In this document: positions 1-64,000 of the stretch, piece after piece
How positions within the stretch are numbered: position 1 is the first letter of the stretch
Layout: each line of letters opens with the position of its first letter
Origin: Geosiphon pyriformis
Lineage: Eukaryota; Glomeromycota; Glomeromycetes; Archaeosporales; Geosiphonaceae
DNA length: 64,000 bases
Reading direction: 5' to 3'
Assembly (NCBI GenBank): GCA_016748015.1
Contig: JAAOMT010000083.1
Location: forward strand, 4,765-68,764
Notes under the pieces: model-generated
The model's database searches: none
What the model saw: only the letters and a program-made list of their open reading frames with translations
What the model was told of the DNA's origin: nothing
Translations under genes and position numbers: made by a program

Positions 1-436
1 CAAACGAATACTTTCACTATTGGTTTTCTCTTTCTAAACAACGTCTCTAATGTTAAAACTCATAAACGAGTTTACCGTTTATCTGAATATCTGTTTACAT
101 GGTTTTTTTGCCATTATTCCTTTTCTCTTTTAGCTTATTATTGACTCGTGCTACCCAAGGTGAAGAAATATATTTATCAGAAACAAGTTGTCCAAATAGC
201 GGCTGATAAATTTATTATAATCCATCCAACTGAGTAGACCTGCAAATATGAAAACAGCGAATCCGAAAAACAATGCCTCTAGGAGTAATTCTTATAAGGT
301 AAAAGCTTTACAACGGTCAATAATATTACAATATATGGTAACATGTTAACATTAGAATCTTTGATAGGACAGTCTTTAATTCAAAAATTTGATTTTCTAA
401 CTGTAACGATTCTTAAAATCTAGTTTAAAAATTGAG

Positions 437-516
437 ATGCTCATTTCTTTATTTTTGCTTAAACGGTGTGATCCAACCGCAGCTCATGCTTTTTATACAC
501 GTGTTCAGCCACCTGA
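437..516 (+). repeat. Dispersed repeat, possible Tc1-type terminal sequence
   Basis: About 60 bp here (core about 457-515) resembles 10688-10751 in the same orientation. Both carry a GCTTAAAC stretch, then GGTGTGATCCAACCGCAG (GGTGTAATCCAACTGCAG in the other copy), then ATGCTTTT and ACACGTG. By eye identity is roughly 80 percent. The second copy lies about 260 bp downstream of a Tc1/mariner transposase relic and is followed by TA, so both could be ends of the same transposon family. No transposase frame was seen next to this copy. The match is seen in the sequence; the assignment to a transposon end is inferred. Confidence 0.45.
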
Positions 517-547
517 GCCGATCGAAACCACACTATTCTATACCCAT

Positions 548-870
548 TCATTTAACACCGCTCAAAGAACTCAAAAATCCTTGATTAACCAAATCTTCCA
601 CAGAAGGTTGCCAAATCTTTACACGGTGCAGATTCATGAACATCCTAACCAAACCCTCAACCCCCGGATTTAGTTGAGTTGGGATCCTACTTGAATCAAC
701 AATCCATTCCTTAAAAACGAACCCTTTAACCAAATTAGCATACAAATCCATCACCAAATCAGCGCATTCCACCAAATCGGGATACATCAACGAATGCAAA
801 CTTGGCAAATGCTAGACCGAATCCAAGGTCTCGTAAGAACATCTCCCAAACTCCGAAAATTCGCGTGCGA
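548..870 (-). pseudogene. Unidentified coding remnant
   Basis: On the minus strand a frame of about 100 codons runs from near 870 to 548, with one TAG near 817. Its composition looks protein-like (leucine, valine and aspartate rich; LVMDLYANLVKGFVFKEW is one stretch) and the local GC content is higher than in the surrounding DNA. There is no convincing ATG, no recognised domain and no visible splice partner, so it may be the 3' end of a decayed gene or a transposon fragment. I do not recognise the family. Confidence 0.3.
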
Positions 871-900
871 TATCAAGTTAGTTTCAGTTTTTATTAAGCT

Positions 901-3404
901 AAAAAGTTTGTTAAATGTTTATATTAATATATTTTAAAAGCAAATTAATAACAATTAATATAAATATAATATCAATTTAAAGAATATCAACAAATAAAAA
1001 AGATTTGTCTTTGTATTTTTGGTTGTTTTGTTAAATATTAATCTAAATACTATTTTAAAGATTCTAAAAAGAGTTATAATAATATTAATTAACAAGTATT
1101 TAATAAAATTTAATTTTGTAATCATAACTAAATTTTTTCTAAAGATGTATTAAAGTTTTTCAATAAGAACTAGTTTTAAAAATTGTAAAAGCATTTGATT
1201 TAAATAAAAAGTCAAATTTAAAATCTTATTGCAAATTTGAGTCAAGTTAAATTAGACTAACACCAAAAAATTCCAGAATTTTTTGGATATTTATACTTGT
1301 TACATATTGGTCTTTTAGGCTTTAATTAAGATTAAAAAATTATATAAGGCTTTTAAATTGGTTATGACTAAAATTGTTAACTATAAATAAGTAGAGAAAA
1401 AGTTTTGCTGAAGATAAAAAATAGATAATTAGAAGTATACTTAAGAGGCCTTTCAAAAAGATTGTTTTGGATTATTTGGTAGTTAATAAAAACATTATTT
1501 TAAAGGTTGAATTGGTCAAATCTGAGATGAATAGCATTATAAAAATTTGGGTATAATTTTTGTTAAATGGCAATTGTAATATAATTTTTTTGATCATGTA
1601 AGTAATGAAGTATTTTTTAGTATTTTAAATAAATTAAGTTTTTAAAGATAGTAAAAAAATTGCCAAATGCAAGGCTGTTGGTTTATCTAATATATCAAAT
1701 AAAATGTGAAAACATTGTAATTTAGTGGTTATGAAATTTTTGTTTGAAAAGAAACTTGGATATCAATAATTCCCAAACCATATGAGTAAAAAGGTGTTTG
1801 ACTAACACACATTCCATAGCTTTAATTAAAATGATGAGAATAATTCTTTTTGAAATCATCTCTGACCATATTTCAGCTGTTTGCGAAAATCAGAACATTA
1901 TGGGTGGAAACAACTTTTCTGTACTTAAGAACATCTCTACTTGTACACCTATTTTTGCTGTAAGTTTGGTAATTAAAGACACTTTGGAAAAGAATCTTGA
2001 AATTTAGTTGGTGTTGCAAGAAATGCATAAGACTTATATTTCAGTAGATTGGTGCCTCTATATGAATTTATTAGTAAAAGAACAAAAATTGTGGATATCA
2101 AAATGCAATTTTTTGTTAAGCCACCCAATGAGCATGTCGAATCTCCCACGAATAATTCTGATAATTTTATTGCCGGTGATGACTATGTTGAAGGCAAATA
2201 TTTGATGGAAGAATGTCTTGCAAAATCATTGTGAAACCATGTAGAAAGCAATTGCCGAGAAAGAAAAAAAGATTTTTGCGAATCCCTTTGAATATAAAAT
2301 CATCGCATGTTTTGTGGATCATATACAGGAGAGGATTGTGTTGCCATGATGTTGCCTGTGAAAAGTGGCTATTATTAGGATGATTGGTAAATGGAAGGCT
2401 AGGAAAGTTATCTTCAACTTAAGTTTGAATTAGGCTGGCTGTCGGTCAAAAGGAAATCACAATATCAAGAAACGGGTAAACGAGTAGATCATTTAAGAAG
2501 ACTTAAATGTGTTATTCTCTTCAGCGTGTTATTCTCTTTAAATGAAATCATTCTTTGCTAGATATCGCTCCCATCTTTCCTGCTTCGTTTTCCTTCCATT
2601 TTAATAAATAATTGCAATTATTCAATGTCTGATACACTGTCAAAAGTAACATCTTTACGCTTTAAAATCTTGGTGGTTTTCTTTAGGTTTGTTTTGAATC
2701 AATGATCTTTTATTCTCTAAGCTTAATTAGGTTGGAAAAGGTTTTCTTTTTATTTTGAAATCCCTCTAAAATGAGGTAGAGATCCAATATGAGAAAAGTG
2801 ACTCATAAATTCTGAAAGTTGAGAGCAAATAATTCTGCCTCTTTGTTAAATATAACCCACGAAATTACTAGAATTTTTGACTAATAATAGCAAATTTCCA
2901 TGTTCATATATGCTTTATTTAAGTGCTAACTTCATTTGAACCCTCTCAAACTCTACTAGAGCGGCTTACAGCTTAGAATCTTGATAAAATGTAAATTGAA
3001 AATTTCAAAATCCTTATAAATGGTATACTTGATATATACAAAATTAATCAAAAAATGCTTTTTACAAACCAAGTAAACAAACTATGTACAAAGCAATAAT
3101 TAGCTGCAAGAATTTCAATATATTCTACAACGCTCAAGTTTTTTTCAACCCATTATTACATTCAAGAATATATATGAAACGTTCTAACTATAATGCAAAA
3201 AAAAGTATTTAAAATATGTCTGATAGCATTATAGTAAAATCTTCACATTTTCTTGGTCACAAAAAATTTAAATATAAAAGCTTTCAAATCAAAATAAAGA
3301 TATAATTTAATTTACGTAGATATATGCCAAAGATTCTCAGATTATTTTCCGTGATCATCTAAATATTGAACTCGATCTTCTTTTTAATAGCTAAAAATCA
3401 AGAG
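901..3404. other. AT-rich intergenic stretch
   Basis: No gene can be supported here. A less AT-biased patch at about 1990-2520 contains a 60-codon plus-strand frame (about 2049-2234) followed by several short open pieces in shifting frames. It may be an old coding or transposon remnant, but I could not match it to a family. Confidence 0.5.
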
Positions 3405-4744
3405 ATGATGGCTAAAGCTCTTAATCTGTTCGCATTTTCCTTTTTGCTCTTTTATCCTTTCCTAAAATTGGGCACACAAATATCAGGAAGGCAACGTTTA
3501 TTTGAATTAAATTTAAAGCGTCAACAGAGTCTCAAAACCTGGCATGTATATCATAATGCTCGAAAACAACAAGTAAGTAACTAACTATATCTTCAAAAAA
3601 AAACTTTTTTTTTTGACATCAACTTTTTCAAATTAGGCGAGATTGGGACAGAAGTCGACTCTTAAAGAACATCTGAATAGAACAACTCTTCGAGCTCTTA
3701 ATCCTCGGTCATTTGGTGAGGACGGTTTGCAACAAATACCACCAAATACCCTTTTAGAAAGTACAGAACAACTTGATTGGATGGGAATTTATGCAAGAAT
3801 TGCAACAATGATCTATCAAAATTACCTTTTCATTTTGAAATTTACAATATTTTAGATTCTTTGTTTAGCTGATGCTTTTCTAGTAAATAAAGAAATTATG
3901 GCTTTTTTTAAAAGCTCAGAACTCAGTAGCGAAGCATGGAAACAAAGAAAAAACACCATGGTAGATAATGATCTCGAATTTTTCATAGACCTTCAAATAA
4001 AGGTGGATCAAGTTTGGTATGAGAATACGTTAATATTCAAAAATGTACTTTTACAAAAAATTTATAGTCTGATAAGTAAAGGAAATTCGGATGAAAAAGA
4101 AATTCCTATATCTTTTACAGGACGTGGAATCGGTGGAGGTGAGAGAGAGGATTTATTACCTTTAACGAGGAGAATTTTAGGAATTCATAGAGTTTTTTGC
4201 AAAATTTTAGCATATGCAGTTTTGGCAGCTTTGAAATTCTTAAAAGAAGCGAGTGGAATATATGGATTTAAACTCAATACATATCTTTAAACTTTTGGGC
4301 AACCACGAATCGGTAATGCAGCGTTCTCGAGTTTCGTCAATGATGTCTACCCAATGTCCCGAATCACCCATACCAATGATCGAGTTCCCCAATTCCCTTT
4401 GGTGGATGATAAAGGGGAAAAATATTATCATCACAATACAGAATATTGGATTGCTCATGATTGTAATTGTCTGGAAACTAATACTACCACAGAATATGTT
4501 GTTTACAAATGTCCTGGATATGAATTGGAGTGGGGCGATATTAGAGAGCACCCTGTAAGTCCCAATGTTACAAGAGATTTTAAAGCAATTTTTAATTCTC
4601 TCAACTTCTGAACTCTTTCTTTTCAACAAGGATTGCAACTCGAAGCAAGGAGGGTCGGAAGAAGATGCTATTCGTGCACATTATGGACCTTATTTTGGTA
4701 CAAACATGAGAGACTGCAAATCAATGTGGCAACGATGGTGGTGA
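3405..4744 (+). pseudogene. Class 3 lipase-like secreted protein, disrupted
   Basis: The start is the ATG at 3405, giving a hydrophobic signal-peptide-like N terminus (MMAKALNLFAFSFLLFYPF). Visible introns are 3573-3636, 4139-4210 and 4555-4630, all GT-AG. Family landmarks appear in order: the nucleophile elbow FTGRGIGGAYAVLAALKF across the 4138/4211 junction, TFGQPRIGN, the Asp block RITHTNDRVPQFPL, NTEYW, and the His block AHYGPYFG near the end. The elbow has Gly where active lipases have Ser (GHSLGG in the family). Two breaks are seen. An in-frame TAA at 4288-4290 precedes TFGQPRIGN. A TAG at 3853-3855 would be an intron acceptor, but I found no usable GT donor before it. All parts are otherwise in phase, so decay is recent. 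The copy at 14379-15806 is the intact relative. A sequencing error cannot be excluded. Confidence 0.75.
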
Positions 4745-7168
4745 ACCCGAATTAGAGCCAACACTTTTGAGGATATTTAGATTGATGAAGAAGCAAATAA
4801 CTCTTGTTTCTTTAAAAATTGAATTTGATTTTTATATAGTTTCTTTCTTTCAAAAGAATTCCGCATTGATTACCAAAGTTTTTAAATTTATTTTTCCATA
4901 TTTATGAAAGAAATACTTGATTAGAAGACTAGATTTAAAAAATATTGTTCCACAGATAATCTCTTGTTTTGGGATGTTTTAATTTTTCTTATTAAATGTA
5001 ATATGTTCTTTCATTTCAGAAAATTTTTATTGAACAATTGCATTTCACACTGAAATTAATATAATTTCCTAAGGTGGGATGAGAAAAGATCGATGCGTAA
5101 TTAAATTATCTTTTCATAATATTTTTTCTGTTAATCACAAATTCAATTTTTAAACCGAGTGTTTGAGAATATGATTGGGTCCTGCTGTACAGGATTTCAA
5201 TCGAAAAACATGAGAATTTGATTTTTTGTTTGAAATCAAATGAATAACTGTTAACAATTTACTTTTAACCACGATTAGATTTGAAACGAAAGTATTTGAA
5301 TGCTGTGTAAAGACAAAAAAAGTCTTTACTTAAAAAAATAATATCATATATAATATCATTTGTTCTTACATCTAATTAAATAAAATAGCAAATGAGATTT
5401 CTATTCTGAAAAACAATTATAAGAGTAATTATAGCATACAAAAATAGACTTCAAATTTAACCAACGGGATAAGCATTTTCCGATATAAACAATCAATCCA
5501 ATTATTTAATCTAAAACACCTAGTTTCCCCTCTTTAAAGAAATTCTGGTTTCAAATTAGGTGAGGGGGTTAGATAAGAAGTTAATATTATTTCAGAAAAT
5601 TGTATAAATCGTGTTATCAATAACTTTTTCATAAAAATGGTTAGATTTCTGAATTGAATTAAATATTTCCTTTTTATTCTGCCTTGTCATCATCTTTGAA
5701 TATTTGAAATTTAAAACAATACAAACACAAAATTCCTATAGTAAAGATAGGAATTAAAAAAATAAAATTATTTCAAAATAAATAAATAAATAAATAATAA
5801 ATTTTGATTTCTTTTTATTATTTTATTATTTTATTCAAAAGTGTTTCTTAAATGTATTAAAGTTTTGAAAATTTTCAATGCTTTTTGTTTTTCCAATTTT
5901 TGCTAAAGTTGTTTGCATTTGGTAATAGAAACAAAATAATTTCTCATATTATCTATTTTTTTCGTGTTAGATTCTTTTGCAACAGTCAACCCATTTTTCC
6001 CTTTATTTATGATTTTATGCAGAATCATATATTTTTTAAAATTGAAAGCGAAAATTTTCTAATTCAACTTTTTTTGTCATGAAACTTAAATAGAAAATAA
6101 AATTATAAATTGAAATGATAAAATTTATTTCAAATACCTGAAAATTATATTTATTCATTGAATTTTTTGTAGATTGAGAGTAAAATTAGGTTTAATAAAA
6201 TCAATATAGAGTTAAAAAACTCGTTTTTATCAAATAAAATTCTTGTTTGATCTTTTATTGCGCCTAGTTTCCAATTCATGAAATTGCTTTTTTTATCATA
6301 TTTCTAAAGCAGAAAAACTTTAAAGAAAACTTTGAGACATAAAGAAACTTCTAGAAATTAATTGTGAAACATTATTTAGAAAAATTTAGATTAAGATCTC
6401 ACTAAAAAAATCAGATTTCGAGATTTTAATATATAAATTTTTCCAAATCTCACAGAAAGTTGTCAATCAAATCTAACCGTACTTAACATCGGGTCTCGTT
6501 GCATGTTGAGAAAATTCTTTTGATAGAGTTTCAAAAGTTTCCGAAATCATGATACTCTTTGGACAAAAATTTAAATCTACACAAATCACAAGATTAATAT
6601 GCAAATCAAATTTTTCTTTCTTACAATTTGTTCAAAAATGATTTTTTTAAGTTATCCCTTTTTCGATTTCATAATCAATCTATCCTACGACAAAAAAGTT
6701 TGATTTCTAGAAAAAGCTTCTTACTTTGAAATTCTAGAAACTTTTGCCATCCTGGTTGAACCTTGCAAATTGAAAATCATTATCAACTACTGGTGCAAAT
6801 ATTTCACAATTGGCGTTCATGCAATCGATTTTTGGTACTTTGTACATATGTATCGGAAGATCCAGGGCCAACCAAAAATTAAACACTAATCAGTGTTACA
6901 TATCGCCACGAGTCATGGTCCTTGCAACCACATGGTTTAGCAAGGAATGATTATTTGCCCTTTGGTAAAAAGTCAGAAGATATAAAAAAATGAGGAGACA
7001 ATATCAGTATCGATAAAAACGTCATCCAATTTTAGTTCGAATACTGTTTGACAAAAAAGAGATCGACGAGGGAATCTTGTTTGCCCCCCCCCCCTCCCAT
7101 TACTTTATACGTCACTCAGTCATTCGTTAAAAAGTAAAACTCGAAAAATTGTCTTGATGAAACCACAG

Positions 7169-7203
<35 letters not shown>

Positions 7204-7942
7204 GACCATTCAATTCCTGACATTTAAAATGTGCTAAATAAGGCGTACATAAAAAAGATTTCTATTTCGAAAAAACCTTTTTTTAGCGATCTTTACAACT
7301 GACGTTTCACAAAAGATTTTACCGGATCATTAATGATGATCATCAAAATGATGCTCAAATAAAAATCTTTATTTGGTTTCATGGCTCTTTTAACTATGAA
7401 CGGAACTTTTACCTATTTCTTTCATATAGTTATGATCTTTTGGTGGGTGCTGTGGAGGAGGGGGCTTTTTGAAGAAAACAAAGTATTAATTCCAAGTTCG
7501 GTAAAAATTTATTTGTTGCGTGACTTTAATTTGGTAAATATCATGAATTATTAGCGTCATCATCAAAGAATCAACATTGAAAGCAACACTCTTAAAAAGA
7601 AAAACAAGGCTTTTTTTTGATCGCTACACTTTTGATTTGTTTATAAATAGATAAATAAGTCAGATGTAAAAATAAAGAATAAATTTTACGTAGGTTAATA
7701 TTATGTAAATGAAATAATCAAAATAAGAAAGCTGATGGTTCTTAAGACTTCCTTTACATTTTCTCATTCCTTTTTTTTTTTGAAAGAAATTTATAAGAAT
7801 ATTAATTTTGAATTTTTTTCACCCTAATTTTAAAGAAATTCATATCGATAATTTTAATTTATTAGAAAAAAGCCTCGGGGAACTTCAAATCATTTAAACT
7901 CAACCTTAACTCGAAAAAAGAACACCAAACAATAATTTTAAA
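4745..7942. other. Intergenic stretch with simple repeats
   Basis: No gene was found. Simple repeats stand out: AAAT units at about 5777-5799, a run of 11 C at 7084-7094, which is striking in such AT-rich DNA, and about eleven ATT units at 7169-7203. The patch at 6750-7100 is less AT-rich and of higher complexity but has no usable reading frame on either strand. Confidence 0.6.
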
Positions 7943-8980
7943 ATGGGTGTTTGCTTTTCATGTTCAAAATACCCCACTTTGAAAAAATCCAAATCTCGCT
8001 CACCTTTCAAAAAATCTTCATCAAAGTCCCTACAGATTTCAAACCCTTCATTTTCTCAGTTCGCAACAACAAAATATAATTTACCAACATTTGACTCTTT
8101 AACATCACCACAAAGCTTAGCACCTTTTCTCTACCGTTATATTTGGCAATCAAACTTCTCCTCACCAATTTTACATAATCTCAAAACACCCGGATTTCGT
8201 GTTCTAGATATTGGCTATGGTTCATCAACTTTTCTTCAAGCTCTCGCAAATGAATATCCATTAACAATTTTTACAGGGATTGACTTGAAAGAAGAATTTG
8301 TCTTAGATCAAGGAAGAGGAAATTTGAGGTTTCATAAAGTAGATTTAAAAGAAGGGTTCAAACTTGATTATGAAGATGAATCTTTTGATTTTGTCTGTTT
8401 GAGATTTTTGGGTTGGAAAATTAGTGAAAACGAGATCAAAAGAGTATTAGACGAGGGATTTCGTTGTTTGAAGTCGGGTGGATGGGTTGAAGTGATGGAT
8501 CTCGAAGGGCAAGGAATGAATCAAGGATTTTCAACCGGTCGATTGACCAATGCCTGTAAGAATTATTTTATTTTATTTGATTATGTTAGCTAAAAATTTT
8601 CTAGTAATTCTAACCCCATTTCAATTCCTAAAAATCTAGTTCGTCAACACCTCATAGCAACTTCAAAAACACCACATCTGCCTTCTTTACTTACGCCTCT
8701 CCTCAATTCACACAATTTACTTGATATTCAAATTAATGAACAATGTCATCCTCTCGGTGACTGGGATGATCTATTAGGCGAAGTCGCAATTTCACATCTT
8801 ATACAACAATTTTTTGATTTAAAAGAAGAAATGAAAACCATTTTAGGAGTTGACGATGAAGGATTTGAAGATTTAATTCGAAATGTCAGATCTGAATGTA
8901 GTGTGTTTCAAACATACTGGATTAGTGTACGGGGATTTGGGGTTAAACCATACGTCGAACGAAAGGGGGTCAGTGGCTGA
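7943..8980 (+). CDS. SAM-dependent methyltransferase, probably lipid-anchored
   Basis: There are two exons, 7943-8555 and 8640-8980, with an 84-nt GT-AG intron. Together they make 954 nt, or 317 residues. The fold is a class I methyltransferase. Motif I is VLDIGYGSSTF (residues about 87-97), a variant of the usual GCGxG loop with Tyr and Ser. The acidic end of strand 2 is in FTGIDLKEEF. A strand-4 segment DESFDFVCLRFLGW and a LKSGGWVEVMDLE stretch follow. The C-terminal half (exon 2) is helical and ends VKPYVERKGVSG. The N terminus, MGVCFSCSK followed by a Lys/Ser-rich tract, fits N-myristoylation (Gly2, Ser6) plus possible palmitoylation (Cys4, Cys7). This suggests a membrane-tethered enzyme, although the anchor is predicted only. 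The substrate is unknown. The start codon is the first ATG and no signal peptide is present. Confidence 0.88.
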
Positions 8981-9257
8981 CGAGCAAGATTTAGTAGTTT
9001 TATTTTTGTTAAAGACAACAAACCTTGAGGGGCTTTTCGGTTCTTTTTAAAGATTTATTCTACTACGAATCCATGGAGAATGCAATCTTTATATGACTTT
9101 ATTAAAATCGCATTAACGTTCAAATTCTTGAAACGAATTGATCATTTTCATCACAACCATTTTTGTAAGTTATCACTTTCATATAATTCAGAAGTTAAGT
9201 ATTATTACTTGATAAAATTCGCATTTGTAATGTACGTTAAATATTTTTGCATATATA

Positions 9258-9310
9258 AAAACAAACAAATAAACAAATAAACAAATAAACAAATAAACAA
9301 CCAAACAAAG
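9258..9310. repeat. AAATAAAC tandem repeat
   Basis: About five to six units of an 8-bp AAATAAAC motif (AAACAAAT in another register) lie between the methyltransferase and the Tc1 relic. The array is nearly perfect and is flanked by degenerate copies. It is an ordinary microsatellite; no function is implied. Confidence 0.9.
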
Positions 9311-9699
9311 AATATTTTTAATAATTAACTACCTGTTAACAATCTTATCTGGGGACTTTTACTTTAAAGGTTTAATGGTCCAAGATTTCTTGATAACGTT
9401 TCACCCTTCCCAATAGGAGATTTTTAAATTTAATATAGTTTTTATTAAAATATTTATAATTATGATCGAAATCAGTCAGCGAATGAAAGGACCTAAATAT
9501 AAATATAAATGCTACATGATATCACTAACTATAAATAAAATGATTTTTTTCATCCCGCGCAGCATTGTTAACCAATTTTTTATTTCAATGCATCAGATTT
9601 CACAAGAAAAACCCTCCCGAAAATATACGCTGACAAGAATGATACGTAGTCCACGAAATTGCTGCGTCAGAGCAGGTAGCCCTGGCTTTGGGTTCTAAA

Positions 9700-10424
9700 A
9701 ATTTGAAAAATAAAAAAGAAACCGGGAACTTCAATAACAAACCAAAACTTGGTCGTCCACACACACTTTCGGATCATTATGAAAGGAATTCTGTCCGACT
9801 GATAATATTCGAAAAATGCTCCACCGCCGTTGAAGCTCAATACCAGCTCCAAACTGATGTGGGAATTCAGGAAAATGAATTATGCCCCAAAATAAAGCGC
9901 GAAAAACCATGGCTCACCTACGTACAAAAAACGCCGACTCACTTGGGAAAATATTTTTACGCCATATTACACCAACTTCAAATTACTGCCGATAGAATTG
10001 GTGGGCTCCGAAAAATTGAATGCAGATGACTAAGCAGATATATTGAATAAAAATATATTTAGGTTCCCTTTTGGAAACAATGCTAGATAAGCACGAAATC
10101 CTTTTCCAGGAAAATAAGGATTCAAAACACACTTTCGCGAAAATGAGATGATATTACTTGATTGAACCCTAGCCTCCTGACTTAAACGAAATCAAGCATT
10201 TATGGAATGAAGTAGATATGCATATTCGAAAACTTCCTTGGCCATTTTCCAATAGAGATAAGCTGTAGGAAAAGTTACAAGTTGTCTTAAATAGTATCGA
10301 ACTCAATAGCATCGAACTTAATTTTTGTGAAAGACTAATCGCAATTCCATGCCAAAAAGGTCAAGGATATGAGAGAGTTGGAATTGTGTCTGGCTATGAT
10401 AAATGCGTCACAAACAATTTTTAA
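9700..10424 (+). pseudogene. Tc1/mariner transposase relic
   Basis: The 5' part (9700-10029) encodes a stretch typical of Tc1-like helix-turn-helix regions: GRPHTLSDHYERNSVRLI, then CSTAVEAQYQLQTDVGIQ. The 3' part (about 10170-10424) encodes PPDLNEIKHLWNEVDMHIRK, the region around the third catalytic acidic residue of the DDE/D domain, and then a C-terminal ERLIAIPCQKGQGYERV that resembles the usual PRRVQAVI end. The intervening DDE core is mostly missing, several frames are needed and stops interrupt them, so the copy is dead. The N-terminal first HTH was not found. A possible terminal repeat lies at 10640-10751. Confidence 0.85.
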
Positions 10425-10639
10425 AAAAACTAAGTAACAATCATTTATTTTTAGAATGCCACATATTTTAACTTGATTGTAAAAAATTTTGTAATTTTTT
10501 GATTGCTAACTCACTGAGATAACATTGTTTTGCTATTTGAAATACTTCAAGCTTTGTCAATTAAATAATAAAAAAATCAAAAATTAATAAATAATCTTAA
10601 ACCCACACTGTTGTTACAATAAGGATTTCAAAACCGAAA

Positions 10640-10751
10640 AAACAACAAATTTTGGGCAGAAAGTATAAACATGTATTTTTTTTTATTGCTTAAACATATG
10701 GTGTAATCCAACTGCAGTTTATGCTTTTCCCTACACGTGATCAGCTACCAG
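10640..10751. repeat. Candidate 3' end of the Tc1 element
   Basis: This segment contains the second copy of the repeat described at 437-516, ending CAGCTACCAG and followed directly by TA at 10752-10753, the target dinucleotide used by Tc1/mariner elements. It sits about 260 bp after the transposase relic. I could not find the matching inverted copy upstream of 9700, so the element boundary on the left is undefined. Confidence 0.4.
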
Positions 10752-10753
10752 TA

Positions 10754-12022
10754 TATTTCACATTTTTTTGTAACTATATAAAATAAATTTAAATTTTCAA
10801 TTTTAATTATTTTTTAAATAATTGTTTTAATATAAGCAATTATTTATTATTTTTTATGAATAAATTAGTCAAGTTAAAATATAACATAATACATAATTTA
10901 TTTATTTCATTTTTAAAAAAATTGTTATTTAAAAGTATTTTAAGTAAGATTTTAAAACCATAAAAAAGCAATATTTTATATATATATAACATAAATTATG
11001 TTTATAGTTAAAAATGTAATTTCATTCAATCGAATATTTTTCTAGCCTATTATTTTAAAAATATTCTCGCATTGTAAATTTGTTATGGTTGATGATAGTT
11101 GCAAATAATTATGAAGATCATACCAATTAAACATTTGTCAAATTTCTTTTAATTATGATAAAATTTTCATATAAATAAATAAAAGAATAGGACATAACAA
11201 TATTTTAATAGTAATCTTACATATAATTATAAAAGAATATTAAATTAGTATATAATTAATAAATTTAAATAAAAAATTAAATTTTTAAAACTTGACAATA
11301 AAAATTTTATACAAATATATAATATATTCCTTAAATTAATAAAATACCTACTGTGAACAAATTTATCTTTAATTTCAATAACCCTTATTATACTTTGATA
11401 TTGGAAAACATAATCTATTTTCAAATTATTTTATTAAAAACATAAAAATTTAATATACAACATGATCGGGTTTGTATTTTATTAATTTATAAATTTCATC
11501 CTTTAAAATACCTTCTTTATATTTTTGAATACCTTGATACTTTTCTTTTACTCTCATTGTACAAAAGAATGGTCATATTTATAAACAGATTGTTTTCCAT
11601 AATAGTTCAAGAAAAATGATTATTACATATGTTGCCATCAGCAAAAATCATATGAAAATGCCTGTTAATTTGTTAAGTTAAAAAATCTGATGAGTTTGGA
11701 CGTGAGTGTATCTCAAAGGATTAAAGATGACTTTATTTTAATTTTCTTTATCATCTCACTGTCATTTTTCAAATTCTGGGCTGCCGTTTCCTCTTCACAA
11801 TGGGGAACTCAACTTCCCAACAACCGATACTTCTTATGAATTCAGATCATTAATAATATAGGTTGCATATTGATTAAGTTATTCAAGAATGGCGGGAGAA
11901 TTTTTGGTTGCTGATTGGTTGATTTGCCAAGAATTTTATGATATATTAGGTCTTGGGCGAAGGAAAGAATTTTTCAGAGTTGAAGTCTCATAATCATTAT
12001 CGCTATCTTCATCATCCTTATC
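10754..12022. other. AT-rich intergenic stretch
   Basis: No reading frame or RNA gene is visible. The last 350 bp (from about 11670) are less AT-rich and probably include the promoter and 5' leader of the former NmrA-like gene, but no specific promoter element can be named. Confidence 0.6.
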
Positions 12023-13597
12023 ATGTCTTTAAAACAAACTGTAGCTGTAACCGGCGCGACCGGTGAAGGAATTAAATTAGTCGTAATATATTTGTTGAAT
12101 TCATTCCTCCATTCAACTAATTATTGAATAATTTCCAATCATCTGATAGGCCGGCAAGGTGGCTCAGTAGTAAATGCTCTTTTAGCCACTGGAAAATATA
12201 ATATCCGCGGCTTAACTCGTGATCCGTCTTCGGCTGCTGGTCAAGCTCTCACAGCCAAAGGTGTTGAGGTAGTCAAGGCCAATTTATCAAGTAGCGAAGA
12301 TGTGGAGCGAGCATTCAAAGGAGCTGATGTTGCATGGGTTGTTACTAATTTTTGGGATCCGGTGAGTGAAATTGAACGATATCAATTGCGATAACTTATA
12401 TGACTAATTGGTTAAAAAGTAATAATTAATTCATTGACGGACCTTTTGGTCGGTTTTTGGAGTCAATGTATGGGAGGAAGTTCGTCAGGGTAAATTGATA
12501 GCGGATGTGGCAAAGAAATTTGGTTTTAATTGGTTAATTTATAGGTAAAAAGAATTTAAGATTCGTAACAAATTTAATATGAATTTCATTCAAGATGTTT
12601 GACACATTTTCTGTTTCAATTCTATTTCGACAAAGCTCACTCCCTGACGCAGATGTCAGATCAAAAGGACTTTACAATAAGGCTATTCACTTTACAGGTT
12701 AAGCAAATTTTGTTACTTTATGAAAAATTTTTAAACCATTCTGCCAGTTTTTTTATTGAATTATGATAAACATTACAGGAAAAAATCAAGTAGAGCAATA
12801 TATTCGTTAAAGTGGAATTCCAAATTCTACATTTGTTTACGCTAGTTTTTACCCTTCAGACTTTGACACATTCTTTCCAATGATCGATAAAGAAGACTAT
12901 GTAGAAATAAAAGTGTCAATTTTTCAGGCTGACACTTTGATACCTATTTTTGATGCTCCTAACGATACAGGGGTAAGCTTCTAATATAAAGTTTTATTAA
13001 AAAAATGGCTTTAAATGGTTGATATTGGTGAATAATTTTCACATTTGCTTTTCCAATCTTCTTTTTAGCCAATCGTGGCTAAAATTATTGAAGAAGGACC
13101 ACAGAAATGAAATAGCAAAAGCATCGGAGCCGCGGCAGAATACATTACACTTCAAAAAGTTGCCGAAACTTTGACCAAAGGTAACTGTAAAGACACGTAA
13201 TATTTCACTTATACTAAACCAAATTTTCAAAAAGAATTTAACTAATTCCCATTATCCTCATACCTCAAGTGATGGGGAAAGAACATCGATTCATCTCACT
13301 TTCCAAAGAGGAAACTGCCAAGGAGGCCCCGGACATGGCAATTGATGAATTCTTTGATATGGTAGTGATTGTAAAAAAATTTATCTTTAATGTTTCATTA
13401 TCAATATCAACTTCTGATTTTTTATTTTTACTTATTATTCTTGATACTTGATTTTCATATTACAGAACGGGTGGATCAAGGATTTTGGATAGTTTGGGGG
13501 AGATGAGGCTCTTGGTGATTTTTCTATTGCGAAGGAATTACATCCTTCTATCACTACCTTTGAACAGTACGCTGAAAAAAAGTATGGAAAGAAGTAA
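12023..13597 (+). pseudogene. NmrA-like NAD(P)-binding protein, decayed
   Basis: NmrA-like proteins have a Rossmann fold that binds NAD(P) and act as redox sensors or reductases. The gene starts MSLKQTVAVTGAT (12023-12062). After a GT-AG intron it continues RQGGSVVNALLATGKY, completing the GATGRQGGSV dinucleotide-binding loop, and runs in frame to 12361. Further exons are recognisable: GKLIADVAKKFGFNW (12463-12544), SSLPDADVRSKGLY (12636-12697), GKNQVEQYIR and IPNSTFVYASFYPSDFD (12779-12972), IVAKIIEEGPQK (from about 13070), and the end DFSIAKELHPSITTFEQYAE with TAA at 13595-13597. Lesions seen are a one-base loss near 12475 shifting the frame, TAA at 12808-12810, TGA at 13108-13110 and TAG at 13500-13502. 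With three nonsense changes and a frameshift it cannot make a full protein. Confidence 0.88.
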
Positions 13598-14378
13598 ATT
13601 ATTGAAAAATTAACTTGAATGTTGTTGGTTTACAATATTATGCATGTTCTCTTATTTATTTTTTTATTTTAATCAAATTGCTTGTGAGATGTTTTCGAAT
13701 AGTTTGTTATGAATAAAATTTATGTATTAAAAATGTTTTCGAGAATTCAATTTCAAAATTCTAATACTTTTTAAAGAAAATGTAACTCGCCTTTTCCTTA
13801 TTTATGCATCGCGTGAGAAATGTGAAATTTAACTGTAATTTCCAATAAAATTTATACCTTCTGCTCGGATTTTCAGACGACACTAAATCCCTGTTTAATT
13901 TAGTTCGTTAGAATCCTTATTTGACAAAGTGAATATATGTAACAACCTGGAAGACTGTTATCTCAAAGTCGTGAAATAAAGATTTATTTTAACTGAAAAT
14001 CAGAAATGATTCATTTATTAAGAGATAGTTTTTATTAAAATTTTTTGGATTTTTAACCTAAAAATTTGAAAAGTTAGTTTATCAATATGAAGTTTGTTTT
14101 GAAATATTAAGAAGCTCTTCGGTTTTTAATAAAAAAATTTCTAAAAATTGTTCCACCGAAAAGCTTATCGTTATTTTTAAATAGCATTATTCGCTTATAT
14201 TAAAATTGGTTCTTCCAAATTTTATGTTGGTATTACTAGAAATTCAATTACCTTGAATACTTGAAAGAACGTGACAGTTTCAAAAATATTTTGATTTATG
14301 ATAACAGTTAGAAAATTTTGCACCACCATGAATTTTCATCTTCTCTTTGTTAAATTCCAAAACTCGTGAGAAAAAAAT
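13598..14378. other. Region between two convergent genes
   Basis: The NmrA-like pseudogene and the lipase-like gene converge on this AT-rich stretch, so it should hold both 3' untranslated regions and poly(A) sites. No frame, repeat or RNA gene is visible. Confidence 0.6.
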
Positions 14379-15806
14379 TTATGCTTGATTATCACAGTGT
14401 CCCATTGTAATCCCAAAATAAGGACCAACATGAGTCCATGATTCCAAATCATCAACTGTGCCCTGATTACATTCCTTTAATTATAATCAAAATCAAATTT
14501 ATTTAATTTAGCAATTCAAAAATCAAATAAACCATAGCAAGCAATTTCAGCTATTTACCTGATTCTCACCGTGGGTTGAACCCCACTTTGGTCGATATCC
14601 TCGGCACTCGAAATAAAAATAGCCCCCCTCTAAAGGTGCTTTTTTGGGAGAACAATCGCATTCATCACGCGCGATCCAATACTCTGTATTATGGTGTAAA
14701 AATTTTGGTGGGGGATGAAATGAGCGAGGGACGTAATCATTTGAATGGGTTATCCTTTGCACTTTAATAAGTTTGTCGACGAGGATAGCAAATGACAAAT
14801 AACCAACTCGCGGCTGGCCAAATGTTGTGACTAGTATTTTTGGGTTACGTGATCTATTGTTAGAACAGTGGATCTGATAATAGAAAGCAGCGAGAACGGC
14901 ATAAGCTAGATTTTATTCACAAATTATTGAAAAGATTTATACTGAATTTAGTTTGAGTCTCATATATAATTAAGAATTATGCCAATATTAAAATTAAAGG
15001 AGGAAATACGAAACTTACCACCTCCAACTCCATGTCCCACAAAGTTTAAGTTTAATTCAAACGAAAGAAAATGATCAAGCTTTTCAAAAATTTCCCCTTT
15101 CATTTTTTTTACATCTTCATTCCATACTGAATCTACATATGTTTGATATTGTTGTAATTTTTTTTGTTCGAATAATTCAAGAGTTATTTTTGCCAGTTTA
15201 ACTTCTCGAGTTTCCCATTCCATACGGGATAACATTTTCCCAACGAAATAAATGATTAAGCGATTGTGTCTTTTGTCATAGACAATGTTAAAGCTTGGGA
15301 CTATTTTTTAAAAATTAATTTTAATATAACTTCAAGATTTTAAATGAAATTCGAGGAAAAGTACATTTTAACTTTTGCGTTGTCCTTTTTCTTCCATTCG
15401 TATTATCCACTGTTTCTGGACAATAGGCCATATTCGCGTATTGTGCAACATGAAACATTAAAAGTTTAAAGGCATCGTTCACATTTTGTTTCGTTCTATG
15501 TGGATAAGGTGGAAGGTTTTGATAAGCAGGATTATGAGATGGATGAGGACTCTGATTCTTATTTCTTTTATGAATTCTCGGATGTCTATCGAAAGTCACT
15601 GAAAGATTTGAATTTTCATTGATTGAATGTTGAATCTGTTGATATATAATAAAAGATTTCTCAAAACTTCTATTAACCAGGGAAAATTCATTTTTTGAAA
15701 AAATTTCATATTGAATTTTAAAATCATTTAAAAAGAAAAAAAGTAACAAGGAAACCTGACTACTCAATATAACAAAAAATGGTTTAGTTATATTGAAAGT
15801 TTCCAT
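14379..15806 (-). CDS. Secreted class 3 lipase-like protein lacking the catalytic Ser
   Basis: There are four exons on the minus strand: 15806-15365, 15300-15019, 14905-14559 and 14474-14379. The GT-AG introns are 64, 113 and 84 nt. The joined 1167 nt gives 388 residues. The ATG at 15806 is chosen because it gives a signal peptide (METFNITKPFFVILSSQVSL and on). Family landmarks are QYANMAYC, RLIIYFVGKM, the nucleophile elbow FVGHGVGGAYAVLA (residues about 234-247), TFGQPRVGY, RITHSNDYVPR with Asp298, NTEYW and THVGPYFGI with His372. Class 3 lipases use Ser-Asp-His with a GHSLGG elbow. Here position 238 is Gly, so Asp and His remain but the nucleophile is gone. It may be a non-hydrolytic lipid- or glycan-binding secreted protein, or a noncanonical enzyme. 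A disrupted paralogue lies at 3405-4744 in opposite orientation. Confidence 0.88.
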
Positions 15807-17540
15807 CTTTGTCAAATTACAAATAATCTCTTTTGAAAGTTTGCAATTATATACACAAGAGTAATGAATATTTCCAATTAGAGATTAAAGATTTTAGGCA
15901 ATCTGCGAGATTAATTTTGTCATCTAAAATTAATAAATCTATACCTTATTTCTTTTTAATTATTCTTTGGGCTAATTCATTATTTTTCTTCTGTTTAGGA
16001 ATTATCAATCAGATGCTTATGCTATTCTTTCGGTTTAAAATTCGGTAACATCGATCGTTGTTGAATGATAAGCATCCTGGAAGGCAATGATAAATTTAAA
16101 CAATGAAAAATAAATTGCCGATTATTTAAAGATTTATTCCAAACAAATTTTGTTTCATTATTGGTTTTAAGAAAAACTTAATTAAGTATTCGAAAATCTC
16201 CCATCTAAGGAAATTCTCCTGCTCCAACTTTGATTGGAGTTGCTATTGATCAACTACATCTTTTGATATTATGGCAAAAGATCAGAATGGGTTTCAAAAT
16301 AAGAAATATTGTGTGTATTAAAATATTTTAATGATTAACATATTATTCCGTTTATAATTGATTATCTCTATTTGTATCCTATCAAGCCAAATACGTCAAA
16401 TATTTTGTTGAAATTCCAGATCTAATAAAAAAGATCTAATAAAAAAGATCAAATCCTCTATCCAGAAAAGATGACTCCTTTTTCTCAACCCTTAGATTTA
16501 TATTAAAAAGTTATTAAAGAATTTTCAATTTCGAAAATGGTGAGAATTTATATAAGAGTAAATAATTCCAAGAATTTCAAGATCTATAACGAGAACTTCT
16601 TCAAATTGAAAAGTTTTAAGGTAAATGGGAAGTCAATAAACTTCAATTTAAAGAATTCTTTTAGATTAATATAAATTAATCTTTGTTATTCAAATATTTT
16701 GGGTTTTTTCCCAAAAAATTTCTTTGACCATCAAACTAAAGATATCTGCACTTTTATTAAACAAATTAAATTCGATTACATAAGCAAATATTCGTCAAAC
16801 CCAAATGAAATATCAGGCACTATTGAATTTAATCCTATTCATTTGATCCTTTATTTTTTTCATCGCTTTTAGAAGCCTCCAAAGTTTGTCCAATTTATTC
16901 TGTTTCAAAATTTATTTAAAATTTTGAACAGTAAGTTTTTTGTGAGTTTAATTTAACATGTTTTATTTTTACATTTCATAGCTTGAACAGAACTTTGCCT
17001 ATGATAGTTGTATATTCTATTTGATTATGTTAATATATAATAATAATATTCTTACAAGTGTGTTACTTGAACTATTATCTCAGTTTAAAACTTTATAATA
17101 TCTGTTCAAAAAAAAAAAAATTTGTTAGAATAAAAGCTTACATAAAATAATATGAAAGCTTACCTCACAATTTAAATTTGAAGCTATTCTTTGAAGCATA
17201 TAAATTGTTATTTAAAAAGATGTATCTCATTTTCCTCAATTTTTAACACAAATTTTTGAGACCCAATCTATATTCTACATGTGGATAAGAGATTATATCT
17301 CATTTCTCATTATGCTATTTGAAAATATTTCCTTTTTATTATTATTGTTTTAAAAATTAAAAGTTATCAACTTTTAATTGAATTTATTAATATTTTATAT
17401 AATTTAAAAATTAATAAGAAACTATCAAAATAATAAATAAATTTACCTACTCTAAACCCAGGCTTTTTTATCAATCCCTAGCAAAAAAAATAAATCTCCC
17501 ATTTTCAAATATACATATCCCACTAAAGTTTATCGAATAA
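15807..17540. other. AT-rich intergenic stretch
   Basis: No gene is supported. A short plus-strand frame at 15833-16048 is hydrophobic but lacks codon character. A 14-bp unit, GATCTAATAAAAAA, is repeated in tandem at about 16420-16452. The first few hundred bases are the likely promoter of the minus-strand lipase-like gene. Confidence 0.55.
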
Positions 17541-17624
17541 ATTATATGCTAGCATTTATGGGTTAGTTCTGGATGCAGTGATGAAACTTTTTATATTTTG
17601 CAAAACGATTTAAAAAGTTTTGAT

Positions 17625-18015
17625 TCAATGTATAATTAAAGAAAAATCAAATGGCCGAGTATCAACAGACTTGTGATCCCTATTTACTACCTGAAAATGA
17701 TATAAAAAATCTTTGCAAAAGGTTTTAGAGCAAAGTAGTTTTACTTTGTGATAAAGTGAATCAAAGTTATGGTAAAGAGTCAGATTAAAGGCATAAAAGT
17801 ATTTATCTGTTTGTAGAGTTATGAATTCTTTCCAGCTAAATGTCATTGTTGAATTTAGCGATTCCATCTTTGTGTAAAATTGGGATTAGATTACTTTTTT
17901 TTTAAAGGAGTTAAAAACTTGAGAATTGAAGCTATAGCTAGATTGCTCAGAGCTATTTTGGTGCAAATATTCTGTAGCTTTTAAAGCGAATCATGCATAT
18001 ATGATAATTTATTCT
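17625..18015 (-). pseudogene. Fragment of a BTB-BACK-TLDc gene
   Basis: Read on the minus strand, this fragment encodes a piece (SLYHKVKLLCSKTFCKDFLY, then HKSVDTRPF) that parallels DFYHKVKPFARILPGTLYED and QKSVDAQPL in the BTB-TLDc gene at 44872-46361. At the DNA level a second block (about 17905-18010) matches that gene's BACK region: TTGAAGCTATAGCTAGATTG here against TTGAAGACTATAGCTGGATT there. About 340 bp of the parent gene between the two blocks is missing, and frames are broken. It is therefore a truncated duplicate rather than a gene. The parent was probably a paralogue rather than the window's own copy, since identity is moderate. Confidence 0.7.
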
Positions 18016-18437
18016 AATATATGGGTTATGAGCGGCAACAAGTATAGTATATAGACAAAATAAAAAAGATTAATGCTTTTCATCTCTCATAAAATTATAA
18101 TCAGCGACAATAAAAATTTTTTAAATCCTACCCACTATGACGCTTTTCTTTCCAGAGAAACTTTGTCTCATTTTCATTGTTTTAATGGTTAGAAATATTA
18201 TTATTTGAAAATGTTATTTTCTCGAAATAATTAATATTATTTCACGCGCTCTCATTGAAGTTACTTCATTATAATAAGGGGAAGTTTTTCATAAAACAGT
18301 TTCTTAATTAAATTTTGGTGTTATCTACTGACTGAAACTCAAGATAAACTTTACACAAGCGAGAGCCAAGGAAATTCCTTTTAAATTTGTTATTAAAGCC
18401 TATCACTGATAAAGAAGAGTGATATAGCTTTTTTTAA

Positions 18438-19240
18438 GGGAACAAACATATATCACGTCATTATGAAAGGGGCCTTGGAGGTAGCCACCAACAATTTGAA
18501 ACTTGTACTCATCATCGTATTGGGGGAAGGGGGAATTCAAAATCTCATCTCTCACATGATTTTATATGGCTTGTGATTTTGGATTTTTATTAGCCAATTA
18601 GAATATAGAAATGTCAAAATCTTACCACTTTAAATGGCACATGATTTATTAGCCAATTAGAAGATAGAAATGCAGTCTAATTTATGGTACATAAATTGAA
18701 CTTTTGGTATGCTGGATTTCCTATGTTTACCATACGACTATATCCAAATGCATTGAAAAATCTCTGGCGTTGATTTGTGGGAGTTTTATAAATATAAAAC
18801 TTGTTGTATTGCGGTGTAGTTAGGAAAGCTTGCATATTAGGAGAGTTTAGCAATAAATGAAATCAAAAATACAATATCAAAGACGCGATAGATCAGGAAA
18901 TAAAAGACGCGCTAGATTAGGAGATAAAAGACACGTTAGATTAGACACAAATTCTTGGTCATTTTTATATAAATAGGACAATGCGATAAGTTGAGATGTT
19001 TAGGCTAGTATATTTTTATAATAATTTCGATCATAAGTTTGATCATATTTATTTATACAAGTTTGATCATATTATGCCATATATTTATAGTGCATGTATT
19101 TATAATTGTGCATCATGAATAGCATATTATTATGATGTGAGATAACATTATTATGGAATGTCTGATTGCATATCTCACCAGGGGTGGGGGGAGGGATGGT
19201 CCTATAGTAATCAATAATGACGTGATATATGTTCGTCCCC
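18438..19240. mobile_element. Harbinger-type MITE, 803 bp
   Basis: The ends are 27-bp terminal inverted repeats: left GGGAACAAACATATATCACG..., right (reverse complement) GGGGACGAACATATATCACG..., with two mismatches over 27 bp. Both ends are flanked by TAA (18435-18437 and 19241-19243), the 3-bp TWA target duplication typical of PIF/Harbinger elements. There is no internal reading frame, so it is non-autonomous. Inside are short direct repeats: ATTAGCCAATTAGAA twice (about 18591 and 18648) and a GACGCGATAGATCAGGA-like unit in three variants (about 18880-18940). It lies about 215 bp upstream of the Sel1 gene start, where it could affect that promoter. The family assignment rests on the TIR and target duplication only. 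Confidence 0.82.
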
Positions 19241-19296
19241 TAATATCAAAAAACATTTTTGGAAGCTCTAGGGGTTATGCAAGAAGGCAAATCTCC

Positions 19297-19456
19297 AGAC
19301 GATCTCTACCCGATTTCGAAAAGGCCTAGCCTTTTTTGGAATGTGATCAGAGGTTGAAATCCTTTATTTATTGGCAAGACAAACTCTTTAAAAATCCTTC
19401 TTTTACCAATACAAAATATTCAAGGTTTAATAATCTATTTCTGTTGCTTGAAAATC
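19297..19456 (+). promoter_or_regulatory. Upstream block shared by both Sel1 genes
   Basis: The DNA just before the ATG at 19457 matches the DNA before the second Sel1 gene (29126-29319). Shared pieces include AGACGATCTCTA(C/T)CCG, then GTTGAAATC followed by TTTATTTATT and AACTCTTTAAAAAT, and TTGCTTGAAAATCATGTCTT at the start. The duplicated unit therefore included the promoter and leader, and this block probably contains the promoter. No TATA box or factor site can be named with confidence. Confidence 0.6.
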
Positions 19457-21121
19457 ATGTCTTCAACCTCTTCAATTGAAAACGCAACTTCCCCCCTCGA
19501 CTGGCTTGAAGGAACATTGCTTGTCATCAAAGAAAATTTGCCTATTTTTCCAGCTAATGAATATTCAAAAGTTGCTGACTTAGTTAAAAATCATCTTGTA
19601 CGCAATCAGAAAACACCTGAAAATTTTTTCGATTACTTGAATGAGAAAAATTCAAAGCGTCCGATAGATAATATTTTACTCGGCTTTTCTTTAGAACATG
19701 GGATTGGAACTATTCCTAATTTACCAAAAGCATTCCTAGAATATCAAAAAGCAGCGAAGGCAAAAATTTCTTTTGGACAATTCTTCTTAGGTTATTGTTA
19801 TGATAATGGAATTGGTACTTCACAAGATCAAGGAAAAGCATTTGAACTCTATTCAAAAGCAGCAGAGGTGGGACATTTAGAGGCACAATATAATCTTGCA
19901 CTTTGTTATGATAATGGAGAAGGAATGATAAAAAATTCAGAAAAAGCATTTGAACTTTATTCAAAAGCAACAGAGGCAGGACATTTAAAGGCACAATATA
20001 ATCTTGCAGTTTGTTATGATAATGGAGAAGGAACGATAAAAAATTCAGAAAAAGCATTTGAACTTTATTCAAAAGCAGCAGAGGCAGGACATTTAGAGGC
20101 ACAATATAATCTTGCACTTTGTTATAATAATGGAGAAGGAACGATAAGAAATTCAGAAAAAGCATTTGAACTCTTTTCAAAAGTAGCAGAGGCGGGAGAT
20201 CTTGATTCCCAATACAACCTTGCACTTTTTTATGCTAATGGAAAAGGAACGACAAAAAATTCAGAAAAAGCATTTGAACTCTATTCAAAAGTAGCAGAGG
20301 CGGGAGATCTTGATTCCCAATACAACCTTGCACTTTTTTATGCTAATGGAAAAGGAACGACAAAAAATTCAGAAAAAGCATTTGAACTCTATTCAAAAGT
20401 AGCAGAGGCGGGAGATCTTGATTCCCAATACAACCTTGCACTTTTTTATGCTAATGGAAAAGGAACGACAAAAAATTCAGAAAAAGCATTTGAACTCTAT
20501 TCAAAAGTAGCAGAGGCGGGAGATCTTGATTCCCAATACAACCTTGCACTTTTTTATGCTAATGGAAAAGGAACGACAAAAAATTCAGAAAAAGCATTTA
20601 AACTCTATTCAAAATCAGCAGAGGTAGGACATTTAGGTGCACAATACAACCTTGCACTTTGTTATGCTAATGGAAAAGGAACAACAAAAAATTCAGAAAA
20701 AGCATTTGAACTTTATTCAAAAGCAGCAGAGGCAGGACATTTAAAGGCACAATACAATCTTGCAGTTTGTTATGATAATGGAGAAGGAACGATAAGAAAT
20801 TCAGAAAAAGCATTTGAACTCTATTCAAAAGCAGCAGAGGCAGGACATACAGAAGCACAATTCGAACTTATAACTTGTTATGAATATGGATGTGGAACAA
20901 CGAAAAATTTGGTAAAAGTATTTAAACTCCATTTAAAAGCAGCCGAGGCAGGAGATAAAGATGCACAATACAAGCTTGGATGTTGTTATCTGAATGGAAG
21001 TGGAACAACAAAAGATCAGACAAAAGCATTGAAATATTATTTAAAAGCAGCAATGGAAGGAAATTTTTTGGCAATTTACAAATTCAACCTTTGTTTTGAT
21101 AGTAGATTGGGAGAATTCTGA
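19457..21121 (+). CDS. Sel1-repeat protein, truncated paralogue
   Basis: This is a single-exon frame of 554 residues starting at ATG 19457 (MSSTSSIENATSP). Sel1 repeats are tetratricopeptide-like helical hairpins that act as protein scaffolds. After an N-terminal segment of about 75 residues (DWLEGTLLVIKE, VADLVKNHLVRNQKTPE) come about 13 repeats of 36 residues with the signature GxGTxKNSEKAFELYSKAAE. Four central units are almost identical at the DNA level (20183-20614). The last repeats diverge, and the protein stops at TGA 21119. The paralogue at 29320 continues from a comparable point into zinc ribbons and a kinase. The DNA after this stop still shows traces of that tail, so the gene lost its C-terminal half. 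It may still make a stable scaffold protein. Confidence 0.82.
   Translation: MSSTSSIENATSPLDWLEGTLLVIKENLPIFPANEYSKVADLVKNHLVRNQKTPENFFDYLNEKNSKRPIDNILLGFSLEHGIGTIPNLPKAFLEYQKAAKAKISFGQFFLGYCYDNGIGTSQDQGKAFELYSKAAEVGHLEAQYNLALCYDNGEGMIKNSEKAFELYSKATEAGHLKAQYNLAVCYDNGEGTIKNSEKAFELYSKAAEAGHLEAQYNLALCYNNGEGTIRNSEKAFELFSKVAEAGDLDSQYNLALFYANGKGTTKNSEKAFELYSKVAEAGDLDSQYNLALFYANGKGTTKNSEKAFELYSKVAEAGDLDSQYNLALFYANGKGTTKNSEKAFELYSKVAEAGDLDSQYNLALFYANGKGTTKNSEKAFKLYSKSAEVGHLGAQYNLALCYANGKGTTKNSEKAFELYSKAAEAGHLKAQYNLAVCYDNGEGTIRNSEKAFELYSKAAEAGHTEAQFELITCYEYGCGTTKNLVKVFKLHLKAAEAGDKDAQYKLGCCYLNGSGTTKDQTKALKYYLKAAMEGNFLAIYKFNLCFDSRLGEF
20183..20614. repeat. Four tandem 108-bp Sel1 units
   Basis: Four consecutive 108-bp units begin at 20183, 20291, 20399 and 20507. 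The first three are identical by eye over the whole unit and the fourth differs by one base (G to A). Each encodes one Sel1 hairpin (SKVAEAGDLDSQYNLALFYA with GKGTTKNSEKAFELY). Near-identity including synonymous sites points to very recent expansion or to gene conversion inside the gene. Confidence 0.95.
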
Positions 21122-21480
21122 GTCCACCAAATAAACTTGGAACGTGTTATCAAAATGGATAGGGAACACAAAAAACCTAAAAAAAAGTATTTGAACTCTA
21201 CTGAAAAGCATAGGCAAATAAATTAAGTCATTAAAATGATTTTCCTGATTTATATTAGGATGACCCGGAGCCTTTCAGTTTACAAATTCAAAGCAGAATT
21301 TATAGATTTTGAAACTTTCTTTAACCAGCTTTCAAATAAAAACTTGGGTATAATCATTAATGGATCTCATATATGTCCATTTCGTGATACGGATGAAAGG
21401 GATGATATCTTTCAAGTCGGGATTATCGGAATGTCTAAATCCATTTTGGTGTAAATCTTGCTAACGTTCACGATTTTCAA
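21122..21480 (+). pseudogene. Decayed C-terminal tail of the Sel1 gene
   Basis: After the TGA at 21119-21121 the DNA keeps recognisable pieces of the paralogue's tail in several frames. They include EFIDFETFFNQLSNKNLGII (about 21297-21356), against ECIDFEVFFDQLSNQ and NLGLIISRSIDE in the paralogue, and a CPF piece near 21377. A remnant of another Sel1 unit (AATGGATAGGGAACACAAAA) is visible near 21153-21172. The zinc-ribbon cysteines are mostly lost and no kinase sequence was found beyond 21480. This supports truncation of an ancestor that had the full architecture. Confidence 0.75.
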
Positions 21481-24400
21481 AGATTTAGCAAACATAGAAT
21501 ATTGATCACTAGACAGCATAATTCTGAAAAAAAAAAAATTTTTGGTTTTCATTTAGATTAAAAATAAGATTTGCTATAATGAGCATAAATTTTTAGTGGC
21601 GCATCATGAGTTATTTGATTTATTATTATGCTATATCTATTTTGTATTAAAGCTTAGTTTTTAGTAAATGATTGATTCTTTTCTTTATAAATATTTAAGT
21701 CTGAAGTCTTTTTGTTCGTTGAAACAGTTTTCTAACTTTTGCCTCTTGATCAGTTAGAATGTTTCTATGTTACATTATAATTTTCTTTTAATAAGTATTT
21801 ATAATTTTTTTCTATTAACAAAATTTTTAATTTAATTAACGATAATTACTATTAGGTATTTTTTAATTACCATTATTTTTATTTTGAAATTTTTTATTTG
21901 TAATATCTAATTTAAAAAATCAATCATGAGTTAAATTTTTAAATATAATAAGTAAATATTTAAGAATAAATAATATAAAATAATTATACAATAAAATTCA
22001 TTATTAAATCAATATATTATTTTAATTAACAAAATGAAATAATTTTTTATAATTAATATTTATTAAATTAAAAATAATCAATCATATAAAATGAAATTAT
22101 ATGTAATTTGAACCATTTATTAAATATTATTTGATAAGACTTAATAATTATTTATTTGTTCAAATTATTAAAAAACAAAATAATCAATTATCAATTGAAA
22201 ATTAAAATAAAACACTTTTAATTTATTAATGAAATATAATTTTAATTTTGATTTATTTTTAATGGAAATATATTTAAATTAAAGGTTAATATAATTGATT
22301 AATAAACTATTTTACAAACCGAATTTTTTGTTTTTAAATAGAAATATACAAACAAATTAAACAAAATTAAAATAGTTTTTTTAAATATAATTTTCATTAT
22401 TTTTACCTATCATATTTAATAAAATAAATTTTTTATTAACATCTTACATAATAAAAACTCTTTTCTCTTGTATTTTTTATATTTATAACTAAAAAAAAGA
22501 GTAAAAAAGAAGCAAATATTATTTATTTTATAATAACTAAGAGTATTACCATTCAAAAAATTTCTTTAATAGTAAAAACAATTAAACAGTATTTTCTTTA
22601 AATAATATAAAAACAAAACAACCTATAATTGCTGAAAAAATATCTTTTTTATTTTCAATTACAAGTTTTTTCTTATAAAGTTTTTCAAAGTGATTCATTA
22701 AAAGTAGTTTTAGTTCGTTAAAATTCAATGACTTATAATCTTAAACTAGTAACCAAAGCAGCCAAAGAGCAACTTTTTTTAAGAGTACTAAAACCAATTC
22801 TTTTGATGTCATTTAAAGCGAATCAGTTTTTTTTTTTAAAAATAAGACATTATTTTTTTATGTTTTGTTTAGTGGTTTTATTAGTCTTGTATTACTAGTA
22901 CTAATTATAACGCTTAGTTTTATTTTGGTTTAAATAATAACTCCTTTTATCTTAAATAATAATAATAATAATAATAATAATAGCATGTTTACTATCTTTA
23001 ATTGCTTAATACAATAGTTTTTGGCTGATTATTACCCGTTTTAAAAACAAAATTAATACATAAATTTTTCTAATTAACTTATTATATTATTTAATCATAA
23101 AAATTGAATTAAAATTAAAGCTTTTTTTTTTGCTATTTAAAATATTATTGGTTTTAATAATATTAAAAAACAATTATTAATTATTAATATAAAATTGTTT
23201 ATTAAAAACCATAATAATTTTTTTTTTACATTTTAGTTTTTTTATATACTATTACTAGAATTTATTTGCTAAAATTTATCTCTTACTACTTTTAAAATTA
23301 CAACTTTTTGGTGGTTTTAAATTTGTTTATATTATTGCTATTATAGCTTTTTATAATATTTTTTAAAATTATTAATATTAATATTAAGAATATTCTAGTC
23401 TTAGATTAATATTTGCTGGTTTGTAACAATATATTATAATTTATTTTAAGTTTTTTGACGCTTTTAAAATTCTTCTAAATTGTTATTAATATTAGTAATA
23501 TAAATGTTTAGATATATAGTCAAGCTTGTTTTATTGTTCAGTTTTCTAATTGTAAACTGGTATTTTGAAGAAAAGTTATATTTATTTAAAACTTCTTTAA
23601 ATTAATGTTGTTAAAAATGCCAAAATCTAAATTATTTGGCATTTAAATATATAAAGTTGTTTTTTTTTGTTTTGCTAAAACATATATTTAAGTTATTTAC
23701 AATATTAATTTTTTTTTAAATCTTATTACTAGCTTTATTTTATATTTTAAAACTGCTGTTTTTCAAGCTTTTTTTATAATAAAGTTTTGTTTATTGTTAA
23801 TAATAAAATTAAAATAAACTGGGTTCTTTAGAGTATTATTTAAAAGATTTTATTTATTTGATTGAATTAATAATGATGCCTGTTAGCACTTTAATAATTT
23901 AGATTGCTGTTTTGCTTTTTGGCAAAAATGAGCTTTGAAAATAAAAACTCGGTTTTTTATTGTAAAAACTAAAATTAAGTTCTTAAATAATATTGTTGCA
24001 AATTTATACAAGAGTTTACTAAGCTAAAAAAATATAGTATGTATATGTAATAAATTTGGCTAAAAATTTTAATATAAGATAACTTATTAAGAAAATAATC
24101 CTTTAAATAAGTGAGTCTGTTTTTATAACCAAAATTTAAATTATTATATAAGTATATTAAGTAAATTAAGACTTTTTTCTCAATTTATTTGAGTTTAATG
24201 TAATATCTACATAAATATAAATGGCTAATTACATGTAAAAAGTATATTAATAGCATTTATGATAAGATACATATAGTTTTTTATATATAAGTAATAATCA
24301 AATCATATTTTATTAATATTTCAAATATAGTAAAAATTAAAATAAATTAAAATTTGATAAAATCTTTAAAACAAAAAAAAGAAAATTAATGTAATTTTTA

Positions 24401-25282
24401 AATATTATTAGAAGCTTAAAATTCAAAAGTAGTTGCTAACAATAAACAAATTGAATTATCAAAAAATTTTAACATCTATATTAGAAAATTTTTAAATATT
24501 GAGCAATAAAATTCTAACAGATTTACAAAAACAAAAATATTTTACTTGAGATTGATTTTATAGATTTTTTTAAATATAAATTTGATAAAATATTGGTCGT
24601 AATTGGTTAATTGAATGTTGTGATTATTTATTTTATAGTTAATTACATTTTGAATTTTCAAAATATTTTGGCAAAAATCATACCTAGTCTTTTTAAAGTT
24701 GATTTAAAAAGTTCTTAATTAAAGTTTGTTAATGCTTTTTGGTCGAAGTTGCATTATTTGTTAATTTTTACTTAGATTTGCATTTTGTTAGTCTTTAAAA
24801 TGGGGGGTTTTTTTTTGAATAAATGAATATTGCTTATTTTAAAATTCAATTATCCGTTATTTATTATCTAATTTACTAGATTGTTTGCTTTGTACATTAA
24901 AATATTTTTCACATTTTTGTTGAATTTGTTTTTATTTATATTCCGAGTGTTTAAGATAAAATTTACAATAAATTAAAGTATAAGTGTTAAGAGATAAAAC
25001 ATATCATAAAATGAGAATTTAATAACAATATTAGGACTCAAGCCAGGACTTTTTATTAATAATATGGTAAAACTTATTTATTTGCGCAACTTCTTAACTA
25101 GTTCTTTTTTAACTAAAGTAAATATTTTGTGTTAATTATTCCAAAAGTGTTGACCAAAAAAATTAAAGTTTTGTAAATTAACATTAAATTGTATTTATTA
25201 GTGCTATTTAATTGTTTTAGAAAATGCTTTGGTGTTGCAGTTGTCATCTTTGATCTATTTTTTTTAAAAACAATGAAATTTG

Positions 25283-25317
<35 letters not shown>

Positions 25318-28300
25318 GTTCAAAAATGTGAAATATAATTGTGCTTATGTCTTGAATGATGGATTTTATACTTTCAAATTTTAACAATGATTTTTATTTA
25401 ATAAATAATAAACAACATTCATTGTATCTAAAACCAAATAAATAAACTAATTTGTACAATACTCCCAAAAAAAATGGTCAATTTAAAAACTTAACAAATG
25501 TTTTTGGTTTATTTTAGTTTTAATAATGTATACAGCAAATAAAAAATTATTTAATTAAGATTTTATCGTTTTCTATTTGATTTTAATTTTTTTTTAATTT
25601 TTCTTAGTATTAAGCCAATGACTTTTTTTAAAAACAAAGTTATCAAATTTTTTTTAAGAAAATCTTAGATTTGATCAGATATTTGAAAAAAATTTATGTT
25701 TTAAATGTTTTAAATTGGATTCAGGTTTGGCAAAAGTTGTTATTCAATTACAGTATTAGTCATAATTTATTTTCCGTTAACTATGGTTCTGTTATTTTGC
25801 GTTTTAAAATAATAACAAATTGTGTTTTAAATTTTCAAGATAAGTATTTAGTTTCGTTTTTTTCATTATTTTTCCATTTACTATCAAAAAATTAATGGTT
25901 TTTTGAATTCATTGTTTTTATTAATTACTCTTTTAATCAATTATTGTCAATGCATTTTTTAAATTTTCAATAGGTGTAATTTTTTTTTGTTCAAAATTTT
26001 TTTATTTCGAATTAACATCAGTTACTACTTCTAAATTTTAGATTTTAATTTTGTTTATTTTAGAAATAATAAAATATTATTTGAAATGATTCTTAAAATT
26101 CTAGACTATTTAAATTTAAAAAAGTTAATTTTTTTTTGATTTTTTGAAATAATATTTAAATTTATTATATTTATTTTAAATAAAATTCAATCAAATAGTG
26201 GTTGAAGCATTAAAACAAAGAGTTCTAAATATTTCAACATTTTAAACTCAGATTTTGTTTGTATTGATGCGAATACTTTTGTTCAATGTTTTAGGGCTTT
26301 TTCATTTTAGTAGAAAAATAAATAATTAGTAAATTTTTAGTTAAATACTTTATGTGAAGAAACGATGAAATATAATTTTCAAAAGTTTTATTGGCAAATG
26401 ATCAATATCCAAATTTCTATTCAATTTTTTTCATACGCCAAGATTTTAGTTTAATAATCAGGCTTTCGCTATAAAAATTGGTAGAAAAAGATGTATTATA
26501 AGTAGCATAGTAAATTTATATTGAAAATTTGGTTTACGAGACAAAATATATTTTATAATAAAATTATCAAAATAAATGTCTAATTTTTTTGGAGTTATTA
26601 CAAAAAAATAATTTCAAATTTTATATGTGTGTATTCTCTCGATATACCGCAAGCATTTTAGAATAATGGTTGGCTGCTTATTTCTCTACACTTTCATACT
26701 GATTTCAGATTAAATAAAATAGGCTAAAATATTTACTAAATTTTCCTTTTTTTTTTATAATAAGAAAAAATGTGAGACCATCTCTAACTATTTATTCTAA
26801 TGGTAAGTTCTTAATAAATTCTTTGCTGAGCATTAATAAATTAAAATTCTATAAGTGTAGAAGTTTTAATAGTTTGTTATTACTAATTAGCATTGTGAAG
26901 ATATTTCCCTAAGAATTATAAAATATTTCTAAAATAAATAAAAAAAAATTATAGATAAATTTTATAATGCTAGAAAGGCTTTTTAAATTTTTTGAAATCA
27001 TTAATTATTTTTTGATTTTCAAAGGTTTTTATCAATTAACGCAATAATTATAAAATTGTTTATTGCATATATATTAGATAAAATAAATAAATAGATAAAA
27101 TCCAAAGTGATTGACTTAATATTATTTATATTTCATTAAGCTTTTCATATCCTGAAACTTTTTTTTAAATAAAAGGAATTATTTTCAAAGATAACTAAAA
27201 CTTTTTACTGTATTTTGATTGGGTGTATTACTCCTTTTAGGTTTGAAATGAAACAAAATTTTAATATTTAAACAAATTAAAAGTATTTATGTAATAAAAT
27301 TATTTCAAAGTAAATATTATAGTATATATCTTATATGCTTTTTAAATTTTTTAATATTAATATAAAATTATCTTCTTTCCCAAAGATATATATATGAAAA
27401 GAATAATAGTGTGATTTAAACCTTAAATTTTATTCTAAGAATCAAATTTTTATATATAACTGTAGTTTTATGACATACTTTGATATGGATCATCAACCCA
27501 ATTCACGAGATATATCTCTAAAAAACAATTTAGTATTCTCATACAGAGAAAACCCCCCTAGGATATGCATTAAATTAATTAAAGCAAATTAATTTCATAT
27601 AAAATATAAAAAGCAATTGTTGAAAAGTTAAATTAAAAATACTTTGTTACTAATACTAAGTGAAAAAAATTCATATTTGCTAAATGATTAATTTTTTTAT
27701 TATTAGTGAGATTCAATCAAATTCTCAACCCATTTCGATGAACGAGGTTAAATTGGAGAGTTATTTTTGCCAATTTTTACAGCATTTTCACATTTTCACA
27801 TATTTCTGAAGTAATATCTGATATTTTATTGTTTAATTTTTGTTAATCAAAAAAGCAGGTATCTTCTCTAGAAATAAAACTTGATTTGAGTTGATTCGGT
27901 TATATGGATTTGGTGCTATTTTAATAAGTCTTCTTTGATTTTTATAAAGTATATTGAAGATTTCTCTTCATTTGTTCTAAATTCGCAGCAGTATTTGTGG
28001 GCCTAAAACTACATTTATCTGAGCAAAAAAAATTTCTCCTTTTCGGCGATGAAATTTTTTTTTAAATGCGACAAAAGGTTGAGAAAAACCATTTTCATCT
28101 TTAATATGTTTTAGATAATTTGATTTCATAAATGTGTTAAAAAATTTTTTATGCTAAATCTGAATCAAAAATTATTTATTCTTTACTTTTTCAAAATTTA
28201 GATCACCCAATTATTTATAAAAGAATAATCTTTTTTGAAGTCGGTTAAATAATATTTGAAGTTATTTAAATTTAAAAAAGGAAAGCTGCTTTATTTTGTA

Positions 28301-28380
28301 TTGAAAATAGCAACAAAATAATTAACGACGAATTTTCAATGAAATTAGTTGAAAATATGATTCATAGATAAGTTTCCTAG
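21481..28380. other. AT-rich gene desert
   Basis: Nearly 7 kb with no supportable gene; only one frame here passes 70 codons (25671-25895) and it has no codon character. Simple repeats include AAT units at about 22954-22982 and ATT units at 25284-25316. At about 24218-24260 the string GGCTAATTACATGTAAAAAG resembles part of the LINE-associated sequence at 62270-62300, hinting at another very old LINE remnant. TA dinucleotides are abundant. The desert probably consists of decayed transposons. Confidence 0.6.
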
Positions 28381-29100
28381 AATACTTAAAAAAAAGTTGT
28401 TGGAAGGCAACGACTGAAAAACGCCTGGTCTTGGGGCAAAATACAGCATTGGACATCGCTTTTCATTTATTGTTTTCTATTACGTCACAAAACCTGTAAA
28501 AAAAACAATATTCCCTATTCTGAAACAGTTGCTTTTATAAAAACGATCATAACTTCAACTAGTGCATAAAAATCATATGAAAAGCATATCATTCAATATC
28601 GATTTATGGGAGTTCGCACTGCCTCTTCATTTGATCCGACTAACTTCTTAAGGTAAATTAGGGGTTATTTCGCCACCTTAAAAAGTTTTCAATCCGGGCT
28701 ATTAGCTGCTAATCTATGACATCAGGCATATGTTCTGCAAAAAAATTCTTATCTTACCGAAACCGCCTAATCGCCGGTAAGTGATTCTGGAAAATTTCTG
28801 TATAAAATCTAGTAAGAAAATATTTGCAAAATGGGCTGAAATTCGGGATATTTGATTGGTAGATATGCATGTATTAGCATTAATATTTATCCTAAAAATT
28901 GAGGTAAAAGACGCTTAAAACAGTTAACAATTTTAAACTGAATATCAAGTTAAATATTAAAAATTTGGGATTTCTTCATAATAAAATTCATAAAGCAGTT
29001 CCTATATAATCATTTTGATTAAAGAATATCTATAAATGAGCTATTGAAACCAGATTTTCATTTAAAACTAAAAATAGCAATAAGATAATGACAAGCATTG
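28381..29100. other. Higher-complexity non-coding island
   Basis: This stretch stands out from the desert by its higher GC and varied sequence (for example GGCAACGACTGAAAAACGCC near 28406 and ACCGCCTAATCGCCGG near 28762), yet no frame, inverted end repeats or RNA gene could be recognised. It could be a dispersed repeat or part of the upstream region of the large Sel1-kinase gene. Confidence 0.4.
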
Positions 29101-29125
29101 TCAACCTTTTTGCCTCTTGAGTCCC

Positions 29126-29319
29126 AGACGATCTCTATCCGTTTAAGAATATAAATGAGGGTCTATTTTCAGAACTTAATTTCCCACTCTAGTATTTCAG
29201 ATTTCTTTGCATTATACGTTGAAATCTTTATTTATTAGTGAGACGAACTCTTTAAAAATTCTTCCAGTACCCACACAAATATTCAAAGTTTAAGAATCAA
29301 GTTTTATTGCTTGAAAATC
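29126..29319 (+). promoter_or_regulatory. Upstream block of the Sel1-kinase gene
   Basis: This is the counterpart of 19297-19456, with matching pieces in the same order up to the start codon (AGACGATCTCTATCCG, GTTGAAATCTTTATTTATTA, GAACTCTTTAAAAATTCTTC, TTGCTTGAAAATCATGTCTT). This copy is about 34 bp longer. Conservation outside the coding region makes it the best candidate for a shared promoter and 5' leader. Confidence 0.6.
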
Positions 29320-32300
29320 ATGTCTTCGACTTCATCAATTGAAAATGTAACTTCACACACCGATTGGCTTGAAGCAGCATTCATAGTCATCAAAGAAAGT
29401 TTGGCCATTTTTCCAGCTAGTGAATATTCAAAAGTTGCTGACTTGGTGAAAAAATATCTTGTGCGCAATCAGAAAACACCTGAAGACTTTTTCAATTGCT
29501 TGAATAATAAAAGTTCAAAGCGCTCAATAGACTATATTTTGTTGGGGTTTTCTTTAGAACATGGGGTTGGAACTATTCCTAATTTAACAAAAGCATTTTT
29601 AGAATTCCAGAAAGCAGCGAATCAAGAAGATTCTTTTGGACAATTCTTCTTAGGATGTTGTTATAATCATGGAATTGGTACTTCACAAGATCGAGGAAAA
29701 GCATTTGAACTCTTTTCAAGAGCAGCAGAGGTGGGACATACAAGTGCACAAAATAGTCTTGGAGTTTGTTATGAAAATGGATGGGGAACGACAAAAAATG
29801 AGAAAAAAGCATTTGAACTCTATTCAAAAGCTGCAGAGGTGGGTAATACAATTGCACAATATAATCTTGCGCTTTCTCATAAAAATGGAAAAGGAACGAC
29901 GAAAAGTGAGAAAAAAGCGTTTGAACTCTATTCAAAAGCTGCAGAAGCGGGTAATATAAATGCACACTTAAGTCTTGTACTTTGTTATGAAAATGGATGG
30001 GGAACGAAGAAAAATGAGGAAAAAGCATTTGAACTCTGTTCAAAAGTTGCAGAGGCAGGAAATACAATTGCACAATTTATTCTCGGATTTTATTATGAAA
30101 ATGGATTAGGAACGACGAAAAATGAGGAAAAAGCATTTCAACTCTATTCAAAAGCTGCAGCAGCTGGTAATATGAATGCACAACAGAGTCTCGCCCTTTG
30201 TTATCAAAATGGAAAGGGAACGACAAAAAATGAGGAAAAAGCATTTGAACTCTTTTCAAGAGCAGCAGAGGCGGGAGATCCAATTGCACAATTTATTCTC
30301 GCACTTTATTATGAAAATGGATTAGGAACGACAAAGAATGAGGAAAAAGCATTTGAACTCTATTCAAAAGCTGCAGAGGGGGGTAATATAAATGCGTACT
30401 TAGGTCTCGCACTTTGTTATAAGAATGGAAGGGGAACGACAAAAAATGAGGAAAAAGCATTTGAACTCTATTCAAAAGCTGCAGAGGGGGGTAATATAAA
30501 TGCGTACTTAGGTCTCGCACTTTGTTATCAAAATGGATTAGGAACGACGAAAAATGAGGAAAAAGCATTCGAGCTCTATTCAAAAGCTGCAGAGGCGGGT
30601 AATACGAATGCACAATATAGTCTCGCATTTTATTATCAAAGTGGAATTGGAACGACGAAAAATGAGGAAAAAGCATTTGAAATCTATTCAAAAGCTGCAG
30701 AGGCGGGAGATACAATTGCACAATTTATTCTCGCCCTTTGTTATCAAAATGGATTAGGAACGACAAAAAATGAGGAAAAAGCATTTCAACTCTATTCAAA
30801 AGCTGCAGCAGCTGGTAATACGAATGCACAACATAGTCTCGCCCTTTGTTATCAAAATGGATTAGGAACGACGAAAAATGAGGTAAAAGCATTTGAGCTC
30901 TATTCAAAAGCTGCAGAGGCGGGTAATACGATTGCACAACATAGTCTCGCATTTTATTATCAACGTGGAATTGGAACGACGAAAAATGAGGAAAAAGCAT
31001 TTGAACTCTTTTCAAGAGCAGCAAAGGCGGGTGATATAAATGCACAACAGAGTCTCGCACTTTGTTATCAAAATGGATTAGGAACGACGAAAAATGAGGA
31101 AAAAGCATTCGAGCTCTATTCAAAAGCTGCAAAGACGGGTAATACGAATGCACAACATAGTCTTGCACTTTGTTATCAAACTGGAATGGGAACGACGAAA
31201 AATGAGGAAAAAGCATTTGAAATCTTTTCAAAAGCTGCAGAGGTGGGAGATACAATTGCACAATTTATTCTCGCACTTTATTATGAAAATGGATTAGGAA
31301 CGATGAAGAATGAGGAAAAAGCATTTGAACTCTATTCTAAAGCTGCAGAGGGGGGTAATACAATTGCATACCTAGGTCTTGGACTTTGTTATCAGAATGG
31401 ATTGGGAACGACAAAAAATGAGGAAAAAGCATTTGAACTTTTTTCAAGAGCAGCAAAGGCGGGTGATATAAATGCACAACAGAGTCTCGCACTTTGTTAT
31501 CAAAATGGATTAGGAACGACAAAAAATGAGGAAAAAGCATTCGAGCTCTATTCAAAAGCTGCAGAGGCGGGTAATATAAATTCATACTTAAGTCTCGCGC
31601 TTTGTTATAAAAAAGGAAGTGGAACGACGAAAAATGAGGAAAAAGCATTTGAATTCTATTCAAAAGCTATAGAGGGGGGAGATTCGTGTGCACAATATAG
31701 TCTCGCACTTTGTTATCAAAATGGATTAGGAACGACAAAAAATGAGGAAAAAGCATTTGAACTTTATTCAAAAGCTGCAGAGGCGGGACATAAAATCGCA
31801 CAATTAAAATTCGCACTTTGTTATCAGAATGGATTAGGAACGACCAAAAATGAGGAAAAAGCATTTGAAATCTTTTCAAAAGCTGCAGAGACGGGAGATA
31901 CAACTGCACAACAGTATCTCGCACTTTGTTATCAAAGTGGAAGGGGAACGACGAAAAATGAGGAAAAAGCATTTGAATTCTATTCAAAAGCTATAAAGGG
32001 GGGAGATTCGTGTGCACAATATAGTCTCGCACTTTGTTATCAAAATGGATTAGGAACGACAAAAAATGAGGAAAAAGCATTTGAACTTTATTCAAAAGCT
32101 GCAGAGGCGGGTAGTACAATTGCACAATACAGTCTCGCACGATGTTATCAAAATGGAAGGGGAACGACGAAAAATGAGGAAAAAGCATTTGAACTTTATT
32201 CACAATCTGCAGAGGCGGGAGATTCAGATGCACAATTTAATCTCGCACTTTGTTATCAAAATGGATGGGGAACGACGAAAAATGTGGAAAAAGCATTTCA

Positions 32301-34581
32301 ACTCTATTCAAAAGGTGCAGAGGCTGGAGATTCAGATGCACAATTTAGTATCGCACTTTGTTATGAAAATGGATGGGGCACAACGAAAAATGAGGAAAAA
32401 GCATTTGAACTCTATTCAAAAGCCGCAGAGGTGGGTAATATAAAAGCACAATACGGTCTCATACTTTGTTATCAAAATGGAAGGGGAACACCGAAAAATG
32501 AGGAAAAAGCATTTGAACTCTACTCAAAAGCTGCAAATGCTGGTAATGTAAATACACATTTAAGTCTCGCACTTTGTTATGAAAATGGAAGGGGAACGAC
32601 GAAAAATGAGGAAAAAGCATTTGAATTCTATTCAAAAGCTGCAAAAGCGGGAGATATAGTTGCACAACACCGTTTGGGACTTTATTTTCATAGTGGATCG
32701 GCGACAACAAAAGATCTTGAAGAAGTGAAAAATCCAAGTCCAGAAAACAATCTTGAAACGCGTCATCGAAATGAATGGGCAACTGCGAGGGATCTGGAAA
32801 AAGCATTTGAACTTTATTCAAAAACAGCCGAAGAAAGAAATACAAGTGCACTATATAATCTTGGCTGGTGCTATCAAAACGGGTGGGGAACAACAAAAAA
32901 TTTGGAAAAAGCATTTGAACTCTATTTAAAAGCAGCAGAGACAAATAACTTAAACCAACGAAGTGAATTTCCTGATTTGAAAGCCTTTTATCTCACTTTT
33001 AAGGATAAGGATCAAGATGAGCTGGAACGTTTCATTTTACAGTTCCAAACTCGAGGTTTAAAATGGGCCTTTAATTCCAAAGAAGAATGTATAGATTTTG
33101 AAGTCTTTTTTGATCAGCTTTCAAATCAATTCAAATGTCTTAGATGTGGCAACTTGGGTTTAATCATTAGTAGATCTATTGACGAAATTGATAATATCTT
33201 TGAAGCAGGCTTGCCCAAATGTCCATTTTGTGATGATATCTCTACCCACTTACCGAAATGTCCAGAATGCTATCACAGATTAAAAGATCCACTTTGGTGT
33301 CAGTCCTGTGAAATATCACGATTTTCAAAGAATTTTGAACCATCGATTAGTGGAAATATAAATATTGATATATATATAACATATACACAGATTATTTCTA
33401 AAAGCTCCAGGGAATGTTTGGAATGGATTTCTCCCGACGAGATCACATTTTTAGATGAGGTGGGAACGGGAGGATTTGGTATTGTCAAAGAAGGTAGATG
33501 GGAGGGAGGCAGAATTCTATTTTGGGACAAGAAAAATCAAAAATATGAACGAACTGGAGTTATGAAAGTTGCTTTAAAATGTCTCAAAGATAGCCAAAAT
33601 ATAAAATATATCAATTCATATGAGGTATCTCCTTTTAAGTAATTTATATGATTTTTGGTTATTATTATCCCTATTTCTTTTTTAACACTAAAATATTTGT
33701 ATTTAAATAGTTTATTGCGCATCTTAGAAGTGCCTCTTGCAAATACGTCCTTGAATGCTATGGAATAACCAAAGATGTTACAACCAATGAATTTATTATG
33801 GTTTTACCATTTGCGGAACACGGTGACCTCAGAGCTTTTCTCAAAGTGAACAAAGATACTTTTACTTGGGAAATGATTCTTCATATTCTTTTTCAAATTG
33901 CCAGTGGCCTAAGGTTTATACATGAATCAGAACTAGTGCATGGTGATTTACATCCTGGAAATATCCTTATATTGAAATCAAACCCCTTAAAAGTTGCCAT
34001 TGCGGATCTAGGACTCTGTCGTCCTGCTAATTACTCTCCAGAGCCTGGCGAAATATTTGGTGTTGTTCGATACCTAGCGCCTGAAATTTGTAACTTGTCA
34101 CCTCATACTAAGCATACCAAGTACAGCGATATTTATAGTTGTGCTATCATTTTCTGGGAAATTATTTCAGGAGTAAGACCGTGGAATCATGTTATAGATC
34201 TTATGTCTATTCAATTATCTATAATTCAGGGAAAGCGCCCTTTAATCGAAAAGCATATACCTCAATGTATCCGAGAAATGATTGAAAAAAATTGGGCTGA
34301 TGAACCGCATTGCCGTGATAGTGCGGAAGAACTTCAAAAAAGGGTTATTGCTGCTCACGACAACTGTAACTTAAATGAATCTGTTCTTAAAAACAAACTT
34401 AATTCCAAAAAGATACAAGATACGACATATTATAGAAGTCGTAAAATCTCAAGCCCTATAGTTTCTCAAAATGGTAAGCCTTTCATTTATTATATTTTAA
34501 TATATAATGAAATTTGGTTTAACCACATTTTTTTCAGAGTTAGATTTGGCATTTGATAGCAATAATGGGTTAAATTCATAA
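29320..34581 (+). CDS. Sel1-repeat / zinc-ribbon / protein kinase fusion
   Basis: There are three exons, 29320-33638, 33728-34473 and 34538-34581, with introns of 89 and 64 nt (GT-AG). The total of 5109 nt gives 1702 residues. The ATG at 29320 matches the paralogue's start. Order: an N-terminal segment (residues 1-75); about 30 Sel1 repeats of 36 residues (to about 1210); a cysteine region (about 1273-1330) with CLRC, CPFC, CPEC and CQSC pairs, enough for two zinc ribbons; and a protein kinase domain from about 1370 to 1650. Kinase landmarks are the glycine loop GTGGFG (about 1382), VALKCL with Lys about 1420, HGDLHPGN (Asp about 1513, HGD instead of HRD), ADLGLCR (DLG instead of DFG, Asp about 1533), and RYLAPEI. 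The key residues are present, so activity is plausible. Sel1 arrays are scaffolds, which suggests a signalling protein. The first donor (AA/GTAATT) is weaker than the second. Confidence 0.88.
29620..32720. repeat. Sel1 coding tandem array, 108-bp period
   Basis: Roughly 29 units of 108 bp lie head to tail inside exon 1. A nearly invariant core encodes GxGTTKNEEKAFELYSKAAE; divergence is concentrated in the second helix (for example AGNTNAQHSLALCYQN versus GGNINAYLGLALCYKN). Higher-order pairs exist: two neighbouring units near 30370-30530 are almost identical, and a block near 31010-31120 recurs near 31440-31570. The antisense strand is also open in many units, a by-product of the repeat's composition. 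Confidence 0.9.
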
Positions 34582-34781
34582 TTCTTTGTTGGTATGTATA
34601 CAAATTAGGACAAATTTCTTAAGTATAATAATGCTTCTCTTTTACACGATATATGTAATAAAAGTAATTTTTTCATTCTAACTTTATTATTGAAAAACCT
34701 ATTTTTACTAATGGGTTGCGTTTAGATATCAATTCAATAAAAAACAAAATTTGTGTCTAAAATAGAATAGCATTCTATGCA

Positions 34782-34925
34782 GTAAAGAATACCTCCTCCA
34801 AGTTAGCTTCTATTCGTGGCTCTCGGTTTCCTTCCACATATTTTCTATTGGACTACCATCTGGCGATTGTGGAGGCTATTTCAAAGTCACAATTCCAAGA
34901 TTATCTTGGAGTACTTACATTTGTA
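34782..34925 (-). pseudogene. Tc1/mariner-like transposase fragment
   Basis: On the minus strand the frame reads DNLGIVTLK, a TAG, then PPQSPDGSPIENMWKETESH. This is the conserved block around the third catalytic acidic residue of Tc1/mariner DDE transposases (WPPQSPDLNPIENMW in active members), with the Trp codon turned into TAG. Only about 40 codons are recognisable; no ends or other domains were found. It differs from the element at 9.7-10.4 kb (PPDLNEIKHLWNE), so it is a separate family or lineage. Confidence 0.7.
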
Positions 34926-36408
34926 TAAAAGATTTTTTTACTCAAAAAAACATATTCCCAATCACTTATTTTTATTTGCATAGATAACATAATATTTAAA
35001 TTTAGTATTTAATAATGACATTATATAAATTGTACACTTATCAATTTTTGAGGGTATTTTACAATTTAGAATTCAGTTTTTGATGGACTTTTAAGATTTT
35101 CAACTTTAATCAAATCAAATACCTTTTATCCCTCGATTTTATGATTTACAATGCAAATTTCAAAACCAAAGAAAAAATAAGAATGATATAAATATTCAAA
35201 TATTTTTAGGGAAAACCAAAGATATATTTTTTAACTTAATAAAAATAAAAAACTTTTACTCAAATATAATTTAAGAACAAGTATAAGTCTGCATATGTTT
35301 TTTTAATAAATATACTTGAAAATTAATAAAAAGCTAAATATCAGATGTTTTTTGATAAATGTAATTTTTGACAAAATCACTAAACATAAAAATCTCCAAT
35401 AAATTGTTTCGCTTGGAAGATTAATAAATTTTAATATTAAAAAACAGGATTTAAAACGCAAATTAAAAACTATTAGATAGATCTGTTTAAATTTTTTATT
35501 ATTTTTAAAGAAATTACAAGAAATAAGTTTCATACATGCAAAATGCTATAAGCTATTACGGAAAGTCACATTCTAATAATCAATATTTAAGCTTTAAAAT
35601 TATCAATCATAAAATTAAGCAAATAGGAATTACTAAAATAGAAAATCTTTGTTGAATTGAAAAGTTATTACAATGGTTAAAAAGTAAGGCTATAGAAAAA
35701 AATAAAAAAAATTTCATTTAAAGATAATCTTCATTTTATGTTTATACATACATATTTAATAATATTTTTGCCTAAACTTGACACAAATGTTTAAATAAAA
35801 ATGATTTTCAAGTTCATAATACATTATAATGTTAAACTTAAGTTACCCAAACTTTATTGATTTTTTTTTGAGAAATCAAGCCTTTATTTCAGATATTGAA
35901 TTTTAAATTTACAATGAAATCCAAAAAATTATTGATTAAGCTATCAATAAATTTTTGAATTTGTTTTTGATTCTGAAAATAAAAATATTGATATCATTAT
36001 CGTTCAACCAATTAATCTATTGGTTTTTTAGCTAAATTAATAAGCACTGGTTCAAATAATTTGTTAAGATAATATATTTATTTAATATTATTTTAGAAAT
36101 ATTATATAGTATTAATAAAATATTGTTAATAAATATATCTAAATGATATAATATTATATATATATTTTTATATTTTTTATATATATTTTTTTATAAATAT
36201 TAATATTTTAAAATAAATTCAAAATATATTAAAATATTATAAATCTAATTATATTTATAAATTAATTTAATTATTTAATATCAATTTAACTATGATTAAT
36301 GTATGATTGCATAATATATCATCATAATAATATAATATCTTATGCATCAAATTATTTTTATTATATATATTATATTTTTTAATATTTTGTATCTTTTAAT
36401 TTTCAAAT
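34926..36408. other. AT-rich intergenic stretch
   Basis: No gene is visible. The last 350 bp (36050-36400) are almost pure A and T with TATATA runs and lie against the start of the Plavaka-like relic, where the element's end would be expected. No clear terminal repeat could be picked out. Confidence 0.55.
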
Positions 36409-39400
36409 ATGACTTTAAAAAAGTGTTTTTGTGCAAAAGACCGAGGAAAAAAAGTTGATATTCGAAAATGGTGAAAACATAACAAACAAATGCTTTCTGA
36501 ACAATTTTCATGAAGTGCGACTGAATTATATACAACAACTTCATCATATTCAACAAAAACAAAATACAATACCAGTATTAAAGATTCGACTCCAATAATT
36601 AATGAAACTCCAATAATCAATGAAAAATTAATTAAAGATAATACAGAAATATTGATGAACATAATATTGAATCCAATATAATAGAAATAGATAATAAAAT
36701 TTTAAATTATATAATATTATTTCTAAAATTAATATTAATTTGTAAAAAATTGAATTTAGATCCAAATCGAAAAATGTTACCACAAATTTCATCGAAAATG
36801 AAATATAAAAGACAACAACAACTATTGCCTGCTGAAGAATTAAACATATTTGCCAATAATATATTACCTAATTCAATAGAATCTGATAAACAATTTGGAA
36901 TTATTGAAGATTCATTAATCCTTTTGGATAATAATAATGATTATGATAAGTTTATCAATGAATTAGCAACTTCTATTTCTAATATTCCATTACAATCATT
37001 AGAACCAATTGGAAATCTTAAACAACCAATATTATTTATTGTACCTATTCATATACAATGGACAATTTTATTTATTTATTTATTTCAATCAGCATATCAT
37101 CTTTTATCAACAAGTATTGCAATTCTAATTAAATTTATTTGGACTTTTTTATTATTTTTAGGACAAACAACAATACCAAAAAGTTTATATTTAAATCGTC
37201 AAATCCTTGGAATAACTGACAATATTAAAAAATATATTTGTTTATCATGTTATTAATTATACAATTTGGATCAATATGCCAGTAAAAATTAGCAATATTA
37301 ATGTACCAAGAACAATTGTGAACATAATTTCAAGAAAATAATTTTAACATCTAAAAGAAAATATTTTTATAAAGTATGTATTATTATGTTTTATTTATTT
37401 ATTTTAATTATTTACTATTTATTTTATTTTATTTTTTATTTATTTATATTTAATTTTTAATTTAAATTTTATTATAGCCAATTAAAAAATTTTCATATTC
37501 TTCAATTATTCAACAAATTGGAAAATTTCTTAATCAACCAAATGTTGAAACAATAATAAATCATTAAACAATACATTAAAATATTCCAAATAATATTTTT
37601 TCAGATATTTATAATAGTCAAATTGAGAAAACATTTAAAGATCAAAATAATAACCAATTTTTTAATATTAATACTATTAAAAAACAACTTGAATTGGCTT
37701 TAAATATAGATTGGTTTGAATCTACTAAACATATAATTTATTCAGTTGGAGCTATTTATCTTACAATTCTCAATTTTCCAGGACATTTATGCTTCAAAAT
37801 ACTCTATTAGTTAGCATTATTTCTGGTCCACAAAACCATCAGTTGAAAAAATTCAAGGATATTTAATTCTAATAGTTAATGAATTATTACAATTATGAAT
37901 AGGACAAATATTTTTAACTCCTTAATATTCAATTAGAAAAAAATTTCAAGCTACTTTAATTTTAATATTATATGATATATCAACAACTCGAAAGATAAGT
38001 ATTTGTCTTGTATAATCATTTTTAAATTAATTTATTAATTATCTTATGATTAGATTTGTAGTTTTTTAGGACATTCATCACATTATGTTTTTAATAAATA
38101 TAAAAAAACATTTAATTCATTTAGTAATAATAAAAATACAAAAATTGATTATTCTGACTTTAAAAAATATCCATTAAAAGATTCTAATATTTAATAACAT
38201 TCCGTATAAGATTGGCTAATAGGCTTAAAAAAAATACATCAACAAATTGAAAAAACATTTAGAGTATATTAAACACTATTTCTTTAACTTCTATATATAA
38301 ATATTTAATAATTTACTATTATTGATTTTATATATAATATTTTTTTGGGTATTAAACAATGAATGTTAACTAAATAGATAAGTAAATCTAATTTAATAAT
38401 TGGAAAATCACAGCTTTAAAATATATAAAATATTATTAATAATATATTTTTACTATTTTAATATTAGTTATATACTATTTAGACTTTTTTTAGTTAATTG
38501 CAGATTAATAAAAAATGTGGATTTTAATTTATTTAACATTTATATTTCATGAATATTTGGATGATAATTAACAACTAAATTGGCAAAACTTTGTTAATTT
38601 AATATTATTTTAAAGCCAAAGAATATTAATAATTAAAAAGTTCAACTTGGTTATAAGCTAATAATTAAGTTTCTTAAGTTAACTAAAAGTCTTTATAGTA
38701 AGCAATTTATTACTCTGAATATGTATATATTTACTTCAAAAAAATTTTGATTATGGTCTATTTTATGTATATTGATATTTTGCTTATAAATAAATGAATA
38801 AGTAAATATTTGTTTTATTTGTTTTTAATATAATAACTTAATAAAAATAAAATTATAAAATTATAAAAATTATTAACTATATCAATATCAAATTATTCTA
38901 TTGAATTAAAGTTATAAATTAAATTAATTAACAAATTTAAGTACAACAAATTAGCACAAAAAGTAGTATCAACTTTTTTAAAATTAATTATGAAATCTTT
39001 AATATTATTAAAATTATTTAATCTATTAATTAAAGGTACTCTTAGAAAATATTCATTTACAGTTAAACAGGTATTAAAATTCCAAAATTTGGCTTTGCAA
39101 AATTTAATAACTCAAATTACTGAAACTGAATGAATACTTAGAGAACTCAAAAAACTATTTCGAGAATTAACATTAGATAAACATACTCTTTAAATACTTA
39201 TACAATATTATTAAAACCTTTATCTAACTTTAATATTTAAAAATACAAGATTTTAACCAACTACAATTCAAGTTACTTCTTAAATTATTCGAGCTTTAAT
39301 ATTTACAATTGGTAATAAAATATTTGGATCTTTAATAAACTAATTTGATCTTAATGCCTATATTGTGGCATAATTTCCAGATAACTAACAAAGAAGACAT

Positions 39401-39755
39401 TACTAGCCAGAAATTATTTGGTATTATTTAAAATATTTCTTGAAAATACCAAATAATAACAGCAATTCTTATCAAATAGAACATTTATTTTGTTATATTA
39501 ATTAGTATAAGCCAAATAAATTTCGAAATCACTTTTATGTCTATAAAAATTATTATGTTGTTTCGACTTTGGCATATTTAGGAATGATAAATGCTAAATT
39601 ATAGAGTAAAAGTTTTTATCTAAAAGACTATTATTCAATAATTCCAGTCCAAAAAATTATGAATTGGTTTATTAAGACAAAATATACATGACAAGGAGCA
39701 GAAAAAATAATTGTTGTAATTCCATTAAATTCAAATTAGGAATTTAATTATATGT
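36409..39755 (+). mobile_element. Decayed Plavaka/CACTA (KDZ-like) transposon
   Basis: A transposase frame can be followed over 3.3 kb. The N-terminal part has a CFCAKDRGKK-type cysteine motif and RKW. Next is a 168-codon open piece (36750-37256) with LLPAEELNIFANNILP and a hydrophobic stretch. A probable intron at about 37374-37477 precedes PIKKFSYSSIIQQIGKFLNQ. The core contains YSVGAIYLTILNFPG (about 37741-37785) and GFLGHSSHYVFNK (about 38059-38100), both typical of Plavaka-type tnp2 transposases. The C-terminal part holds EHLFCYIN and YSIIPVQKI (39480-39660). Stops occur throughout, mainly TAA, TAG and TGA at former Gln, Arg or Trp positions, with few indels. Terminal CACTA-like inverted repeats were not located. 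The family call is from recalled motif order and needs a search. Confidence 0.8.
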
Positions 39756-40044
39756 AAAAAAACAGAAATACACTTATAAAACATTATAAATAAATTGATA
39801 ATTCATTATGCATAATTTAATAGATTATTATGCCGTTTACTTATATATAATATATAATGTAAAATATATACTTGATTTATTCTTTCTTTTTTTGTTTACT
39901 TTCTTTTCACTTTATCTTTGCTTCTTATTATGATATATTTCAAATATGAATAAGAGCAATAAAAGCAGAAAAAAACGCTAAAAGGACTACAAATACAGTA
40001 TATTCAATAACAGACAATGCTCTTACATATCTTAATAGTATTAC

Positions 40045-41190
40045 TAATGTATTTCTGATTTTTTCGATAATAATCTGATAATAAGTCAAGAAATTAAAGA
40101 TATAAAAACAAGTTAAGAAAAGTATTTTTCCGATTCAGTGGCTGCATTTAACAGAGCAAATGTTTATATTCAAGACCAATTTTAAAATATTATTCAAGTA
40201 TTAAATAATCATAATAAATTCTTTGAAGTAACAAGTTGCCAATTCGACCAAATAATAAGAAAAGTTAATAAAATAATTATTCATAAAGTTACTAGAAAAA
40301 TTTTTGGAACTATTGTTAATAATGTGATCAAAAAAATTGAAAGAATATAAAAAATATTATCAATATTGTAGTTACAAAAACTATTAAAAAAGCAACAAAA
40401 AACACATCCAATAAGAATACTTCGACAGATGAAACCAAGAATTATAATAATGATGATAATAAAAAAGTTACAAATTGTGTGGATGATAGTAGAGCAACCA
40501 AATATATTAAGAGCAAATCTTCAAAGAAATCCCATTTTTTTTCAATTTTATAAAAAAAAATTCATATTAAAGTTGGTCAACATCTTGATTTAGTTAAGAG
40601 GTATAAAAAAAATACTCTAAATATTAAAAAAAATGTTAATTGAGATTATGTTTACAACTTAAATAAAACACTTATAACAACTTGTAATAAAGATATTACT
40701 AAAGCATATGTCAAGTTTTTTTAAGCAGAGCTAAAAAAAATCCAAATATTGGTAAGTGCTTGTTAATATGTTTTTTTGTTTTTTTAAACTTTTTTTTTAT
40801 TCTTTAGCCGAAGAAAAAAATAAATTACATTAATTATTCACAAAACTTGTATTTTATATATATATTATTTATAAAAAATTAATTTCAAATAACTGCAGAC
40901 TCCAAAAAAACAACATTCAAGATTATTGCTCTTTGTTGTAATTAGTACTATTACAAAATATTTAATTTTTTTGGTAATTTTTTTTATTCTATTAATAACC
41001 AACTTATATAATTTTAAAAGTTAAATGCTTAGATCAAAAAAGCAGTTGAACTTATTTTTTCATATCTTTACAAAGAAGTTGCTATTTTTTTCAAATTCGA
41101 ATATATCTCTCTTGAACTTAGTGAAGAAAAATTCAAATGCACAGACAAAAAACATGAATATTTGTTTATTAACTACTATTTAAATTAGAA
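40045..41190 (+). pseudogene. Unidentified decayed frame downstream of the Plavaka relic
   Basis: From about 40045 a frame can be read through TAA/TAG codons for some 235 codons, with one shift near 40350: SDFFDNNLIISQEIKDIK, then SDSVAAFNRANVYIQDQF, RKVTRKIFGTIVNNVIKKIE, a Lys/Asn/Asp/Ser-rich linker, HIKVGQHLDLVKRYKKN and ITKAYVKFF. A second coding-like piece follows at about 41030-41190 (VELIFSYLYKEVAIFFKFEY, then EEKFKCTDKKHE), probably a later exon. The content is helical and basic. I do not recognise the family. It may be a second gene of the upstream transposon or a separate element. Nonsense codons at probable Gln positions match the decay pattern of the transposase. Confidence 0.55.
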
Positions 41191-43044
41191 AAGATAATAT
41201 TATTGTTTTATTATAGTTTTATTTATTTTTTTTGTGTATTTATTAATATTTTTTCTTAGATTAAGCATATTATTAATCAAATAGATTAAGCAATCTAAAT
41301 AAATTTTTATTATAACAAAACAGATAAAAAAAAGTAGATGTATTTAATTTGATTAACACATTTCTGTTTAGTTATTTGATAAGTATTATAAAACTCTTAA
41401 AATGCTGAAATACAAGACCAAAAATCTGATTTATTAGACTATTTATGATAAGTGTAAATGTATTTAATACTATATATATTTTTAGAATTCTAATAAGCTG
41501 ATTATTAAACTTTATTCAAATAATAATTAAAATAAGTCGAAAAGAATAAGTAAGTAAAATTATATTTGTAATTTTATATATTAGTTATATATTTTATAAT
41601 AACAAAATTTTATTTGAATAAATTAGTATTGTTCAAAGTTTAGTAATTAAAATAAAGTAAGTTTTACAAAAGACAATTAAAGTAAAAAAAAAATTAGTGT
41701 TAAGTTATTATATATAAAATGAGATTGGATTTTAAAATCTTGTTACTTTAATATAATTCCTTGTTAAAATACAAGCTATTATTTAATATCTATTCTAAAT
41801 ATCTATATAATATTTATTATATATTTTTAATTCTATAGCTTGTAATAACAATGTAAATTAATAAAAATATATATCAAATTACATTAATAATATATTATAA
41901 ATACTAAATAAATTAACAAAATATTATTTTTATTACTTTAATAAAACTATATTTTATAATATATTATAAATATATTATTTTTTTAATTTATTTATTATAT
42001 ATTGAAAAAGCAAAGTTATTTCTTTATTATTATATAATATTAATTTATTAAAGTTATATTAATATTACAATTATAATATAAAACAAAATTTGCAAATGTA
42101 CTATTAAATACAATATTTTAGAATTACATATACATATTTTTAATATATTTACTTGAAAAAACATTAAAATTACTCAATTTTTTAACTGGTAATATTTTTT
42201 TGCTTTTTGTTAATATTTATAAAAAATATTTAAAAGCTAATAAGATAACAATTTTTAAGAACAGTTTGTATATTGTTTATAGTATTTTTAATGTTATTGG
42301 CTGTACTTGCTAAAAATTTAGATTTGATTTTGGTATTATTAATAACATAATTAAAAATATTAATTAAGATCAAATTTTTTTAGTTTAATATTTCAATTTG
42401 AATATAACTTTTAGTTTTACAAATAAATTAATATTTTATTTGTATTTATATTTTATATTATTATTTGTTTATAGCGATTTAAAAGCACTTATATAATTAT
42501 AAATATTTTAATATAATGTATTTATATTATGATAAATCAAATTTCAAATTATACTTTTATGTATATAATAAATTTTAATGTTTACAAAAAAATATTGGAT
42601 TAATTTTTTACTTGGTAAAAGTTTTTATTAAAGATATGTGTTTTAATATTTTGTGTATTATAATTAATATTATTCTGTATATTTGATATTATAATATATA
42701 CTGCTTTATACAAAAATATTATTTTAGAGATTGAAATTATAAAACTTTATTTGCATTTAGTAATACTAAAAATTCTATTTGTTTAATTGTCATATTTGTA
42801 TGTTATTTAGAAATTGCTTATTGTAACAAAAAATAATTAGTTAGATCTAAATTTAATATAATTATAAAGAAGAAGTGTTTAATTTATAGTAATAAGTCTG
42901 TATTTTTAATTATTAATAGTATATTAATATTGCTCTTACATAGTGTAGTAAAGTTGTTTGGTATTGCTAAAATGCTCAATATTTTTCATGATTTATGTAA
43001 GATTTATACATTTTTTTTGGTATAAAATATTATATCTTAATTAA
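41191..43044. other. AT desert
   Basis: About 1.85 kb of almost pure A and T with no frame above about 50 codons and no recognisable element. Nothing can be supported here. Confidence 0.6.
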
Positions 43045-43180
43045 TATAAATGTATAGTGTAGTTTTGATTAGCCTAAATAACTGATTACATATAGAAAGC
43101 ATGTAATTTACGTTTAGTTTAAACCACTTAACTTGGTGTATAATACTAGCTAGCTTTAGATCTTACTTATTAAAAAATAA
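43045..43180. repeat. Diverged copy of LINE-associated sequence
   Basis: This segment aligns by eye with 62249-62365, which follows the LINE ORF1 relic. Shared order: GTATAGT or AGTATAG, TAGCCTAAA, then GATTACATATAGAAAGCATG against GGTTACATGTAAAAAGTGCA, then TTAGTTTAAACCACTTAACT against TTAGTTTAAAACACTTAATT, and ACTAGCTAG against ACTAGATAG. It suggests that an older copy of the same element once lay upstream at about 42-43 kb. Confidence 0.65.
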
Positions 43181-44871
43181 TAATAAAAAATTATAATTTA
43201 TTTAAAAAATCTTTGATAACTAATACATATTTTTTAAATATTACCCAAATTAAAAATGTTTGAAAAAAAAAACTATTTTCAAATTTTAGAGTATTAGCTC
43301 AACTTTAGAGTTAAATATAAAAAAAAAACTAATCTTGTTTTTAAAACTGGTAATAATTAACTAAATTATAAAATCAAAAAAAATTTAGTAAATGAATTTT
43401 TGTTGTTCTTATTTATAACCAAAATGAAAATTAAATATTATAATTAGTATTAATAATAAAAAATGAATAAGAATTTTAACAAAAAAGAAATTTAAAGTTT
43501 TATTTTCCAGAAAAAAAAGATTGTTTCTTTGCTGTTTTGGCATTTGAACAGCAGTAAGAAAAAAAACTGAAACTTTATTATTAATTTGCTATTAAAGACC
43601 TTTGAGTTTTTCAAGAAAGCAATAACAACACGAAAACTAATTCTAATATGTCATTTTGAAAGAAATTTAACTATAAAAACTTTCAGTCAAAAACAATTTT
43701 TTTGTGTAAACTGAATAAATTTTGCCACTTATTATTGATAAAACTTATTGTTTAGCAATATATTTTTCGTATTAGTAATTTTTTTTACAAAATAATAAAA
43801 TTATGAAAATAAATGCTAAATTTCTAATACATAAGAAATTTACTTCTTTTATTTATAACGCATTTTTTACTAAAGTTGTTCAAAAATTAATAATTAAAAT
43901 ATTTGATTTTTTTATTGAATAAAATATAATATATCATATTTTTAATAATAAATAATATTTGATGTGTGGGTTTTTTTCTAATTAAATTGTTTATTAAATC
44001 TACAATTTTATAGTTGTAATGAGAATTTTTTTGTTGTATAAAACTTGTTAAAAAATCTCAATAATCAAATCAAACCTTTTTTAATTTTGAACTTTTTTTA
44101 CTAATTGACTTATATCTTTATGTTTATTCTTTTTTTTTATAGATGAATTTGGTTTTTAACATATGTTATTATATCAAAATTAAATTTTATACTTTTAAAC
44201 ATTAAAGTATCTTTAAAATTTATTGTAGAAGATTAAAATAAATAATTGAATTTCAGGTATAAACATTTGTATTATTTTAAACAATGAATATAAATTCCAA
44301 AAGCATTTAATCGCATTTTTGACTTATTAATAAATTAATTATAAATTATCAAAAATATATTATTCATTTATTATTAAGTTTGAATCAAGAAAATCTTTTT
44401 CAAATGCAAACTGAATATTCTAAAGGAAACAGTGTAAAATATAAGGTTAAATAAGAAAAACTAGGTATTTCGAGCTTACTGAGAAATATCTCGATTTTAA
44501 AAATATTAATTAGAAGAATCTATTTATTAAAAAGTAAGTGTCTGGGCATCCATTTATAAAAGTATATATTTTTATTTTATTGCTAGTAAAAAAAAAGCAT
44601 CATCTAAAATTATAATTTTAAAGTTGTATTTCTAATTCCATTCAGCTAAAGAGCGTTTTATGGTTTTAGCCTGTAATAAAGACCTAAACTTTAGAGATTA
44701 CTTTTATTATAAGTTCTAAAGTTTTTTTGATGTTTAAATAATTTAAATGATATTCTTTCAACATTATTGTGAAGTTCATAATAATAGGCTATAGAATATT
44801 CTGCCAATGAAAATTAATAAGATTGGTAGTAGTCTTCAGAATATGCATAATCAAATTAGACAAAAGCGAAT
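43181..44871. other. AT-rich intergenic stretch
   Basis: No gene is visible. The final 200 bp before 44872 are less AT-rich and should include the 3' untranslated region of the minus-strand BTB-TLDc gene. Confidence 0.6.
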
Positions 44872-46361
44872 TTATCTTTTTATAATTTGAAAAACTTCAT
44901 ACTCCTCGAAAAGGAAATTCACCCGTCCCTTTTCTGATCCAGGCATTATAGCATGCTCATATTCTGTTGTCTTTTGACAATAGCAGCCTGGACTATTTTT
45001 AAAATCATCGCTACACACACGAATATCGGCATTAAATTGGGGTCCATGATTTGGCTCACCATAAGGTCCATATATGCCAACAAATTTGCTAAGCTTAGAA
45101 TTTCCAGCTTTGCCATCTCCAAGGGAAAAAATAAAAATTCCTCTTCCATTTATATTTTCTCCCCGAGTGCCAAGACTGTGGGTTATAGCCGCCAATTATC
45201 TGACCAGTTCCTTTCACTTTTATTACGCTTACTGTTGCTCCTTTATCATCACATAATCGATGAAAATCGGCTGGAGTGAATCCGTCTCGACTGCCTCGAA
45301 GTAACAATTGGAAATCATTTCTAAGTTGATCTTCGAAAGGAGTATTTTCGTCTTTGCCTTCAATCCAATGATCAAGTTGTTTTATATTATGCAATCGAAG
45401 AAGCTTTGAATTGAGATTTGATCGTAATGGCTGAGCATCTACAGACTTTTGATGACTACCCGGTACGAGATAATGATGTAAAAGATCTTCATATAAAGTT
45501 CCAGGTAAGATTCTCGCAAATGGTTTTACTTTGTGATAGAAGTCAACTGAAGATATGTTAAAGAACCGGATTAAAGGTAAAAGTCTTTCAATAGATTCCT
45601 TAAAGGCGTTAAAGTTTTCATCTGTCCAGTAAAGAACGTTCTTCGTCTGAATATTGTTCTCTAATTTAGCAACTCCCCATTCTATAATTTTTTGCCATAT
45701 TTCAGATTCTTCTATATTTAGATCATCTCGGGTTAAAACTGAGGAAAGAACATTTTCACTAAGCGAGGTGAAATCTTGCGAGTTGAAGACTATAGCTGGA
45801 TTGTTAGCAGCTATTTCGGCGCAGAAATTTTGTAAATTTTTGAAAGAATCATGCTTAAATGAAGTTCTCTGCAATGTGGCGAAATTTTCTTCTAGCTCTT
45901 TTGCATGGTGTTCAATCAAATAGTCTTCAAGGTGATCAATAAATTTTACTAGAATAAGCTCATCAGCGATAACAAGCAATTCTAAAATGGTAGGTACTCC
46001 ATATTTATCAAGAGAAATCTCGCCATTATAAATATATCTGTATAGGAAAAAAAACATATAAATCATATTGGCCAAAATACTTTAAAGCAAATGAAAGCCC
46101 TTACCTGAGAATTATTTCAAAAATATTAGGAGAGATATTAGGTTTAGCGAAGATAATGGTATTATTTTCCCTTTTGATCCAATTGCCAGAGAGTGCTACA
46201 GCAAAATAGGGTGATCTTGCTGCTAAAATTTGCGAATGAGCTTGAAAAGTTCTAATATTAGGCGCTTCGCCAACTATAATTCTAACATCAGAGAACTTCT
46301 GACTGTCAAATAGATTCCCGAAATCATTGGATAAAGCGTGAAAGTGTTGTTGGGGTGACAT
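44872..46361 (-). pseudogene. BTB-BACK-TLDc gene with a +1 frameshift
   Basis: The ATG is at 46361; exon 1 is 46361-46105, the 67-nt GT-AG intron is 46104-46038, and exon 2 starts at 46037. Exon 1 encodes the BTB domain (HFHALSNDFGNLFDSQKFSD, AHSQILAARSPYFAVALSG). The BACK-like region follows (FATLQRTSFKHDSFKNLQ, LTRDDLNIEESEIWQKIIEWG). Then comes the start of TLDc (GFTPADFHRLCDDKGATVSV, GQIIGGYNP). BTB proteins of this type are substrate adaptors for cullin-3 ubiquitin ligases. Between about 45195 and 45140 the TLDc reading moves by +1: frame one ends at 45095 after nonsense residues, while the other frame supplies IFIFSLGDGKAGNSKLSKF and the true C terminus EEYEVFQIIKR, ending at 44872. One extra base would explain it. 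No intron fits. It could be a real lesion, a young pseudogene or a sequencing error; without correction the protein is about 410 residues. Confidence 0.8.
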
Positions 46362-49300
46362 TGGTAAAATATATAAAAAGCTTTGAAATATTAATATTTC
46401 GATCTGTAGTGTTTAAGAAAAGGCATTTTCACAAAATCAAATCAGCGCTGACTTATAATACATGTAAATGTGATCGACAGGTGATCTTACTATATTTATT
46501 TAAATCGGGTGAGATTCCACCTCTACAAAATTAAGAAGTTTTGCATTTTTCGTTACTCTGCAGATATAATTAAGTTTTTGTTATTGTTATTTTATTTTTT
46601 ATAACAATAATGGACAATTTGGTAGAAAAAAGTAATCATTAATACAATAGTGAATGAATTAAAATTTAAAAACCTCACAGAAGCACAGCTTTTTTGTTAC
46701 AAATTGGAATAACACATTAACCAATAGCAAAAAAAACAAGTATTATATAATAAAAATAATCAAAAAGAAATTTCAATTAAAAAGTGAATTAAATATGTAT
46801 AAATTAAATATGCAAATTTGTTTTATAAATATCTCAGCTATTATTTTTCAAAGAGTTTAAAAAAATAAAAAAATGGTCTGTACTGTTAACAAAAGATAAC
46901 ATAACTAATATAATTCTATGTCTCAATTAGTGCTTGTAAAATTTGGTAACAGATATTGTTTGTGTTTTTCAGTAATTATTTATTTAATAAGATTTCTTAA
47001 AAGCGTAAGATAATTATATATTAAAAAAAGAAAAAAGAAAAAAAATTATGATCTTTTAGATAAAAAATGTACGAAGAATTTTAATTATTGTGTTAAAAGA
47101 ATTGATTTAAAAAATAAGTGTTTTAAGAATTATTTTTGTGACTAATATTTTTTTACAGCTTTGAAAAATCTTGTTTATATATCTTCAAAAAAAACAATTA
47201 ACCAAATTAATAAACAAATTAATGATTAGATTAATAATTAAGTCATTCATTAAGTTTATTATTATATTAATAAAAAATTATTATAAATAGATGATTTTAA
47301 AACTAAAAATAAAATATCTTAAAATTTACACAACTTTCTTTTAAAACAACCTAATAAACAGCAACTGATTTAATAATATAAAGCTCTTAAATAAAGATTT
47401 TTGTTTTTATAAATAATAACAAGCCAATATATTCATATATATTGATAAAACTTAAGATTTAAAAGAGTATTTAGTTTTATTTTAAGTATTTTGAAATAAT
47501 ATATTTTGTTTTATTTTTTTAAACACACTTAGCAAAATTTTTAATTTAAATGTAAAAAAATAATATGCTAGTAAAATTGTTTTACTTTTTTATTAAATAT
47601 TTGTAAATTATCTTTTTTTTATACAAAATTAATATTAATTTTGAGTATAAAGCTTTCTTAAAAAACAATTTTCTTTGCACAAAGTTATATAAAGCTGTTT
47701 AGTATTGTTTTTTGTTACTATTTATTTGTTTAAAAATTTTAGTTCAAATAAAATTTGTTTTTAATCTTGTTAAATTACATATTACAACATATATAGCAGT
47801 ATTAAAAAATAAAAATAATAGTTAATTTGATATTTTTAAAACTTTTGTTAACAAAAGTAGTATTTTTAATGATATATAAAAAATTTTAATTGTAAATTTT
47901 TGAATTTATTAATCTTTTAAGTAGTTATAATTAATAAATTTATAAAAAACTATAATAATATTTACATATTTTACTTATATTATATATATTTTAAACAATA
48001 ATATATAGAATTTTAAAGATAATTAATTAAATACAAATATTATAAGACTAAATTAATAATATTTTTTTATTTTTATCTAAATAAAAAACATTAATTTGCA
48101 TTTATTTACTATAAAATTAAATTTAAAATTTAAAAACAAAATATTTTAATATTTATAATTTAAATATTAATAAAAATTTAAAGAAGTTTTTTTATTTTAT
48201 TTTTTTTGTATTTTTGATTAAATTTTTCAGTTTTAAAATAACTTTTAACAAATAATTAACAGATATTATGAATTTTTTTTATTATATATTTTATAAGTAT
48301 GATTTAATTATTATCTAGTATATATAAACAAACCAAGAATTTATAGTTAGACAATTCATGTTTTTGTTATATGTAATTAGCTACTTAAATTAGTTAAAAC
48401 TATATTATACACTTATAACTATATTAATACTAATACTTAAACAAAAAAAATATATGTGTTAATTATATAAATTCAAATTAACAATTACAATTTTATTAAT
48501 ATTTACCAACTAAATTATATTATTTAACAAATATTTTATTAATTTATGTAAATTATATAAAATTGATAAATTATTAATAATTGAAATTCTTTTTTTTATT
48601 ATTAGTTAATATATAAATTAATATAATTAATCTTATTTTTGTAACTTTTTATTAAATGTTAAATTACTAAAATAATAAACAGCTTAATCAATTTAGTTTT
48701 TTTGAATACTAACAAAATTTTAGTATACTATTTACTAAAAATTATATATTTATACAAATAATATATTTTGTATTAACTAAAACACAAAAAACTATAAATT
48801 ATAATACTAAAAAAGATAAAACTAATATATTTATTAGAAAAACCCAAAATTTTAAAGCTTTTTTTAATATATTTAAGCGAATTTTAATATTTAATTTATA
48901 TATAAAATTATAATTCAAAAATTCAATCTTATTATAATAAAAACAAATCTTCTTAAGATATTATTTATTATATAAATATTTTGAATACCAATTATAAGTT
49001 ATTTATAAACAGTTTTTATAATATATATATAGATTAATAATATATTTATTGTTAATATCTAAATATATGTATAAAATTAAATATCATAAAGTATTATATT
49101 AATATTAAGTCTTATTTTTTTACTTAGTATTCTAGATTAAATTATAAATTTGATAAATAAAATAATAAATATTGTTTGAAACAACCATATTTTTTGATCA
49201 AAATTTTAAGAAAAAAGTAGCAGCATAAGTCAATTTATTAATAATTATATTAATAATTATACTTAAATGCTTTATAATTTTAAATTATACTATTAAAATG

Positions 49301-52300
49301 TTTTTATTATAAATAAAATTGTAAATTTGTTTTTTTAATCTAACAACTATTGTAAATATTAAGTTTATACAAATTAAACTTAAAAATACAAACATTAATA
49401 GTAATTTAACTGTCTAAATAAATAATAACTATATTTAAAAAATATATTTAAGAACTAAAACAATAATTTGCAGTTTAATAAATATTAATAACATTAAACT
49501 GAAAACCCAAATATTAATATTTAATTCCAAATTTTTAAAATATACAACAATTCTATTAATAATACTATAAAATCTTAATTTTTTTAATAAATTATCTGTA
49601 AAAACATTAATAATTAGCAGTTATATTTTTATCAAACTTTTACTAATCATTAATAAATTATTAGATTTTAATATATTCTGCCAAAAATATTATTTCCAAA
49701 AGAAAAATAGACTTATAAGCAAATTTTTTTTGAAAAAATTAAGTAATAACAATAAATTAATAAGATATTAGATTTTTAAGATTAAGTTTTTTTTATTAAT
49801 AAAAAGTTTTTTAGTTAAAATTTTGTTTTACTTATTAAGTAATTGCTTGTTAAAAATTACACTAAATTTTTTTAAAGAATAAATTACATTAAAATACAAC
49901 TTTATATTTAAAATATTAAAAATAAAAATATTATTTAAGTTTAAAAATATTAATAAAATAAACCAAATCAAAAAAACACTATAATTCAAAATAATTTTAA
50001 TCATATTAATTATATTAACCAAAAAATTGTTAATTAAATTAATATATAATCTAACTAAATAATACAAAAATTTAGCAGAGTTTAATTAGAAATCTATAAA
50101 TCTATAAATCTGTAATTAAAAAACCTATTAATAATATTAAATATATTTAAAAATAAGACTAAAAATACTATTTTGTTTTTAGCTTAAACCTGGTTAAATA
50201 ATTTAAAACTATATAACAAAAAATAATATAAAGCTTTATTTAAAAAGTTTTTAAAAAAATTTGCCTTATATCTTAAATTTTTATATATTATTGTATTTTA
50301 CTTCTGATACATATTTTTTAAAATAAAATTGAATTGTAATTTATAATTAATTATTAGTTAAAGCATAACAAAAACCAAATACAAGAACTATTTATCAAAA
50401 ATAGCTTTTTTAAAATTATATTTACAAAAAATTATATATATAAATAAATTTTAAACATATTAAGTTTAAAAAAATTATTTGTAAACAAAAAAATTAATAA
50501 ATAATAATACATTTTTTTGTTTTTTACTATAGCAATTAATAAATTGCTAATAAATAAATTAGCATTAGTAATATATTTGTTGATAAAAATAATCACAGTT
50601 TCTTTATTTAATAAAAATATTATTAATTTAAAAAATTACTAATCATATTAAAAATATATTGTATTATAGTATAATTATTGTTAATTCAGATAATATTATC
50701 AACAAAAACATTAGCTTTTAAATATAATATTAATTTAAAATAAGTATTAATATAATTTGTTTTTAATATGCATTTAAATTTAATATAATAACCAAAAAAC
50801 TATTTATGTTTCTTTATTTTGTACAAAAAAAATTAAAAAAAATGTGTTATAACAAAAAAAAAAGCTTTACTTTAATTTTAATTATTATAAAATTTTATAG
50901 TTATTATTTAATCTAAAATCAATTATTACATGATTTAAATAGTTATTATAAATGCTTTTAAAAAATTTAACAAATTTAAAACATATTTTAATTCTTAATA
51001 AACTGTTTTTTAAATAAAACTATTTATAAAATTATATGTTTTATATATATTCTATAAAATTAATTACAATTTACAATTTTTTTTAATACATTTTTTATAA
51101 CTAAACTATGGCAAAAATTAGTAATAAAATTAATATACTTTTTAAAACTAAAAAGTTGTTATTACAAAAAATATTTAATTAACTACATATATTAAAAATA
51201 TAATTTAACAAAAACTTTGACAAAATTTTATAAGCAGTTTTAATCAGAATTATAAAATAAATATTTGTTAAAATTTCTTTCTAATTATAAAATATAAGAT
51301 TATTAAAACTTATACATATTTTTATTAAACAGACACTAATTTTAAAGCCAAACAAAAATTCAAAAAAACCAAAAATAAACTTAAAACACTTATATTATAA
51401 TACTATTAAAATTTATTTAAAATATCTAAAAATTTAATTGTCTTATTAACAAAAAGCAACTTTATTATTAAAAAAAATTTATTTAAAATTTATTTTTTTC
51501 TAAAAAACTATTATTATTTTGCAAAAAAATATTCTAAAATAGTAATATTTATTAAAATTAAAATGTTATTACTAATTAAATAGATTTTAGTAATGTTTAA
51601 TAACTTAACAAAATATTTTTTTATTATAATGTGTCTATACATGTAAAATTACTTATAAAATAAAAAAATTTATCAATTATAATATTATATTTCATATAAA
51701 ATAGCTTAATAATATATAAATAGTTCTAAAAAACATAAGTTTACAAATCATATTATTATACTTAATATAAAAACTATAAATAAACACAATATTTATAGCA
51801 TATACAAAGCTTTTAATTAGAAAAAAGCTTTAAAAAACTTGATTATTAATAAAAAAATATTGTTTAAAATTATTTAAAAAAATATGTGTATTTTTGTGTT
51901 AAATTAGAATCTCAAGATATATACTATTATTATTAACAGAAATTTAAGTTATTAATTAGCATGAAATTATTTTTATAATTTTTATTATTAATAACTTAAT
52001 TTGTATAAAACACAAATATAACTAAATTATAATAATTAAAAACTATAATATACTAAATTATATAACAACCAGAATTTGTCAAAATATTTAATAATTTATT
52101 AAAATAACTTATAATTTAAAAAAATAATTTGTAATTTGATAAAATGTATTTTTAGTTTACCAAAATATTAAGAAAAAAAAATGCTAAATTATAGAATAGT
52201 ATTACAATAAATTATATAAAAATAGAGCTTTTTTCTTCAAAATAATGTATTATTTCTTAAATATTTTTTTAAAATTGATTTATCTTACAAATTAATTCAA

Positions 52301-52506
52301 TAAAAATTTATCTTAAAAACCCAAAAACTTTTAATTATTGTTATTTCAAAATTAATTATTTTGTATTAATATTTGAAATTAATTAACTATTAATTTTAAT
52401 AAATATTAATAACTTTCAAATCTAAATTCAAACTGACTTCTTTGAATTATTTCTTTATTTTTTTTTAGTTATTTTTTTATTTTTATTTTTTTCTATATTT
52501 TTAAAT

Positions 52507-52640
52507 AACTTATAATTGAGATTTTCTGTAAAAGAGTTGACTTTTTTAGCAAAGTAATTACATATTATTTAGAAAGTTTATAAATAAAATTTTTTGTAAA
52601 AGAGTTAACTTTTATTACAAAGTGATTATACAAAATAATT
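52507..52640. repeat. Tandem duplication of about 68 bp
   Basis: Two adjacent diverged copies share TTTTCTGTAAAAGAGTTGAC against TTTTTTGTAAAAGAGTTAAC and then CAAAGT(A/G)ATTA. Offset is about 68 bp. No function is evident. Confidence 0.7.
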
Positions 52641-54750
52641 GATACAGAATTGGCTATTTTATTATAAATTTAACAACAAACACAATTCAAAATATAGAAA
52701 AATAATTTAAAAAATAAATAAGCTTATTGATGTTTATTAACTTCTATTAAACAACAAAATTAATAACAGCAAAAAAAAATAAAATTTTTTTTGATAATAC
52801 TATAATAAAATAGATAATAAAACAAAAATTTTTCAAAGTTTAAAAAAACACCAAAACACTAATATATTAAGTAAATAATTAGTAATTTTAAAAGTTGTAA
52901 ATAATTAAATTTTTTTAATAAACAATAATATTCATATAAGTAATGTAATTTTCAATGTTTTTTTTATTATATTTATATTATTTCAAAGTTTAAAAAAAAT
53001 ATAATCGAATTTGATAAATAATTTTATTGTTAAAAAAATTACAATAAAAAAAAACAAAAATTTGAATAATTATTGCTTTATATAATAATATTAAATAGAT
53101 AAACTTTCTAATAAATAACAAATTTAATAACTTAAAAGTTTTTTAAGTTTTTAAATCTAACTTAAATTCTTTTTGGTTAATATATTCTATTTAATTATAT
53201 TTTAAATATTAAAAAAGCCAATTTGATTATATTATATAAACAAAAACTAAAAAAACACAGTATTAAAATTATTTTGGTATTTGACAAATAAAAAATTATT
53301 TTAAAACAACATATTTTGGCTTATTATTAATTTTATTAACTAATAAAGTTCAAATTTAAAAGGTAATTAATATAAACTTAAATAAAAATAAATAATTAAA
53401 ATTATTCCTAAAATTAAAATTATATCAAATATATAGGCTAAATTATTAGTAATTATTTTTTAATAATATATTAGTATATATTGCAGTAAAATAAAAATTT
53501 ATATTTATATTACTATTTTGAACAAATATTGGCTATAATTACAATACCTAAAATTTATTTTCTTTTTATGTTTTACTTATGAATATAATCTTGCCATAAG
53601 TAATATATTTAAAAAACCTAATAAATTTAAAACTGTATTAAAACAAATAATAACAATAGTTAATTATTTTAATAATACAATTTATTTATATTTTATCAAA
53701 AAGTTTCGAAAAGTTCAAAAATAAATATATTCAAATTATATTACTTTAATTTATTCAGATAATATTTATTAGAATTTTTATTATTATTGTCTTAAAAATT
53801 TTGTCAAGCTTTAAAAATAAGTATATAATTATAGATTTATTAATTTAATTAACTTTTAATTTAACATTAAATTTTTCAAAAATCTAGCTATTATTTATAA
53901 ATTATTTTTAAATCAACTTTTAATTCATCTTAATAAATTTTATTTGTTATAAAATATAATATTGATTTTGCTTAATAACAATTTTTGATAATTAATAACA
54001 TATTTGTATTTTCTGTTTTTTCTTTATTATAGAACTTTTAACAAATCACAATTAGATACTATTTGTTTTTATAAAATATTACAAGCTTTTAATTGCATTT
54101 TAAAAATATGAAAAGAATATTTAAATTAAGATTTAACACAATATATAATTTAATAATTAGGGTAAAAATAGAAAAAATAAAAGCAACTTTTATTATTGTT
54201 AATTTTTTTTTAAATTCAAATATTCATAATATATAATTTAAAACTAATATTGAAATTTAAACTTTATATATTTTGCTTAATTTATTACTTATTATTATAA
54301 AACCTGATTTAAATACCAGTTAATTTATATTTTGTTTGAGTTAGAAAAATATAGAAAACGAAATTATTTCTTTAATTTTATAATATATAAACAATTTAGA
54401 AAAAATATATTAAGATTTTGAAAATTTGCTTTCTTTTAACTAGAAAATTAAATTTTTTGACAATATATTTATTTAAAATTTATGTCAATATAGTATTTAT
54501 AAAGTAACTATAAAGTTCAAAAAGATTTTTTTATATTAATTAATAAAACTATTTTCAAGTAAAATATTTTTATTTATCTTTATTAAAATAAACAAATTTA
54601 TTGTTTTTTAAAATTTAAAATAAAAAAGTATTAGCTATAAGCTAAATTTATTCTTTAATTAACTTTTTTTAATGAAAAAACGAATTTTATAAACAATATC
54701 TTGTTTAACCAATTCAATATACTATTTATCAATAAAATTGTTAATAAGTC

Positions 54751-54785
54751 TATTAATAAATTTTTTATTAAAAAATTTATTAATA
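54751..54785. repeat. Perfect 35-bp AT palindrome
   Basis: Two 17-bp arms (TATTAATAAATTTTTTA and its reverse complement) flank a single central base. Composition is pure A and T, so it could fold as a hairpin or cruciform, but chance is a reasonable explanation in this sequence context. Confidence 0.8.
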
Positions 54786-56940
54786 AAATAAATAAATGTA
54801 AAATAGATAATAAACAAAATAAATTGCAAAATATTAAAATATTAAATATAATAATATCTAATAATTAAAAAATCAATTACATAACTGGAAACAAATATTA
54901 ATAGATAAAAAAAATTGCCAGATTAGAAAATAAAAAAACAGAAATAATAATAATGGCAATATAAAAAGTAATTTATTAAATAATTACAAATATTTAGCAA
55001 TAAATAACAAAACAAAATAAAAACTAATTAATATATTTGGTTTATTGTTTTAAAAACTAAATTTTATAAATAATAATAACTATTTTTTATTATTAATATA
55101 TACATTTTTATTGATTATATTATTTATCATATTTATATTTTAATTAATTAATATTATGTTAGTTTTAATAAAATAATTGTTCTAATAAGAATTTCTATTA
55201 AAATTATTAAAACTCTAAAAAAATTCGAATGTTTAATAAACTTTTTAATATTTAGTATCAATCCTGTTTTAAAATCTTACATATTATGTTATTTTTATTA
55301 TAAGCAAAATTTTTATGTACTTATTAATTGCTAAGTTAATTCTATCTGATTTAACTTTGTAAAATTCATGAAATTTCTTGATATAATAAATTTTTGGGTT
55401 ATATAAAAAGTTAAATCAACAATATTAAAACTTAAACCAACTTAAATACTATTTTAAATAATTCTAATTATTTCAGAATTTAATTTTAACTATTTATGTA
55501 TAAATTTAACAAAATTCATATCTAAAACTAAAAATAAATACTTAAATAATTTGGAAATTAGAAATTTTAATTTCAAGAAATAAGATAAACAAAAATTTAT
55601 TATATATAAAGTCTTATTAAACCAAGTGTTAAAAAACACTTATTTTGTATATTATATTTAAATTACTTATTAATCTTAGTTTTTTAAAGTTATTTTTTAT
55701 AATATTTAATTTTTACAAAAAATATTCTTAAATTTAACCTATTTAATATTTTTAATATTCTTAAAATTATATTTTTAATGATTTTTATTGATTTATTTTC
55801 ATAAATTAAAAAGTATAATATTTAAAAATCTTTTTCTAACTCTAATAAAATACATATAATCTTATAATCTATTAAAAAAAACTTCTGTGTATTTAATATT
55901 CTATAAATTATTACAATATTATACAAAAAAAACAAAAACAAAATAAAATTTATAATTTTTTTAATCTTATAAAAATTCATCTATGTAAAAATTTTAATAA
56001 ATAAACTATCTAAAAGTAAATTAATCAGACTAAAATTCAAATATTTTTTGAAACTAGTATTGTATTTTGTATTATTTTTAAAATTATTTTCTAAAATAAT
56101 AAAAATATTCTTATTAAAAGTTTTAATTATAAAATTATTAATAATTAAAATTTGACTTAACTATATACTTAAAAATATATTTTTATATAATTTTAGTATT
56201 GTGATTAACTATTTGTTTTTGAATACTGACTGAATTATTAAAAGCTGATTAAAAACTTTTGAGATTTTAAAAACATGTTTAATTAAATAGTTATTTATGA
56301 TTATTATAATACTAATATCTAAGAAGTTTAAATTTAAACCAGATGTAAATACTTTTATATTATTAAATTTATTAGTAATTTAAAGTTTAATATTAGAATA
56401 AAGCTTAATTTTTATTATAATTAAAACATTATTTTTTATTTTTTTATGTTATTTAATAATATTATTTTGTTTAATAAAAACATTTATGTTTTTAATATTA
56501 CATATAGTTATTTTTTAAGTTAAGCTACTTATTGAGAATAAACAAGATTATATTACTACTTAAACAAAAGCAATCAAGTTTTTTTAATATAAATTTTATT
56601 AATCTTTTAAATTATTATATTAGCTTTCAGACTATCAATTTTGAAAGTTAAAACTTTAAAATTATTTAAAAAAAGATTCAAAGAATTATGTATTATATTA
56701 AATAAAATTAGATAACTTAATAATAATTTGTCAATAATTATATTTAATTTTATGTTAAAATTTTGTATAAGTACTTTATTGGTCTTAATAATAAAAATAA
56801 AAAACATTTAATTTGTAAATAATTTTTGAAACATAGTTTATAAAAAACTTCAAAGAATATTCTAAAATCTTAATACATAAATTTAAAGTTATTTTTACAA
56901 AAAAAAGTGATCCAAAAATATTGGAAAATGTAATTATTAC

Positions 56941-57010
56941 ATAATAATATAAAATAATATAAAATAATTCAAAATAATACAAAATAATATATAATAATGC
57001 AAAATAGTAC
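56941..57010. repeat. Seven 10-bp tandem units
   Basis: Seven consecutive decamers of the AAAATAATAT type, with variable last two bases (AT, AT, TC, AC, AT, GC, AC). The array lies inside a minus-strand frame made of Tyr, Ile, Leu and Phe, which is an artefact of the repeat. Confidence 0.9.
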
Positions 57011-60000
57011 AGAAAAACTAGTAATAATATAAAATAATTAATTATAATATAAAAAAATAAAACAATAGTAAAAATAGTAAGCAATAATTAATAACAACAA
57101 ATAATTAAAAGCAATTTTATAGAACTAAAAAATATGTATAAAATAAATAGTTTTAATAGTTAAAAAAAAAACTGATCAGACAAAAATTAATTTTTCTTTA
57201 ATATTTTATCTTTATTCTAATAAATTTTTATCTTATTCTTATTTATATTTTTTAACTAATCTAATAAAATAATATTATTTAATTTACAATTATATGATTC
57301 CAAAATTTTAATTGCCAAAATTTAATTAATTGTTTTTTTTATTTTTATTTTAAATCAGATACTATTAACATAAATACTTTTAGAATTTTAATAATTTAGA
57401 CTAATTTTTCTTGATTATAACAATTGATAAAATACTAATTTCTTTTATATATTTTTTTATTTTATTTTTTATTTTTTTATTTTTTATTTTTTTTGTAAAA
57501 TAACAATATTGAAAATTAATTGTTTTTGAATTAAACTTCATAATAGCCTGATAAAAGAGAAAAGTTTTTTCTAAATTTAAATATTAACTTTATTTATTAG
57601 TTTATCAAAAAAACAAAAAACCAATGCCAAATTTTAACAACTATATTTGACTAGCTTAGAAAAAAAAACATCTCTGTATCTTATAACAAAAGAACTTAAT
57701 AAATAAAACTTTAAACAAAAAATTTTTTAAAGATTAATAATTTATTTTATTACTAAAATTAATTTATTTGAAATTATTTTGTTTTTAATATCAAATTATA
57801 AACACTAAATATTATAATCATATTTTTTAAAATTTATTTATAATATTATTAAACATATTAAGCAAACTTTTTGCTAAAAAAACCTAAAATAATACAAATA
57901 AAAGACTTTTTATCATATTGCTTATTATAAAAGCTTAATTTATACTACCAAAAAAGACTAAACAAGACACAAAAATCTGTTTTTTTACATAAATATACAT
58001 AATATAATTTTTATTTGACATAAAAAATTTAGTTTTATTTTAATTAAGTAATTTGGTATTTAGTATATTAATATTAAAAATATGATCATATTTTTTATAA
58101 TTAATATACACTAAAATTAATAAACAAGTCCAATTTAAACTTATATTCTTAAACATCAGAATTACACAAATAATAATATTTTTAACAAAAACAAAATTAA
58201 AACATATAATAATATAATATATATATATATAAGAAACAAAATTATAAGAAATAAAACAATTTTTTTTATTATATAATAACAAATAATCTGAAAGATTATG
58301 AATAGTAATATTTATTAACAGTATATATAAAAAAGTATAATAGCAGATTTTTAAGTTTTATATTTGTTTTTTATTGTTGGTTTTGGCTATATATACAAAG
58401 TTTTTATTTAATAAAATTAATTATTTAAAAATAATTAAATTTATAATTTTAATACTCTTAAACTTAATCAATATTTTTTATCAGAAACTAATAATTGTAG
58501 TTTGATTATTTTAATCTTATTAAATTTAAATAATATTAATTTTAATGTTAATTTAAACAGATTAATTAGACTTTTCTTAATAATAATTTTTTAATCTAAT
58601 TTAATGCTAATTTTTATAAATTCATATTAATCAAAATTTTTTTACTAATAGCCAGCTTTTTAATTACTTTTAAATTAAATTTAAAAATAAACATCAATTA
58701 AATAATGTTTTAGAAAAGTAAGTGCTTTTTCAAAACTATTAATTTTGCAAAAAAAGATTTTTAATATTTTTAAGTTTTTTATTTAATATTTTACTAGATA
58801 TTATAATAAAATTAATGTTTAAAGCAAAAAACTTAACTAAATTAAAGCATTTTTTTTCTTTGACTAATATATTAAACAACAAAATAAAACCAATAAAAAC
58901 AGATGGTAAGAGATCAAAAATTTTATTATTATATAAAAAATTATAAAACAGCTTTTTAGATGACTTTTTAAATAGTAAATTCATATATGTGTGTCTTTTA
59001 AAATTGTTTTATTTATGTATTTATTATTATTGAATATATTAAGATTGATAAAATTAGTTTTTTTATTATTGTGCTTTCAAGTTTTTAATGTTAAATATTT
59101 ATTAATATTATCTTTTTTACTCTTAACTTTATTGCTTTAAGAATAACATATAATTATATTATTATTTTTTAGCATTTTTATGGCCAAAAAATTTGTTAAT
59201 AAATTTATAATATTAAACTTAATAATAAGTCTTTTAAATTTTTTATTGAGTTTTTTTAACATATAAACATAAATATTTCGGTTTTTTTTGTGTTAAAACA
59301 GTTTTTACTTCAATTTTGTCAATATTTATAGCTCTAACCAAATTGTTAATTAACTTTATAGTTAAGTATAAAAATAAATGAAAGAAAAAAAATATAAATT
59401 TTTTACAAATTTTAATAGTTTTATTATAAACAGAAGATCAATAAAACAAAAAATTTTTTTATTAAAGTTTTATAATAAGTATAAAATTTTAAATTTTAAA
59501 TCTTTTTATTAATAAATAAAATAAAATACACTTTAATTATTAAATAATAGAAAATAATATTTTTATAACAATATTTTAAATAAATATTTTTTAATAATTT
59601 TATATACAATAAAACTTATTATAAGCTATTTTTGAATTTAATAAATTAGAAAATTTTAGTATTAATTTTAATTTACTTATTTATTTTTTTTAGAAAAAGC
59701 ATTTTTTATTCAAAAAACAGTTTGAAAAACCAAAAAAATTATATATAATTATATTAAAAATATTAAAATTAATTAATTTAAATTCTTAAATAAAATAAAG
59801 TTAAATTTTTAAAAAAATTTTTTTAAAAAAAAATTGCATAAATGATTTTAAAATTATCTAATTTATTTAATTTTTTTATTGGCATTTTTTGAATATTTTC
59901 AAATAATAATACTTTTATTTTCATTAAATTTGTATATTTATATTAAATTTATTAAATATTAAAAAAAGTTTATTTTCTAAAATTAATATTTTTGAGTTAT

Positions 60001-60156
60001 GATATAATAATAAGTATTTTATTAAAATATTAAATTTTTTGCAATAATAATTTGTTTAAAACTAAAAATAAAAATAAATAATTGTTTTTATTTTAGTTTT
60101 AATTTTTTAATATAATTTATTAGTATTAAAAAAAAATTCTTTGTTTTTTTAATTTT

Positions 60157-62249
60157 ATGATCATGATCAAAGCAAAGAGTAAAAAATCTGCATCTGATAT
60201 TTTTTTTGAAATACTTATTAAAATTTTAACTAAAAGAGCTCTTTTTGTTGTAGAAACAATTAGGCAAAATGTTTTAAAAGCTTTTTTTTTATCCAGTAAT
60301 TATAAAAAGCTGCTTTTGGTAGTTACTAAAACAACTTTTTTATCTTTAGCTAGTCTTTCACTAGTCAAAATTCTCTCAAAAAAACCCATTTAAGTGAATT
60401 CTAGTATTGCTTTTATCTTTTTAAAGAGCCCAAAAATTTTTAATAACAAACCAGTTAATAAGCTGGTCTTTTCTTCTATAGCTTTTATATTAAATGCTGC
60501 TAACATTTCTTCTTCAAAAAAATGGTCAAAAAAACCAAGAGTTCAGAAAAATGGAAGCAATCACTTGTTTTTGCTATTATTATATTGAACTCTTTTGTGG
60601 TTTTTAATAAAATTTTAGATGAGATCTCCATAATATTATCTAGCATGTTATCTAAGATGGACCAAGATTAATTACTGGTTGTATTGTCAAATATGATGTT
60701 TTCTAGCAAATTATTACTAATTTTAGAAGCAAATAATTATCTTCTGTAATATTATCTGTTCTTGAAAACTAAACTAATTATAAAAAAACTGAATCATTTC
60801 CTCTTTTGGTTTTTGGTGCTGCTGTTAATAATGCTTAGGAAATTATTGTTTGCCATCAAAGGTTTGCTGGGTGGATGGCTTCTACTCTGGTGTTTGATGC
60901 TATTTTTAAGATTAAATTAGCTCATATTAAGACTGTTTTTCAGTCTGTGCATAGTTTTCTAGATGTAAAATCAGTATTAAAGAACAATATAAAACTTTTT
61001 TGTATAGAATTTGCTTTTCAAATGTCTTTGGAAGCTGCATTTTTGGTTGAGCTATTTTTAAAATTGTCAAGTCTTTGGTAGTTTTTGAGTCTGGTTCTCT
61101 TTCTGCTGCTATTGTACTAAATAATGTGTCTTTATATGTATTTGCTGCTAATATTAAGATAGTTCTCAGTGTGTTTGATAGTGTTGCTTATGTTGTACTG
61201 AAGTCTGCTGATGTTTGACAATATGTGGTTGTTTATTTTGAAAAATTAAACTTTGCTTTGAGTTATTAATCAGTTTTGGTAGACAAAGATAGTATTAAAA
61301 TTTTCTTTTTAGCAAATTAGAATAAAACTATTCTGTTTCATAATAAATTTAATGCCAAGCTAGTCAACTTTTATCTGACTGTACTGCTTTTAAAATCAGT
61401 AATATGATTTCTTAGGTTGGTAATCAAACATGTTTTATTTTTTGCTTTTTTAATTCTGATTATTGTTTTTAGTTTGCTCTGGTTATATTTGAATTTTAGG
61501 TTGATCTGAATTCTGTTATTATTAAGACTGGTACTCTAAGAAAGTATCATATCTAATAAGAAACACTTGGTTATTAGTATTGTTTTAGATGTCAAGAAAT
61601 AGGCTACTTAGTTGTAGATTGTGAAATGTTTCTGTCTTTTTCTCTTAAGGCTTTCAAGATGTTTGTTTCATGTTTTGTAAGCACAAAGTTTTATGCTAAG
61701 ATGTCTGTTTCTCTAAGCTTTTTTGAATTTTCTCTATTAATAATTTCTACTTTTCTTTCTGGAATTAAAAATAATCCTTTGATTTTGTTTCAGCTCATGT
61801 CTTTGGAATCTGATTTGGTTAAATTGTTAGTATTAGTTGAATCTATTATTAAGTCTGTTAGTAAATTGGTAATTGCTTTTAAACAATTTATTAAGAATAA
61901 TTTTGTGTTTAGCAGCAAGCTTAGAAACAAAATTAATAAGTTTATAATACATTTGAGTGCTTTTAGTAAATCTGTTGGTAAATTGGAAAGAAAGATGGTA
62001 GCATTAAAGACTGAATATAGCATAAAAGATGTTGATTTGTCTGGTAATTTTGGTATTTTAATTGGAGTAAGTAATAAAGTGTTTGGTAAGTTAATAGCAC
62101 TCTGGAAATTTAAATCTCTTGAAGTTAGGTTTAGTCTTATAAAAACAGCCAAATGGCTTGTTAGATTGGTTTCTAGTAGTCTCACTTTGTTTGATGTAAT
62201 TCAGAAGATGTGTATTTTAGACAAGTTTTCTTGTAAGTTGTTAGCATAG
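60157..62249 (+). pseudogene. LINE (non-LTR retrotransposon) ORF1 relic
   Basis: Several plus-strand frames join into one decayed ORF1-like protein: a Ser/Lys-rich N-terminal part (60157-60600), then WMASTLVFDAIFKIKLAHIK and FCIEFAFQMSLEAAFLVEL (60875-61060), VLSVFDSVAYVVLK and QYVVVYFEKL (about 61160-61250), and a CCHC-like zinc-knuckle piece CFRCQEIGYLVVDCE (about 61580-61625). A 207-codon open stretch to 62249 has a predicted coiled coil (KSVGKLERKMVALKTEYSIK). Order and motifs resemble the gag-like ORF1 of LINEs common in Rhizophagus assemblies, which bind RNA and precede the endonuclease/reverse transcriptase. Stops and frameshifts are frequent. The downstream ORF2 was not found; unrelated AT-rich DNA follows. 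Confidence 0.75.
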
Positions 62250-62365
62250 TATAGCCTAAACTGGCTTGAGTAGCTGGTTACATGTAAAAAGTGCATGAAT
62301 TTTACTTAGTTTAAAACACTTAATTTGTTTCATTGTACTAGATAGTGATTAAGTTATACTCATTA
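62249..62365. repeat. LINE sequence following ORF1, also at 43.1 kb
   Basis: This block begins at the stop of the last ORF1 frame (AGTATAGCCTAAACTGGCTT) and includes GTTACATGTAAAAAGTGCAT and TTGTACTAGATAG, before the composition becomes AT-rich again with AATAAAAAAA near 62371. It could be the element's own 3' end (a poly(A)-like tail follows) or the start of the ORF1-ORF2 spacer. A diverged copy is at 43045-43180. Confidence 0.6.
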
Positions 62366-63025
62366 AAACTTTAATAAAAAAAATTAGTGTTTTTTGTTTA
62401 AAATTATTAAAATAACATATTATATAAAATATACATAATTTTTTAAATATTATAAAAACATAATTTATTTAGAATATATATATAATTTAATAAATTTAAA
62501 TAATATAATTAATAAATATATTTATTATTTTAATTTAAAAGAATATTATATATTAGATATTAAATTTAATTTAAAATAAATAAGTGTAATTTAATTTTTT
62601 ATAGACTGATTTTTTATAAAATTTTATCTTATTCTAAATATTATTAAGTAAATTAAAAACAAAAAAGCTATCTTTTTATTATTATTTATTATTTTAAATA
62701 ATAAAAAACCTAGGCTTATTAAAATATATTAGAATATTAATATATTGAATTGTCTTAATGCTAAGCATGATAAAAATTTAAAAACAAAAAATTTAATAAA
62801 AAAACCTTAAAAACAATATAAAAAGTTAATTAATAAATATTAATTTGTTTATTTAACTTAATAGTTATCTTTATTTTATTTCAAATTAATTTATATTTTA
62901 GTTTTAATTATAAAAAACAAATAAAAAAGAGCTTAAAGTAATAATAATAATAATAATAATTTAATTCATATTTAACTATAAATTTAAATAAAAAATTATT
63001 TATTAATTACATAAATTAATTTTAA
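62366..63025. other. AT-rich spacer between two LINE relics
   Basis: No frame or element is visible. It contains an AAT simple repeat at about 62938-62961. Confidence 0.6.
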
Positions 63026-64000
63026 AATATTAGTAAAAGCTTCTCTTGTTGATCTTCTGATCACAAAGAGAGCATTTATATTACCAAAGATTTAACTTTT
63101 CTCTTTCTTCTTCCCCTTTGTTACCTTTAGTTATTTCTTCTGATATACTCAATTTTGTTGCAATAAAATCAGTAGGCTTTTCTGCTGGTAGTTTTGGTAC
63201 TGGTTTGACTGGATTAGGATCTCAGTCTGGGACTAAAAAAAAAATACAAGTTGAGAGTGTATACACTTAGGATCCTTCATACAAAAAAAAATCGAAAAAA
63301 CCTGATATTTTTAGAGTTGTAATGAATTCATCAGCAGGATCTCTTTCTAGACATGTTTTACAGACAGACTGTGGTAAATGCAAAATGTTTTGAAGTAGTG
63401 AGATTGAGAATAAAAATGCCAGCATTAGTGAGGTGTTTGACATTAAGAACATGAACAACATGATGGCTGAAAAGACTAGTTATGTAGATTTCAACACTTC
63501 TGAGACTGATGACATGGTGGATAATGTGACTTCTAAAAAAACATGAACAAGAACCTATGTTTTAGAACTGCCACCAAAAATGCTTTCCTTCAAAAACTTA
63601 AGTAATGATAATGCTGAGTTGGTGCTTTTTAAGTCCAAATTTGCTGGATCCAATTAGCTACTATTAGCCAAATAACATGTTTCAGAGAGACATAGCTTTG
63701 AGCCAGTTAAATCATTCACTTTGGATGTGGAGTTGGCTGCTGTGTCTAGAAAAATTAATGGCAATAAATTAATTTCAATCAAAAAATATTTTTATAGAAT
63801 TGATGGTTTTGGGAGAGCTTTTATTTCTTTAAAATTCCCAGAGATCATCAGAGCTTCATTTACTTTTGAATTTAGTATGAATAAGGCAAAAGAATTTGTG
63901 ATCTGTGAAAAAATTATTGTTAATGATGATCTAAGAAAAGTAAATAGCTGTACAGATAAAAAAATTGTTGTCAAGGAAATTTTAGTTGATCTTCTCAAGT
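63026..64000 (+). pseudogene. Second LINE ORF1 relic, cut by window end
   Basis: The sequence is clearly less AT-rich than before 63026. A plus-strand frame can be followed with interruptions: VMNSSAGSLSRHV, then NMMAEKTSYVDFNTSETDD, TRTYVLELPPKM, HSFEPVKSFTLDVELAAVS, KKYFYRIDGFGRAF, KFPEIIRASFTFEFSMNKAK and EKIIVNDDLRKVNS. This is the N-terminal and RRM-approaching part of a LINE ORF1 typical of Rhizophagus, and it differs from the ORF1 at 60.1-62.2 kb. Premature stops (for example TAG near 63656 and TAA near 63674) show that the copy is dead. The protein would continue past base 64000. Confidence 0.72.

Follow-up and report, generated by a model that had tools for sequence, protein, structure and literature searches.

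A process that directs C-to-T mutation at silent DNA, both repeats and the spacers around them, very probably operates in this genome. The basis for this reading is the direction of the changes, their intensity, the scarcity of other changes, their independence from the transversion clock and their locality. The genome analysed comprises 124.7 Mb in 406 contigs, and the window is a stretch of 64,000 nucleotides within it (contig C159:4765-68764). An earlier note had described in this window a transposase frame rich in stop codons and had proposed directed, RIP-like C-to-T hypermutation rather than slow decay. Directed hypermutation is strongly supported: in alignments of repeats, C-to-T and G-to-A changes dominate, run in one direction and are accompanied by few transversions and indels. 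The CpA-to-TpA signature expected of RIP, however, does not appear in any of the three alignments studied. Two observations had been named as pointing instead to plain AT bias, and they part company here: CpA/TpG sites are indeed unenriched, whereas the types of substitution differ greatly in frequency.

A MITE-like family as mutation yardstick

The rate and direction of change can be read from a family of short MITE-like elements, one copy of which lies in the window:

18438 to 19240 (ends approximate), forward strand: MITE-like element with inverted ends of about 30 bp, a lightly mutated GC-rich copy

The element is about 730 bp long and has 31% GC in the window copy. It shares 71% identity with a copy of 10.9% GC at C290:57727-58430, which, compared with window positions 18534-19233, has lost C or G at 121 sites and gained it at five, with 20 transversions. 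A search of the genome revealed many copies, of which 25 were aligned, and the changes were polarised on the six most alike (light) copies. Since T-to-C changes are nearly absent (at most 0.8% of A/T sites), this polarity is secure. Across the 25 copies, GC descends from 32% to 9.4% and C-to-T changes affect 2% to 69% of C/G sites, with transversions at 0.3-1.4% of sites and one to seven indels in each copy. From the six light to the twelve heaviest copies, the mean C-to-T hazard, 0.037 in the former and 1.03 in the latter, rises 28-fold, against a step from 0.0062 to 0.0078 in transversions per site. A model in which transversions are proportional to C-to-T changes fits 52 log units less well than one that holds them constant, and, judged by the upper profile-likelihood limit on the slope, C-to-T changes per cytosine are at least 200-fold above transversions per site. 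Clock-like slow decay under AT bias is rejected for this family. Moreover, such a ratio exceeds the known yield of spontaneous deamination.

The stop-rich frame and its relic

The frame described in the earlier note belongs to a degraded AT-rich element, the parts of which are:

36400 to 39757, forward strand: the AT-rich relic as a whole, with partial copies at C290:38405-38708, 55321-56167, 60278-61381 and 123873-125682
36642 to 37253, forward strand: exon-like frame farther upstream in this relic, open in the window copy and with ten stops in C290:123873-125682
38918 to 39757, forward strand: longer frame of 280 codons enclosing the reported one; codons 1-71 are open
39242 to 39757, forward strand: reported frame, 172 codons with nine TAA/TAG and one TGA inside

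The description of a frame of about 170 codons with nine TAA/TAG and a single TGA is accurate. The TAA codons are at 39254, 39281, 39341, 39371 and 39386, the TAG codons at 39404, 39503, 39602 and 39737 and the lone TGA at 39689, and the frame closes with TAA at 39755. At least five CAA codons were said to be kept, and five are counted. The frame had been called free of indels and is nearly, though not wholly, so: one gap of a single base falls within the stretch, and there are seven gap openings in the 1107 columns of its alignment with the copy at C290:60278-61381.

The stop count is by itself not beyond chance for such AT-rich DNA. A dinucleotide model predicts 15.7 internal stops against the 10 observed (P(<=10) = 0.077), of all frames of this length (516 nt) between 36 and 44 kb of the window 19% hold ten or fewer, and one antisense frame likewise holds ten. 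It is the GC bias among codon positions, not the number of stops, that makes a former coding frame credible. This bias, which supports a coding past for the stretch, amounts to 0.26/0.25/0.15 in the reported frame (p = 0.03) and to 0.26/0.22/0.13 in the longer one (p = 0.0006), the latter being unmatched by any 840-nt background stretch tested at 48-59.8 kb.

All four partial copies on C290 have a lower GC content than the window copy. The copy of the reported stretch at C290:60278-61381 is 82% identical to the window over 1107 columns. The two differ by 188 substitutions (162 transitions and 26 transversions), with 125 losses and 37 gains of C or G from the window to C290. These 26 transversions in 1.1 kb are above the level of the MITE-like copies, so part of the decay of the relic is ordinary. 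Each of the ten stops inside the window frame has a stop as its counterpart in the second copy, where the TAG and TGA codons read TAA, as do two of the five window CAA codons; a Gln origin is thus unreadable from this pair. At the given mutation load, the ten shared stops may be older than the split of the copies or may have arisen in parallel, and the former codons of this stretch were inferred, in the earlier note as in the follow-up, without an intact relative. The differences are spread evenly over the three codon positions (31/36/31), which implies that constraint at the protein level has been absent since the two copies parted.

The claim that the stops lie at former Gln codons, which the ten codons of the reported frame cannot uphold because both copies have stops there, does hold for the upstream exon-like frame (GC3 = 0.08, 204 open codons). 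Seven of the ten stops that C290:123873-125682 carries in this frame correspond to CAA in the window, two to TGG and one to TTA, so that Trp codons also contribute. Seven of 11 CAA codons and both TGG codons have been lost in this way, and nine of the ten stops are C-to-T or G-to-A changes.

The Plavaka/CACTA label given to the relic presumably reflects a resemblance at the level of motifs. Pfam searches with frames of the relic, whether broken at stops or read through them, gave no useful match and no support for Plavaka/CACTA. The PF18759 profile had no match in the genome and was silent in the control genomes of that family too, and an approximate C-terminal probe of related transposases also found no match in the genome. 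Weak matches of the read-through frame to retroelement gag-like frames (E 0.04-2.6, 24-31% identity) were taken as chance.

Sequence context and genomic distribution

The context of the process is weak. In the MITE-like family, the converted fraction by 3' neighbour is 0.70 for CpG, 0.58 for CpC, 0.52 for CpA and 0.44 for CpT, with CpG the most affected (p = 3e-14); by 5' neighbour it is 0.60 for TpC, 0.56 for CpC, 0.53 for GpC and 0.42 for ApC, a 5' T being favoured and a 5' A disfavoured. Among triplets in the heavy copies, TCG is converted most and ACT least. No preference for CpA is found in this family (0.52 vs 0.54 elsewhere, p = 0.28), in the alignment of the relic at 39242-39757 (0.60 vs 0.62 elsewhere, p = 0.88) or in the copy at C290:123873-125682 (0.47 against 0.50-0.58), and dinucleotide-based RIP indices therefore describe the process poorly. 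The standard indices, which had been proposed as a check, are positive in the parts of the window with 11-12% GC, as a RIP-like reading would have it; given the measured contexts, however, we take them to be positive because ApC is relatively protected and not because CpA is attacked. A strand-run test on the MITE-like copies detects no runs, the hits on one strand being intermixed with those on the other, and hence there is no trace of single events.

Other repeats and genes allow the extent of the bias to be followed:

59998 to 61299, forward strand: further repeat that, set against a copy richer in GC, has lost 144 C/G and gained 39, with 67 transversions
19358 to 21118 and 29242 to 33639: pair of large genes that contain 108-bp tandem repeats and share about 75% identity, serving as unmutated controls
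C318:788280-789372 and 820713-821336: small C5 methyltransferase gene and its partial copy, 32 kb apart, 90% identical, without hypermutation

Another repeat pair (L020 and L073) has 197 losses and 43 gains of C or G. The methyltransferase duplicate (0.9 kb) shows 17 transversions beside 40 transitions and only a slight direction, and in the tandem-repeat genes, taken as Sel1-like, transversions and transitions stand at about 1:1. Because both lack it, the C-to-T bias is not genome-wide. The heavy MITE-like copies sit in spacers whose GC stays near 0.10 over about 400 bp of surrounding sequence; in several cases it climbs back to 30-40% farther out. The lower the GC within the nearest 350 bp, the higher the C-to-T load of a copy tends to be (Spearman -0.50, p = 0.017). 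This correlation and the AT-rich flanks suggest that the target may be the region or silent chromatin rather than the repeat itself. A gag-like retroelement family with 4299 candidate places has been touched by the process lightly (115 transitions and 8 transversions separate members L081 and L083) and has largely escaped it among its best matches. Each of the best 150 of the 4299, a selection that favours intact copies, has few stops, and open frames of 500-700 aa are many among them (e.g. C250:465587-466210). So many nearly intact copies argue against an efficient repeat-triggered process.

Two further parts of the window differ from the rest. At 60001-62500, a repeat of about 25% GC has a CpG observed/expected ratio of 0.00-0.04 with other cytosines remaining, so that a CpG-only pattern adjoins the all-context one. 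At 48001-60000, 12 kb at 11-13% GC without long frames are more extreme than their surroundings and may be a block of centromere type or a stack of hypermutated repeats.

Mechanism, alternatives and relation to known systems

The stretch at 39242-39757 is very probably a piece of a dead DNA element, eroded like other silent repeats and the surrounding spacers. Near-exclusive C-to-T mutation on either strand turns CAA/CAG and TGG codons into stops wherever it meets a reading frame. In silent chromatin, C might first be methylated in all contexts by enzymes of the DNMT1 and BAH types encoded in the genome, and then deaminated. Such a methylation step is favoured because genes for DNMT1-type and BAH-bearing methyltransferases are present; that it precedes deamination has, in our estimate, slightly less than an even chance. 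A PF00145 search identifies a DNMT1-type gene (C96), two genes that combine a BAH domain with a DNMT1-type core (C355 and C327), the small methyltransferase with its partial duplicate (C318) and two Dnmt2-like genes (C307 and C346). Motif VI is ENV in every methyltransferase seen among these best candidates, the gene models of which are incomplete. RID/Masc1 enzymes carry EQT or EET in this motif (PMC6709928); no such enzyme was found among the best PF00145 candidates with their incomplete models. Judging from these sequences, RID is likely to be absent from the genome. The RID/Masc1 group, without BAH domains, and the Dim-2 group are known from Ascomycota and Mucoromycotina (PMC7862722).

Plain AT-biased spontaneous mutation, by which a dead element would drift slowly to an AT-rich equilibrium, agrees with an AT-rich genome, with AT-rich spacers that reach beyond the elements and with the transversions and gaps of the relic. 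It is very improbable in view of C-to-T loads that vary 28-fold at nearly constant transversions, the defeat of the proportional model by 52 log units, a ratio of at least 200:1 per site and the absence of bias from gene duplicates and tandem-repeat genes. A reassigned code, by which TAA and TAG would encode Gln in a gene that still functions, would suit the finding that the nine window TAA/TAG codons all correspond to stops in the second copy. The unconstrained codon positions, the TGG and TTA codons turned into stops in the sister exon copy and the long frames that the standard code gives in other parts of the window leave it hardly any credence. An APOBEC/AID-like cytidine deaminase that attacks silent DNA while it is unmethylated and transiently single-stranded is unlikely: the weak context, the favoured 5' T (TpC 0.60 vs ApC 0.42) and the hits in all 3' contexts would be in keeping with it, but both strands are affected alike, without runs, and the CpG preference fits methylation better.

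Two well-known processes come closer in kind. Deamination of 5mC at CG sites alone would be expected from methylated TEs such as those of Rhizophagus irregularis, for which it has been inferred and in which most TE loci carry CG methylation (PMC8647823). Chemistry and target class are common to both, CpG is hit most, CpG observed/expected falls to 0.00 at 60-62 kb and DNMT1-type genes are present. Here, however, all contexts are involved, non-CpG cytosines being converted at 44-58% and providing the majority of changes, and the ratio of C-to-T to transversions is at least 200; CpG decay may be an additional contributor, and as the sole cause it is quite improbable. Classical RIP, that is premeiotic, homology-triggered C-to-T mutation at CpA through RID and/or DIM-2, is alike in direction, intensity and target class. 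As in Pezizomycotina, directional changes affect both strands of repeats, stops at Gln and Trp codons interrupt transposon frames, AT-rich compartments are present, with positive RIP indices at 11-12% GC, and transversions are very low. In contrast to RIP, CpA is unpreferred in three of three alignments, an EQT/EET methyltransferase was not found among the candidates seen, high-copy elements survive (the gag-like family mostly intact among its best matches) and an old 0.9-kb gene duplicate at 90% identity is untouched. Repetition as a trigger is here only a possibility, the flanks being AT-rich too, and classical RIP seems to us a very doubtful explanation.

Directed C-to-T mutation of silent DNA, the reading that we prefer, also has counterparts beyond ascomycetes. 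The RIP-like mutation of Basidiomycota is biased towards CpG or, in Pucciniomycotina, TpCpG (PMC4014442), and includes the case of Rhizoctonia solani AG8; it shares with the present process a preference for CpG and 5' T and, probably, the lack of RID. The context is much looser here, since CpA, CpC and CpT are converted at 44-58%. A survey of 1,239 fungi (2025) reports RIP-like signatures in ascomycetes only, with CpA preference (PMC12543289), and PMC8647823 cites RIP as undetected in Gigaspora margarita and Mucoromycotina. The mean GC of Glomeromycota assemblies is 27% (PMC11134847). In a literature search that left most subscription journals outside, we found no description of C-to-T hypermutation of such a kind in Glomeromycotina. 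Against the ascomycete-only picture of the survey, a strong quantitative signature is seen here in a genome that probably belongs to Glomeromycotina. If it is confirmed, the restraint of transposons in these fungi and the AT-richness of their spacers would be open to direct test. It is conceivable, if rather doubtful, that a fungus of the arbuscular-mycorrhizal type possesses its own mutational defence, converting C to T in almost every context within silent transposons, with neither RID nor CpA preference. This would be an independent counterpart of RIP outside Dikarya and, if premeiotic like RIP, would point indirectly to a hidden sexual cycle. Glomeromycotina have long been called ancient asexuals.

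A separate observation concerns ribosomal DNA. A conserved 63-base probe detects a sole 18S copy (L084, C320:1046530, minus strand), in which the AM1 site was not found and the AML1 and AML2 sites have one mismatch each. It carries C-to-T and G-to-A changes mostly at CpG, for example GATCAAAGATGATCAGATACCATCATAGTC. Because these changes strike sites that we take to be nearly universal in eukaryotes, it looks like a degraded rDNA copy.
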